From Phanerodontia chrysosporium (Eukaryota; Basidiomycota; Agaricomycetes; Polyporales; Phanerochaetaceae), in contig MJGA01000007.1 in NCBI GenBank assembly GCA_001910725.1, positions 1,240,001 to 1,304,000 on the forward strand: a DNA stretch of 64,000 nucleotides. Reading direction: 5' to 3'. Position numbers and translations under genes: made by a program. Within the stretch, counting starts at the first letter, position 1. Each line of letters opens with the position of its first letter. The notes beneath the pieces are model-generated. The model did not search any database. It worked only from the letters and a program-made list of their open reading frames with translations, and was not told the DNA's origin. This document shows, one piece after another, positions 1-64,000 of the stretch.

Positions 1-1509
1 CGCAGCAGTCCTTCTCGCATGAGAAGACCAAGCAGGTGCCCCAACCCATACCGGTCTGCTCTATGCTGCCTCGCACGTTCAGCATTGCCTCGATTTCCTT
101 TCGTCGCTCTTCGTCCGTCTGCGGCTTGGTAGGCCCAGCAGCATTTTTGTTTCTCAAGATGTTGATGAGATTCGGCATGAGTTGGCATTCAAACACCCGC
201 TTGCTTTTGCAGTGCGCGCATACTGGAATAGCGGAAGGGTCATAAGTCCGCTTCGCCTGGGGGACGACCATAGAGCTCGGCTTCGTTACAGGTAGGTTCA
301 GGGCAGGCGGCTCGGGGAACAGCTCATCGAAGACGTCGTCGCTTGCGAACGGCAAAGGTATTCCGCCTAGCTCGTACCTGCGCAACTCGTCAGCGTCCGG
401 CGCACTGTGTAAACAGACAACTCACCTTATACACTGTTCCGCCTCGTAGCCGACTCGCTTACTGAAGCGTTCGAAGGCGTGGTCCACATCCAACGAGTTT
501 TCGTAGCCTTCCATAGCCCACGAAATGTCCTTGTCTGTCTTTCCATCGTGGTCGTGCTCGGATACCTCTACGATCTTCGGATTCGTCTTTGGCGCGGGAG
601 GGATATATTCGGGCACTGTCGACAGGTACAGCGCTGGATAAGAAGGGGCAGAAGCCCATGCAGTGGCCTCCAGCGTGCTGGATGCCATAGCGGTCACAAG
701 CTCCTCATCGTCCACTTCGTTCTCGTCGGTTTCTGAGTCCTCTTCCTGGTCGAGATGAGTATCTTCAAGGTTTTCCTCAGCGATTATTGACTTCTCTTCA
801 GGCTGTTCGGAGTCTTGTGCGCCGAACACCTGCGAGCCTAACCCGAAGGGGTTTGGTGTCGCCGCAAAGGTGCCGCCACCAAGCTATGGAGATAGTTAGC
901 GACATACGGCGCATCGAGGGCGCGAACGTACAGAGAATGGATTGCTTTTTGCCGCCTGCGGCTTCGCATCTTGCACATGTGTCTCTTGCTTCCCCCGCCG
1001 TGCCTTCTGTTTCGCCAGCTTCGCGGCATATTTCTCGTTGAAGCGCAGACCGCGGAAGGCCCGCACACTTCCCAGGACTGATCAGTTCGCGACTATCGCC
1101 AGAAGAAGGGTTACGTACCTGCCCTTTAAGCCTTGACAGACACCTCGACTGCATGCCCAAACGTACAGTGCCCTATCGTGAGGACTGTCCTCCATGGGGC
1201 ACCACACCTGCACGATGAGTTCCATCGGGGTCGAGCAGTTCTTACATAGCGAAGATTCGAAAGGGGGTTCAGGCGATGTCAAGAACGCCTAGGGCACAGC
1301 GGTAAAGACATATATTCAACATCGTGTGGCATACATGCGGCGCGAGAGGCTCGTACAGGGAGTCCGCCGATGCGCGATACTGCCGCGTCATGCAGGTCTG
1401 TCTGAGAGTCGAGCGTGCCATCGGGTACGCCGAGCTGGACCGAAGTTACCGTGTCAAGAACCTCTTCCTCGTCCTCGTCCGACCAGTCGTCGTCGTCTCG
1501 TGGGGGCAT
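1..1509 (-). CDS. TSR4: TSR4/PDCD2-like 20S pre-rRNA processing factor, 3' end off window
   Basis: Minus-strand, multi-exon gene. The start ATG at 1509-1507 opens an acidic N-terminus (MPPRDDDDWSDEDEEEV) followed by VQLGVPDG and DAAVSRIGG, the usual opening of this family. The next exon (about 1265-1130) carries the PDCD2 zinc module with CKNC, the VWCPMEDSPHDRALYVWAC stretch and a final Cys. Then come SVRAFRGLRFNEKYAAKLAK (about 1076-1015), an acidic linker (829-427) and the PDCD2_C domain from YELGGIPLPF to VFSCEKDCC at the window edge. A clear intron lies at about 427-383 (AG|GTGAG to GCGCAG|G). Family knowledge: Tsr4 is a dedicated chaperone of ribosomal protein uS5 (Rps2) for 40S assembly. 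Only the last few C-terminal residues should lie left of position 1. The family assignment is secure; exact exon ends are inferred. Confidence 0.9.
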
Positions 1510-2811
1510 CGTATAGTCTGTTGGAGAACAGATGAGTACACGCTCCAAGTTTAAGTCAAGAAAATAGTCAGATATGCATGAATGGTATTTGAAAGATGTA
1601 TCATCAAGGAAGATCGACGAGAGGAAACCTCACGCCGACGTATTCAGACTCGTCATCTAAAAGATCATCCCTTGTTCTAGTAGGAAGAGGCACTCACGAA
1701 ATGGAGAGATGAGCGTGTCCCAAGAGCGTGCAAAAAAACGAAGTGCGCGTCTACCAATTTTATCCTCGGCGTTGTTTGCGCCAGCCAAACAGACACGGTG
1801 GCTCCAAAAAAGGCAACCGACCCGTAGACTCTCGCAGACTGCCTCCATCCGTATCGCTATGGACCAGACCCCTCTTGCGACACGCGACGAGGGTATGTCT
1901 TGCGTCGAATTTGATGTTATCGAGAACAGGATCTCTTAACCCAGACCTGGTGCCAATTTTGGGCTAGAACCCGGCGTTAGACATCTGACAGATGTAAAAT
2001 ATTATCACCGGTCTATGGCCTTTCGGAACGGGGGACTTCAGGTCATTGTGCTGTAATGTGGCGGAACAGAAACCAGGGGTCATTTTCAACCACTGACGTG
2101 CAACCCCATGTATAGACGGCCATCTGTTGGCTATTGCAGGCGTCCCTTGTTGTTCCGCAACCCTACACGACGGCAGCAAATAGCAGGTCCTTCCACGTCA
2201 AAAGTGCGGGACGGCTCCAAATCGAAAGGATGCGACTTTATAAAGTGCCCTTAATGTACTGCAATATATGTCATGTATAGCAGGGCAGAGACTGCCGCGC
2301 GGTCATGAGCAGGAAATGGACCGCTGTTCTGGTCGTGAGCGGTCACGGCAAGGCATAGATGCCGGCCGAGAATTCCTAGGAAGATGTGTCGCATGCAATG
2401 GTCTTACTAGATATCGTAATCCGCCAGGATGCTGCGTAGCTACGCTCATCGGGGCGGTGGCTTGTTGCAGACCGGAGCGTGGGCCGGGGCCCCCGAACGC
2501 AGCGCGGGGGAGCATGACGGCCGCCGGCAGCGCGACGAACCCCTTGTCGTCTCGTGAGGTGAAAGGTCGAAAGAGTGTACAGAGAGGATACGTTTGAGCA
2601 AGAGCGGCATGCGGAGTAGTGAACGGGTGATGCAGCGAGTTGAGAGCAGAGTCGGGCCGTCAGTGGAAGTTGCCGAAAGAGGCACCAGTAGTGCCTTGCT
2701 ACTCAGTTGTCGTGTGTTTACAGCTGGTATCGCCCATCTGAGATACAAAATTATTATTATGGTGCTTCTGTGCGCCCTTTCCCTCGCTTGGCCGCTCCCT
2801 TCAGCTCTACC
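1510..2811. other. Divergent intergenic region
   Basis: About 1.3 kb between the start codons of the TSR4-like gene (leftward) and the Zn2Cys6 gene (rightward). It should hold both promoters. Only short random ORFs are present, with no recognisable domain, tRNA or repeat. Confidence 0.5.
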
Positions 2812-5800
2812 ATGTCGTCGCCCGAGGCCGCCCTGAACAGTCCCGACGGCCAGAAACCGCTCCTCAACGGAGAGAAGAAGCGCAAGCGGGGCGCGACGCG
2901 GCTCTCCTGCGCAGAATGCCGCAGGTGCGCCAAACGCACGAGGGGGACTCAACTACGTCCACACTAACCTTTACGCCGTCTCACACAGGTTAAAGCTTCG
3001 TTGCGACCGACAAATTCCGTGCGGATCTTGCGTCAAGAGGGGCTGCGCTGCGATATGTCCTGATGGTGCGTCTGCTCTTGCTATACTGTTCCAACAGCTG
3101 ACGCAGTGGTCGCCGTTTTCCTCCCCTGCAGGCTCCTTGACTACTGGCAAAGGCAACAGGTAATGACACTCAAAAGTACGAGACTCCAATAACGGCGCTG
3201 ATCACTCGCCAGGTCGACCCGGTTTGTCCTTGCCTCCACGCAAGACCTGCACGAGAAGATCCACGAGCTGTCTAACCGTGTGAGGGAGTTAGAAGATGGA
3301 CTGAGGGCATCACACTCTCAGCACTCTAGCGAGACACATCCCCTACTGTCTGAGGACCTTCTGCGCATCAAGGCACCCCTGCAACGAGAGAACCTATCCT
3401 CTGCTGCTAATGGCAACCCAGATGAGCCTGGTGACGTCGTGGACTCATTTGGATCGCTATCCATTAGTGATTCTGGCCGCACAAACTACTTCGGCCAGGC
3501 GACTAGCTCTTTTGTACGTTCGTAATGCTGTGTGTCGGGCTTGTTTACTCATCTTCGGTCTAGTATTTCCTACAGGTACGCACATTGAGTCACCTTGATA
3601 GAACACTCCCATAATCTGTGGATAGAATGAGACCCAGGAGCAGGACAGGGAAGATCGTTTGGCAGCATTGCGCAAGATCCTTCCTGCAGAGGTGCTCTCC
3701 TTGGCTGGCGTCTTCCCCATCGCACCCAACATCCCATCAACCCAGAAGTTGATGCCGAGCGCATCGACCGCCTGCGCAGTCTGTTTTGGTACTTGCCACC
3801 ATCTGACGAGGCTGCAGACTTGCGACACATATACTTCCAACATGCAGGTGCGCCTCTCCTTCATTAAATGGCACCAGCCAGCATCTAACCTGTCGTGTTC
3901 CACGTAGCGTGGATGTCAGTTATAGTTTCCCGACAATATGTTCTTATGGTACTGACCGCCCGCTCAGGTATAACATTGTGTCACTCGACCAATTCAATGA
4001 ACACGTGTACTACCTATTTTACAATGCAAACGCCGGACCGCCACTCGATGACCCTCTCTTGTCGCACCAGCTCGCGCTCATGTACATGGTCCTTGCCATA
4101 GGAAGCCTAATGGACACCAAGCGGCCCGCATACAACATTGAAGCGGAGAAATACCACCAACTTGCTCGAGCTGCGTTGTTCCAAAGTCCTGTATTCGAAG
4201 AACCTACTATCCATGCTGTGCAAACCTTCGTATGTAGTCCGTTTGCGTTGCTTCAACTCGCTCTGACACGATTCTAGTATCTTATGGCGTTCTACCTATT
4301 CCTTTCCGAGCGGCATGGGAGCGGAGTGGGCACGCGGTGGGCACTAATGGGGCTTGCCGTGAGGTTGGGTATCAGCGTGCGTAATCCGCCGTCTCGTTGA
4401 GAAATACACTGATTACCAGCATCACAGATGGGCCTTCGTACGTACACAGAAAACGCCTGTACGCGTGTAACTGACAATCTCGATAGATCGAGACGCCGGT
4501 CGCTGGAATGTCGATGCACAGGAGATCCAGCGCCGGCGGCTGGTGTTTTGGGAGCTCTACACGTACGAGTTTTTACAGGTACGTTGGACAGGTGACTTCC
4601 GTAGCATTACTCAGTCGGGAGCAGTGTTACACCATGGGACGGCCTCCATCGCTCTCCTCGGCTCATATTGACTGCAAGAAGCCTCATACGGAGGAACCCC
4701 ATGGCGAAGAAACATGTGAGACTCATCGCTCACCCTCTATCCCTGCAGCTGAACCTTAGCAATCCTAAGTTCACTGGTGGAAGCATCGCTACACATCGGA
4801 ATGCATGCATCAGGTGTACGATCAGGCGTTTGGTGCCAAGACACCAACATATAGCACCCTTCTGCAGCTGGATCGTAAACTGAGAAGCTTCCATGTGCCA
4901 CCTATCCTTCAGATTGCAGGATTCGGCAGTGCCGATGCACGTACTGGGACTTACGACTCAGTACCGCTCATCTTGCAACGGCATCTCGTGTTGGCGGTGA
5001 GGGAGTCAAGTAAGTTTGCTTGTTCTTGTGGGTTCTAGTGTGTCCACGGTATTCAACTACTGTGATCCCAGATCTGTTGTGTGCGTATCGTCATACCTCC
5101 GACAATGCCATCAATCGGACTTACCGCCTCAAATTTAGACATGCACAGGGGCTTTTTTGCAAGAGCCGTAAGCGACCACCCGAAAGATCCCCTTGGTAGT
5201 CCGTACGGTAGTTCTTTCATAGCAGCTTATCGCAGCGCCGGGTCACTCGTCGCCCTTGTCCGCAATATTCATTCGCAACTGAAAGAGCTGACTGAACGGA
5301 TGTGGTTCTTCTGGACCCATTTGTTTTCGTGCTCCGTCAGTGTGCTTCCCTCGTCATGCTTACCATGCAAAGACTCACGCCCTAAGTAGATCATTCTGGG
5401 ATCGATCGTCACCCGTTGTCCATCCATGAGCTTGGCTCCGTCCGCCCTGGTGCAATTGGACGCGGCGTGCGATCTGTTCTCGAAGACGGCACATCTCTTT
5501 CACGCCGAGAAGGTCCTGGTGCGTGTCTGACCAAACCTCCGATCCTGGTCGGAAGTGAGCTGACCTATCCGGGGTATTGGTACAGGCGATCATGGTGAAT
5601 TTGCGGGAGAGGGCCCACGCGAGTCTCGCGCAGTTTAGAAACACGCCGCCAACAAGACAGGGCAGCCTCCAATCCGAGCCGAACTCGCCGGCCGACGACA
5701 ACGATGAGCTCGCGGTCCTCGGAGGACGCACCCGTCTCGCCGCGCCGAAAGAGAAGTCCGTCTCTCCCGTCTTGGGCAGTTTCTCACCGACGTCGGCGAA

Positions 5801-6230
5801 CCCCATCGTCCCTTTCCCTATACGAAATGATCTTGACGGACAGGCGCACCCGATGGTTTTGGAGTACCTGCGCACGTTTGCTTCGCACGGCCACCACGCC
5901 CAACAGCAAAGTCAGCCACAACTACCATCACCATTCAACCCGTCGGCTTTCGCAGAGATGACGCCTCTAGCATCCACATCAACCAATTTCTCCCCGACCA
6001 CGATGCAGTACACCCCTCAGCAGATCTCGCCCCTCGAGATGAACCATCAAGGCCTGCCGCAGACTCTGCCGCAGTATTTCCCGGTTTTCGACTACAATTA
6101 CGCTGGTAACGCCGACGCATTCAACAACATCCAGTTCGGCGAGGGTGAGCTCGACGGGCGATCATACTCGCCTGAGTCAACGATGCAAAATGCCTGGCAG
6201 GACTTCGTGGCGCAGATAGGTCAGATGTAG
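2812..6230 (+). CDS. Zn(II)2Cys6 fungal-specific transcription factor
   Basis: Start ATG at 2812; stop at 6228-6230. Exon 1 ends inside the zinc cluster, and splicing over about 2925-2990 gives CAECRRLKLRCDRQIPCGSC followed by VKRGCAAICPDG, a complete Zn2Cys6 DNA-binding cluster of the type common in basidiomycetes. A second short exon encodes SLTTGKGNR, followed by a coiled coil (FVLASTQDLHEKIHELSNRV, about 3217-3300) for dimerisation. The middle region (about 3980-5400), rich in short introns, matches the fungal_trans regulatory domain (for example YNIVSLDQFNEHVYYLFYNA, GRPPSLSSAHIDC, SFHRWKHRYTSECM). The last large exon (5587-6230) is Pro/Gln/Ser-rich, typical of an activation region, and ends in WQDFVAQIGQM. 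It is a nuclear regulator; its targets cannot be read from sequence. The exon chain is inferred by hand, but no disabling break was seen. Confidence 0.85.
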
Positions 6231-6583
6231 ATTTGGGAGAGTGATGCGAACGCTTGTTTTTTTCTATTTTTGCCTCCGTAGCAGTTGTTAATCTTGGTGG
6301 GATTCAACCCCTCTACTTGGCAAAGGATGTGTAGGGAGTTCATTGTACAGTAGGCTGACACTAGTATGCTCTATGTATTCGATCGCGGCTGCGGGGGCTG
6401 TGCCGCTGGAACCTGGTGGATAGCAAGCGCCTGAATTCTCGCAAACAACCTCGTTCATGCACACCTCGTTCTTTCCTACCGACCACTACTCAAAGACGTA
6501 CCACTAACGTCGGTAGCGACTGGCGCGTTGCATCCGTTTGGCATCCCTTCGTTCGAGAACTGCGCCTATCCAACGCTCCTTCC

Positions 6584-7699
6584 ATGCCGATATGTGGAAC
6601 TGCAAGTGTTGCGCCGTCCTTCGGTAGAGGACGACCTGTGAGTGCCCTCCCTTGTCCAGATGGTGTAGAACTTGATGTATTGTCAGGTGCAAAAGAAGGT
6701 TGTTGTGTGCGGAGATGGTGCCTGCGGTACGTTCCAATTGCGCCTCTTCAGTATGAGGCTGTAACTCTATTCTAGGCAAGACGTCTCTGTTGAATGTGTT
6801 CACTCGGGGATTCTTCACACAAGTCTAGTCTGTTGCCATACCGTGGTGCCTAAGCGTACGACTGATAATCATATCCGCCAGTGAACCTACTGTGTTCGAG
6901 AACTACGTTCATGATCTCTACATTGATGATACGCTGGTGGAACTCAGTCTATGGGACACTGCTGGTACGTGTCCTGCACGCTGTACTGGACATACTCCTG
7001 AACAGTCCAGCTTCACCTTAGGACAGGAGGAGTTCGACAGGTTACGGTCGCTCAGCTATGCAGAAACGCATGTCATAATGATCTGCTTTTCTGTGCGTGA
7101 TATACGGCAGATGCTGGCCCACGTTTAGCTGACGCAAAATGTACGTAGGTTGATAACCCAACGTCACTGGAGAATGTCGAAGCCAAGGTACGCCTCCAAT
7201 GAATTCAGCAACCTTCAATGTCTTATCGCGTTCGTAGTGGTTGGATGAGATTCTCGAATACTGTCCCGGTGTGAAGGTATGCGACTTGTTCGGTATCAGC
7301 ATCACGCAGAGCTAATGAACGCACCAGTTGATTCTAGTCGGTAAGTCCGTCTTTGCGCAACAATTTCGCTTGCTTAGTCTATGTTCTCAGCTTTGAAATG
7401 CGATCTCCGCGATGACCGTGCAACACAGGAGCGTCTAGCCCGCTACGGCATGCATATTGTGCAGTACGAAGAGGGCCTCACTGTCGCCAGGCGAATACGC
7501 GCCTCGCGATATCTAGGTGAGGTATTCGAGACATGTCAGAGCAATCGCCCTAACATATGATCATCGTTCAGAGTGTAGCTCCAAGCACAATCGTGGCGTC
7601 AACGAAGTCTTCTACGAAGCAGCTCGCGTCTCGTTGAGCACGAAGGCTAAAGGCTCAGGCGCGTATGGCAATGACGGCCGTGGCTGCATTATCGCGTGA
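6584..7699 (+). CDS. Rho-family small GTPase, Rho3-like
   Basis: Start ATG at 6584 ([18 protein letters not shown]), then short exons. Splicing joins [20 protein letters not shown] (P-loop), [20 protein letters not shown] (switch I), [17 protein letters not shown] (switch II), KCDLRDD (TKCDL-type G4) and [16 protein letters not shown] (SAK-type G5). The tail ends in CIIA, a CAAX prenylation box; the stop is at 7697-7699. The switch I junction is resolved by donor TA|GTCTGT and acceptor CCAG|T, which restores the Tyr of QVYEPTV. Family knowledge: fungal Rho3 acts at the plasma membrane in polarised exocytosis and actin organisation. The N-terminal 18 residues before the P-loop region are slightly longer than in Rho1. 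The Rho assignment is firm; the Rho3 subclass rests on the FENYVHD and VEYEEGL-like segments and is less certain. Confidence 0.9.
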
Positions 7700-8040
7700 A
7701 ATTGGCGGAGTTGTATATTATTGGCTGCTTGCCTTCCTTACCCCTCGATCTTGTGAACTTCTCATTTGCTATGTTTATGCTGCAGGACTCTTTCCGTTAT
7801 CACCATACCTTCATTGTTCTCGGTTGTCGTGCATTGTTCGCATCTTATACGTCATATTCGTGTACAGTCTCAGCTTGTATTCTGTCATATCCTATCCAGG
7901 ATGTTAACGTCCAGCTTGTGTCACGCGTGCCCCGCTATTTCTTGGAGGGCTGATCGGATTAGTAACTAAGCGTTATGGGCTTGATGGCTATATCGTGATA
8001 TCTGACGGGAACGTATGTAGGTATAAGGCTTGAGGTAGGC

Positions 8041-9080
8041 TTAGTCCTCGTCCAAAGCCAACGCCTGCTCGAGGTCGTCTTCTTCTTGGAGAAGAGTAGG
8101 TGGAATAGGCGTGCCATAGTACAAACGCTGACAAACAATAGCTTGACGGTAAGTCAGCACTACTTGCCTGTGCATCCGACTAACTACATACCGATGTCAA
8201 CACAGAGTTGGAAGACGGCGCAGACCTTGAACTGCAGCGGGCTATCCTGGAGAAAGAAGTACGTAGTCCTGTCCTAGGTTCAGCTCAGCCATTCCAGCAC
8301 ATACACGGTCACGCTCACTTGAAGGCGTCACCTCCCACCCAGCCTATGAGTGTAGACATACGGAAGCCATACAAGGACTTCTGTTTATAGTTACTAATCA
8401 GCTGGGGAATGGGGAGTGTGCTTTCAAGGCCAAGGGCAACGAAGCCGAGGACGTTCACAAATATCCACCAACGACCGAAGATGAGGAAGAGGATTGACAA
8501 GCATAGACTGGGGAGTGTGAGAAGTGATAGAGACGCCGCATGAAACAGACCTACATAAAGCCTGCTAGAAATTCAATGTATTGGGTGTAGTTCTGCCATT
8601 GCCAGAACGACAACGGGCGGGAGGAAAGGCCGAGGTGTTCTGGGCTGGTCTTGGGACGATAGAGAATACAGATATATAGCAAGACCAACTATGCACGCAC
8701 GGCTCAGCAAAACTCAGCCATGTTCACTTGTGGCGTACCTGTGCCACAATCATGAACAGCGATTGTAGAAGGAGGGCAAGCTCGAATCGGTTCCCGAGCC
8801 AGAAGAAACAGCGAGTGATGTTGGCAAGGAGTCTATTGCGCAGGTCAGCTCAAACTGTAGCAGTGATGGAGCAGCATTGACCCACAATATAGCACAAACA
8901 TCCCTAGAGAAGCCAGTCGCATCCCTTACAGCCAAACGTGAGCCATGCGGGACGCTCGCCAGCAGGTTCCTCGGCAACGTACTTCTTGCGAACCATTGAG
9001 CAGGCCTGATCCGCATAGACTAGAGGTGGACCAATGGCCATGCCTATCGAGGCGAGAATAGTAAGCCATGAGGGGAGCAT
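8041..9080 (-). CDS. PQ-loop repeat membrane protein
   Basis: Minus-strand, multi-exon gene. Start ATG at 9080-9078 gives MLPSWLTILASIGMAIGPPL, a first membrane segment ending in VYADQ. Later exons encode NITRCFFWLGNRFELALLLQ (about 8820-8750), LVLLYICILYRPKTSPEHLG (about 8690-8610), a hydrophobic stretch with FGRWWIFVNVLGFVALGLES, and then the diagnostic second PQ-loop TLPIPQLISNYKQKSLYGFR followed by WVGGDAFK. The C-terminal exons give DSPLQFKVCAVFQLCVD and YYGTPIPPTLLQEEDDLEQ, ending at TAA 8043-8041. The layout matches the fungal PQ-loop family related to yeast Any1 (YMR010W) and animal PQLC1/SLC66A2, small multi-pass proteins of endosomal or Golgi membranes linked to lipid flippase balance. 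It is convergent with the Rho gene, about 340 nt away. Confidence 0.82.
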
Positions 9081-9330
9081 AGAGACCGCCGCTGTTGGTG
9101 CAGAGTAAGTAGCGACAAACCGAAACGCGAAGCCGAGCGAGACAAGGCTAATTTGGCGCGTATACCGTAATGGGCACTCAAGCGCTCACGCGTCGCGATG
9201 CCCGACGCGGTAGGGCATGGTCACCGCGGAGCTTTATGAAGGCAACTCAATATCATAACATATTATTCTACGAATTGATAGTACAAGGGCTGTTTGCGCA
9301 TTTCTTGAATCGCATGTGAGGATTCCGTAG

Positions 9331-10607
9331 CTACAGGTTCGCGAGTTGAATGATGATCGAGGCAATGAGCTCCTGCGAACCTGATCAGTGCCCATGCAAT
9401 AGGCTCGAGGACGGTATTTACCTTCTGTTCTGCGCTGTCAGTGAAGATGCTCAATGAGGTGTTGTTTCCTATAGATATGTTAAACGAATGCGGCAGGCAT
9501 TCTAGCTCTTCCAACCCATCACCCCTCTCGCGAAACTGTCGTATTGAGCATATCGAGATACTTTGTATCAATTGAGACTGTTTGCAAACATTGTTAGCCA
9601 TTGACCACGGGAGCCAAGGCTGGCAACTTACCACCGAGTCGTCCTTGTACAAAAGCATTGCGCCGTCTTCTATCCGGCAATATCGGCGTTTCCAGGCCAG
9701 CGATGCGTCGGATTGTACGGTGAGCCAGCCTTCGAAGACGGTACTGGTGACCCCAAGACTTATGTTATCCTTGAGTGGGAGTGTTCGTGCACGACGCTCC
9801 TCTATCGCCCGATGACGAAGCTCGATCCGCCGCCGCCGCTCTTCCTCTGCTTTTGTGGTGACGAGGTCCATGTACTCTCGGAGCATCCGGGCCTGACGCT
9901 GCCGACGTGCTCGCTCTGCGGCACGTCGTTCTTCGGCAAGTCGCCGACGCTCATCTTCTTCTCGACGCTCTTGCTCTGCCTTTTCACGTTGAATCCGCGC
10001 AGCTTGCTGAATGTGCTCTTCGAGGAGAAGCATGCGCCGACGTTCCACCTCCAATAGCTCTTGTTCCTCACGCTGCTTTTCCAGTTCTGCGCGTGCTCGA
10101 TGACGAGCTTCGTCGAGGGAAACGGATGGCAAGCCCAAATCCAGCCTATGAGCTTGTATACGGCGTTGGCGTATTTCTGAAACGGAAAGCATACGAGGAG
10201 ATACAGATGGAATAATGAGAGAAGGGGGCCGTTCGCTTGGTGGGGAAGGGAGGGGGGTGCTGGGCCCGATCTGTTGCAGTGAAACATCTCTGGATAAAAA
10301 TATGGAGCAAAGAGCATACTCGCAACTGAGCTCTTGAGCCGTACTTATCATCATGCAGCTGCACACGCCCATGGAAGGGGAAACGCACCAGCATGACTGT
10401 TATTAGGGGCCACGTGAGTGACAGGGCGACGTATGTAGATCGCGTCCTTGGGAGGGGAGGGGGAGGCAGCTCAGAGGTGTCCTGCTCTGGTTGTGACTTG
10501 CAGCGTAGCGAGCTCACGGTCCATTTCGACATCAGCAGCTTGAGACGAGACGGGTGTTGCATGCCTGATGCGACGATCAGGTGGGTCGACGGCTGTTTAG
10601 TGACCAT
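9331..10607 (-). CDS. PH-domain protein with long charged coiled coil
   Basis: Main exon on the minus strand, about 10300-9330. Residues rich in Arg, Glu and Gln form a long coiled coil (about 10150-9800, for example AEQERREEDERRRLAEERRA). A PH-like domain follows: FEGWLTVQSDASLAWKRRYC, then YKDDSV, CLPHSFNISIGNN and SIFTDSAEQK. Two introns are probably read through in the long ORF: a 54-nt in-frame GTAAGT...ACAG inside the PH domain and a 49-nt GTAAAT...GCAG after SAEQK. Splicing the latter gives ELIASIIIQLANL and a stop at 9333-9331, a better PH C-terminal helix than the unspliced reading. The N-terminal exon is taken from the start at 10607, with a Pro-rich linker; that part is tentative. 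Likely a membrane-associated or cortical scaffold; no family name recognised. Confidence 0.65.
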
Positions 10608-10860
10608 GGGGTCTGAAACCAGTGGCTAAACAGGAAGCTATTGGCAGCAGGTCGCAGATATATCCTATGAGGCCGTGCCATCGTGATGGCATTGTTTCTT
10701 GTGTGTGTACTGTCGTTGCGGCGTTGCCGTCAAGGCCATCTGCACAATGACTCTATTGAACTTCCGCTTTTGGATTTAACGCGCTTATGTAAGCCTTGAC
10801 CGCTTGTGCTCGCTCTGCGATCTAGGGCTCTCCGTCGGTCGCTTCTCACCCCCTTCACCT

Positions 10861-12099
10861 ATGGCTGGCCTTGTGTCTCCACGTCCCGTCTCCTACAACA
10901 ATTACAACCCATATGGTCGTAATGTCCCCCCGCCTTATCCCGAGTCGCCCGCCAGCGTAGGCCCTATGGCCATCCATACACCTGGCCAGGGTGTCGGAGG
11001 TTACCCTGGAGCTTCCCCGGCGATCCCATCCGTGGCGCACGAAGAGCAGAAGGTGTACGGCCTCGTCATCGACCTGCTCAATCCAGAGAAGCGCGAGGCC
11101 GCATTGCTGGAATTGAGCAAGAAGCGAGAGCAGTACGAAGACTTGGCCCTAGTCCTCTGGCATGCTTTCGGTGAGCACCAACCACGCCCGACTCCCCTTG
11201 CTCTCTCATCGTCTTCAACAGGTATCATGCCAGCGCTGCTGCAAGAGATAGTTTCCGTTTACCCCCTCTTGTCCCCTCCAAACCTCACCGCCCATGCCTC
11301 GAACCGCGTCTGCAACGCCCTCGCTCTACTGCAGTGTGTTGCGTCTCATCCGGAGACTCGCCAACTCTTCTTGAATGGTACGAAGGACGTTTATTTTGCA
11401 CGTGTCCTCTCTGACGTTTCACAGCGCATATACCTCTCTTTTTATACCCCTTCCTCAACACTACATCCAAGACACGTCCGTTTGAATATCTTCGTCTCAC
11501 ATCCCTGGGTGTGATCGGGGCTCTGGTCAAGGTGCGTCACCCGCCTGTACATGGCTATGTCTACTTAACCCGCACGCAGCAAAATGACAACAGTACGGTA
11601 ATACACTTCTTACTCTCGACCGAGATCATACCATTATGCTTGCGCATTATGGAGACGGGATCTGAGCTGTCGAAGACCGTCGCAATTTTTATAGTTCAGA
11701 AAATTCTACTCGACGAGACGGGCTTGACATACATTTGTCACACGTACGAAAGGTTCTATGCTGTCGGCACCGTGCTCAGCAACATGGTCAACCAACTCGT
11801 GGAAACTCAAGCTGTCCGCCTTCTTAAACATGTCGTACGCTGTTATTTGCGTCTGAGTGACAATTTGAGGTTGGCCTGGCATCATCTACGAATCGCAACG
11901 TTATCGCTGATTGTAAACTATAGGGCCCGCGAAGCTCTTAGAGCTTGTCTTCCCGAACCTCTTCGTGATAATACTTTTGCATCATTACTCAAGGTTAGTA
12001 ATCCATTTTTGCAGTAAGAGCATGGTTTATCTTGGACTGTAGGGTGATATGGTCACAAAGCGCTGCCTGACCACTCTCTTGAACAATCTGAATGAGTGA
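10861..12099 (+). CDS. CAF40: CCR4-NOT complex subunit CAF40/CNOT9 (Rcd1-like)
   Basis: Start ATG at 10861 ([20 protein letters not shown]), with a Pro/Gly-rich N-terminal tail. The Rcd1 armadillo fold begins at [20 protein letters not shown] and continues with [60 protein letters not shown] and [19 protein letters not shown]. The latter part includes [60 protein letters not shown] and [16 protein letters not shown]. The last exon gives [18 protein letters not shown] and the stop at 12097-12099. About five short introns are visible, all with GT-AG ends. Family knowledge: CAF40 is a conserved surface of the CCR4-NOT deadenylase that recruits mRNA-decay and translational-repression partners. 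All family blocks are intact. This is the last recognisable host gene before the repeat island. Confidence 0.95.
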
Positions 12100-12795
12100 A
12101 GATTACAGATTCCACTTTGGAATTGGCAGCTGGTTGGACTTGAACTCTGGAGCCGATCATGATATCCTGTAACCATTTATTCTTGCTATGTTGCTTAGCT
12201 TATGCCTTCTAATCCCCCTTGTACTGCAAGCATTCAATGTATCCAGTCCTCTTTCAAGTGTAATTCAGTGTTCTTGTCAACTGTGTACATATTGTGGAAG
12301 TTCTGTTGTTAGTCACTGTGAGATGCCATCAGCATATTGTAAGATATAGCCCATGCAAATTGGGGATTGAATATGCATGTAACCATTTTGTAACTGACCA
12401 CTAGTAGTTTTTCATGGATTGAGATTTGTAATTACTCATTACTCATTTTTTAAACACCTTGCACGAAAGTAAGCCATGCATTTTTTACTTGTCATCTTAT
12501 TCTCTTCCTGCTTCTGCTCTCCTCTCCATCCTTATATACTGTCTTGCGCTTTCAAACCTGTACAGATCCTTATGACTTTGTCCCTCATGTGGTCTCCAGC
12601 ATGCTCTTCGGTTTATATTGCCATGCTCCATCGCGACAAATTCTTAGTTTTGCCTCCATCGGAGCTCAATGTTCCTGTGTCCCTTTACCTCCATCTGAGC
12701 TTGACGTCCCTGGGTCCATTTGCATCTGTCGGAGCTCAATGTCCCTGTGTCCTCTCACGTTATCACTGCTCACGAGTGGGTACATATTTTTTCTT
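12100..12795. other. Gene/transposon boundary, no gene
   Basis: The 3' flank of CAF40 turns AT-rich and loses coding character. Apart from the 35-bp tandem repeat at 12656-12760, no feature was recognised. The first dispersed repeat begins at 12796. Confidence 0.5.
12656..12760. repeat. Three 35-bp tandem repeat units
   Basis: Three imperfect, directly adjacent 35-bp units at 12656, 12691 and 12726. Each has the core (C/T)GGAGCT(C/T) or TGAGCTTGA, then CCTGTGTCC or CCTGGGTCC. The unit length is constant, as in a small minisatellite. Confidence 0.7.
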
Positions 12796-15139
12796 ATTAC
12801 GATTTCTGAATGTAAATGAAGAATCGTTCTTTTGGCGACTGGGCACTTTGGAGCTTTTGTACACCGTTACGAACTTTGGCTGAAGGTGTGGGAAGTTTTG
12901 TTGTAGTCCCATTAGATTTGGCCATCAATCTGAGGTTAGGGTTTATTACAAACTTTGAAGTAAATCTTTCTCGATTTTTATAGCCTTTTATACTGTACTT
13001 CAGAATATGCCCTTGTATATAGCACTACTATAGACCTTGGGCTACCTATTGGTATCTATGAAAACATGCTATGCCTTGAGCTCACTGTTCACTAGCATGC
13101 TCAATGTTGAGCGCTTACATCAGGCTTTACATAGATCCAATCTCAAATGTAGCCACAATAGCATATATAGTATATCAATGGATAGAGCTTGATGAGGAGA
13201 TTCAGAATATGTATATATGTTGAGGGTTATTAGGTGTATTGAGGTGGATGGCAAGGGATTAAGGTAGCAGATGTACCTATATTAAGCGCTCACTTAGGTG
13301 AACTGCAGTGATCATCTTGCTCTAGATGTTCTAGACCAAATACACACACATGTATATTATGTATACATCCATTTGCAGCTCATAAAGCATGTATAGAGCT
13401 GTACATATAACGTAAAGCTACTATTCTCTGTAAATATAATTGTTTATGGTGTTTTTCCACAAATTAGTCTGTTCTACTATATAGAGGGTATATTTGACCT
13501 GAGGGAATACTTGATATACAGCACACATACCGCGTGAGTATACATGAATATATTGAGCAATTGCCATGCATTGTAAAGAGACCTACAAATATAACATCGA
13601 CTTATCAAAGAATATTCACTGTGGGCCTTACCTGACATACATGACATGTATGTCTACATATATGTCTGTAGCCACAATATGGTGAAGTCCACTAGAATAT
13701 ATGTAGCAATATATCATATGAAATGATGAAGGTATAGATATATTACCTTTAGAAGCAGATCAAAGTGAAGATTGCCATATTGGGAAGGGCCATCAGTTTA
13801 CAGGGGTTAATGGCGGGTGCATGGCACTATATGTATACGATAACGATTATATGCGCATTTTCCGTCGATTTATAGGGCTATATACCACGCTCCAAAGAGC
13901 TTACAGTAATAGCTCTACTTTGAGCCAGGATACCTGCTGAGTCATCAGTGTTGTGTGTGCTAGCCTTGGCCTTCAGCCGACAGACATGTGGGCTGTCCAC
14001 GTGGCTTTCCAGGCCACATGGACGAAGTGCGCTGTGGGTCCAAAGGGCCCCATTCCTGAAAACAAAGAAAAATAACGAAATATATTTATTTTCAGGCCTG
14101 ACTTGATGTCCCTTCATGGTACAGAGCCCCCACAGGGCTCAAACATGTATATATACACTATGTAGAGCATTTGTATACACTGGATGCATGCTGTGCACCC
14201 TGGATGAGCTTCCAGAGTGGGGAAAAGCGAAAATAGAGGAGGTAGTGAAGATTGAGCTAGAAAATAATGTTTCGGCCGAAAAACCACCTAAGCGCTGGTG
14301 TGTAAAATCGTTTCACGTACGTCAAAACACCTAGGACACCACCGATGTGTCTTTACGTACGTGAAACGATTTGACTAAGCACTGCCATTAGTTGGGGTCC
14401 TTTCTGGAGTATCTCTGCCTTAGTACACACAGGGGTGCGCTATAAATCCCGATAAAATGCGCAAGTAATCCGCGGCCGTGTATTCCATTGGGATACATTT
14501 TGCTCGTACCTGCCCAGAAAGGCAACACGGCGCGATGGCTCGATTTCTACTTCTAAAATCGAAATAGATTAAGTAGCATCCTCAACTCTATCAGTGGCTT
14601 CTGGATGGTGTACATATATGGAAAAGAATGTCTGATATAGTGCCAAACTTGGTATAAACTGTAAAGCAAACTCTTATGGCAGGAAAGGCCCTATAATGCT
14701 TAATATCATGTGAAATTGGATATTTATTCTCTTCTTTGTATATATAGGCCTAGGGTTGTATATACAGAGTATGGCTGGTATCTGCATAGTATGTATATAT
14801 GGCTGCTGTACTATAGCACTGACTGTAGCAATTTTGGCAGAATAGAGGCTGTGAATAAAGCTTAATCTATTTATTTCACAGTTCTCGATAAATATATTTG
14901 TATGGCCTCACCAAGGAGGGGCCCTTTCAGGATATAATTGTTCATGATAGCAGCCATCCATGCATGCATGCTATATTATACCTGGGAATATACATAGCCT
15001 TGCAAGGGTGAGCTAGCTACATTTTCCATCAGAGAAGCTTTTAACAGATAATTATATTACTTGTACATGATATCATATTTTATAAGGGGTGTTAGAGTGC
15101 AGTGGATGTATGGACATGCAATAGACTATAGATGTCCAT
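12796..15139 (+). repeat. Dispersed 2.3 kb repeat, copy A
   Basis: Starts at ATTACGATTTCTGAATGTAA and runs to the Copia LTR at 15140. It matches copy C (47537-49881) along its whole length at high identity, and copy B (36789-34933) in inverted orientation over the first 1.86 kb. AT-rich with many TATA/ATGTAT palindromes. It encodes a 72-codon ORF (14116-14334) present in all three copies but resembling no known family. Copy A carries variants not shared by B and C, so it is the outlier. The nature of the repeat is unknown: a non-autonomous transposon or part of a segmental duplication. Confidence 0.8.
14306..14371. repeat. Perfect 17-bp inverted repeat (hairpin) in copy A
   Basis: Left arm 14306-14322 and right arm 14355-14371 are exact reverse complements (AATCGTTTCACGTACGT), with a 32-nt loop. 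The same place in copies B and C keeps the left arm but has mutated right arms. Confidence 0.85.
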
Positions 15140-15476
15140 TGTAGGAGGTGAACTCGATTACAGGAGTGCTTTGAAACACACTGGTGGTAGTGGGTGAGCA
15201 ACTGAATGTATTGGAGCAAAGGGAGAACTATTGACCTGGTGGTAGTAGGTGAGCAACTGAAGAGCTCAGGGCACTACCCCCACAATTTATATCCTACAGA
15301 GGGGATCAAAGCGAACTAAAAACAAAGGAACGAAAGTGAAGGGGACAAAGGAAAAAAGTACAAAGGGATTTCTTTGTCAGTGGCCCATGAGGGCCACTGC
15401 ACCTGGTCAATGCACTGGGCCACTGAGGGCCGCTGAGTGCAGAGGGGTGATTGCATCACAAAGAACACAACTAACA
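15140..15476 (-). mobile_element. Ty1/Copia LTR, long form (3' LTR)
   Basis: On the minus strand it starts TGTTAGTTGTG and ends CTACA. Copia RNase H lies immediately to its right, so this is the 3' LTR of a minus-strand element. The long form has an internal duplication of the CTGGTGGTAGTGGGTGAGCA block. Copy C has the same LTR at the same junction. Confidence 0.8.
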
Positions 15477-16199
15477 GTCCCCCCCTGAAGGCAGCATGTC
15501 TCTGCACAGGGCTTTCCCCACATCAAGCACATCTACTGCAAGCCCATGAGCCAGCGAAGTGCAGCAACCTTGGCTACAGACAAAGTCTTGGTCAGAATGT
15601 CTACAATTATCAGGTCAGTCTGGACATACTTTGGAGAGATCTGGCCATTCTCTATCACATCACGCAGCCAGTAGAGGTGCAGCTGCATGTGCTTCAATCA
15701 CTCAAAATGCTCAGAATTCTTGGCCACTGCAATAGCAGAGTTGTTATTCATGTAGAGTGTCAATGGAGAGTGAGAGAGGTTGTAACCAAACTGTGAGCAG
15801 GTTGCACATCCAGGCAATGTCCTAGCCAGCCTGATTGGCAGCCATGTACTTCGCCTCTGTGGTAGCCTGCACCACCACAGTCTGCAGCTTACTACTCCAG
15901 TCCACAGCACTAATGCCCATTATAATGACATAAGCACCAGATGAGCACAGTGCGTCAGAATTCCTAGCATAGTCAGCATCCGAGTCGGTCACAAAGAGCT
16001 CCTTTGTTGCAGTAGGACCATAGGTGAGCTGCAAGTCCAGGGAGCCCTTGAAATACTGGAACAGGTGCTTAACTGCCTGCTAGTGGGCCTGGCCAGGGTT
16101 CGCATTGAAGTGAGCTAGCACAGAGACTGCATAGGCAATACCAGGATGAGTGCAGGTGGCAAGGTACATGAGGCAGCCAACAGCACTGACGTAGAGAAG
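15477..16199 (-). pseudogene. Copia pol fragment (RT tail and RNase H)
   Basis: Minus-strand frames with stops and shifts encode Copia RNase H signatures: YLATCTHPGIAYAVSVLAHF, then QLTYGPTATKELFVTDSDAD, VVQATTEAKYMAANQAGWDI, LYMNNNSAIAVAKNSEHFEW and KHMQLHLYWLRDVIENGQIS. It ends at the LTR on the left and is cut on the right by the G2 LTR at 16200. It is a dead piece and probably part of the same duplicated unit as 50223-52497. Confidence 0.85.
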
Positions 16200-16730
16200 T
16201 GTCAAAGTAAACCCCGCTACTTATCTTAGTAGCTTAGTGGGGGAACTTGACTGCAAGTGGGTGCGAGTGAAGTAGTTGGTAGACGAGGTAGATGATGCTG
16301 GAGACTTAAGCCCAGCAGAGCCCAGTATATATACATGAAGGGGAGGACCCCTGGTACTATCCGAGACCCTTGATACTGCCCATCACATGCACGATGGCGT
16401 GATGATGGTGTGATACTTGCCAAGACACTCCAGGCTCGGCGAAGTCTAAAGCTGAGTACCGGATGTGTCCGGAACCTTCTACGCTATTCTAGAATACACT
16501 ACCCAGACCCTGGGTCCGGCTACCTACTATACACTGGTACCGGAGTGTCTACATCATAGATAAGATAAAGATAAGATCCTCACATGACTCTGAGTCCATT
16601 CCCAGCACGTGACCAACACGTGACCGCGTTTTGACGCGTGCCTGTCTTAACCCTAGTTCATGACCCTAATCCCTAGTGCCTACTGGGCGCTTACAAGAAT
16701 AAAACCGTAGGGAATTGGAAAACTGTGACA
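16200..16730 (-). mobile_element. 3' LTR of the old Gypsy element G2
   Basis: On the minus strand this 531-bp segment begins TGTCACAGTTTTCC at 16730, next to the purine-rich tract GAAGAGGGGATAC, and ends TTTGACA at 16200. It has TATATATA upstream of its R region. It interrupts the Copia pol fragment. It is unrelated in sequence to the G1 LTR apart from the terminal TGTCACAG. No 5' partner survives in the window. Confidence 0.75.
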
Positions 16731-16769
16731 GTATCCCCTCTTCAGATTCGAACTCCCGAGAGAAGACTT

Positions 16770-18259
16770 TTATTTTCCAGTGGATCCAAACTCGCCTGAA
16801 CCACGATCAGTTGACTGTAGCGTTTCGACAACTTCTATGTCGGCATCGGCAATTTTTTCCAGGATCAATTGAGCCGCCCTATCTCCAGTCGTGACTGTGA
16901 AGTTACTGTCGCTTGTGTTAAGGAGTAGTATTTTGACGATGCCCGTGTAGTCCCGGTCGATAACGCCTGCGCCAACATGAATGCCTTTGAGTGCAAGTCC
17001 TGATCGTGGTGCAATTTGTCCATAGGTTCCAGTTGGAACTCGGATGTGAATGCCAGTTTGCAGTCTCCTGCTGGAATTGTTGCATCTTCTGCTGCATACA
17101 GGTCCCAGCCTGCTGCCTCGGTGGTGCTCTTGGATGGTGTTTTTCCACCATCTAGAACGATCTGAAGGGTTTCCTCTTCGTCGAGTTCTAAACCGTCTGT
17201 TTTCATAGGTGCTTCTTCTTTTTGAACACGCCAAAATTCCGCGATCTTCTCTTTAGCACCTTCCAGATTACTCTCTGGTTCCCATTTGTCTTCTTCTGGC
17301 CCATAACCCTTCCACCGAATCATGTACCAGTTTCATTTTCTGACATGTCCAGTAGTCTTGTGGTTGAGAATTTTCTCGACCTCGTACTCGAGCTCTCTGT
17401 CATGAACTTCTGGGTCTGGCGGTGCAGCTCGTTGGCCGACGATGGAGGGTGTAGAATAGGGGATTAATTTACTAGCGTGGAACACCGGGTGATATGCCCT
17501 GTATTGTGGAGGCAGTTTCACCTTAAAGGTTACTTTGGATAGTTGTTCCATGATTTCGAACGGTCCTAGGTACCTCAGTGTCAGCGTGCGTTGAGTGGTT
17601 TAGTAATCCTTTGAATTCAGCAGGACTTTGTTGCCAACTTTAAACGGCACTTCTTGCTTGTTCTGGTCGTGGTACCACTCCATACAGTCCGCTGCTAGTT
17701 GTAGGGCTGCTTTGGCCTTGTCTTGGGCATCTTGTCTAAGTCTGAATATCTCGTTCAAGTCTTTGCTTTTGGCTTACTTGTCGAGAGTTGGTCCTACCCG
17801 TGGGTGTCTACCATATTCTAGAAAGAACGGCGTGTCCTTTGTACTTTCATGTGCTGCATTGTTGTAGGCAAATTCTGCGGTGGGCAGATAATCGACCCAG
17901 TCTTCGTGATTGACATTATCAGCGAAGCAGCGTAGGTACTGTTCCAGAACTTGATTTACTCATTCTGTTTGACCATCTGTTTGAGGATGATATGCCGTAG
18001 ACATCGCTGACTCGATACCGAGTAGCTTACACCATTTTTGAAAGAGTTTTGCCGCGAATTGAGTTCCTCTATCTGAGATCATCTGCAAAGCTAGTCTGTG
18101 GATAGGGTAAATTCTATCCATCAAGATTTTTGCGAGGTCTTTAGCAAAGAATTTGTTCGTTATCACAAAGAAACATGCTCTCTTGGTGAGTCGGTATACA
18201 ATGACTAGGATGGCATCCTTTCCTCTTGACGGCATCAACTGAGTAATCAAGTCGATGGT
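16770..18259 (-). pseudogene. G2 pol, C-terminal part: integrase, chromodomain, dUTPase (broken)
   Basis: Minus-strand continuation of G2 pol left of the G1 insertion. From right to left it encodes the integrase catalytic core (RLTKRACFFVITNKFFAKDL, MISDRGTQFAAKLFQKWCKL, TAYHPQTDGQTE), the integrase C-terminal region, and a chromodomain (EYEVEKILNHKT ... MIRWKGYGPEEDKWEPESNL). A trimeric-type dUTPase follows: AAGWDLYAAEDATIPAGDC, PRSGLALKG, GVIDRDYTG, GDRAAQLILEKI and GSGEFGSTGK, ending at 16770. Several stops and frameshifts are present, one inside the dUTPase after GDCKLA. The relic shows that the dUTPase fusion predates G1. Confidence 0.9.
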
Positions 18260-18264
18260 AATAA

Positions 18265-18864
18265 TGTCACAGTTTTTCGTCTCAACCCTTAGGGTTAGGG
18301 GCAGCAGGTGACAGAAGCGATTACTCCGAACTGTGACATGCAGAAGCGCTGGAGTGACAGCCCTAGGCTCGGGGCTGGTCACGTGATACGGCAGTCACGT
18401 GATGCGCACACGTGCGGTATTCCAGGGTCACATGGTCGAAGGTCTAGAAGCAGGCAAGGGTCTGGAAGCGCCGAGACACTCCGGAATGGACTAGAAAGTC
18501 CTGGAGGTCTCTGGACAGGTCCGGACAGTGCTGAAACGTTCTGGAGGTTTCTGGGACATCGTAGGAACATTTAGGAACGTGTAGGAGAATGTAGGAATGC
18601 CTGTAGGGCACTAGCCAATAGCGTAGTAGGTATTAGATAGCTAGGACCCTGAACACCGGTCCCTGGGGACCTGGTGCACATGTATATAAACCCTGAGAGC
18701 TGGGGATGCCTCCCCAGCTTCAATCTCATCGCATCTCACCTCTCTAGTCTCTATACCTCGTCTTCAAGCTTGGCTACACCCTTTGTAGTCCAAGTAAACC
18801 TTTGCCAGTGAGTATTGCTGGTTGGTTTGGTGTATAGGCGCTAGGGCAGCGCATTTTTGTGATA
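18265..18864 (+). repeat. G1 5' LTR
   Basis: Runs from TGTCACAG to TTGTGATA, with short imperfect inverted ends. Contains a TATA box at 18683. Other copies of this LTR family in the window: 37236-37834, 39431-40031 and 52498-53096, all much more mutated. Confidence 0.97.
18683..18690 (+). promoter_or_regulatory. TATA box of G1 LTR
   Basis: TATATAAA lies 33 nt before AGCTTCAATCT at 18716, the sequence complementary to the primer-binding site and therefore the predicted 5' end of the transcript. The spacing fits normal TATA-directed initiation. Confidence 0.7.
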
Positions 18865-18866
18865 GA

Positions 18867-18877
18867 AGATTGAAGCT
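18867..18877 (+). other. Probable self-priming primer-binding site of G1
   Basis: AGATTGAAGCT starts two nt after the LTR end. It is the exact reverse complement of LTR bases 18716-18726, which lie where transcription should start. This is the Tf1-type self-priming arrangement. No tRNA-like TGG start is seen here. Confidence 0.75.
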
Positions 18878-19170
18878 AGTCAACCTACTCCACCTTTGGT
18901 GGCCTAGGTTATTGCTTTGGGTTCTGGGGGCTTGTTTGAACAAGTGCTTTTGCGCTTTGTTCAGTTTTCTGCCGATCCACAGGCGTAAGTGGGCACTATA
19001 GTACCTTTTTAGGTACAGACAGGGGAACGTGGTGCAATCCACCTCAGAGGGCTTTGCCTGCGGACGAGTAACCCCTGTTGTAGTGCTGGACTAAGGGTGT
19101 AATACCCTGTCCAACCAGTTTTAGCTGTGTGGCGTGGAAACCCACAGTAATACCCCTTTCTCTTCGTTGA

Positions 19171-19986
19171 GGGTTGGCTGGCAGGAAAGCCTTGCGCTTT
19201 GCCTGTGTGGAGAAGTTTTCTGGCTTGTGTACACAGGCTGACCCGTGTTTACTAGTGCCTAAAGCTGCTAGGAACCGTTTTGTCCTTGCTAAGGACGAGA
19301 GCTCTGGCAAACCCTTGCTTGAGCGCATCAAGATCTCGAACCTTCACCGCTTCAAAGACGTTGGAAAGCCGCGCCCTGCGTACAAACCTCGCACTACACC
19401 CTACACCCCTGTCCCTGGTCGTCGTGAAAGGCTTGCTCGTGAAGCAGACTTGAACGACTTCAAGCACCAGCTTCAGCTCGAAGACTATCGCAACGAACAG
19501 CGCAAGCGCCGCCTACTCGATCGCATCGCGAACGCCCCTCCCCCTCTCCCCCTCATTGAGCGTATTGAACCTCCCCCTACCCCCCCTATCGAAGTCAAAC
19601 CCATTCCCAAGGACCTTCGCTTTCACACCAACACTCAGGTCCATCAGCTGCGCGACTACGGACGAAAGTTCAACGGCGCCCTTAACCACTTGGGTCCGTT
19701 CTTTCAGAAGCTAGACGAGCAGCGTTTTCGAGTTGGGTTGACTGAACACGAGCTCTACATCTTGGGCTTGTTCAAGGAGAGGTTCGACAACATTCGCAAA
19801 CACCTTCAGACCATCGTCGAGACGAAGGAGTACACCACGAGGGAGTGGAAGAAGATTTCGAGGGATTTGAAGAAGGCAGGCGCACATAGCTTCGCTGAGC
19901 TCAAGCCACGCTTCGCTGAGCATTGCAGGGAGCTGATTCAGGAGTTGGGTGAAGATTGGTTGTTTTTGGAGAAGAACCTCGATTAG
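19171..19986 (+). CDS. G1 ORF1: methionine-free protein of unknown function upstream of gag
   Basis: Open frame of about 271 codons, from after the TGA at 19168 to the stop at 19984-19986, without one ATG; the first possible start codons are TTG. Composition is basic at the N-terminus, with a charged helical stretch (LAREADLNDFKHQLQLEDYR, NEQRKRRLLDRI), a Pro-rich hinge (ANAPPPLPLIERIEPPPTPP) and a helical C-terminal half (FFQKLDEQRFRVGLTEHELY, LGLFKERFDNIRKHLQTIVE, YTTREWKKISRDLKKAG). No database family recognised. The frame is intact and has sensible coding composition, so it is probably translated, from a non-AUG codon or by another unusual route. The gag ATG follows 29 nt after the stop, in the -1 frame. 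G3 has a counterpart at 63375-62602. Confidence 0.7.
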   Translation, partial: GLAGRKALRFACVEKFSGLCTQADPCLLVPKAARNRFVLAKDESSGKPLLERIKISNLHRFKDVGKPRPAYKPRTTPYTPVPGRRERLAREADLNDFKHQLQLEDYRNEQRKRRLLDRIANAPPPLPLIERIEPPPTPPIEVKPIPKDLRFHTNTQVHQLRDYGRKFNGALNHLGPFFQKLDEQRFRVGLTEHELYILGLFKERFDNIRKHLQTIVETKEYTTREWKKISRDLKKAGAHSFAELKPRFAEHCRELIQELGEDWLFLEKNLD

Positions 19987-20015
19987 TTTTTGTATCTGCG
20001 CGTTTTTGAATCAAG

Positions 20016-21596
20016 ATGTCGCTCAATTCAAATCCTGTTGACTTTGGTTTACGTTCTGCTTCGAGTTCAAGTGGCATGGACCCTTGGGGAGCATTAGAAC
20101 TTGGCTCTATGGCTGAGGGAGGCCCTACCCCAGTTTTGGCCACTGCGCCGCTTTCGACCTCTTACAAAGAGTACAGCCAGTCATGGGTACAAGCCGCTCA
20201 GGAAGGACTGACTCCTGGCGACTTTAAGGCCCTCGTTGACAGCCTGGGTAACTGGGTAAAGGCTGAAATAGCTCAAGTAAGGTCGGAAATGGGTTCAGAA
20301 GTCCTTCGCTTGAAGGAAGCCCTTCGCAAACGCAAAACCGAGGCCAAAACACTTCAGGAGCAGATAGACACTCTTGAGCAGACTAGACAGCACTTGTCTG
20401 CGCAGATAGCAGAGGCTCAGAACCAAAATCGCATTTTGCAGAATGCTATGCAGATGCTGAAGCAGGAGAACGAGAGCTTGAAAGTGTTGATTCAGCAAGG
20501 CACTAGTGGAGGCAACATTGGGTTGTCTCAGTCTTTGTTCCCTACCATGAAGGAGCCTGACACCTTTAATGGTGATAAGGCTAGCAAGCTGGATGACTGG
20601 CTCGAGTCGATGGCACTCTGGTTGCGCCACCGTGGCGTAATGGACGATGAAAAGAAGATAGAGACGGCAATGACTTACCTGCGAGGTTCAGCAAAGAAGG
20701 TCATGCAAGAGTACTTCGACAAGGTGGCAGACTCAAAGCCCCTTGGTACTTGGACCAACTTTGTGAACGAACTCCAGAAAGGATTCCAACAGACCGACAA
20801 GAAGGACAGGGCAAGGGCAGAGTTTGAGCAGCTTGTCAGCAAGAAAGGGACGAACGAGAACACTTTCAACGAGTTTGCCGCTCGTTTCCGTTCACTGGCT
20901 CGCCAAACTGACTTCTCCAACGAGGAACTGTTGGTCAAAGCCTATGCCCATACCCCTCGTGCCGCCGCCGATGTACTGGCAGCCCGTGGTCGCGCTCAGT
21001 GGGCTACGACCTGGGATGGTTGGTTGAAGGATGTTCAGGAGATTCTGCAGGATCAACGTCTCTTGACGGGCACCGTACTCTCTGGACAGCCTCAGTCGTC
21101 GAAAGACCCTGACGCTATGGATGTCGACGCCTTGAAGAAGGGCTCAGCCCAGGGCAAAGGCAAGACAGCCAAAGTTCAGAAGGTTGCCATGTCGTTCGAG
21201 GAGGCGAAGAAGAAAGGCTGCTGCGCTCAGTGTGGAGGCAAAGGCCACATCGCCAAGGAGTGTCCATCGAAGAAGAACAACTCAGGTTCTTCGACGTCGT
21301 CGAGTAAAACCACCAATGCACCGGTGGCCAGTTCGTCAAAGGCTTCGTGTTCAAAGGGAAAGGAGAAGGATAAGGGCTCTCGCCACACGAAGAACAGTGT
21401 GCGCGAGGTGTACGCCAGCGACTCGGAGAGATTCCAGGAGGTAGCCTCTGACGAGGAGTCGAGCTCGGATAGCTCAGAAGAAGAAGATACCCCCAAGACC
21501 AAGCAAAAGAAGAAGTCGTCTTCGAAGGAGAAGGCGCAGAAGATTAACCGCGTGGTGTTCTCAGACGATGAGGATTTTCTGCAGGGGCCGATGTAG
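20016..21596 (+). CDS. gag: G1 gag (capsid-nucleocapsid)
   Basis: 526 codons from ATG 20016, the first ATG after the predicted transcription start. The N-terminal third has a coiled coil (about residues 85-165, for example LRLKEALRKRKTEAKTLQEQ). It is followed by the Ty3/Gypsy capsid region: FNGDKASKLDDWLESMALWL, MTYLRGSAKKVMQEYFD, NTFNEFAARFRSLARQTDFS. One CCHC zinc knuckle, CAQCGGKGHIAKEC, is present at about residues 408-421. The C-terminus is Ser/Lys/Glu-rich and ends QKINRVVFSDDEDFLQGPM. It forms the virus-like particle and binds the RNA. The pol frame opens 25 nt before the gag stop, in the -1 frame. Confidence 0.95.
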   Translation: MSLNSNPVDFGLRSASSSSGMDPWGALELGSMAEGGPTPVLATAPLSTSYKEYSQSWVQAAQEGLTPGDFKALVDSLGNWVKAEIAQVRSEMGSEVLRLKEALRKRKTEAKTLQEQIDTLEQTRQHLSAQIAEAQNQNRILQNAMQMLKQENESLKVLIQQGTSGGNIGLSQSLFPTMKEPDTFNGDKASKLDDWLESMALWLRHRGVMDDEKKIETAMTYLRGSAKKVMQEYFDKVADSKPLGTWTNFVNELQKGFQQTDKKDRARAEFEQLVSKKGTNENTFNEFAARFRSLARQTDFSNEELLVKAYAHTPRAAADVLAARGRAQWATTWDGWLKDVQEILQDQRLLTGTVLSGQPQSSKDPDAMDVDALKKGSAQGKGKTAKVQKVAMSFEEAKKKGCCAQCGGKGHIAKECPSKKNNSGSSTSSSKTTNAPVASSSKASCSKGKEKDKGSRHTKNSVREVYASDSERFQEVASDEESSSDSSEEEDTPKTKQKKKSSSKEKAQKINRVVFSDDEDFLQGPM

Positions 21597-24500
21597 AGTC
21601 TGCGATATCTGGTCCGTTTTTAGATTTCCTTTACCCTCCCGACTCAGTAGAATGTATTAGATCAGTTTTGGAATCGAGAAAAGTCTCTAGTTTACCCTCT
21701 AAATCGAGCTTTATCGTTCCAGTAACTTTGAGTCAGGGTAAGGAAATCAGAGTGCAGACTACCGCGCTGGTTGATTCGGGGGCCTATGCTGTGTTCATTA
21801 GCCATCGCTTCGTCAAGAAGCATAAGCTGAAGACGAACCAGCTGGCCAGGGAGATACGCGTTTACAACGCAGATGGCTCCAGGAACAAGTGTGGCAGTAT
21901 TGAGGAGTATGCTTGGCTCGACGTAGCCGTAGGGGACCATGTCTCCAGACAAGCATGCCTCATTACAGATCTGGGTGGAAAGGACATGTTCCTCGGCTTT
22001 AGCTACTTGAAGAAGCATAATCCCGAGATAGATTGGGATAAGGGCGAGTGGAAGTACTCCAGATGCTCAGATTCTTGTCGCTTTACCAGCCACAAGGCTC
22101 AAGTAGCACAAGCAGAGCTCGAAGAACCTATGGATGAGGACTTCGAGGAGGAAGAAGAGGAGCCTTGGCTTCAGTGGGTCGACCCTTCCACCCCAGATGG
22201 CCGCGTTTTGGCAGTAACCTGCCGGAAGATCGCAGCGATATGCAGTATTCGTTCGCTGGAGGGAATCGAGGGCTGGGAGCAGCTTGTCCCTGCACAGTAT
22301 CAGGACTATGGGGACGTGTTTTCGAAGCGTGCAAGCGAACGGCTACCCGTACGAAAGCCTTACGACCACGCTGTCGAGTTTATCGATGGAGCTACCCTAC
22401 CTCGACCAGCTCGTAATTACTCACTGTCGCCAGAAGAGAGGAATTCTCTGGACGAGTGGATTCAGGAGAATCTCGCCAAGGGATACATCAGACCGAGTAA
22501 ATCCCCGCTGGCAGCACCAGTCTTTTTCGTGAAGAAGAAGGACGGTTCATTGCGCTTGGTGCAAGACTACAGGAAGCTGAACGAAGTTGTCAAGAAAGAC
22601 CGCTTCCCTATACCCAAGATCTCAGACCTTATAGATCGACTATCTAAGGCCAGTATATACACCAAGATTGACCTTAGATGGGGGTATAACAACGTCAGAA
22701 TCAAGGAAGGAGACGAGTGGAAGCTGGCCTTCATCACACCTTTCGGTTTATATGAACCTACAGTAATGTTCTTCGGCCTCAGCAATGCACCAGCAACCTT
22801 TCAGCGCATGATGAACCATATTCTCGATGACCTAATTCGAGAAGGGCATGTCATGGTCTACCTAGACGACATTCTCATCTTCACGAATGACTTGGACCAC
22901 CATCGGCGATTAGTTCGCGAGGTATTGCAGCGGCTACGCGACAATGACCTGTTCGCTAAGCCAGAGAAATGCTTCTTCGAGACGGATAGCATTGAATACC
23001 TCAGAATGATCATCAGCAAGGGGTCGGTTCAGATGGATCCATCGAAGGTAGATGGCGTTTTATCTTGGCCCATACCCAAGAGGGTCAAAGATGTCCAGGC
23101 TTTCCTGGGTTTTGCCAACTTCTACCGACGGTTTATTCGAGACTTCGGCAAGATTGTTCGCCCATTGTCAGAGCTTACCCGCAAAGGCAAAGAGTGGGAA
23201 TGGGGGCCTGAGCAGCAGGATGCTTTCGATACGCTCAAAAGAGCGTTCACTACTGCGCCTATTCTCAAGATTCCAGACGACGAGCACCCTTTTAGGCTCG
23301 AATGCGATTCGTCAGACTTTGCTACGGGGGCTGTACTTGAGCAACTGGGCGAGGATGGCCTTTGGCACCCTGTCGCGTTTTATTCCAAGGCGCTAGGCGT
23401 ACACGAGCGCAACTACGAGATATACGACAAGGAGATGCTAGCCATCATCCGCGCGCTGAAGGAATGGTGCCACCACTTGGAGGGACACCCTCTACCATTC
23501 GACATATGGTCAGATCACCAGAATTTGACCTATTTCCGCAAGGCACAAGACTTGACGCGACGTCAAGCACGTTGGAGTCTTTTCCTCACACGTTTCCACT
23601 TCAAGTTGGAGCACAAGCCTGGAAAGACGATGAAGCGGGCTGATCCAATGTCCAGGAGGCCAGATCATGAATTGGGGGTGGATTGCGACAACCGTGAAAA
23701 AGTCCTTTTGAAGCCAGAATATTTCGCGATTCGAGCCATGCAACCAACCCATTCATCGATAGTGGACGATAGCAAACTGCTAGAAAGGATCAGAAAAGCC
23801 CTGCTGGACGACAAAGTCACCAAGTCGTACAAAGACCTGATGTTGAAAGGACCAAGAGAGTTCGGGAAGGACTTAGCGGAATGGCACCTCGAGGACGGGC
23901 TACTACTGCACCGAGGCAAGGTGTATGTGCCCAAGGACGACAAGATTAGGGCAGATCTACTCAAGTTACACCACGACTTCCCTGGGGCTGGACACCCTGG
24001 ACGATGGAAGACGTTGGAGTTGCTGTCGCGCAACTACTGGTGGCCAGGAATGTCAGTTTACGTCAAGAAGTACGTCGCAGGTTGCGAAGTCTGTCAGTCG
24101 CATAAAAATGTCAACCAGAAGCCTGCTGGCCTGCTACAGCCGAACGAGGTTCCGTCGGAACCCTGGGAGATAATCTCATGCGATATGATCACAGACTTGC
24201 CTGAGTCGGACGGTTACAACGCTATCTTCGTAGTCGTTTGCCGCTTAACAAAGCGAGCACATTTTCTCCCCATCACCAAGGAGTTTTCAGCCAAGGATCT
24301 GGGAAATTTGCTCTATGAGCGTGTTTGGCCTTTGCACGGTCTACCCAGACAGATCATTTCGGATAGAGGAACGCAGTTCGCTGCGAAACTCTTCCAGGAA
24401 TGGTGCAGACTCTTGGGGATCAAGTCAGCAATGACTACTGCGTTTCACCCTCAGGCAGACGGTCAGACTGAGCGAGTTAATCAGTCATTGGAGCAGTATC

Positions 24501-25729
24501 TGCGCTGCTACACAAACTTCAGGCAGGACGACTGGGCGTACCTTTTGCCCTCTGCCGAGTTTGCGTACAACAACCAGGCGCATGAAAGCACCAAGAACTC
24601 GCCATTCTTTGTCGAATATGGCCATCATCCACGCATGTTCCCAGAGCAGGACCGTGTTACAAGGTTGTCAGAACTGGACGACTGGACAAAGCTTAGACAA
24701 GAGGCCCAAGATCAGGCGAAAGCCGCGCTCGTGCTGGCTGCAGAGCGAATGAAGTGGTATTACGACCAGGGTAAATCAGAACCCTTGTTCAAGGTCGGAG
24801 ACCGTGTTTGGCTTGACGCAAAGGATCTGAACCTTCGGGTTCCCTCCAAGAAACTGGCACCAAAGCGAGTAGGCCCTTACGAGATCGTAGAGCAGCTGGG
24901 ACCGGTTACCTTCAAGCTGAAGTTACCAGCCCATGTGAAGATTCACCCGGCCTTCCACGCAAGCAAGCTCACGAAGCACGTCGAGGATGAGGTCGCCAAT
25001 CGCACGCGCAAACCCCTACCACCCATTCGTGTGGGTGATGACGAGGAGTACGAGGTCGAGCAGATCGTAGATGCACAGCCAGACTCTAAAGGCCGTGTTA
25101 TGTACCGAGTACGGTGGAGAGGCTATGACGAGCATAGCGACACATGGGAATACTTGCCCAATCTCAAGCACGCTATGGCGAAGGTCAAACAATTCCACAA
25201 GAAATACCCAGATGCGCCGAAGGCAATTTCCCTTCTGCAACGCCACCACGACGAGGAGGATGAGTTTTTCGTGCGCGAACTCGCGCTACTCCAATCTTGG
25301 GGAGCAGACGACCAGTTCGAGGTCGAGCTCATGAACAAGGACGCAAAACTCCCCTCACGTGGCTCGCCAGAAAGCGCAGGGTTGGATCTTTTCATCACGG
25401 AAGACCTTACGCTCAAACCCCATGATCGCAAGCTAGCGTCAACTGGCCTTCGAATGTGTACTCCACCAGGTACCTACGCTCGAGTCACACCACGGAGTGG
25501 CCTCAGCCTCAGAGGCATCGACATAGGAGCAGGCGTTATTGACCGAGATTATCGAGGAGAGCTCAAAATTCTACTCATCAACAACTCGCCCGACACCTTT
25601 ACATTCCACAAGGGTGATCGTGTCGCTCAACTCGTGCTCGAAAAAATATCCTATGCCGAACCAACTCCGGTTTCTCGCCTCGACTCAACCATTCGCAGCA
25701 GCGATGGTTTTGGCTCCACTGGTATTTAG
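21572..25729 (+). CDS. pol: G1 pol: protease, RT, RNase H, integrase, chromodomain, dUTPase
   Basis: Frame opens at 21572, overlapping gag in the -1 frame. No ATG occurs before the protease active site ([11 protein letters not shown] at about 21770; the first ATG is near 21986), so pol should be made as a gag-pol fusion. Domains: RT with YLDDILIF (22859); RNase H from about 23280 ([24 protein letters not shown]); integrase zinc finger [14 protein letters not shown] ... CEVCQ; catalytic [25 protein letters not shown] (D,D35E). The chromodomain [11 protein letters not shown] ... [20 protein letters not shown] is at about 25041-25200. A complete trimeric-type dUTPase follows at about 25330-25729: [43 protein letters not shown] and [11 protein letters not shown]. 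No internal stop. One oddity is YLRMIIS where most relatives have YLGMIIS. Confidence 0.95.
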   Translation, partial: [1385 protein letters not shown]

Positions 25730-25750
25730 GCTTCACCAGGAGGTTCAGCT

Positions 25751-25764
25751 AGAATTGGGGGTAA
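25751..25764 (+). other. G1 polypurine tract
   Basis: AGAATTGGGGGTAA directly precedes the 3' LTR and would prime plus-strand DNA synthesis. Confidence 0.8.
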
Positions 25765-26364
25765 TGTCACAGTTTTTCGTCTCAACCCTTAGGGTTAGGG
25801 GCAGCAGGTGACAGAAGCGATTACTCCGAACTGTGACATGCAGAAGCGCTGGAGTGACAGCCCTAGGCTCGGGGCTGGTCACGTGATACGGCGGTCACGT
25901 GATGCGCACACGTGCGGTATTCCAGGGTCACATGGTCGAAGGTCTAGAAGCAGGCAAGGGTCTGGAAGCGCCGAGACACTCCGGAATGGACTAGAAAGTC
26001 CTGGAGGTCTCTGGACAGGTCCGGACAGTGCTGAAACGTTCTGGAGGTTTCTGGGACATCGTAGGAACATTTAGGAACGTGTAGGAGAATGTAGGAATGC
26101 CTGTAGGGCACTAGCCAATAGCGTAGTAGGTATTAGATAGCTAGGACCCTGAACACCGGTCCCTGGGGACCTGGTGCACATGTATATAAACCCTGAGAGC
26201 TGGGGATGCCTCCCCAGCTTCAATCTCATCGCATCTCACCTCTCTAGTCTCTATACCTCGTCTTCAAGCTTGGCTACACCCTTTGTAGTCCAAGTAAACC
26301 TTTGCCAGTGAGTATTGCTGGTTGGTTTGGTGTATAGGCGCTAGGGCAGCGCATTTTTGTGATA
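25765..26364 (+). repeat. G1 3' LTR
   Basis: 600 bp, exactly 7500 bp downstream of the 5' LTR and differing from it at a single base. Followed by the target duplication AATAA. Confidence 0.97.
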
Positions 26365-26369
26365 AATAA

Positions 26370-29016
26370 CTTCCCAAGGTCTGTTAGGTACTTTGTTGGG
26401 CATGAGTTGTCCATAGGTCTGCTGTGTGCAATTCTTCATTCGCTGACACATATCGCAGCCTGTGACGTATTTCTTGACAAAGACAGACATTCCCGGCCAT
26501 CAATAGTTTCGGGAGACAAGTTCGTAGGTCTTCCACCTGCCTGGATGTCTGGCTGATGGGTAGTCATGGTGTATTTGGACTACTCGTCATCGTAAGTCCT
26601 CATTCTCATCCTTTGGTATGTAGATATGTCCCTGGAAGAGTAACAATCCATTCTCAAAGTTCCATTCCTCTAACGGTTTCTTGAACTCGCGTGGTCCTGA
26701 TTTGAGTAACGATTGATAGTTCTTGGTGACTTCGTCAGATAACAGAGCCTTCTTGACCTCTTGGAGCAGTAAATCATCGTTTACTGGAGCGTTATGGGAG
26801 GCGTCGATCGCGCAGACTTCGAGCAGATTGGCAAAAAATTCCGGCTTCAGAAGAATATGGTCGCGATTATCGAGTTCTACCCCCTCTTCATGATCTGGTC
26901 TCCTGGACAGAGGGTCTTCAGCTTCCATTATTTTACCCAGCTTGTGGTGTAGTGTGAAATGGAATCTTGTTAGATATAATGCCCAACGAGCTTGACGGCG
27001 AGACAATTTCTGGGCCTGCTTGAAATAAGTCAGGTTCTGGTGGTCTGACCATATCTTGAATTTCTCCGAATGTCCCTCTAGATAGTGTCTATACTCTTCT
27101 AACCCGCGGATTATGGCCAACATCTCCTTATCGTATATCTCATAGTTCCTTTCGTGAACATTGAGTGACTTGGAGTGAAAGGCTACCGGATGGTAAAGCT
27201 TATCGTTTGGGTCAAGTTGTGACAAAACCGAGCCAATTGCGAAGTCACTTGCATCGGTAGAGAGCCTGAACAGATTAATGTCGTCCGGAATTCGTAGAAT
27301 TAGTGCAGAAGTGAATGCCTTTTTCAGGTCGTCAAACGCCTTCTGCTGGTCAGAACCCCATTCCCATGGTTGATCCTTCTTGGTGAGTACTGTGAGTGGC
27401 TTCGTGATTTTCGCAAAGTCTTTAATAAACCTGCGATAGAAATTCGCGAATCCAAGGAATGCCTGAACGTGCTTGACCTTGGTCGGTACGGGCCACTCCG
27501 TTACGCCTGTGACCTTAGCAGGGTCCATTTCTACATGATTCTTGGATATAATCATGCCGAGATAGGCAAGCTTGTCCTTTTCGAATAGACACTTTTCTAC
27601 CTTTGCCAAGAGGTCGTTGTCTTCCAGTCGCTGCAACACTTCATGTACGATCTTTCAATGTTCCTCACGGTCATTGCCGAAGATGAGGATATTGTCGAGG
27701 TAGACTATAACCTTTCCTTAATGGATAAGGTCTTCGAAAATGTTGTTCATCATATTCTGAAATGTTGCCGGTGCATTTGCAAATCCAAAGTACATAACTT
27801 TGGCCTGAAATAAACTGTCCTTGGTTACAAAAGCCGTTTTCCCCTCGTCACCTTCCTTGATGCAGACATTGTTATATCCCCATCGAAGGTCGATTTTTGT
27901 GAATATCAACGCCTGAGATAGTGCGTTGATTAAATTGGCGATGCGAGGGATAGGATAACGGTTTTTTTTTGTAATTCCGTTCAAGGGGCGGTAGTCCATG
28001 CAAGGTCACAAACTACCATCAGCCTTCTTTACGAAAAAGAATGATGCAGCGATGGGTGACTTCAACTCTTCTATGTAGCCTTTTCGGCGTTCCTCTTGAA
28101 TCCACTCATCAAAAGATGAGCGTTGTCTCTGGTCTAGTGGGTACACCTTTCCAATTGGGGGCAACTTAGCTCCTTCCTCAAATTTGATGGCATGGTCCCA
28201 TGGTTTGTGGGTGGGCATGCGTTCAGATTTGGTCTTACTGAATACGCTTTCGAATTTGTGAACCCAACTCGGTATCTGTGATTTCCATTGCGAGGTGTCA
28301 ACTGTATCGTCGTCATCCTTTTCCAGGATGTCAGCGACAGCCTCGGCTTGCGTTCGTTCCTCTGAGTTACTGAAGTCAACCCAGTTAATGTGGTGGGGAA
28401 TATCCTCTTCTCCAATATCGTCCAGTGAGGATTCCCAAGGTTGCTCTGGTTCGAGCTCTGCCAGCTCCTCGTCATTGCTGATTTCGATGTCGAGGGCTTG
28501 GACTTTCTGTGCCATGCTGGAGAATTTGCATGATTCAGGACATCTGGTGAACTCCCAATTGCCTTTTGCCCAGTCGATTTCTGGGTTATGCTGGTGTAGG
28601 AACTTGTACCCTATATACATGTCTTTGTCATGCAAATCCGTCACGAGCAAGTACTGGGTGTGTTTGTGTGTTCCAATTTCCAAGTAGGCTCGCAGGGCGT
28701 GAGTGATTCGTCCTGCTTTATTGATCGTTCCATCCGCATTTTTTGCTTCATACAGATTTGCCAACTTAATAGTTACCAGATTGTTCTTTTCAACGAAGCT
28801 GTGATCGATGAAACTCGTCGTGGTGCCTGAATCAACCAGGGCTTCTGCCTGTGCTTTTTTACCATACACCCACAAAGTAATAGGAAGTTTGAACGATAAA
28901 GATTTATTACGTGAGACGTTCAATATACCAATGTCAATTACTCTATCTACATCCAGTGTAGACTCGACCGTGGGTACATGATCAGCGTTACTGACATGTA
29001 GGACGCAGGGATCCAC
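26370..29016 (-). pseudogene. G2 pol, N-terminal part: protease, RT, RNase H, integrase zinc finger
   Basis: Minus strand, right of the G1 insertion. Protease at about 28860 (ALVDSGTTTSFIDHSFVEKN) and a DKDMYIGYKFLHQHNPEIDW segment typical of the family. RT fragments: [59 protein letters not shown]. RNase H: RLSTDASDFAIGSVLSQL and [20 protein letters not shown]. The integrase zinc finger [20 protein letters not shown] lies near 26500. The YLDD region around 27690 and several other places carry stops or shifts. The frame resumes at 18259 beyond G1, showing a single old pol split by the insertion. Confidence 0.9.
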
Positions 29017-30198
29017 TACAGGTCGTTGAAAAAATCCACTTTCCGGTCAGACAATTTTACGTATTTAGCAGCTCAGGCCCTCATACGTGCACGCACAGCT
29101 TCCCGCTCATCAACGGGTTCCTGTGGGGGAGTCTGTTTCAACTCCTTCTCATCCTCCTCCGTTCATTCATGGATGTGGACCGCGTTGATGACGACTTCGT
29201 CATTGGCCTCAAGTTCCACGATCTCCTTCTCCAATTCGGCCATCCTGACCTTTGCTTGGTTGAAGGAGTTTTTCTTGGCGGCGATTGCCACTGCATTCTT
29301 GCCTTTTCCTTGATTATTACTCCTCCTGCTTGAGAAGGAGGCCTTACCATTGTTGTTGTTACCAGAGGACTGTTGCGACTTCTGGTCCTTGAGCAAGAAG
29401 AAGTCTAAAGTGACGTGCGTTTTAGCACGCGCGAACTTCTTCAGCTCGGTGCAAATGGCGCAGGGGTTTGAAACCTTCTTGGCTTCTTGTGAATTCGCCT
29501 GTTATTTCCCCTTGCCTTTGTTGCCCTTGACCGTCTAAGCCGCGCTGATGTCCATAGCATTTGGGTCCGGTGTAGAACCCAAGCCGTGCGAGTTTCCCTT
29601 GCTGAAGATGTGCATTGCTGCGCGGTCGGGATAAAGTTCCTTGTATGCCTCAACAAGGTACGTTATGAATTCTGACGTGGTTGTAGGCCAACTCGAGCGA
29701 CCGCGACCCAGCACAAAGATGCCCAGCTTCTCCTCGACGTTGTCGTACAGCTTGTTAATCATATGCATGTCCGTGAACGGCTTGCTGCTGTTGTCGAGGA
29801 GTATCTTGAAGCGAACCGAGTAGTCGATGATGTCCTTCTGGAGAGCTGATTTGTCGTTGAGTAGCTTCTCGAGGTCCTTCGTTGCCGTGCGCGTAACATC
29901 CTTTTGACCATAAACCGTCTGGAGACTAGCCCAGAAGCTGTCAACCGAGCCCATGTCCTCGCCCCTGGCGTTTTTGTCCAACAGTGATTGCATCAGCTTC
30001 AGGGCTGGTTCGCGCAACAGGGACAACACATTAACTATGTGCTGTTTGTCCATCGTGATGCCCTGGGTGCTGTTCCAAAGTTCGACCAGGTTTTTCCATT
30101 CCTCAAATTTCGTCATGTTCTTCTCACCGGAGAAGAGCGGCGGTTGGGCAGACTTGGGGCGAGCAGGTGCACTACCTCCTGAATGCGAACTGCACGGC
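29017..30198 (-). pseudogene. G2 gag remnant
   Basis: Main open piece on the minus strand, about 30198-29535: PPLFSGEKNMTKFEEWKNLV, NVLSLLREPALKLMQSLLD and YSVRFKILLDNSSKPF of the Gypsy capsid. A Ser/Asn/Lys-rich tail with in-frame stops follows (about 29530-29150), including a CAICTELKKF segment. The apparent start Met at 30215 lies in foreign LTR sequence, so the true N-terminus and any ORF1 are lost. Confidence 0.8.
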
Positions 30199-30485
30199 GA
30201 GGCTGTGCCAAGCATTACCCATCAGCTTAGGTAATCGTATAGCCTGCCCTAAAGACTCTGTAGTATATAAGGGTAGCACTCCTCGCTCCTGTCCATCATC
30301 TCAACCTCTTGGTCAATACGGACAGGTAAGCCACACTTTGTATTTCTTTACTATTCTCAATAATAACTTGGTCAATACGGACAGCTGCATAAGTTGTGTG
30401 TCGCTGCATGACACGCTCCACTGCACCTCATCGTCGTCATCCCCATCCGTCCTCCCTTGTGTAGCGTTGAGCCCTAGTTCCGTGA
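30199..30485 (+). repeat. Truncated LTR of the G3 family
   Basis: Matches the promoter, R and U5 part of the G3 LTR in plus orientation: GTATATAAGGG, the R region and CTTGGTCAATACGGACAG twice, ending TTCCGTGACA at 30485. Its upstream half is missing. It joins G2 gag on the left and Copia sequence on the right without target duplications. Confidence 0.8.
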
Positions 30486-31590
30486 CAAGTGGTAGCCAAA
30501 GTGGGTGCGGACAGGCAGAGGGCCATGGACATCGGAGTGAATGAGCTGGAGTGGTTAGGAGACTCTGTTGGATGAGGAGGGGAAGGGCACAGCATTGAGC
30601 TTGCCAGAAAGGCAGAGTTCACAGATGGGGTCCGCTTCTGCCTTGGAGTCAAGCTTCATGCTAGTGACTATGCCATCCTTGAGCAGGTTCCAGATGTTCT
30701 GGATGTGCACGTGTGCAAAGCGACAGTGCCAAAGGGTCTCACCTATGGGGAGCGTCAAGATGGAGTCGGCCTGGCAGACTCTGAGGCTGGAATGACCGTT
30801 CCATCGAGGTAGGCGGTGCAAGTGGGCCTAATGGACGCAGTGAATAGGGTCTGGCTGCTGTGCTCAAAGTCGAGGTGCTTGGAATAGATATGGACATTGA
30901 AACCGTGCTGAGACGTGAGATACAGGACTGAGAAGAGATTCGAGCCAAGTTCTGGTACATGCAATACTCTCCTGAACTCCACAGTGTGCACTGCCTTCCC
31001 CTGGACTACTGGAGCAAACACCACCGTTCCTACGCCTTCAGAGTACACTATGGCCTCATTGGCGAGGCGCACAGTAACCCAGATAGGCTTGTAGTTGCAG
31101 ATTCAGTGCTTGTGGGGCATCATATGAGAAGTGGCACCAGTGTCTGCAATCCAGAGGAAGTGAGTGGCAGATTCAAGTGTGGCAGAGTGTGCAGTGTGAC
31201 ACACAGAGGCTTGGCTGGTGGACTCAGAAGAGAGTTCCTGAGCTGCAGCAGCTGTGGCAGGGGTCTTGGGCTTGTTCTTGCCACACTGCTTCTTTTTCTC
31301 CTCGATGTCCTAGCATGCCTTCTCCTTGTCACACTTGTAGTGGAAGCATTGGTTCTGAGAGTGGCCAGGGATATTGCAGTATGCACAAGGGGTGTTACTG
31401 GTGGCCTGTGAGGTATTGGTGGCAAGTACAGAGGCAGTGCCATGTGTAATAGAGTGCAAACAAAGGGCCTCCTTGTTGGTAAATGCAAACTGGAGCGATT
31501 CCTTGTCAAATTTGTCCAGGAGTTGGTGAGACGAGGTGAAATTGGTGTAGAAGTCAGGGAGGGCTCAGATCATGCACATAACATGTTGCA
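30486..31590 (-). pseudogene. Copia gag-protease-preintegrase fragment
   Basis: Minus strand. Zinc-knuckle-like and Pro/Ser/Thr-rich gag tail at about 31510-31120. The Copia protease region follows (DTGATSHM-like part decayed; VEFRRVLHVPELGSNLFSVL and LTSQHGFNVHIYSKHLDFEH at about 31000-30870), then the GAG-pre-integrase segment ETLWHCRFAHVHIQNIWNLL and CELCLSGKLNAVPFPSSSNR (about 30750-30560). Frames are broken. Together with the LTR at 31591 this is the 5' part of a minus-strand Copia element. Confidence 0.85.
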
Positions 31591-31874
31591 TGTAGGAGGT
31601 AAATTCGACTACAGGAGTGCCCTGAATCATACTGGTGGTGGTGGGTGAGCAACTGAAGTGCTCAGACACTACCATCAGGGTTTATATACTATTCTACAGG
31701 TCGGAGTATTAACTAAGAACAAAGGAGCAAAGGTGAAACGAGACAAAGGAAGGAGTACAAAGCAGTGGCCCATGAGGGCCACTGCACATGGTCAATGCAC
31801 CTGGCCACTGCACTGGGCCACTGAGTGCCACTGAGGGCAGAGGAGTAGTTGCATCACAAAGGACACAACTAACA
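31591..31874 (-). mobile_element. Copia LTR, short form (5' LTR)
   Basis: 284 bp, TGTTAGTTGTG to CCTACA on the minus strand, directly followed on that strand by Copia gag. It lacks the roughly 50-bp internal duplication of the long-form LTRs. Confidence 0.8.
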
Positions 31875-32880
31875 TCCAAGTGTGTGGGCTGCCTAATATC
31901 TCATCAATGGTGAGCACACACATATTATGGACAGCAGCTATGAGAAAGGAAATGCAATCAGAAGTGTCCGACAGAAAACAGTGCAAGGCTTGCATTGCTT
32001 TCATGTATACTCACTATCCTTACCCAACACATACACTCTGTTCATCTCCAGCCAGTCATGCACTTTTTTGAAGGGCAGTAGGCAGAGCTCTCATGATTGA
32101 CTAAACATATACACTGATAGATTCTTGTTCACTGCCATTACTCTTTCTTTAAGCTCTTGTTTATTGACCTGATAATACAATGACTGCTATGCTGTATCGA
32201 AAGCTTTCAGTTTAACTTCTCAGATATTGAACTCAGGAACATAGACCTGGAGTGCCTCGAGAGTGTCAAAGGTGTAGTCTGGAATCCAGAACTACTAAGT
32301 AATAGGTGATCATATGGGCGCTGGCTTGTGTAGCCTGAAACAGCAGCTATATGTGTACATTGATCGTCCTGGGTATATTCATATCTCCCTCTGTCCATGT
32401 TCAGAAGGGAGATATGATTCGCCATTACATTCTACTTCTCCTTAAACAGCCGCAAATGGTGAGGGATATCGTTGCCCTTTAAGTGTGGTACTTTCCTCAT
32501 GGGGTGGAAATTTGTCCACAGAGAAAACATTGACTGATTAGGATGGGAAATAAAATTGTATATGGTAGTGTATAGTTGTCTATAAAGTATGCAGGGTATT
32601 TAAAGTCAGGGAACATGTATGTCTATAAGAAACAGGGCAGTTCCCGATGCAGACATTAGGGACAGGTGTCCCATTTCATTCTCTGCTGCTCTAATATTCC
32701 CTGGTGCAAGTAGCAATTCCAAAAAATGCTGTAGAGCCTCCCACTCCAGAATGTGGAGAGCAAATTTCTAAAGATCACAAAATTTAGCACCAATGAGAAA
32801 TTTATTAATGGCCTAAATCATGAATTAGTATAAGAGTGCAATACATTTGTGAGAAATTACATTGCACAACAAGACTGCTC
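31875..32880. other. No gene recognised
   Basis: AT-rich sequence with short broken frames. A minus-strand piece near 32480-32200 (YEYTQDDQCTHIAAVSGYTS) looks protein-coding but was not identified. Probably decayed transposon sequence. Confidence 0.4.
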
Positions 32881-33021
32881 GTTCAATCATGAGAAATATT
32901 GAGCACCATCGAGTTTCAATATTTCTCAATAACTGAAGAACATAAACATCAAGTGACTTCTGGATATGTACGAAGTGCTAGCACTGTAAAGCAGATGTAT
33001 GAATCTGAAATTTTGAACTAT

Positions 33022-33314
33022 TTAGGGTGGCTTCGACTATGTGGAGACTTTTGCCCCTCGCACTCCCTATTGACCCTCTACATGGATAACAACTCTGCTA
33101 TTGCAGAGGCCAAGAATCCTGAGCACTTTGGGCGATTGAAGCACATGCAGCTGCGCCTGTACTGGCTGCGCGATGTGATAGAGGATGGCCAAATCTCTCT
33201 GGAGTATGTCCAGACTGACCAAGGCTCTGTCTGTAGCATCTGATGGGCTTGCAGCAGAATGTGCTCGATGTGAGAAGAGTCCTGTGCAAAGACATGCTGC
33301 ATGAGGGGGGATAG
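33022..33314 (+). pseudogene. Copia RNase H C-terminal fragment
   Basis: Plus-strand frame encoding LTLYMDNNSAIAEAKNPEHF, KHMQLRLYWLRDVIEDGQIS and LEYVQTDQ, the end of Copia RNase H, then a broken tail with a purine-rich GAGGGGGGATA before the LTR at 33315. Only the last part of pol is kept. Confidence 0.85.
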
Positions 33315-33601
33315 TGTTCACTGTGTCATTTGTGCTTCAACCACTCCTCTGCACTCAACAGCCCTCAGTGGCCCAGTGCATTGACCAGGTGCAGTGGTCC
33401 TCATGGACCACTGACAAAGGAGTTCCTTTGTACTCTTCTCCTTTGTCGCTTTCGCTTTCATTCAGTTGTTCCTAGCTCGCCTTCATCCTCTCTGTAGGAT
33501 CATGTATACACCCTGGATGTATTGTCCTGAGCTCTTCAGTTGCTTACCCACTACTACCAGTGTGATTGAGGGCACTCCTGTAGTCGATTTTACCTCCTAC
33601 A
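33315..33601 (+). mobile_element. Copia LTR, short form (3' LTR)
   Basis: TGTTCACTGTGTC to TCCTACA, 287 bp, directly after the RNase H fragment. Same family as the LTR at 31591, without the internal duplication. Confidence 0.75.
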
Positions 33602-33898
33602 ACCAACAAGACCACCGCACAAAAGACCGTACAACAAGGAGGGCTGCGAAAATAAACAACAACGCCAACAAGTTAAATATGGGCAAGCCAAATGTCGACA
33701 ACATTGAAGAGTCGGACACAGGTGAGCCAAGCAACAACTACAACAATGACAATGTATGCGGTCGCTAGAGGAACCGTCCTATAGATGGGAACGAGGCCAA
33801 AGAGGAGTCGATCAACATGAATGATATTGATCTGGCTAATTATCAGGACCTGCAGAAACAACCTGCAACTAAGGTGAAACTCTGCACTTGTTTCGCGT
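33602..33898. other. Unassigned stretch
   Basis: A short plus-strand frame rich in Asn, Asp and Lys (MGKPNVDNIEESDTGEPSNN) reads to a stop near 33768. Not recognised; it may be a fragment of an element protein. Confidence 0.3.
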
Positions 33899-34148
33899 GC
33901 GAGTGCCCTCAATCACTGGTGGTAGTGAGTGGGCAACTGAGAAGTTCAGGGCACTACCCCCCGTGTTTATATACTATCCTACAGAGAGGATAAAAGCGAA
34001 CTAAGAACAACTGAATAAAAGTCAAAGCGACAAAGGAAGAGAGTACAAAGGAGCTCGTTTGTCTGTGGCCCATGACGGCCACTGCACTGGGCCACTGAGG
34101 GCTGCCGAGTCCAGAAGGGTGGTTGCATCACCAAGGACACAACTAATA
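33899..34148 (-). mobile_element. Truncated Copia LTR
   Basis: Begins inside the LTR (GAGTGCCCTCAATCACTGG) and runs to ACACAACTAATA. Minus orientation. The outer 20-30 bp are missing. Confidence 0.65.
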
Positions 34149-34588
34149 GGTCTTTGATCGTGTGTCTGGCGACTCCACGCTTGTGCACATTTTCGACTAC
34201 TTCTTGCCTTGGCCTACAATAAATATGTCATATGGCTTGTGGCCAATAGTTAATTAGGTTTATCAGAGTGCTTCTCATTGATCCACTTTGAAGGAGGGGG
34301 GAAGTCTCTAGCAACCGTGGTTACCTCAAGATAGTCTAAGGTAAGTAGTATGCTGATGGAGATGTGAGCTACTTACTACAGATCCCTGTAGTCTTTTCTG
34401 TGCTATTCATACATGCTGACTGTAGCTTGCACTCACCAGGCACAGCAAGGCGGACAATCTGGGGTCTTGGTTGAGGTTTGATCCAGGTGCATTGTTGGTG
34501 CAAGATTTTATGTTATGAGAAGGAGTCTTTGAAATGTTACAAACTGGCCTGTGGACCTCAGAGGCATAGTGGTCGGTAGAGCGAGATT
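34149..34588. other. No gene recognised
   Basis: Sequence between two Copia LTRs without coding potential or a clear repeat match inside the window. Confidence 0.4.
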
Positions 34589-34927
34589 TGTTAGTTGTGT
34601 CATTTGTGATGCAACCACTCCTCTGCCCTCAGTGGCACTCAGTGGCCCAGTGCAGTGGCCAGGTGCATTGACCATGTGCAGTGGCCCTCATGGGCCACTG
34701 CTTTGTACTTCTTTCTTTGTCTCTTTTTGCTTTCGTTCCTTTGTCCTTAGTTAAGACTCCGACTTGAAGGATGGTATATAAATCCTGGGGGTAGTGCCTG
34801 AGCCCTTCAGTTGCTCACCCACTACCACCAGGTCAGTAGTTCTCCCTTCGCTCCAATACACTGAGTTGCTCACCCACTACCACCAGTGTGATTCAGGGCA
34901 CTCCTGTAGTTGAGTTTAGCTCCTACA
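34589..34927 (+). mobile_element. Copia solo LTR, long form
   Basis: TGTTAGTTGTG to CTCCTACA, 339 bp, plus orientation. Carries the internal duplication of the GTTGCTCACCCACTACCACC block. No Copia coding sequence adjoins it; it abuts the truncated end of repeat copy B. Confidence 0.75.
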
Positions 34928-34932
34928 TCGAA

Positions 34933-36789
34933 TAAGTTTGGCACTATATCAGGCATTCTTTTCCATATATGTACACCATCCAGAAGCCACTGATAGAGTT
35001 GAGGATGCTACTTAATCTATTTCGATTTTAGAAGTAGAAATCGAGCCATCGCGCCGTGTTGCCTTTCTGGGCAGGTACGAGCAAAATGTATCCCAATGGG
35101 ATACACAGTCGCGGATTATTTGCGCGTTTTATCGGGATTTATAGCGCACCCCTGAGTGTACTAAGACACAGATACTCCAGAAAAGACCCCAACTAATGGT
35201 AGTGCTTAGTCATATCGTTTCACATATGTAAAGACACATTGGTGGTGTCCTAGGTGTTTTTACGTACGTGAAACGATTTTACATACCAGCGCTCAGGTGG
35301 TTTTTCAGCTGAAACATTATTTTCTAGCTCAATCTTCACCACCTGCTCTATTTTCGCTTTTCCCCACCCTGGAAGCTCATCCAAGGTGCACAGCATGCAT
35401 CCAGTGTATACAAATGCTCTACATAGTGTATATATACATGTTTGAGCCCTGTGGGGGCTCTGTACCATGAAGGGACATCAAGTTAGGCCTGAAAATGAAT
35501 ATATTTCGTTATTTTCCTCTATTTTCAAGAATTGGGCCCTTTGGACCCACAGCGCACTTCGTCCATGTGGCCTGGAAAGCCACGTGGGCAGCTCCACATG
35601 CCTGTCGGCCGAAGGCCAAGGCTAGCACACACAACACTGATGACTCAGTAGGTATTCTGGCTTAAAGTAGAGCTATTACTGTAAGCTCTTTGGGGCGTGG
35701 TATATAGCCCTATAAATCGATGGAAAATGCGCATATAATCGTCATCGTATATATATAGTGCCATGCACTCGCCGTTAACCCCTGTAAACTAATCGCGCTT
35801 CCCAATATGGCAATCTTCACTTTGATCTGCTTCTAAAGGTAATATCTCTATACCTTCATCATTCCACATGATATATTGCTACATATATTCTAGTGGACTT
35901 CACCATGTTGTGGCTACAGACATATATGTACACATACATGTCATGTATGTCAGGTAAGGCCCACAGTGAATATTCTTTGATAAGTTGATGTTATATTTGT
36001 AGCTCTCTTTACAATGCATGACAATTGCTCAATATATTCATGTATACTCACACAGTATGTGTGCTGTATATCAAGTATTCCCTCAGGTCAAACATATTCT
36101 CTATATAGTAGAACAGGCTAATTCGCAGAAAAATACCATAAATAATCATATTTACAGAGAATACTAGCTTTACATTATATGTACAGCTCTATACATGCTT
36201 CATAAACTGCAAATAGATGTATACATAATATACATGTGTGTGTATTTGACCTAGAACACCTAGAGCAAGATGATCACTGCAGTTCACCTAAGTGAGCACT
36301 TAATATAGGTACATCTGCTACTTTGATCCCTTGCCATCCACCTCAATACACCTAAGAACCCTCAGTATATATACATATTCTGAACCCCCTCATCAAGCTC
36401 TATCCATTGGTATACTATACATGCTATTGTGGCTACATTTGAGATTGGACCTTTGTAAAGCCTGATGTAAGTGCTCAACATTGAGCACGCTGATGAACAG
36501 TGAACTCAAGGCATAGCATGTTTTCATAGATACCGATAGGTAGCCCAAGATATATAGTCATGCTATATACAAGAGCATGTTCTGAAGCACAGTATAAAAG
36601 GTTATATAAATCAAGAAAGATTTACTTCAAAGTTTGTAATGAACCCTAACCTTAGATTGATGGCCAAATCTAATGGGACTACAACAAAAGTTCCCACACC
36701 TTCGGCCAAAGTTTGTAACGGTGTATAAAAGCTTCAAAATGTCCAGTCGCCAAAAGAATGATTCTTCATTGACATTTAGAAATTGTAAC
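34933..36789 (-). repeat. Dispersed 2.3 kb repeat, copy B (inverted, truncated)
   Basis: Reverse complement of copies A and C. It covers the start (36789) through the hairpin to the CCAAACTT motif, then stops; about 490 bp of the A/C unit are missing. It shares many variants with C against A (for example the GTTAACGGCGAGTGCATGG and TGAGCGCTGGTATG forms), so B and C are the closest pair. Confidence 0.85.
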
Positions 36790-36952
36790 AGGTAAGCCTT
36801 TGTTTGTATAGTAATAACATCACTAATATTATCTTGGTCAATATGGACAGTTAAACAAACCGTTTGTCACTGCATGACTCACTCTGCTGCATTACTTCAT
36901 TGATCTTCCTATTTGTGCTCCCTCATGTAGCATTGAGCTCTTGCTCCACAAC
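36790..36952 (+). repeat. G3-family LTR fragment
   Basis: Carries ACAGGTAAGCC, CTTGGTCAATATGGACAG and the terminal CATTGAGCTCTTGCTCC of the G3-type LTR, heavily mutated. Only the U5 part is present, joined directly to repeat B. Confidence 0.6.
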
Positions 36953-36959
36953 CCGCATC

Positions 36960-38660
36960 GCAAAGCTGAAGTAGTGAAGTAGTACTGGCAATACTTAAAC
37001 AGTAATTCTATTGATCTAGCATGAAAGCAGACATTCAGAGCCATGTGGAATTATACCATCAATGCCAAGTACAGAGTGTAAAAAAGGCAGAAGTATCTAT
37101 TATTGTATATTACCATTCACTCTATTTTTCAAGATATACATGTATGTAATGTTTATGCCTCAAATTCAGAGCTACAAATGCATAGCAGTAGCAAGAGATG
37201 ACCTATCAGAAGCAGTGAAGGACAAGCTATAAGACTGTCACAGTTTTTCGTCTCAACTCTTAGAGTTAGGGGCAACAGGTGACAGAAGCGATTACTACGA
37301 ACTGTGACATGCAGAAGTGCTGAAGTGACAGCCCTAGGCTCGGGTTTGTTATGTAATACAGTGATCACGTGATGTGCACACGTGTGGTATTCCAGGGTCA
37401 CATGGTCGAAGGTCTGGAAGCAGACAAGGGTCTGGAAGCACTGAGACACTCTGAAATGGACTAGAAAGTCCTGGAGGTCTCTGGACAAGTCTGGACAGTG
37501 CTGGAACATTCTGGAGGTTTCTAGGACATTGTAAGAATATTTAGAAATGTGTAGGAGAATGTAGAAATGCCCGTAGGATACTAGCCAATAGCGTAGTAGG
37601 TATTAGATAGTTAGAACCCTGAACACCAGTCCCTGGGGACCTGGTGCACATGTATATAAACTCTGAGGGCTGGGGGTGGCTCCCCAGCTTCAATCTCATC
37701 ACATATCACCTCTCTAATCTCTATACCTCATTTTCAAGCTTGGCTACACCCTTTGTGATCCAAGTAAACCTTTGCCAGTGAGTATTGCTGGTTGGTTTGG
37801 TGTATAGGTGCTAGGGCAGCGCATTTTTGTGATAAAGACAGCCCAACTCTAAGTCTATGGTCAAGTTCCTATGGAAGCAAGTATTTTGCAGATACAGTGT
37901 AGTAGGACAGCTAATCATGGACAACAGATCATAAGTTGAGAAGGCATTTACAGAGCTCATGGATAGATTTGGAATATCCCAGATGAAAATTTCAGCTTAC
38001 AACTCCAAGGTAAACAGAGTAGTAAAGCGAGGGCACTTTATTATCAGGAAATATATTCTCAAAGCCTGTGATGGTAAAGTACACCAGTGACCAGCACATA
38101 TATCATATGCTTTTTTTTTGCAAACAGAGTTACTGTTAGGCATCAAACAGAATTCTTGCCCCACTATTTGCTTTACAGTGTACATCCAGTACTATCTTTT
38201 GATCTCACAGAAGCAACCATTATAGTAAACGGATTCAAGTGGAGAATGATCTCAGAAGACCTGTTAGTGTTATGAATAAGGCAGCTTCAAGAGTGATCTG
38301 AAGACTTTGCAAACACAGCAGCAGTTCTAAAGAAACATTGCTTTCAAGCCAAAGAGCCGTTTGAAAGGAGGTATAAGACACAGTTAGTTAAGAATTCTTA
38401 CCCACTTGGAATGCTAGTATTGATAAGAAACAAGGCTAAGAAGAATTCGAAGGAAAAGTACCATGATAGATACCAAGGACTCTATGAGGTATTTAAATGA
38501 ACAAGGAATGGTGCCTACATTCTGCAAGGACTGGATGGTATTATTTGGCAACAAGCAATGGCAGCATTCAGAATACTACTCTATATATCCAGATTAGATG
38601 AATCCCTGCCTAAGCTTGCAAAAGACTTGAGAGATCAAGACTTAAATACGAACTCCTAGT
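36960..38660 (+). pseudogene. Gypsy integrase relic (lineage G4), split by a solo LTR
   Basis: Degenerate plus-strand frames of a Gypsy integrase distinct from G1-G3. Left part: ADIQSHVELYHQCQVQSVKK, then a decayed start of the core (CIAVARDDLSEAV). After the LTR the core resumes with IMDNRS (second Asp), FTELMDRFGISQMKISAYNS and VKRGHFIIRKYILKACDGKV. The tail includes HQTEFLPHYLLYSVHPVLSF, IRNKAKKNSKEKYHDRYQGL and AAFRILLYISRLDESLPKLA. Many stops and shifts are present. The solo LTR at 37236-37834 lies between the two halves. Confidence 0.8.
37236..37834 (+). mobile_element. Solo LTR of the G1 family with target duplication
   Basis: 599 bp from TGTCACAG to TTGTGATA, flanked by a perfect 5-bp duplication AAGAC (37231-37235 and 37835-37839). 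No internal sequence, so it is the product of LTR-LTR recombination. Diverged from the young G1 LTR mostly by C-to-T and G-to-A changes. Confidence 0.93.
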
Positions 38661-39430
38661 TCTCAGGAAGTTCAGCAAACTATAGCACAGACTTAGAAGA
38701 AGATCAAGACTCAGAGTTAGCATAATTAGCATATAAGGAGCCAAAATCATCCTTATATTCATTCAGTTCGTAAGTGTGTTGAACTGAGGACAGTTCATTT
38801 TTCAAGCAACCCCTAAATATCATGCGCCAGCCCTGTTTGCCACAAAATTGTCATGGCTTAAGTTCCCAATTAGGTAGTTAGCTTATATAATCTCATAGCT
38901 CACCATTTTTGTAGCTTCATCTTGGATTGTCTTTAATGAACTAACACCAGTCTCGGGTGTGATTGCCCTCTGTAGCCTTGTTTTCATGTTATAGATCACA
39001 TTCTCGATCTTGCAGGGCAGCTCAGCCCTTGACAAGGATAGGGAAGAATTGAGCCTTATTCAGGCATAGCAGAATAAACATAATGAAGCGGAGCTTAGTA
39101 TAGAAGAATGTATAAAGACATGGAAATGTACAGTAAAGTGTGGGAGTTCAAAGCAAGGGCATGAGAAGACAGAGACCCAAAAGGTAAGGTATGAAAAGAT
39201 GCAGCCATGTTAGGAACATTGTGGAAAAGATAGGCTATATTTAGGCGATGTGGGAAAGTAACTATCTATTTAGACCTTGAAAAGTGCCAAGCATCTCTGA
39301 AACTAGGGAAGAAACATGCAGAAGATCAGAGGAAAGTATGAAAAGTGATGGAATCTACTAAAAGAAAATTTAGAAAAAAGGTGGCAAGTGGAAAAGAAAA
39401 TAAAAAGGAGTTGCAGGAAGGAAGTAGAGT
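38661..39430. other. No gene recognised
   Basis: Follows the G4 integrase. Purine-rich towards the right end. Possibly the G4 3' untranslated region and LTR, but no second LTR copy was found to confirm this. Confidence 0.35.
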
Positions 39431-40031
39431 TATTACAAAAATGTGCTGCCCTAGCGCCTATACACCAAACCAATCAGCAATACTCACTGGCAAAGGTTTA
39501 CTTGGACCACAAAGGGTGTAGCCAAGCTTGAAGATAAGGTATAGAGGCTAGAGAGGTGAGACACGATGAGATTGAAGCTGGAGAGCCACTCCCAGCCCTC
39601 AGGGTTTATATATACATGTGCACCAGGTCCCCAGGGACTGGTGTTCAGGGTCCTAACTATCTAATACTTACTACGCTATTGGCTAGTACCCTACAGACAT
39701 TTTTATATTTTTCTACACATTTCCAAATGTTCCTACAATGTCCCAAAACCTTCTGGGACATTCTAGCACTGTTCTGACCTGTCCAAAGATCTTTAGGACT
39801 TTCTAGTCCATTGCGGAGTATCTTGGCACTTCCAGGCTCATGTCTACTTTTAGACCTTTCACCATGTGACCCTGGAATACCACACATGTGTACATCACAT
39901 GACCACTGTATCACATGACCAGTCCAAGCCTAGAGCTGTTACTTCAGTGCTTCTACATATCACAACTTGGAGTAATCACTTCTATCACCTGCTACCCCTA
40001 ACTCTAAGAGTTGAAACAGAAAACTGTGACA
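39431..40031 (-). mobile_element. Old solo LTR of the G1 family, minus orientation
   Basis: Reverse complement of the G1 LTR from TGTCACAG (40031) to TTGTAATA (39431), with its TATATA box and R region recognisable. Strongly mutated, and no matching target duplication was found. Confidence 0.85.
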
Positions 40032-40792
40032 CTCTATAGGAGTATAAAAGACCTCTCTCTTCTTCTCTCTCAATAGATCACTAGTTGAAAGCAGCCAGCT
40101 ATTTTCTCACCTCAACCACCACTATCTCTTGATATAGACTGTGTATTATCAGCTTAAGTGTGATTCAGTTCTAGTAAAGAATAGTTAGTCCACCAGTGCA
40201 CTTAGGCATTGTCACAGATGTGATGGCATAGCCCTATTTTTCGCTTATTTTTGGCTATTTTTCTTGATTAATCCAATGAGCAAGCAGCCCTCACATCGTC
40301 TGGAGTTCCAGATGCCCACAGTTAAGTGTCTGGTTACCCAGCACCAACATCCTAATAGCACATTACCCTCAAACACCAGTGCCCCTGCTGCATACCTCTG
40401 ACATTGCTCAAATCACTAACTTGTCTATAATTGGTTTTCCAGATCGCCGAGGAGACACTGTCATCTCTGGTGACTCTCCTTGCCGAAATATTCTGATCTG
40501 TCATTCTGCTGACACAGCCTCGGCCCACTGCAGTCTTGAACACAGCTAGCTGACATGACCTCATAACATAGTCCAACATAGCCTCACAGTGCAGCTGCGC
40601 ATTGCAGCCTCGTTGATTATGCCTTGCATTGCCCATCAGCTTATATAATTGTACAGCCTGCCCTAGAGTACTGGTGTATATAAGAGTAACTCTCCTCACT
40701 TCTGTTTGTAATCTCAATCTCTTAGTTAATATGGACAGGTAAGTCCTTACTTGTAACAGTGAAATAGTTTGCTAATGCAACTTGGTCAATAC

Positions 40793-41345
40793 AATGTCGC
40801 TGCCAGGGACGGTTGGTGTGTTGTTTGGTCAGCAAGAACAACCATTTGCTGAATTTCCTGGACCAGATGTTGGGTCAAGAATTTCCAGCGGTTCGTATTA
40901 AAGATGTGTAGTTTGTTGTATAGATGTATGCAAGGGTAAGAGCAATGAATGTGGAATAGACACAGCTATAGTCTTGGCTGCTAGACCTAAGCTATGGTTA
41001 CACTTAGCCTAATGTTCAGTAGGTAGCCTGCTTGCACGTAAGCAGGTGCTTCACTTCAGTATAGTGAAGGCTTGACGACGTCGAACCATTGTTATTTAAC
41101 TTTACGTTATGGATGAAGCTCAAGTAAACCTAAGTAATCACAAATGTAAGTGGCAACCATTGACAACTGAAACATACCGTACTGAACTGTTTGCTCATTA
41201 AACTATGCCCCCTTTCACTAGCGTTGTAGTGAACTGATGGGGCGTACTTTGTAGCTAAGCCAGTTGCTTGAGCTACACTATTGTGAGTAAAGCAATAGCC
41301 TGACTGTGGCTCGAAAGTTGCTTGCCATTTGGGGTGCTACTCATA

Positions 41346-41422
<77 letters not shown>

Positions 41423-41916
41423 ATTTGAAATTGAAGAGAGTGGGAATAAAGAAGCTAAGAAAGGAAGTAGATATTTGTCACTGAGACGAAACCAGAATAA
41501 ACTAGGTTATTCTGTTTGCTTTTGCCTGTCTCTGACATATTCTGGCCAGTTCCTGCTGCTAAGCCAAGCATATGCCAAGGGATCTGGAATATTCTTCCCA
41601 TTTCCACAAATTTCTGCTTTGTTCTGACTGCTGGAGGTAAAGGAATGGCCTGTTTCTGGAACGTTCCTCATAATTCTAAAGGTTATGAAGGATTCTAAAA
41701 GGCTTGATACAAATACAAGTTGATGGCATCGTTTGCTATCCCTTATATACACCTTATATGTACATATTTACTGCTGGATGCTGTTATTTGTTGCCCTTTG
41801 CGCCTATTTGTTGCAGCAAATAGGGTGCAAATATGCCTGGTATTGCAGATAAGTAGCTATGGACTGTGGCTTACCCCTTCAACGTTCTGCATGACCTAGT
41901 GCCAAATACTTTTGGC
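40793..41916. mobile_element. Unknown insertion inside a G3-family LTR
   Basis: About 1.1 kb lying between ACTTGGTCAATAC (40780-40792) and ACTTGTCAAC (41917-41926), which look like a duplicated target. It contains a TA/GA microsatellite and no convincing protein. Element class unknown. Confidence 0.5.
41348..41420. repeat. Compound (TA)n(GA)n microsatellite
   Basis: About 22 TA units followed directly by about 14 GA units, uninterrupted. Confidence 0.97.
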
Positions 41917-42124
41917 ACTTGTCAACGGACAGCTGCACAAGTTTGTCTGCCACTGTATGATTTGCTCTGCTGCACTCTGTTGTTGACATTCCTGTCTGTC
42001 CTCCTTCGTGTAGCATTAAGTCCTCTTTCCACCACAGTCGCTAGGTGACTTGCTCCACCATGCCTTGTCGACGTCCTCCCCACTTGTCCTTCCTTGTGCA
42101 GTGTTGAGCCCTAGCCCCACGACA

Positions 42125-42829
42125 GCCATTATGGTGGTAGTCTATTACTAATTCTAGTTTACGTCTATAGTATTATGGTTTATGTCAGTTCTTTAGTTTT
42201 AGCGAGGCGTCTGATAGTTGAACTCTTTGGTATTGAAGGTTTAGTTATATGTCCATGGTGAACATGTAAGTTATAGCAAGCAGGCTATACTTACTTAGTT
42301 GCTACTTAGTCCACAGTCATAAATAAAGATAAGTAAGCAAGGCTTACTTTACTCACTCTTAGATTACTAAAGTCTTACTTATAAGTGCTTACTAGTACTT
42401 AAGTCTTATTACTCTACTTCCTTTCAGAAGACTATCTCTTCTAACTCTACACACTATCCTATACTTTGTATACCTACTATACTAGTAATATATACCTTCT
42501 TTCACAAGAATGACTAAGGCAGTAGTCGACAAACAGTTTGGTCCACCTCACTCAGTTATCTTAGGTAAACTCTTTGCCCAAGCTATAAAGCATGATATCA
42601 CTGACTCGGCATAAAGTGTATAATGTGCATTACACTCAAAATTTAGCAGCATCTTTTTGGTGACCACTATATAATGTGAAATAAATATAATATTGAATAC
42701 AAGTGATCACTTCACTTTGCTCCATGTTTGAGGTATAAAGAAGAGTGTAAATTACATGAGCAGTTCTGAGTAAGTTACAATTATTGTCATGTTACTGTTT
42801 ATCTGTGGAAGGAGTAGCTTTACATGAGA
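42125..42829. other. No gene recognised
   Basis: AT-rich. Should include the 3' end of the Helitron, but no unambiguous hairpin plus CTRR terminus was identified. Confidence 0.35.
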
Positions 42830-45800
42830 ATGGTGACAGACCTGTGAGAGCACGGTGTACAGCTGGCCGTGAAGAACATAGGCTGTGTGAGATCGATATC
42901 AACGTAGTTCAGAGTGAGGCCTTGGCAGCTGTAAAATGTTGTTGAGTACGTGAGGGCAAGTGGGTACTGTCAACAAAGCAGAGTATACTCTAAATATAGC
43001 TTGTGCATGAAAGTAATGTGTGAAATGAGAAACTCTTCGTGACTCTCAGTGTCAGAGAGATGTGATGAGCTTTGGTGTGGAATTCTAACCGTAATAAGAT
43101 AATTAGCAATAGTGGTAACAATGACATGCACGTTCTTGACTAAGCCGCAGTTAATGGAGAAGTTTTGAAAAATGCAGTAAACAGCATTTGTTTTGATAGA
43201 CAGTATGTGTGAAGGAAGTTCTAAGAGCGTGTGACACGCAGCATGGTTGAGAAGCCCGGTTGCTTCAGCTGGGGAGTCAACATTGGCATCGTCAGCCTCT
43301 TTTAGAGAGTCTGCAGCGAGATATGTGTGGAAATCACCATGAATATTTAGCACAATTGCGTTATTGCATGCATCATTGGTGGGTGCAAGAATGGCACGTC
43401 TTGAACATGCTGCTGGGTCCCAAAGTAGCAAGAGGGGGAAGATGAAGTCAATGAGATCATGGCAGAAAGAGGCATGGTCGAGGTGATGTAAAGAGACCTC
43501 AGGCCCCACACTGTCACCAATGTCATGCACAAATGCTGCGAACTGGGGTCCTGTGTGTTTCATATGGGGAGACTGAGTTGCAAGACAGTGAAAAGAGACC
43601 AGGGAGAAGAAGTTTTGATGGACATCTGAATGATGTCAGCCTTTTGACCACCTTCTACAAGAGGGGCAGTCTGGCAGAAGTCACTGAGAAGAATGACAAC
43701 CTTGTCCCCGAAAGGCAGGTATTGGTGTTTACAAACATCGCGCAGTGTAGTGTCGACATATGCAAGAACTACCTTATTTGCCATTGGTGCTTTATCCCAG
43801 ATGATAAGCTTTGCATAATGAAGAAGCTCTGCATAGAAGGAGTATGCACTGATTGAAGATTTGAGAAACTCATTGTTGTTGTTAACAGATACCTGATAAA
43901 GAATGATCAGCATTAAATGACATAAAAACAGGGTCAAACTGTAGAAGAGCACCTTGAACGTGGAGTGTGTTGTGCGTCCTCCTGAATACAGTTAAGTTGC
44001 ATAGGCAGATGTTGCAGTTGTGAGGACAATATGCTGTTGAGTATGAAGAAAGTCACAGATTGTAATGACGAGAAAGGTCTTTTCTCGACTGGCCCTGTCA
44101 TCGACAAAGGCGAGCAAAGATGTGTTGTTTGTGACAGCAATGGTGACGATGTCAAAGATTGTACACTGTACAGTGTTTAGCAACAACAGGGAGGTCGAGG
44201 CACGAGAAGCAATAGCGTCGAGAGACAGATACCATCTCTATAGTTCATATTCAACTTCGGCAGCATAGGTGATGGGTTCAGAGAGGCCATAGTGAGATAG
44301 AGTTTTCCCATGCTCTTCGAGCAGGAGGGATATCTGTTGAAGAGCATGATTAACACCGAGAAAAGTGTGACCTTTGTGAACAATGATGAAGTCATGGGCG
44401 AGGAAGTCAACGATACCATTCCAAAGTGTTGCAGGGGTTGCGATGCAATCGTTGACCAATAGATGAGCAAAGAGGATGTGTAGCTGATGCGGTGTGCTTA
44501 ACAAATTAATGGCCTCTAGCATTGCAAGCTCGTCTTTGTTCACTTTTGCAAACAGGCCAAGTGCAGATGTGGCATGTTGGAAGGAGCGAAGCTAGATGCC
44601 ATCAACAGTGAATAAGTCAATGAAGCTTCGCATCAGTTAATGTTGCAGTAGCAAGTGGATGTAGAAACATTCACCTTCAGAGGGCTACACAGATTGGATA
44701 CAGCAGACATATTCGAGGACTGCGGTGTGCAAAAGACCATGCATTCGAGCAGTGTTCATGATGCCAAACAGGTAGTATTCATTAAAGCAGTTCGGATGTC
44801 CAATGTTTGCTGTGCTATACCGAGTGCTGACCATATTGCTGGTGAACAGTAGACTGCAGAAGATGCACGGGAAGTGCAGTGACAGATGGCTGCTTTTTCG
44901 TGACATTGAAACCTAGAATGTGTCAAGCGGCTTCCCCTGCTGAAAGGCTACGTGCATTCCAATACTCCTCAATCTCGTTAAATGGTTGACCAGGTACTCG
45001 AACAGTATAATGAGCACAATCAGACCCTATTTGAATGATGTGAGAACGTAATTACTAAACAATAAATCAATTTGCGCAACATACCTTTGTGAATGTACTT
45101 GAAGATGTACTAAAAAGATAAGAGAAATTGGCAACCTCAAACTTAATGTAACAGTGAATAGCTCTAAGCAGTGGAAGACAGTGGAGTACAACCATGGAGC
45201 TATTTGCATAATACTGACAATGGTGAACACGACCACCAGAATTGATGATTGTCTCAGAATGAATTGAATGTGGATAGTTAAAGCGGCATGTTCGAGTTCT
45301 GTTCATTTCGCACAGTAAATATTGCGCAAGCATACATGAGTTGGAAAGAGGGTGCTTATGCATCACGTGTTCTTGCACCAATTAATGGTTGTTAGCATTT
45401 GCAGGCAGCTCTGTGAATATAACTGCATCGATAGCAGCAGGAGATGTACAATCAGCGCTGTACTTCACGAGAATGTGGGCATGTGGCAAGCCTCACTTTT
45501 GAAACTTGATCGAGTGAATGAAGTAAATGACATGACCAGCATGTGGAAACATAGAGATGAGCAACTGCTCAAGGTGGTGAAGTTTTTATTTAAAAACTGG
45601 AATGACAATGAGAGGGATGTGTATGTGGATTTGACCAGGTTGCAGTTGAGTAACTATTTCAAATCAATTTGGATTGCAGGTGATCATGATGAAAAATGTG
45701 GGAGTGCCATACTATGCAGTCAAAGCAAGCAAGATAGAGATTTGCTCAGAAGCCCATCGATTAGAGTCTAGAAATGATGATGGAAGATATACGTTTTTGT

Positions 45801-46860
45801 TTGGTTCTACGAAGACATCACCCATGAGTTCTGCATTCTCTCGCATGATGACATGCTGATTTTTGTGAATGTTGTTGAGGCGGCACTTCAAGTTGCAAGT
45901 GAATATGTCTATGAGATACTCATTGGTGAAAGGTCTGAAAATTTGAAAATGTTTGTCATGAAGGAGAAGGATGCGATAGTACCATATTTGAGTGGCAGTA
46001 TAATCAGAGACATGAACAGCGACATCTCTGTCGTAATGAAACTGTATGTCAGTGATATCTCCATAGACACCCCATTCAAGAGAACCAGATGGAAAGAAGA
46101 GTGGATATACGAGAGACTTCCAGAGGTGACTTATAGTGGGGATCGCATGGATGTCATCATTGTTGTGACGAATAATAAGACAATGAGCATGTACTTCTTG
46201 CATGGCAGTGGTTTTGTACAATATGAAGGCAGTGACCTTCAGTATGCAACCAGTGTCTTCGATGACAATATGTGTGTCAGAACAGAATATCAGAGGTACC
46301 TAACTGAGAACATGGAGATAGAGAGCAAACAGATTGACACAGATAAGTGCAAGTTGCATGGCACGAATCCACAAACATGGAGTATCGTTAGCAAGACTTT
46401 GGTGAGGGGTATGCTGGGGCATGAATCCATCGTACAGTATCCATTGAATGGAGGAGTTCATGTGGCTTGGGCGCACAAGGTGATAGACCTTGCCTTGAAT
46501 GGCTATAAAACCATGTTTGCCTCTGTAGTTTGGAAACTCTGTGGTGCTCTTCATTGATGTGAAGGAAAAGATGAGGTTCAGGTGGTGAGAGTGTTCGAAG
46601 ATGCGAGGGTAGTGAATGAGGTCACTGAACTCAACAGGTAGAGGGGACAGAGAAGGAGTGGTATTGCGGTGTGAGCCGCAAGGACCACAGCAAAATCTGG
46701 GTATTTTACCAGTGAGGAGAGGAAGCTGGCAATACAGAGATGAATGATTGCGAGTACGATAACCATTCCATGTGAGCACAATAGGATATAGTGGTGTAAC
46801 AACCCAAGAGTGCAGTGCAGGCTATACAGTGATATCAATGTCTTCCATAGAGCTCATGCT
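42830..46860 (-). pseudogene. Dead Helitron: Rep (HUH-Y2) and Pif1-like helicase
   Basis: Minus strand, read right to left. N-terminal Helitron-like region at about 46780-46400 (SSIQWILYDGFMPQHTPHQS), then QIWYYRILLLHDKHFQIFRP, NVYLPSSFLDSNRWASEQIS and GTPTFFIMITCNPN. The HUH motif is in LPHAHILVKYS (about 45490), followed by RTCRFNYPHSIHS. The double-tyrosine motif is in YIFKYIHKG (about 45100). Helicase part: LSTPHQLHILFAHLLVNDC (about 44500), Walker A decayed to DRASREKT (about 44090), LIIWDKAPMANKVVLAYVD (Walker B, Glu changed to Lys, about 43800), LLSDFCQTAPLV, and SCQGLTLNYVDIDLTQP near 42880. Many frameshifts and stops make it non-autonomous. Domain order is complete. Confidence 0.88.
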
Positions 46861-47536
46861 GTACTGTATGAATATTGTACTGCTTAGCTGATAAAATTTA
46901 AAAATCGAGCCAGGCAGACTCACAAAGAATAACTGTGCGCAGTAATGGCAGGATGAAAGACAGTGACATATCCTGTTTCAGACTATTCAAGTCTGAAGCA
47001 CACCGACTACAATGCACCATCACACAGTATGAGAAGAATGCTCAATCTGCAGTATTCATTGAAAGCACACAAGGATAAAAAGTGTATATAGATATAAACC
47101 ATGAGTGGGAGAATATGGAGAGTAAAGCTTGCAAGCGCCTATAGCGCGGACTCAGATGGTCATCGATGATGAGCTCGAAATGTTCTTGCATGATCAAGAC
47201 AAAATATACTCCAAGGAGAGCATCAAGCTGTAACTTGAACAGCTATTGGTCATGGCCTGAAGTAGTAGTAAGTACTATTCACATCAACAGATATATAGCA
47301 TGAACGACACTGCAAGGACTTCTTGAGCCAGCAGAGAGATTGGCCATGTATATGCAGTGCACATAATGAATGCTGTGAGATTGAGTGTTGCACACCGATG
47401 CAAAAAAGAAATCAACAGGTAGCTGGAAGTTAAGAATGGTGGGGCTTTACCATAATCGTAATGATGGTGTCAGTCATTGATGCCTCACTGCGACATGATT
47501 TTAGTCAGCAGCAACTTACCAAGTCAACGAATGAGC
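46861..47536. other. No gene recognised
   Basis: Between the Helitron N-terminus and repeat C. Probably the 5' flank of the Helitron. No TC-type terminus could be fixed. Confidence 0.35.
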
Positions 47537-49881
47537 ATTACGATTTCTGAATGTAAATGAAGAATCGTTCTTTTGGCGACTGGGCACTTTGGAGCTTTTG
47601 TACACCGTTACAAACTTTGGCCGAAGGTGTGGGAACTTTTGTTGTAGTCCCATTAGATTTGGCCATCAATCTGAGGTTAGGGTTCATTACAAACTTTGAA
47701 GTAAATCTTTCTTGATTTATATAACCTTTTATACTGTGCTTCAGAACATGCTCTTGTATATAGCATGACTATATATCTTGGGCTACCTATCGGTATCTAT
47801 GAAAACATGCTATGCCTTGAGTTCACTGTTCATCAGCGTGCTCAATGTTGAGCACTTACATCAGGCTTTACAAAGGTCCAATCTCAAATGTAGCCACAAT
47901 AGCATGTATAGTATACCAATGGATAGAGCTTGATGAGGGGGTTCAGAATATGTATATATACTGAGGGTTCTTAGGTGTATTGAGGTGGATGGCAAGGGAT
48001 CAAAGTAGCAGATGTACCTATATTAAGTGCTCACTTAGGTGAACTGCAGTGATCATCTTGCTCTAGGTGTTCTAGGTCAAATACACACACATGTATATTA
48101 TGTATACATCTATTTGCAGTTTATGAAGCATGTATAGAGCTGTACATATAATGTAAAGCTAGTATTCTCTGTAAATATGATTATTTATGGTATTTTTCTG
48201 CGAATTAGCCTGTTCTACTATATAGAGAATATGTTTGACCTGAGGGAATACTTGATATACAGCACACATACTGTGTGAGTATACATGAATATATTGAGCA
48301 ATTGTCATGCATTGTAAAGAGAGCTACAAATATAACATCAACTTATCAAAGAATATTCACTGTGGGCCTTACCTGACATACATGACATGTATGTGTACAT
48401 ATATGTCTGTAGCCACAACATGGTGAAGTCCACTAGAATATATGTAGCAATATATCATGTGGAATGATGAAGGTATAGAGATATTACCTTTAGAAGCAGA
48501 TCAAAGTGAAGATTGCCATATTGGGAAGCGCGATTAGTTTACAGGGGTTAACGGCGAGTGCATGGCACTATATATATACGATGACGATTATATGCGCATT
48601 TTCCATCGATTTATAGGGCTATATACCACGCCCCAAAGAGCTTACAGTAATAGCTCTACTTTAAGCCAGAATACCTACTGAGTCATCAGTGTTGTGTGTG
48701 CTAGCCTTGGCCTTCGGCCGACAGGCATGTGGAGCTGCCCACGTGGCTTTCCAGGCCACATGGACGAAGTGCGCTGTGGGTCCAAAGGGCCCAATTCTTG
48801 AAAATAGAGGAAAATAACGAAATATATTCATTTTCAGGCCTAACTTGATGTCCCTTCATGGTACAGAGCCCCCACAGGGCTCAAACATGTATATATACAC
48901 TATGTAGAGCATTTGTATACACTGGATGCATGCTGTGCACCTTGGATGAGCTTCCAGGGTGGGGAAAAGCGAAAATAGAGCAGGTGGTGAAGATTGAGCT
49001 AGAAAATAATGTTTCAGCTGAAAAACCACCTGAGCGCTGGTATGTAAAATCGTTTCACGTACGTAAAAACACCTAGGACACCACCAATGTGTCTTTACAT
49101 ATGTGAAACGATATGACTAAGCACTACCATTAGTTGGGGTCTTTTCTGGAGTATCTGTGTCTTAGTACACTCAGGGGTGCGCTATAAATCCCGATAAAAC
49201 GCGCAAATAATCCGCGACTGTGTATCCCATTGGGATACATTTTGCTCGTACCTGCCCAGAAAGGCAACACGGCGCGATGGCTCGATTTCTACTTCTAAAA
49301 TCGAAATAGATTAAGTAGCATCCTCAACTCTATCAGTGGCTTCTGGATGGTGTACATATATGGAAAAGAATGTCTGATATAGTGCCAAACTTTGTATAAA
49401 CTGTAAAGCAAACTGTTATGGCAGGAAAGGCTCTATAATGCTCAATATCTTGTGAAATTGGATATTTATTCTATTATTTGTATATATAGGCCTAGAGCTG
49501 TATATACAGAGTATGGCTGCCATCTGCATAGTATGTATATATGGCTGCTGTACCATAGCACTGACTTTAGCAATTCTGGCAGAATAGAGGCTGTGGATGA
49601 AGCTTAATCTATTTATTTCGCAGTTTTCAATAAATATATTTGTAAAGCCTCACCAAGGAGGGGCCCTTTCAGGATATAATTGTTCATGATAGCAGCCATG
49701 CATGCATGCATGCTATATTATACCTGGGAATATACATAGCCTTGCAAGGTTGAGCTAGCTACATTTTCCATCAGAGAAGCTTTTAACAGATAATTATATC
49801 ACTTGTACATGATATCATATTTTATAAGGGGTGTTAGAGTGCAGTGGATGTATGGACATGCAATAGACTATATATGTCCAT
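47537..49881 (+). repeat. Dispersed 2.3 kb repeat, copy C
   Basis: Starts ATTACGATTTCTGAATGTAA and ends at the Copia LTR at 49882, almost the same length as copy A (2345 against 2344 bp). Inverted relative to copy B, with which it shares most variants. Includes the 72-codon ORF at 48858-49076. Confidence 0.85.
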
Positions 49882-50222
49882 TGTAGGAGGTGAACTCGAT
49901 TACAGGAGTGCTTTGAAACACACTGGTGGTAGTGGGTGAGCAACTGAATGTATTGGAGCAAAGGGAGAACCATTGACCTGGTGGTAGTAGGTGAGCAGCT
50001 GAAGAGCTCAGGGCACTACCCCCACAATTTATATACTATCCTACAGAGGGGATCAAAGCGAACTAAGAACAAAGGAATGAAAGTGAAAGGGACAAAGGAA
50101 AAGAGTACAAGGGACTTCTTTGTCAGTGGCCCATGAGGGCCACTGCACCTAGTCAATCCACTGGGCCACTGAGTGCCGCTTAGTGCAGAGGGGTGGTTGC
50201 ATCACAAAGGACACAACTAATG
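49882..50222 (-). mobile_element. Copia LTR, long form (3' LTR) next to copy C
   Basis: 341 bp. Same junction with the 2.3 kb repeat as at 15140 (TGTCCAT before the LTR in both). Copia RNase H follows on the right. Confidence 0.8.
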
Positions 50223-52497
50223 CTCCCCCTGATACAGGACGTCTCTGCACAGGACTCCCCCCGCATCAAGCATATCTACTGCAAGCCCATAAGGCGATGG
50301 AGTGCAGCAACCTTGGCTACAAACAGAGCCTTGATCAGGAGGTCTGCAACTATCAGGTCAGTCTGGACATACTCCAGAGAGATTTGGCCATCCCCTATCA
50401 CATCGCGCAGTCAGTAGAGGTGCAGCTGCATGCACTTCAATCACCCAAAATGCTCAGAATTCTTGGCCACTGCAATAGCAGAGTTGTTATCCATGTACAG
50501 CATCGACGGGGAGTGAGAGAGGTTGTAACCAAGCTGTGAGCACTGTGAGCAGGTTGCACATCCAGGCAATGTCCCAGTCAGCCTGATTGGCAGTCATGTA
50601 CTCTGCCTTTGTGGTAGCCTGTGCCACCACAGTCTGCAGCTTGCTGCTCCAGTCCATAACACCAATGCCCATTATGACGATGTAAGCACCAGTTGAGCAC
50701 AGTGTATTGTCGAAGTGACACACAGACTCGCGCCGGACTTGCAGCGAATTCACGCAAGCGCCGACAACCATCCACCGTGTGGCGCAGAAGCAAAACACCT
50801 TCGGGCAATCGAGGCTGACGCCACAGCCTCCCTTTCATGGTAATTTCTGTATAGTTATAGCTTAGATAATTGTTCCCACTCCTTTATATACATTCCACAA
50901 CCCCTTCTCGACACTCAGAGACTTGATTACTCTAAGTGTACATTTTTCTTCGTACCTGCGAACTTCAGTAATGTACTAATGCATGTATTAGTTACCGGAC
51001 TAAGCGTCCGCCTACAGGTATATAATAGAGACTTGATTACTCTGAGTTTACTGGACTGAGCGTTCGTTTACAGGTTCTGCGCACCTGACTGAGCCTTTCG
51101 GTCACCCCTTACCAGAAGCGCTGCCTCCCGCGCACTTCTGATATGTGTCAGAGTTCCCAGCATAGTCAGCATTCGAGTAGATCACAAAGAGCGCCTTTAT
51201 TGCAGCAGGCCCATAGGTGAGCTGCAAGCCCAGAGAGCCCTTGAGGTATTAGAAGGGTGATTGATTACCTGTCAATGGGTCTGGCCAGGGTTCACATTAA
51301 AGTGAGCTAGCACAAAGACTGCATAGGCAATGAATGTCAGGATGAGTGCAGGTGGCAAGGCGCATGAGGAAGCCAACAGCACTGATATAGAGAAGATTCC
51401 GCATGGCAGCGTGCTTTTCTCGAGTGGAGGAACAGTCTGCTGTAGACAACTGCTTGCCAGGGTCCATGGGTGTCTGCACAGAGGAGCAGGATACTCTAGC
51501 ATGTCGAGAATGTACTGACGCTGTGAGATGGAGATGCAGTGGTTGGAACAATTCCAGATAATCTGAATATCTAGCAGAAAGGATGTGGGATCCAGGTTGC
51601 GAAGCTTGTAGTAGTCAGAGAGCTATTGCACTATGTGGTCGGTCTCAGCAGCACTGGTGGAGGCAACGGTGATGTCATCGATAAAGACAGGCATGATAAT
51701 ACTGGTGGCATCCCTGTGGTAAAGGTAGAGCGAGGCATCAGATTTGAGCCAGGTAAAATCTAAATTGTGCAGAGTAGCGTTTAGAGTCTTGTTCCAGACA
51801 CGTCCAGCTTGCTTGAGACTGTACAGTGCTTTTCTGAGCTGCAGAACATTGCCAGGTTGTCCAAAGTGGAAGTCCTCAGATTGCTGCATGTAGACCTTCT
51901 CTTTTAGTATGCCATTAGTGTAGGTGTTCGAGATGTCAATAGAGTGCAAGTCCAGGTCCTCGAGTGTGGACAGTGCAAGGACAATCTGAATGGAGGCCAT
52001 GCATGCTGTAGGGGTAAAAGTCTCCACATAGTCAAAGCCAGGCCGTTGAGCATAGCCCTTGACTACTAGGCAGGCCTTGTAGCATTTCAGCTCATTGTCA
52101 GGAAGAAATTTCTGCACAAAGACCTAGCGATTAGTGATGACCTTCTTGCCTGAAGGAAGAGCACAGGGCTCCCAAGTCTCATTGGCAAATAGGACCTCAA
52201 TCTCAACATGGGCTGCCTTCTTCCATTCCTCTGCATCAGATTGCTTCATCGCAGCACTCCAGCTATTCAGCCAAGTATCCCCTGCAGCCTCAGTCTTAAG
52301 GCAAAGCTCGTTTGTGGAGGTGTCTGATAGTGGAACATCCTCCTCTTGACGAGGTTCCTCAGCAATGGGCTCTGGCTGAGCAAGCTGGGCAGGTTGGCCA
52401 GACAAAGTTGGCTTTACCTTCCACCATTCACCAGAAGATTTGATGTTACACCTGGGGCAAGACTCTGCTAGGGAAGGCTGAAAGCCAGATGGGCCAG
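50223..52497 (-). pseudogene. Copia pol relic: RT and RNase H
   Basis: Minus strand. RT part at about 52450-51620: AEEWKKAAHVEIEVLFANET, KACLVVKGYAQRPGFDYVET, DLDLHSIDISNTYTNGILKE, LRKALYSLKQAGRVWNKTLN and MPVFIDDITVAST (an FIDD form of the YVDD box). RNase H part at about 51300-50420: VVAQATTKAEYMTANQADWD and related blocks. Stops and frameshifts are present, and a 439-bp LTR-like insertion (50706-51144) splits RNase H. The right end is cut by the G1-family LTR at 52498. Confidence 0.88.
50706..51144. mobile_element. Solo LTR-like insertion with 4-bp target duplication
   Basis: 439 bp beginning ATTGTCGAAGTGAC and ending GCGCACTTCTGATAT, flanked by GTGT on both sides (50702-50705, 51145-51148). 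The paralogous Copia copy at 15950 has the uninterrupted site. Contains a TATATA box and short internal repeats (GAGACTTGATTACTCT twice). Related coding sequence is absent. Confidence 0.75.
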
Positions 52498-53096
52498 TGT
52501 CACAGTTTTGCATCTCAACCCTTAGAGTTAGGGGCAGCAGGTGACAGAAGCGATTACTATGAACTGTGACATGCAGAAGTGCTGAAGTGACAGCTCTAGG
52601 CTTGGAGCTGGTCACGTGATATAGCGATCATGTGAGGCGCACACGTGCAGTATCCCAGAGTCACATGGTTGAAGGTCTAGAAGCAGACAAGGGTCTGAAA
52701 GCGCCGAGACACTCCAGAATGGACTAGAAAGTTCTGGAGGTCTCCGGACAGGTCCGGACAGTGCTGGAACGTTCTGGAGATTTCTGGGACATCGTAGAAA
52801 CATTTAGAAACGTGTAGGAGAATGTAGAAATGTCTATAGGGCACCAGCCAATAGTATAGTAGATATTAGATAGCTAGAACCCTAAACACCGGTCCCTGGG
52901 GACCTGGTGCACATGTATATAAACCCTGAGGGCTGGGGTGCCTCCCCAGCTTCAATCTCATCGCATTTCACCTCTTCAGTCTCTATACCTCGTCTTCAAG
53001 CTTGGCTACACCCTTTGTAGTCCAAGTAAACCTTTGCCAGTAAGTATTGCTGGTTAGTTTGGTGTATAGATGCCAGGGCAGCGCATTTTTGTGATA
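52498..53096 (+). mobile_element. G1-family solo LTR
   Basis: TGTCACAG to TTGTGATA, about 599 bp. Moderately mutated. The flanks GCCAG and GCGTG do not match, so the two sides may come from different insertions joined by recombination. Confidence 0.88.
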
Positions 53097-53211
53097 GCGT
53101 GACCAACGTGGTGAAAGCAGAGAATAGTGATTGGGGGATGTGTGGCCCTTGTGAAAGTGAGGTTGGGGATATTGTGGTGCAGTTAAAGTGCGGGGCTCAT
53201 TACATATCCAT

Positions 53212-53552
53212 TGTAGGAGGTGAACTTGACTACAAGAGTGCTCTGAATCACACTGGTGGTAGTGAGTGAGCAACTGAATGTATTGGAGCGAAGGGAGAAC
53301 TACTGACCTGGTAGTAGTGGGTGAGCAACAGAAGAGCTCAGAGCACTACCCCCAGGATTTATATACTATTCTACAGAGGGGATCAAAGTGAACAAAAACA
53401 AAGGAACGAAAGCAAAAGGGACAAAGAAAGAGTGTTCGAAGGGACTTCTTTATCAGTGGCCCATGAGGGCCACTGCACCTGGTCAATGCACTGGACCACT
53501 GAGTGCCACTAAGGGCAGAGAAGTGATTGCATCACAAAGGACACAACTAACA
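53212..53552 (-). mobile_element. Copia solo LTR, long form
   Basis: 341 bp, TGTTAGTTGTG to CCTACA on the minus strand, carrying the internal duplication. No Copia coding sequence on either side and no clear target duplication. Confidence 0.78.
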
Positions 53553-56438
53553 ATAGACATATTTTTGAGTGAATTCACAGGATCTACATGACTGGTCAGA
53601 GTGCTTTATGATGCTACACTGACTATAATTCACAATACCAACTGAACAATAGGTATAATATGTACAGACTCACTCTTCTAACTGCAACATGTGCTAGATA
53701 CCTATATGGCATATAGATAATCCACTGGTTGGCTTTATAAGGTTTTATCTCGAAGATTGAAGTTTATAATGTTATATATTCTCTTTCAGAAGTAACTAAG
53801 TCTTTGTTCCTATACAAGGTCTAATGTGGCTCTAATATATTTACATACTTTACGGACAGGGTTAGTAAATGTCAGATGCATTTTGTATCATACAAATGAG
53901 TCTAAAATAGGTGTACATCTGAAAATGAAGTAAAAGTGAAGATTATTGTAGAAAAAATATGTTTTGGCCAAAGTGCTAGTAAATCAAGACAGAACTCATA
54001 TATAAGTCTTAATAAAAGAAGATATCATATGCCTGGATGCTCAATAGAACTCGACTAAACAATATAGCAGACTTGTCATCTTTTATGCAACATTTGTTCT
54101 GTTATTCTTTATGAATTCTGGTAAACTAAGCAATTAGTTTGCTATAGTGTGATGCACTATGTATACAAGAAATTCAAAGTTGATGAAAGATTATATACTA
54201 CAATTAAAGAGTGCAGAGCCAGGGTCAGGATTAAGAGTTGAGGCATTTGACTCTTCGTATTGAATGTCAAGAAAGAAGTGAGCATTTATAGTGACTGCTA
54301 AAAATAACACAATGAAACTAGGTCTCTTGGCATGCATCAGCCCCTGAATATTTGTATATACATGTATAACATTAATTAAATGCATGTAATATTCATATAT
54401 AATATAAAGTGTGCATACCCAAAATTGTAATTAATGAAAGGCTTACTATGGCAAATATAACTCTGCAGAACAAGTAACCAATCAAATCCTTTAAACATAC
54501 ATCACCAATTCTGCTCAGTGCAACAAACAGCACTGCCAAAAACCCTAGTGCGAATTCTATTACATTATCTATAAAAGCCAATGTATTTCAAACATGCTAT
54601 TTATTTTCGTACTCAAGCATGAAGAAATTGTACTCGCCGACTTACGGCCTACACTGACCTAGTTAGCTTAGTAGAACGACGCTCATCAGCAGTAACAGAA
54701 AGCTGAGCACATGAAGTGCAGGTATTGAAGACAGTGACGGATGAAGAAAGGCATGACGGAAATGTAGCATAGGTTCAGACAATGATGATGTCTCTTATAA
54801 GAAATGGAAGCAAACTTACAACATTGATTTAAGGATACAAATACAAAAAAGGGTACATGAGCAGAAGCTAAGATGAAGACCATGTGCATGAAAGGTCACC
54901 CTAATGTGCCCTGTGCATTTCCGCGGCTTGATCGTTACTGTCTCCAGGGATTCATTTGTCTTCGTTTGCACGAATAGCATCATTCACATTTATTGAGGTT
55001 AAAGATGAGAGAAAGGCTTGGGGGGTAATGTTGTCACTCGATCAGTCGTGGTCTTGGTCTGTGAGGTGTGCAATCACAACAGGGGCGTGTGCACGTGCTG
55101 TGCTTGAGGTCACAATTGAGTTCAGTGGACAGTCACCTGAGTCAGTAGTCATAGGCAAACAGTTAGAATCGGGCATGGCATGAATGTTACTAAAGAAGCA
55201 AAATTAAAAGGAGACTGCAAAGCACTGTAGAATGGACAGCATATACGAAGTAGAGGTAGAGGCATTATACTTGCGTTTTTTCACAGACAGAGTGGCAGGC
55301 GAAGGTCCAGGACCAATGGTTGCCCCAGTAGATTCTGCGAGAAGGGTAGGCAGAGCATTTGTTGTGATATTTTCAAGTTCAATGATCATAATGTTGTCCC
55401 CACACAGCGTGCCACAGGTGTTGTACATCGACATGATGGACTGTTTGGTGGGCAGTCAAAAGCAAGTCCATCACAATGTTCTACAGCTGAGTTTAGCCCT
55501 GTTATATGTCAGCGAGGAGTAGGTTAAAAGATAAAAATAAGTGACACACTCAATGAGAAAACTCTTTCTCTCCTCACTAACCCAATCTCCAACCTCCACG
55601 CTAATTCGCTTATTGTTGTCATGCGACTTAGCATTGCGATAATTTTGAACAATACCCAACACCAATATAGAAACAGGAATATCAGGTAACTATTCGTCGT
55701 ACACAGAGTCAGAAGGATCACCAAGGTATGGGTAACAGTGAAATGCTTTAAGTAAGGCTGGACTGTTATTGCGAAGAGGAAGGTAGGTACATGCAACGAT
55801 AATAACTACAGTGTCATTTGCAAGCAGCTGATCGCTCTTGTCCCTGCATCAGTCAAAACACAATATGTCTTCTGGTACTTTACTTGGCTTATGTCTTTTG
55901 CAACAGGTCCTTAGTCTTCTGGTGAGAGTGCATTTCGAACTTCTCAGGGTACTTGGCACTCATCGGGGAGCAGTGAGCCCACTAGGTGTGGATTGTGGTA
56001 CTGGACCTGTCTTTGAGCCTGTGTACATGTGTTTGCTTATGAACAACACAGCTGAGATGGTTTTGTTATACTAACAGAGGTGTGGGCATCATATGACATG
56101 CACCTTACACCGGCGCCACCCAGCCTGAGTGTCACTGAGTCAGTGACCACCCTTCTGGCACCATGGACCCCGTGCACTCTGCACCGCGACCAGTGCTCAA
56201 GCTGATCATACCAGTAGTCATCATTCTTTTCAAGACACATCCTCCTTGAATGACCATTCCCATTTCACTTTGAGGCCATAGAATATAATATAATTTGTGA
56301 GATAATAATAATTAGTATGCTATTTTATGTGTGTGGTGGTCTGCAAATTTATTGATATAGAATGACCAAAAGGCGTCAAGACTGTCCATATGATCTAGCA
56401 TGTGTGGCACAAATATATCACCAAATACTGGAAGCAGC
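53553..56438. other. AT-rich relic region, no gene assigned
   Basis: Several minus-strand hydrophobic pieces (54581-54393, 54889-54690, 55796-55620) could be exons of an old multi-pass membrane protein. A Ser/Thr-rich piece near 55434-55210 could belong to its tail. Frames are broken and no family could be fixed. This could be the only non-transposon remnant in the repeat island. Confidence 0.3.
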
Positions 56439-57132
56439 TGTCGCGGAGCTAGGGCTCAACGCTTCACGAGGGAGGGCAAGTGGGGAGGTCGACGACAAGG
56501 CGCGGCGGAGCGAGTCACGCAGCGACGAACACACTTGTTCAGCTGTCCGTATTGACCAAGTTATTATTGATAGATAGTAAAGAATACAAAGTGCGGCTTA
56601 CCTGTCCGTATTGACCAAGAGGTCGAGATGACGGACAGGAGCGAAGAGTGCTACCCTTATATACTACAGAGTCTTTAGGGCAGGCTATACGATTACCTAA
56701 GCTGATGGGCAGTGCTCAGCATAGCCAGCGAGGCTGCGACGCGGGCTGCGCGGCGAGGCTGTGCGGGGCTATGTCACGAGGCTGTGTCAGCTGGCAGTGT
56801 TCGGGGCTGTGTCGGGCCGAGGCTGTGTCATCAGGCTGATCAGTTCGGCGTGTCTCGGCGAAGGGAGTCATCAGGGATGACAGTGCCTCCTCGGTGATCC
56901 AGGGAACCGGTTGCAAGGCAGACCGGTGATCCGGGCAGTGTCTTGAGCGCGCAGCAGGATGCGCTGGCGTCTAGGGGTGATGCGCCATCAGGGCGCTGGC
57001 GCTGAGTGGCCAGGCGCTGAGTGTGGGCGGCTAGAACTCCAGACGGCGCGAGGGCTGCTCGCCCGTTGGATTAATCGAGGAAAATAGCCAAAAATCGGCG
57101 AAAAATAGGGCAGCACCGTCACATCCGTGACA
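56439..57132 (-). repeat. G3 3' LTR
   Basis: 694 bp, with near-perfect inverted ends TGTCGCGGA / TCCGTGACA. Identical to the visible part of the 5' LTR. Confidence 0.95.
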
Positions 57133-57145
57133 TTACCCCCCTCCT
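57133..57145 (-). other. G3 polypurine tract
   Basis: AGGAGGGGGGTAA on the minus strand, directly before the 3' LTR. It ends in the same GGGGGTAA as the G1 tract. Confidence 0.8.
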
Positions 57146-57170
57146 AAAACTGAGCGTCCTCGCGAGGTCG

Positions 57171-60100
57171 TCAGATGTGGCGCCCCTCCTCCCAATCGAG
57201 ATCGGCCTTAGCGCGATCGGAGGCAGGAAGGAGAGAGACGTCGACTTCGGTGATGAACGGGCGAAAAGAGGCGGCAAGGGCTTCGAAGGCGGTGGCAGCG
57301 AGCTTGCGGGGCGCTTCCGGATTTTCGCGATGGAATTTGTTGACCAGGGCCTTGGCGTGCTTGAGGTTGTCTGCCTTTTCCCACGTGTCGCCGGCTTGGC
57401 CGTAGCCTTTCCAGCGGACCTTGTACTGCAGTTGGCGGCGGTATATACGGCTGTCGAGGATCTTCTCGACGACGTATTCTTCTTCGCCGGCAACCTTGAC
57501 AGGTTTGGGAGGCAGAGGCTTCTCGACGCCCTGATCGTGCCACGGGCTGAGGCGGTTGACATGGAAAACCGGGTGGATTTTCAGCCAGCTCGGAAGCTCG
57601 AGCCGATAGTCCAGATCGCCGATCTTTTCCAGAACCTTAAACGGACCCAGCTGGCGGGGGCCGAGCTTGGGCGAGGGCTGATCGATGCTGAGGTCTTTCG
57701 TGCTGAGCCAAACCTGATCGCCGACTTTGAAGGAGTGGGCGCGTTTCTTCGCGGCCTCGTACTCTTCTTTCATGCGGGCTTTGGTTAGGCGCAGGGCAGC
57801 TTCGGCTTCCTTGCGAACATGAGCCATGCGGTCTAGGCGCTCATCGAGAGCGGGAACCTTGGTGTGTTTGCCGGCCGGGATCGTGAAGTCCGGTGTGTAG
57901 CCGTAAACTATCTCAAAGGGGGTGCGCTCGGTAGCACTAGACACGTGTGAGTTCAAGGCGAACTCGGCCATCGGGAGCCAATCGACCCAGTCGTCTTGGC
58001 GCTGGGAGACGAAGAGACGCAGGAATTTCTCGACTTCCTGGTTCTTGTGCTCGACCTTGCCGTTGCCTTCGGGGTGGTATGCCGTGGTGAGACCTGTAGC
58101 GATGCCGAGGCGCTTGTACAGCGCTCGCATGTACTGAGCTGCAAACTGGGGTCCACGATCGGAGAAGATCTTGCGTGGGAGGCCGTGAAGGCGGAAGATG
58201 TCCGTGTAGTGGACGTCGCCCATGCCAGCGGCGGTGATCGTCGAGTCGACCGGCACAAGGTGGCACTGATCCGAATAGTGGTCCACGTAGACCGCGATCG
58301 AGTCCTTCTTGGTCTTGGCGTCGCGTGGGAGTTGCGTGATGAGGTCCACGCCGACGTGTTCCCAAGGCCCTGAAGGGACGTCGTGGGGCTGTAGGGTGGC
58401 TTTCGGATGCGGGGCGGACTTGTACCGTTGACACTGATCGCAGCCGAGCACGTAGCGGCTGACGTCGGCGGAGATGCGTGGCCACCAATAGTACCGAGAG
58501 ACCAATTCGAGGGTGGTGTGTTTCCCAGGGTGTCCGGCGGTCGGCGCGTCGTGGCAAGACTTGATGACGTCGTTGCGCAGCGCGGCACTGTTCGGGACAT
58601 AGACTTTCCCATGGTAGTACAGAAGGCCGTTGTCCTCTTCCCATTCGAGAACGCCGTTGCGCAGCTTGCGGGGCCCCTTGGTCTGGAGAGTCTGCAGGGC
58701 GTCTGCGACTTCCTTTTCTTTTTCGGAGCAGTCGCGAATGCGCTTCTCGAGGGGGGAGGGGTTTGCGAAGGCTGCCGTGGCGGCTATCTTAAACAGCTCT
58801 GGCTTCAATACTACCTGCGAGCGATTGTCTTCTTCGTCGGAGACATGCAGCGAGGAGGGCCGGGAGAGCGGATCAGCGAGGAGATGGGTCTTGCCAGGGC
58901 GGTGGATGATGCGGAAGTCGTACTCGGCGAGGTAGGAGGCCCATCGGGCTTGTCGCCGTGTGAGATTCTGCGCAGTCTTCCAGTACTGGAGATTCTGATG
59001 ATCGGTCCAGATCTCAAAAGGTTCCGGGAGACCTTCGAGGAACTGGCGCCAGTCCTTGAGAGCTTCGATGATTGCAAGCATCTCACGGTCCCAGATCTCG
59101 TAGTTCCGCTCGGCGGGGCTCATGGTTTGCGAGCGATACGCGATTGGATGCCAGAGACCATCTTCAGGGTTGTGTTGGGCTATGACTCCTCCGGTGGCGT
59201 AGCCAGAAGCATCGGTCTCGACGCGAGTTGGCCGATCAATACTCCACATGGCGAGCACGGGCTGAGTCGTGAAGGCGCGCTTGAGCGTCTCGAAGGCTTC
59301 TGCCTGTGCGGGACCCCAATTAAACGGAGTGTCCTTCTTCGTCAGATCGTGCAGCGGGCGGCAGATCTTTGAGAAGTCCTTGATGAAACGGCGATAGAAG
59401 TTGGCGAACCCGACAAAGCTTCGTACGTCTTTGAGGTTCTTCGGGGTCGGCCACTCGGCTACTGCCTTAACCTTGCCGGGGTCCATGCCGACTTGTCCTT
59501 CGCTGATGAGGAGCCCAAGATACTCGATCTCTGAGCACTCGAACTCGCACTTCTCGGGCCGAAGGTACAGATCGTACTTGGCGAGGCGTGCCAGGACCTC
59601 GTGAACAATCTTCCGATGCGAAGCGAGATCGTTCGACCAGATGAGAATGTCGTCGAGGTAGACTGCGACCTTGCTTTCGGCAATGAGGTCGGCGAAGATG
59701 TGGTTCATGAGGGCCTGGAACGTGGCGGGGCTGTTGCACAGACCGAAGTACATGACTCTGGGCTCGAAGAGGCCGCGGTTGGTGACGAAGGCGGCTTTCC
59801 ACTCGTCACCTTCCTTAATCCGGACGTTGTTGTAGCCCCAGCGGACATCGAACTTGGTGAAGATCTTAGCGCCCTGGAGCTTCCCGATGATGTCGGAGGC
59901 AAGCGGAAGGGGGTAGCGATTCTTCACAGTGATGTCGTTGAGCTTGCGATAATCTTGAATGAACCGGAGCTTGCCGTCCTTCTTCTTGATGAAGAATACA
60001 GGGGAGGCGATCGGAGACTTGCTGGGGACGATATAACCCTTGGCGAGTGCGTCGTCGATGAACCGCTGTAGTTCCTCATTCTCGATTGGGGACATGGGGT

Positions 60101-60965
60101 AGACCTTTGACTTGATCGATGCCGGGGCGTCCGGGACGAGATCTATCGCGTGATCCCAGGGTTGATGCTTCGGGAGGCGATGCGATTCTTCTTCGGAGAA
60201 CACCTTCTTGTGTCGGTGGTACTCCTTGGGAACCAGCTCTTCAAACGTCTTGGCGTACTTCTCGCGATTGGCTTCGACAGCGATCGCTTGCGAGTAAGTG
60301 TAGCCGGCGAGGATCCAGACTTCGTCTTTGGCGTCCTCAACAATGCCTGCTCGAAGCCATTCGCGGCGTTCGGAGCGGTTGGCGTCTATCTGATGGATAC
60401 CGAAAACCGGGGTGTCCTCAGCTCCGCCGCGGAGCTGAAACTGGACATCTCCCGTTTCCCAGTCGATGTTCGGATTCCATTTCTTGAGCCACGGAAGTCC
60501 GAGGATGACGTTCTCGGGACCAATGTTCGTGACCAGAAACTCTTCCTTAAACGTGTATGAACCGACAGTCAGCTGGAGTCTGGCGCGATGCGTGATAGAT
60601 CCTGCTTCATTCTTAGTTCCGTCGATGTTGTACAGTGTAATCTCCCTTTTGAGCGGTACCGTGAGAATCTTGTGTTGCTTACAGAAATCCTCGTGGATGA
60701 ACAACGAAGTCGCACCGGAGTCAATCATTGCAGGCGTGCGAATAGTCTTATTGATCCCGGTGAGCTTTATTGGTACACGATAGTGATTCGAAAAGGGGTC
60801 TAATACTGATATGGTACATGAGCGGATGGTATCGGAAGTGTCCTGTGGTTCTACAGAAGGCACCGGAGTTGAATCCGGGCTTGACGAAACGGGGACCGAC
60901 GATGCGGCGTCACTCCGGCCCCTTAAGCAAAACCCCCGAGCTGCTTTTGTATCAGAGCCAGCTGA
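57171..60965 (-). CDS. pol: G3 pol: protease, RT, RNase H, integrase, chromodomain
   Basis: Frame opens at 60965, overlapping the gag end by 43 nt in the -1 frame. No ATG precedes the protease motif (MIDSGATSLFIHEDF at about 60730), so it needs a gag-pol fusion. RT: RFIQDYRKLNDITVKNRYPL, KFDVRWGYNNVRIKEGDEWK and VAVYLDDILIWSN (about 59660). RNase H: RVETDASGYATGGVI and WTDHQNLQYW. Integrase: SCHDAPTAGHPGKHTTLELV with CDQC, VGVDLITQLPRD, IFSDRGPQFAAQYMRA and HPEGNGKVEHKNQEVEKFLR. Chromodomain: EEYVVEKILDSRIYRRQLQY and KVRWKGYGQAGDTWEKADNL near 57480-57350. It ends at AKADLDWEEGRHI, just where G1 continues into dUTPase. No internal stop. Confidence 0.95.
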   Translation of the reverse strand, partial: SAGSDTKAARGFCLRGRSDAASSVPVSSSPDSTPVPSVEPQDTSDTIRSCTISVLDPFSNHYRVPIKLTGINKTIRTPAMIDSGATSLFIHEDFCKQHKILTVPLKREITLYNIDGTKNEAGSITHRARLQLTVGSYTFKEEFLVTNIGPENVILGLPWLKKWNPNIDWETGDVQFQLRGGAEDTPVFGIHQIDANRSERREWLRAGIVEDAKDEVWILAGYTYSQAIAVEANREKYAKTFEELVPKEYHRHKKVFSEEESHRLPKHQPWDHAIDLVPDAPASIKSKVYPMSPIENEELQRFIDDALAKGYIVPSKSPIASPVFFIKKKDGKLRFIQDYRKLNDITVKNRYPLPLASDIIGKLQGAKIFTKFDVRWGYNNVRIKEGDEWKAAFVTNRGLFEPRVMYFGLCNSPATFQALMNHIFADLIAESKVAVYLDDILIWSNDLASHRKIVHEVLARLAKYDLYLRPEKCEFECSEIEYLGLLISEGQVGMDPGKVKAVAEWPTPKNLKDVRSFVGFANFYRRFIKDFSKICRPLHDLTKKDTPFNWGPAQAEAFETLKRAFTTQPVLAMWSIDRPTRVETDASGYATGGVIAQHNPEDGLWHPIAYRSQTMSPAERNYEIWDREMLAIIEALKDWRQFLEGLPEPFEIWTDHQNLQYWKTAQNLTRRQARWASYLAEYDFRIIHRPGKTHLLADPLSRPSSLHVSDEEDNRSQVVLKPELFKIAATAAFANPSPLEKRIRDCSEKEKEVADALQTLQTKGPRKLRNGVLEWEEDNGLLYYHGKVYVPNSAALRNDVIKSCHDAPTAGHPGKHTTLELVSRYYWWPRISADVSRYVLGCDQCQRYKSAPHPKATLQPHDVPSGPWEHVGVDLITQLPRDAKTKKDSIAVYVDHYSDQCHLVPVDSTITAAGMGDVHYTDIFRLHGLPRKIFSDRGPQFAAQYMRALYKRLGIATGLTTAYHPEGNGKVEHKNQEVEKFLRLFVSQRQDDWVDWLPMAEFALNSHVSSATERTPFEIVYGYTPDFTIPAGKHTKVPALDERLDRMAHVRKEAEAALRLTKARMKEEYEAAKKRAHSFKVGDQVWLSTKDLSIDQPSPKLGPRQLGPFKVLEKIGDLDYRLELPSWLKIHPVFHVNRLSPWHDQGVEKPLPPKPVKVAGEEEYVVEKILDSRIYRRQLQYKVRWKGYGQAGDTWEKADNLKHAKALVNKFHRENPEAPRKLAATAFEALAASFRPFITEVDVSLLPASDRAKADLDWEEGRHI

Positions 60966-62173
60966 TCACGGAGGGCGGCGATCGCGGCAGCTTGGTCGTC
61001 AGACGAGCTGCCAGAAGACGAGGAGGCCGGAGACGAGGAGTCCTGTGACGAGGTATCCGAAGACGAGGCGCGGACGGCGGCGGTAGCGGGGGCAGTTCTT
61101 GGCTTGCCCTCGAGGCGGGCACGACAGACGCGGGACCAGTGACCCTTCTTGCCGCAATGGTTGCAGACCGAGTCGCGGTGCACAGGGTCCGTGGACTTGT
61201 GGGACTTTGAGCCGCAGACCTTGCAGCGATCCTTCATGACGGCGTCGAACTGGCGCTTGAGATCCGTGCCGGTGAGACCCTTAAACAGCTCGTCGATGTT
61301 CGCGGCGTCGATGTCCATCGCGTTTGGGTCGCGGAAGGCGCGCGCCGACGAGCTAGCCGGAGTCGAGGACGTCTTGCCTTGCTGCGCCAAGAGATCCTGC
61401 GAGAGCTTGTCCTTCGACCGGTCGACGGCGAAACCCGCGTTCTTGAGCTCGTCGTACGTCTCGGGGCCTTTGCCGGTAGCGGGGTTGACCATGTACGAGA
61501 TCCGTTCGAGGTAGTCTTTATTAAACTTCGTCCGTAACCGGGCTGCCAGGTCTTCCGGGGTGAGCTTCGTGCGGCCGGCGAGGGCTTGGAACTCCGCAAA
61601 GAACTCCGCGAACCGGCGGTTGCCTTGAGTACATGCCTGCAGCTTGCTGAGAGCCTCGGCCTTCTCGTCCATGGGCTCGAACCGGTTCTTGAAAGCCTCC
61701 CAGAACGTAGCGCGAGAGCCGTCGAATATCTGAGTGCCGTCTGCCGCTTGCTCGATGTACTGCCGTGCCCATTCCGCTGCTTCATCCTGCATGAAGGAGA
61801 GAGCGCCGACGATCCACTTCTGGCCGTCTACCAAGATCTTGCCGGTGTTTGCGTCCCGCTCGAGGTTACCGTTGACGTCGCGCTTGCCGAATTTCTCCGG
61901 CTGTCCGTCGGCGTAGATGCGATAGGCGGCGCGGAAGAGTCGGGCCGTGTCTGAACCCTTTCCTTTGAACGGCATGGGCTTCTCGACGAAGGGGAGCTCC
62001 TTGTTGGCATTGACCGTCGCGTTGACCGTTGTCCGATTGGCGCCAATAGTCTGGGCCAGAGTGTTAACCGTATTTGTAAGCTGCGTCATCGCCTGGGCCA
62101 TTTGCAGGAGGGCAGCGGAGATGGGGTCGGGGGGAGCCGGGCCGGGAGGCGCTCCACCGGGAGTGCTCGACAT
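60923..62173 (-). CDS. gag: G3 gag (capsid-nucleocapsid)
   Basis: 416 codons from ATG 62173 (MSSTPGGAPPGPAPPDP), the first ATG after the predicted transcript start. Capsid core: MPFKGKGSDTARLFRAAYRI, AEWARQYIEQA, FWEAFKNRFEPMDEKAEALS and FAEFFAEFQALAGRTKLTPE. Two Cys/His clusters follow: CKVCGSKSHKSTDPVH and the CCHC knuckle CNHCGKKGHWSRVC. The tail is Ser-rich and ends IQKQLGGFA. The gag frame is also open for 171 codons upstream of this ATG, up to 62686. Confidence 0.93.
   Translation of the reverse strand: MSSTPGGAPPGPAPPDPISAALLQMAQAMTQLTNTVNTLAQTIGANRTTVNATVNANKELPFVEKPMPFKGKGSDTARLFRAAYRIYADGQPEKFGKRDVNGNLERDANTGKILVDGQKWIVGALSFMQDEAAEWARQYIEQAADGTQIFDGSRATFWEAFKNRFEPMDEKAEALSKLQACTQGNRRFAEFFAEFQALAGRTKLTPEDLAARLRTKFNKDYLERISYMVNPATGKGPETYDELKNAGFAVDRSKDKLSQDLLAQQGKTSSTPASSSARAFRDPNAMDIDAANIDELFKGLTGTDLKRQFDAVMKDRCKVCGSKSHKSTDPVHRDSVCNHCGKKGHWSRVCRARLEGKPRTAPATAAVRASSSDTSSQDSSSPASSSSGSSSDDQAAAIAALRDQLALIQKQLGGFA
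60929..60935 (-). promoter_or_regulatory. Canonical -1 frameshift heptamer at the gag/pol overlap
   Basis: On the minus strand G GGT TTT, in the gag reading frame, is of the X XXY YYZ type. It lies one codon (GCT) before the gag stop TAA and inside the 43-nt overlap. A -1 slip here leads directly into pol. Confidence 0.7.
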
Positions 62174-62686
62174 GTTGGGGGGACGGGGAGTGTTGGCTCC
62201 TGATTGAGCGCGGGAGAGGTTAAACGGAGAGGGAGCGGGTTCGTGGTCGGAGAGGACGGAGCCGAGCGATGTCTCGGGAGACGAGTGGTGGCTGCTGTCC
62301 GGGGGACTGTGATCGGGAGTATTCGGAGTGGTGGCAGAGGCGCGGGCGAATTCTAGCCGTTGCGCGAAATGAGGGCGCTCAAACTGTGTCTCTCGGTCGC
62401 TAGGCGGAACCGGGAGTAGCGGAGGGGCAGTCTCTCGATAAGGGCAGGGCTGCTGACTGCACTCCCTGGCTTCTCGAGACCCGTTGTTTTCCTCGACGTG
62501 GAGATCAGCAGGAAGAGTGACGCCGTTCTCTGTGGTTCGCCCGAAGAAGTGCGGACAATTCGAACAATCGAAATCCAGAGCGACAGAAATGTATTTGTAA
62601 ACTAATCGAAATACCCGGCCCGGTACACTATGTCCAGCTCTCCTACGATGCGGCGGAAATTGCGCCTTAAACCGACGAACGGAATG
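62174..62686 (-). other. ATG-free upstream extension of the G3 gag frame
   Basis: 171 codons open in frame with gag between a TGA at 62689-62687 and the gag ATG, without any ATG. The reading looks protein-like: it contains FDCSNCPHFFGRTTENG and a Pro/Ser-rich stretch (ASATTPNTPDHSPPDSSHHS) leading into PFNLSRAQSGANTPRPPN before the Met. It overlaps the last 85 nt of ORF1 in the -1 frame. It could be translated as an ORF1-gag fusion, from a non-AUG start, or not at all. Confidence 0.5.
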
Positions 62687-63375
62687 TCACCAATCTGAGC
62701 TAGTCCGAGCTCGTACTGATGCCACTCCTTAAACGTAGTAGTAGGAGCGAGGCGGCTGAGCTCGTTGCGAATCTGCCGAAGGCGTTCGAGCAGCTGGCAG
62801 ACGCCGTGCGCGCGGTCGCTGTTAACGAGGTGGAAGAGGTCGACTTCTTCGACAGCCTTGAGACGCTTGATGGTTGCGTCGAGCTTGGGCGTAAAGATGC
62901 CGACGAGGTCGGTGGGGGAGTACTTCGGGATGTCGATCCCGACGGGCTTGCGGGTGATGGGCTCGTACGTCGGGGCGGCGCTGAGGCGCTCTGCCAAACT
63001 GAGCTTAGAGGAGGAGGCGGCTACGGCGGCCTGGGCTTCTTGCGCCTCGCGCTGGCGCTGCTCGCGGATGCGGTTGCCTACGCGTTGTTCGGCTTCGCGG
63101 GCTTCGCGGACGGCGGTCCAGTTGATGGAGGGGACAGAGGGTGGAGGTGTCGGGAGCGTAGAGACGTACTTGATGACCGCCTTGACTTTGCGGTCAGTCC
63201 ACTTGACAGGATTGCCGGCCTCGCGACGACGTTGGAGGCGGTCGAAAATGCGTTGGGGGATGTGGTCTTTGAGCAAGGGTGCGTTCGGGGGCGGAGAGAC
63301 CGCGCTTCGACGAACGTCTTTCGGCACTGCGAAGGCAAGCCTTAGCAACGTGTACGGAGTGAGCGGGCTGCTCGA
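62602..63375 (-). CDS. G3 ORF1: methionine-free protein of unknown function upstream of gag
   Basis: About 257 open codons between TAG at 63378-63376 and TAG at 62604-62602, without one Met codon; the first plausible starts are ACG, TTG or GTG. Layout as in G1 ORF1: basic N-terminus (HIPQRIFDRLQRRREAGNPV), Pro-rich hinge (STLPTPPPSVPSINW), charged helix (VREAREAEQRVGNRIREQRQ) and helical C-terminal half (LVGIFTPKLDATIKRLKAVE, LLERLRQIRNELSRLAPTTT, FKEWHQYELGLAQIG). The segment with ER..IR..L followed by T..EW and L...G also occurs in G1 ORF1. No known family recognised. The frame is intact in a very young element. Confidence 0.7.
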   Translation of the reverse strand, partial: SSSPLTPYTLLRLAFAVPKDVRRSAVSPPPNAPLLKDHIPQRIFDRLQRRREAGNPVKWTDRKVKAVIKYVSTLPTPPPSVPSINWTAVREAREAEQRVGNRIREQRQREAQEAQAAVAASSSKLSLAERLSAAPTYEPITRKPVGIDIPKYSPTDLVGIFTPKLDATIKRLKAVEEVDLFHLVNSDRAHGVCQLLERLRQIRNELSRLAPTTTFKEWHQYELGLAQIGDIPFVGLRRNFRRIVGELDIVYRAGYFD

Positions 63376-63466
63376 CTACGACGTACTCGCTTTAATCGGA
63401 GGGAATAAACTTTTTTAAACGGTATTGGGGGGCGGTAGGGAAGGAATTGCCTAGGGCACCCAAGAG

Positions 63467-63476
63467 ATCTCGACCT
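63467..63476 (-). other. Probable self-priming primer-binding site of G3
   Basis: On the minus strand AGGTCGAGAT begins two nt after the 5' LTR end. It is the exact reverse complement of the LTR sequence ATCTCGACCT (minus strand, 63669-63660), which lies 34 nt after the start of the TATA box, where the transcript should begin. Confidence 0.72.
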
Positions 63477-63478
63477 AA

Positions 63479-64000
63479 TGTCGCGGAGCTAGGGCTCAAC
63501 GCTTCACGAGGGAGGGCAAGTGGGGAGGTCGACGACAAGGCGCGGCGGAGCGAGTCACGCAGCGACGAACACACTTGTTCAGCTGTCCGTATTGACCAAG
63601 TTATTATTGATAGATAGTAAAGAATACAAAGTGCGGCTTACCTGTCCGTATTGACCAAGAGGTCGAGATGACGGACAGGAGCGAAGAGTGCTACCCTTAT
63701 ATACTACAGAGTCTTTAGGGCAGGCTATACGATTACCTAAGCTGATGGGCAGTGCTCAGCATAGCCAGCGAGGCTGCGACGCGGGCTGCGCGGCGAGGCT
63801 GTGCGGGGCTATGTCACGAGGCTGTGTCAGCTGGCAGTGTTCGGGGCTGTGTCGGGCCGAGGCTGTGTCATCAGGCTGATCAGTTCGGCGTGTCTCGGCG
63901 AAGGGAGTCATCAGGGATGACAGTGCCTCCTCGGTGATCCAGGGAACCGGTTGCAAGGCAGACCGGTGATCCGGGCAGTGTCTTGAGCGCGCAGCAGGAT
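63479..64000 (-). repeat. G3 5' LTR, truncated by window end
   Basis: 522 bp of the LTR, identical to 56439-56960. Includes the TATA box and R/U5 regions. About 170 bp should lie beyond the window. Confidence 0.95.
63696..63703 (-). promoter_or_regulatory. TATA box of G3 LTR
   Basis: TATATAAG on the minus strand, 34 nt before the predicted transcript start at 63669. Confidence 0.7.

Follow-up and report, generated by a model that had tools for sequence, protein, structure and literature searches.

The window analysed here is a 64,000-nt stretch of Phanerodontia chrysosporium DNA (contig MJGA01000007.1, positions 1,240,001 to 1,304,000), and it carries two LTR retrotransposons, G1 on the plus strand and a member of a second family (family 2) on the minus strand. 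Judged from sequence, both are chromodomain Ty3/gypsy elements with an additional open reading frame, ORF1, that lies downstream of the primer site and upstream of gag. Both are flanked by LTRs (offset 7500 in G1 and 7040 in family 2), pol of both elements encodes reverse transcriptase (RT), RNase H, integrase and chromodomain in this order, and their RT domains are 64% identical. The features are collected in Table 1, where a slash marks a candidate splice boundary.

Table 1. Features of the two elements, in window positions; RNA ends, introns and ORF1 starts are proposals from the sequence.
Element	Feature	Position	Strand	Remarks
G1	5' LTR	18262-18864	+	identity at offset 7500 starts at 18262; first mismatch 18865
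G1	Inferred RNA 5' end, AGCTTCAATCT	18716-18726	+	11/11 complementary to 18867-18877
G1	Proposed alternative intron, GCCA/GTGAGT ... CTGAC (19238-19242) ... TTTACTAG/TG	18808-19255	+	spans the PBS
G1	Putative self-priming PBS, AGATTGAAGCT	18867-18877	+	2 nt past LTR end; pairing present in predicted fold
G1	ORF1 body	19256-19986	+	proposed start A18807 + TG19256-19257; stop 19984-19986
G1	gag	20016-21596	+	first ATG past inferred RNA 5' end; Pfam Retrotrans_gag
G1	pol	21572-25729	+	protease, RT, RNase H, integrase, chromodomain, C-terminal dUTPase
G1	3' LTR	25762-26364	+	LTR pair at offset 7500
Family 2	Chromovirus	57171-63778	-	second such element in the window
Family 2	Proposed constitutive intron 1, GGACAG/GTAAGC ... 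GGACAG/CTG	63583-63641	-	hypervariable, 57-60 nt
Family 2	Putative self-priming PBS	63467-63476	-	10/10 complementary to RNA 5' end 63669-63660
Family 2	Proposed alternative intron 2, GCGA/GTACGT ... CTRA ... GCAG/TG	63327-63386	-	30/30 copies
Family 2	ORF1	62602-63326	-	proposed start A63387 + TG63326-63325
Family 2	Gag-frame coding stretch without ATG, upstream of the gag ATG	62174-62588	-	third-position excess of variable sites
Family 2	gag from first ATG	60923-62173	-	Pfam search, ORF
Family 2	pol with chromodomain	57171-60965	-	Pfam search, ORF

The G1 transcription start was placed at 18716, since the TATA box TATATAAA (18683-18690) has its first T 33 nt before this position and the 11 nt of the putative RNA 5' end can pair with a site just after the LTR. 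The same two rules point to 63669 as the start of family 2 RNA. The predicted fold of the G1 leader from 18717 to 19255 is much more stable than those of 100 shuffles (z -5.5), and the self-priming pairing was found within the predicted fold. Three G1-related LTRs are also present in the window (37232-37835, 39430-40035 on the minus strand and 52495-53097), 63-94% alike by piece, as well as three copies of a roughly 2-3 kb repeat, one of them inverted (12790-15952, 34934-36788 and 47537-50704), which are 87-99% alike in aligned pieces.

An earlier, sequence-only reading of this DNA had noted that the G1 leader has no ATG in any frame, and this was borne out. No ATG was found between 18716 and 20015; the next one is that of gag at 20016 and the nearest upstream one is at 18706. 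The run between these two, 1310 nt, is the longest ATG-free run of the plus strand in the window, followed by one of 348 nt. The estimate of about 20 ATGs by chance corresponds to the base-composition figure (18.9); dinucleotide shuffles of the leader contained 9.8 ± 2.6 ATGs (n = 2000). The family 2 leader spans 1496 nt without ATG from the inferred RNA start at 63669 to the gag ATG at 62173, and belongs to the minus strand's longest run without ATG (1589 nt; the next is 531 nt). No shuffle reached zero in either family (0/2000 each), and a chance origin of the ATG-free run is excluded.

Counting ATGs in other G1 copies, the check proposed together with that reading, gave a consistent picture. 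Of 50 G1 loci, six (L064, L072-L075 and L080) were excluded because their leader could not be aligned over its full length; the remaining 44, of which 14 were selected as diverged or damaged, include 35 leaders without ATG. Among the copies of both families examined, L042 stops short of gag. When ORF1 is open, 33 of 34 leaders are ATG-free; when it is broken, only 2 of 10 are, and the other eight have gained 1 to 7 ATGs each. Since most copies with broken ORF1 carry ATGs, these arise once selection lapses, and the proposal that ATGs were removed by selection is upheld, family 2 behaving likewise outside one intron-like stretch. The passage of scanning ribosomes to gag, put forward in the same reading, is a natural reason for excluding ATGs from the leader. 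In old G1 copies (L065-L071, L078 and L079), ATG gains recur at 19064, 19134, 19295 and nearby positions, and many of the changes are of the C-to-T or G-to-A type that cytosine decay predicts.

The depletion was also evaluated inside ORF1 with synonymous-codon shuffles. Out-of-frame ATGs expected were 1.8 and 2.4, with none seen (P 0.11 and 0.05). Among four control pieces from gag and pol, that from family 2 pol dips alike (7 seen, 10.9 expected, P 0.07) and the other three show no dip. Taken by itself, the out-of-frame depletion inside ORF1 is weak; the signal is carried by the near methionine-free ORF1 protein and by the non-coding leader.

ORF1 of G1 is open from stop to stop between 19171 and 19986. 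The length of about 271 codons given before is correct for this open frame, but the part common to most relatives begins at codon 19255. The dN/dS ratio is 0.150 for G1 ORF1 (34 copies with open frame) and 0.075 for family 2 ORF1 (30 copies, including two frame-faulted ones, L040 and L051), where the other two frames of the same bases give 2.7 and 3.9. Variable sites of family 2 ORF1 are distributed as 43, 31 and 145 over the three codon positions. ORF1 is therefore a conserved gene under purifying selection by the second check named in advance, dN/dS between copies. That ORF1 might be a relic, with the ATG-free run due to chance or composition, is hardly credible: the weak synonymous-shuffle result is all that speaks for it, against the absence of zero-ATG shuffles, the rank of both runs as longest of their strand, the low dN/dS and the existence of ORF1 relatives at 35-83% identity.

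These relatives include database proteins from Obba rivulosa and Rhodonia (Postia) placenta, both Polyporales. The ORF1 profiles of G1 and family 2, built with no shared rows, align over 125 columns of the C-terminal half (probability 97, E 1e-10), and pairwise BLAST between both proteins is weak (8e-4). A first hhalign comparison of the two profiles (A1 against A2) was discarded as circular because A1 contained a family 2 row; the values given are from the rerun without it. ORF1 has no Pfam match. The AlphaFold models (mean pLDDT 69.8 and 68.0), with a helical C-terminal half, had no match in the PDB at E ≤ 0.001, and no relatives were found in viral contigs searched with one pattern.

N-termini of ORF1 relatives fall at or beside the residue of the conserved GTG codon. 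In the G1 clade, P0002-P0005 and the partial Obba entry P0007 begin at the residue of GTG 19255, and the Obba entry P0006 is two residues longer. All eight family 2 relatives with intact N-terminus begin at the residue matching GTG 63327, read MPKD and contain no internal Met. The initial M of database entries may be a GTG rendered as M by gene callers; the codon in the window DNA is GTG and the residue in the two Obba entries is Val. P0032 and P0033 differ, as their MPK, whose Met aligns with the G1 GTG, is internal to a longer frame, so a real ATG codon is present there. The match between P0033 and G1 extends 11 residues upstream of the GTG with 4 identities in 11, which was taken as chance, though a signal is possible.

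Methionine content separates the ORF1 clades. After the start, there are none in the 2167 residues counted for the family 2 clade (P0018 and P0019, without N-terminus, being counted in part) and three in the 1602 residues of the G1 clade, one each in P0005, P0006 and P0007. A third clade (P0008, P0009 and P0020-P0035) has 47 in 3901 residues, distributed over 18 of 18 proteins, with three internal ones in P0009. The contrast of this Met-rich clade with the two Met-poor ones indicates that ATG purging belongs to the latter and not to ORF1 generally. About 40 further genomic loci match P0009, mostly over the C-terminal half, and five of them align to P0033 across most of ORF1; they probably belong to a third, ORF1-bearing family of elements. 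Two examples of these loci are C67:26291-26626 and C53:47304-47639, and 36 of the loci lie in open frames 229-363 aa long.

Conservation of ORF1 sets in at a GTG in each family, and this GTG forms the second half of a candidate 3' splice site, CTRA...AG/TG CCN AAR. The acceptor regions, CTGACCCGTGTTTACTAG/TGCCTAAAG in G1 and CTAAGGCTTGCCTTCGCAG/TGCCGAAAG in family 2, each contain a branch-like CTRA, then AG and then TG. Upstream lie 5' splice sites preceded by A, namely TTTGCCA/GTGAGT at 18808 in G1 and AAAGCGA/GTACGT at 63386 in family 2. Joining the candidate exons in silico gave GCCATGCC for G1 and GCGATGCC for family 2, both with an AUG in frame with ORF1 and G at position -3, and the joined start reads ATG CCN AAR (Met-Pro-Lys) in each case.

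These signals are conserved. Among the G1 leaders, A/GTRAGT and CTGAC are kept in 44/44 and AG/TG in 42/44; the donor is present in 5/5 LTRs aligned from G1 and its relatives in the window, among them the three G1-related ones. All 30 family 2 copies have the three signals of intron 2, namely donor, branch-like motif and acceptor. Exact donor-acceptor pairs number 103 for family 2 and 81 for G1 in the genome. Among the 62 intron 2 matches listed, the length is 55-61 nt, one (C25) has no CTRA and three contain an ATG; in the 30 copies it is 60 or 61 nt. Variable sites of intron 2 show no codon phase (6, 7 and 7). The three signals coincided at the right place in 0.135% (G1) and 0.015% (family 2) of dinucleotide shuffles, while a donor of such form by itself occurred at some position in 39% and 13%. 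These percentages are a guide and not P values, as the motif definitions followed inspection of the sequence. Two traits are atypical. Intron 2 has CTAAG or CTGAA as its branch motif, which departs from the fungal CTRAY, and the 448 nt of the G1 intron are long for introns of such fungi.

From the position and conservation of these signals, we consider it probable that the ORF1 AUG is created by alternative splicing, intron-retaining RNA giving Gag-Pol and the genome. Splicing would join an exon whose last base is A to one that starts with TG CCN AAR, so that the AUG would be assembled at the junction. Intron-retaining RNA would have no AUG before gag, so that scanning ribosomes would make Gag(-Pol), and it would still contain the primer site. 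ORF1 and its leader would be free of ATG in every frame because the same bases are scanned in this RNA. The predicted local fold places the G1 5' splice site in a hairpin, which could hold splicing partial. We infer, then, that splicing occurs, that it is partial and that ORF1 and Gag are made from separate RNAs.

The earlier reading had proposed initiation of ORF1 at a near-cognate codon or by another unusual route, and had named as refuting an ATG spliced in frame with ORF1. An ATG split across a junction would be a special form of that case. A splice-made AUG is the better account, rather than a near-cognate start. The latter would take the form of GUG initiation at 19255 and 63327 on intron-retaining RNA, with most ribosomes leaking to gag. 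It is consistent with the conserved frame starting at GTG, with G at -3 in family 2 and with an ATG-free region downstream, which suits leaky scanning. Copies L058 and L059 of family 2 have just five open codons (GGT CCT TAC TTC GCA) ahead of the GTG and none is near-cognate, so in these copies the GTG is the sole near-cognate candidate up to the point where conservation begins. However, GUG is a poor start codon in eukaryotes, position -3 is C in G1, and the conserved A/GT donor, the CTRA and the A before the GTG would be left unexplained. We regard GUG initiation as unlikely.

A further point bearing on GUG initiation comes from the region ahead of family 2 gag, where the ATG-less stretch in the gag frame points to possible non-AUG initiation in such elements. 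The third-position excess there is strong from 62440 on and absent at 62560-62481. An N-terminally extended family 2 Gag is possible on this pattern, and a non-AUG event may precede the gag ATG. Within 62588-62174 of the minus strand, GTCGCTCTGGAT supplies a CTG in good context.

ORF1 could also be reached by internal ribosome entry or through a different splice or promoter, the AG/TG motif being incidental. The unusually good folding of the G1 leader would fit such a route, as would the further A/GT sites at 18944, 18989 and 19001 in G1 and at 63574 in family 2. But a structured leader equally suits packaging and self-priming, and the signals recur at the same codon in two families, so we rate these routes as quite improbable, below GUG initiation.

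Family 2 would also have an intron 1, proposed as constitutive. A CTRA motif is found in intron 1 of 24 of the 30 family 2 copies and in none of the other six. Thirteen of the 30 leaders lack ATG altogether, 14 have ATGs confined to intron 1, and three (L050, L053 and L060) carry one or more elsewhere. The 25 ATGs, borne by 17 copies, are unevenly distributed: intron 1 has 20 of them in 1783 nt, and the remaining leader has 5 in 42703 nt. Such a distribution agrees with a translated RNA that has lost intron 1 and a messenger for gag that still holds intron 2; the latter would have no AUG ahead of gag once intron 1 is gone.

Exact loss of intron 1 was seen in some LTRs (also noted for L083), with nine places among the matches listed at ≤1 mismatch. 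Two of these places, C2:164171 and C2:171113, are spaced as the two LTRs of one element, and C2:171113 was read. Exact loss was set aside as proof of splicing, because the 18-nt direct repeat at the intron ends permits a simple deletion with the same product. The intron-like stretch at 63659-63583 on the minus strand lies between these 18-nt repeats (CTTGGTCAATACGGACAG); its flanks vary little, and it resembles an inserted intron.

Reverse-transcribed copies of the spliced junction were searched for in the genome with up to 2 mismatches and none was found for either family; the two matches obtained for each at this threshold were rejected, being unrelated by their letters. Since the G1 intron takes out the primer site, spliced G1 RNA would be unable to prime its own reverse transcription. 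Spliced family 2 RNA would keep its primer site, and yet no spliced copy was found, which speaks either for poor packaging of this RNA or against splicing.

Taking the clades together, we lean, with some reserve, towards a splice-assembled start codon acting as a switch in a polypore retrotransposon lineage. Removal of the intron would create the accessory AUG; its retention would leave 1.3-1.5 kb free of AUG in a messenger for Gag-Pol that is also the genome. ATGs would have been purged in all frames from these leaders, while the sister clade has internal Met, and two or more of its members have an ordinary ATG. A retroelement has to obtain a genome and more than one protein from a single transcript, and if this proposal is true, the choice resides in the start codon itself. 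It would account for a 240-codon gene ahead of gag that does not block gag. ORF1 is of interest in itself as a conserved protein family without match in Pfam or, for its models, in the PDB, and the case is a caution for gene finders that require a contiguous ATG.

Several parts of this arrangement have counterparts in known systems. As in Tf1-type elements, the inferred RNA 5' end can pair with a site directly behind the 5' LTR (11/11 in G1 and 10/10 in family 2), but Tf1 has one ORF and no ORF1. Fungal chromoviruses share RT, RNase H, integrase and chromodomain with G1 and family 2, some have a dUTPase, and in a survey of fungal families the legend of Figure 3 names an additional ORF of unknown function (PMC2864245). 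This ORF could be ORF1; the available text does not locate it 5' of gag, nor does it mention missing ATGs or splicing. In the CERV of Cer1, an accessory protein is made from spliced mRNA, and Gag and Pol from unspliced RNA (PMC10309623); however, exons 1-3 are in the gag frame, and a start codon made at a junction is not described in the portion available. In BARE1, the protein made likewise depends on retention or removal of an intron, but the splice creates a stop after gag and no start codon, as far as the accessible part of the report goes (PMC3735527). Plant LTR elements have extra ORFs, some upstream of gag-pol, but the sections at hand describe no ATG-free leader or split start codon (PMC7264820).

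A literature search by titles and abstract openings, in which subscription journals were thinly covered, found neither a splice-made start codon in an LTR element nor an ATG-free gag leader. The former is not described in the available text of PMC7826247, PMC7264820, PMC3735527, PMC10309623 and PMC2864245, and a term search of PMC3248453 gave no match. On the text available from these sources, accessory ORFs and spliced messengers are already known in LTR elements, and the splice-made start codon would be the new part.
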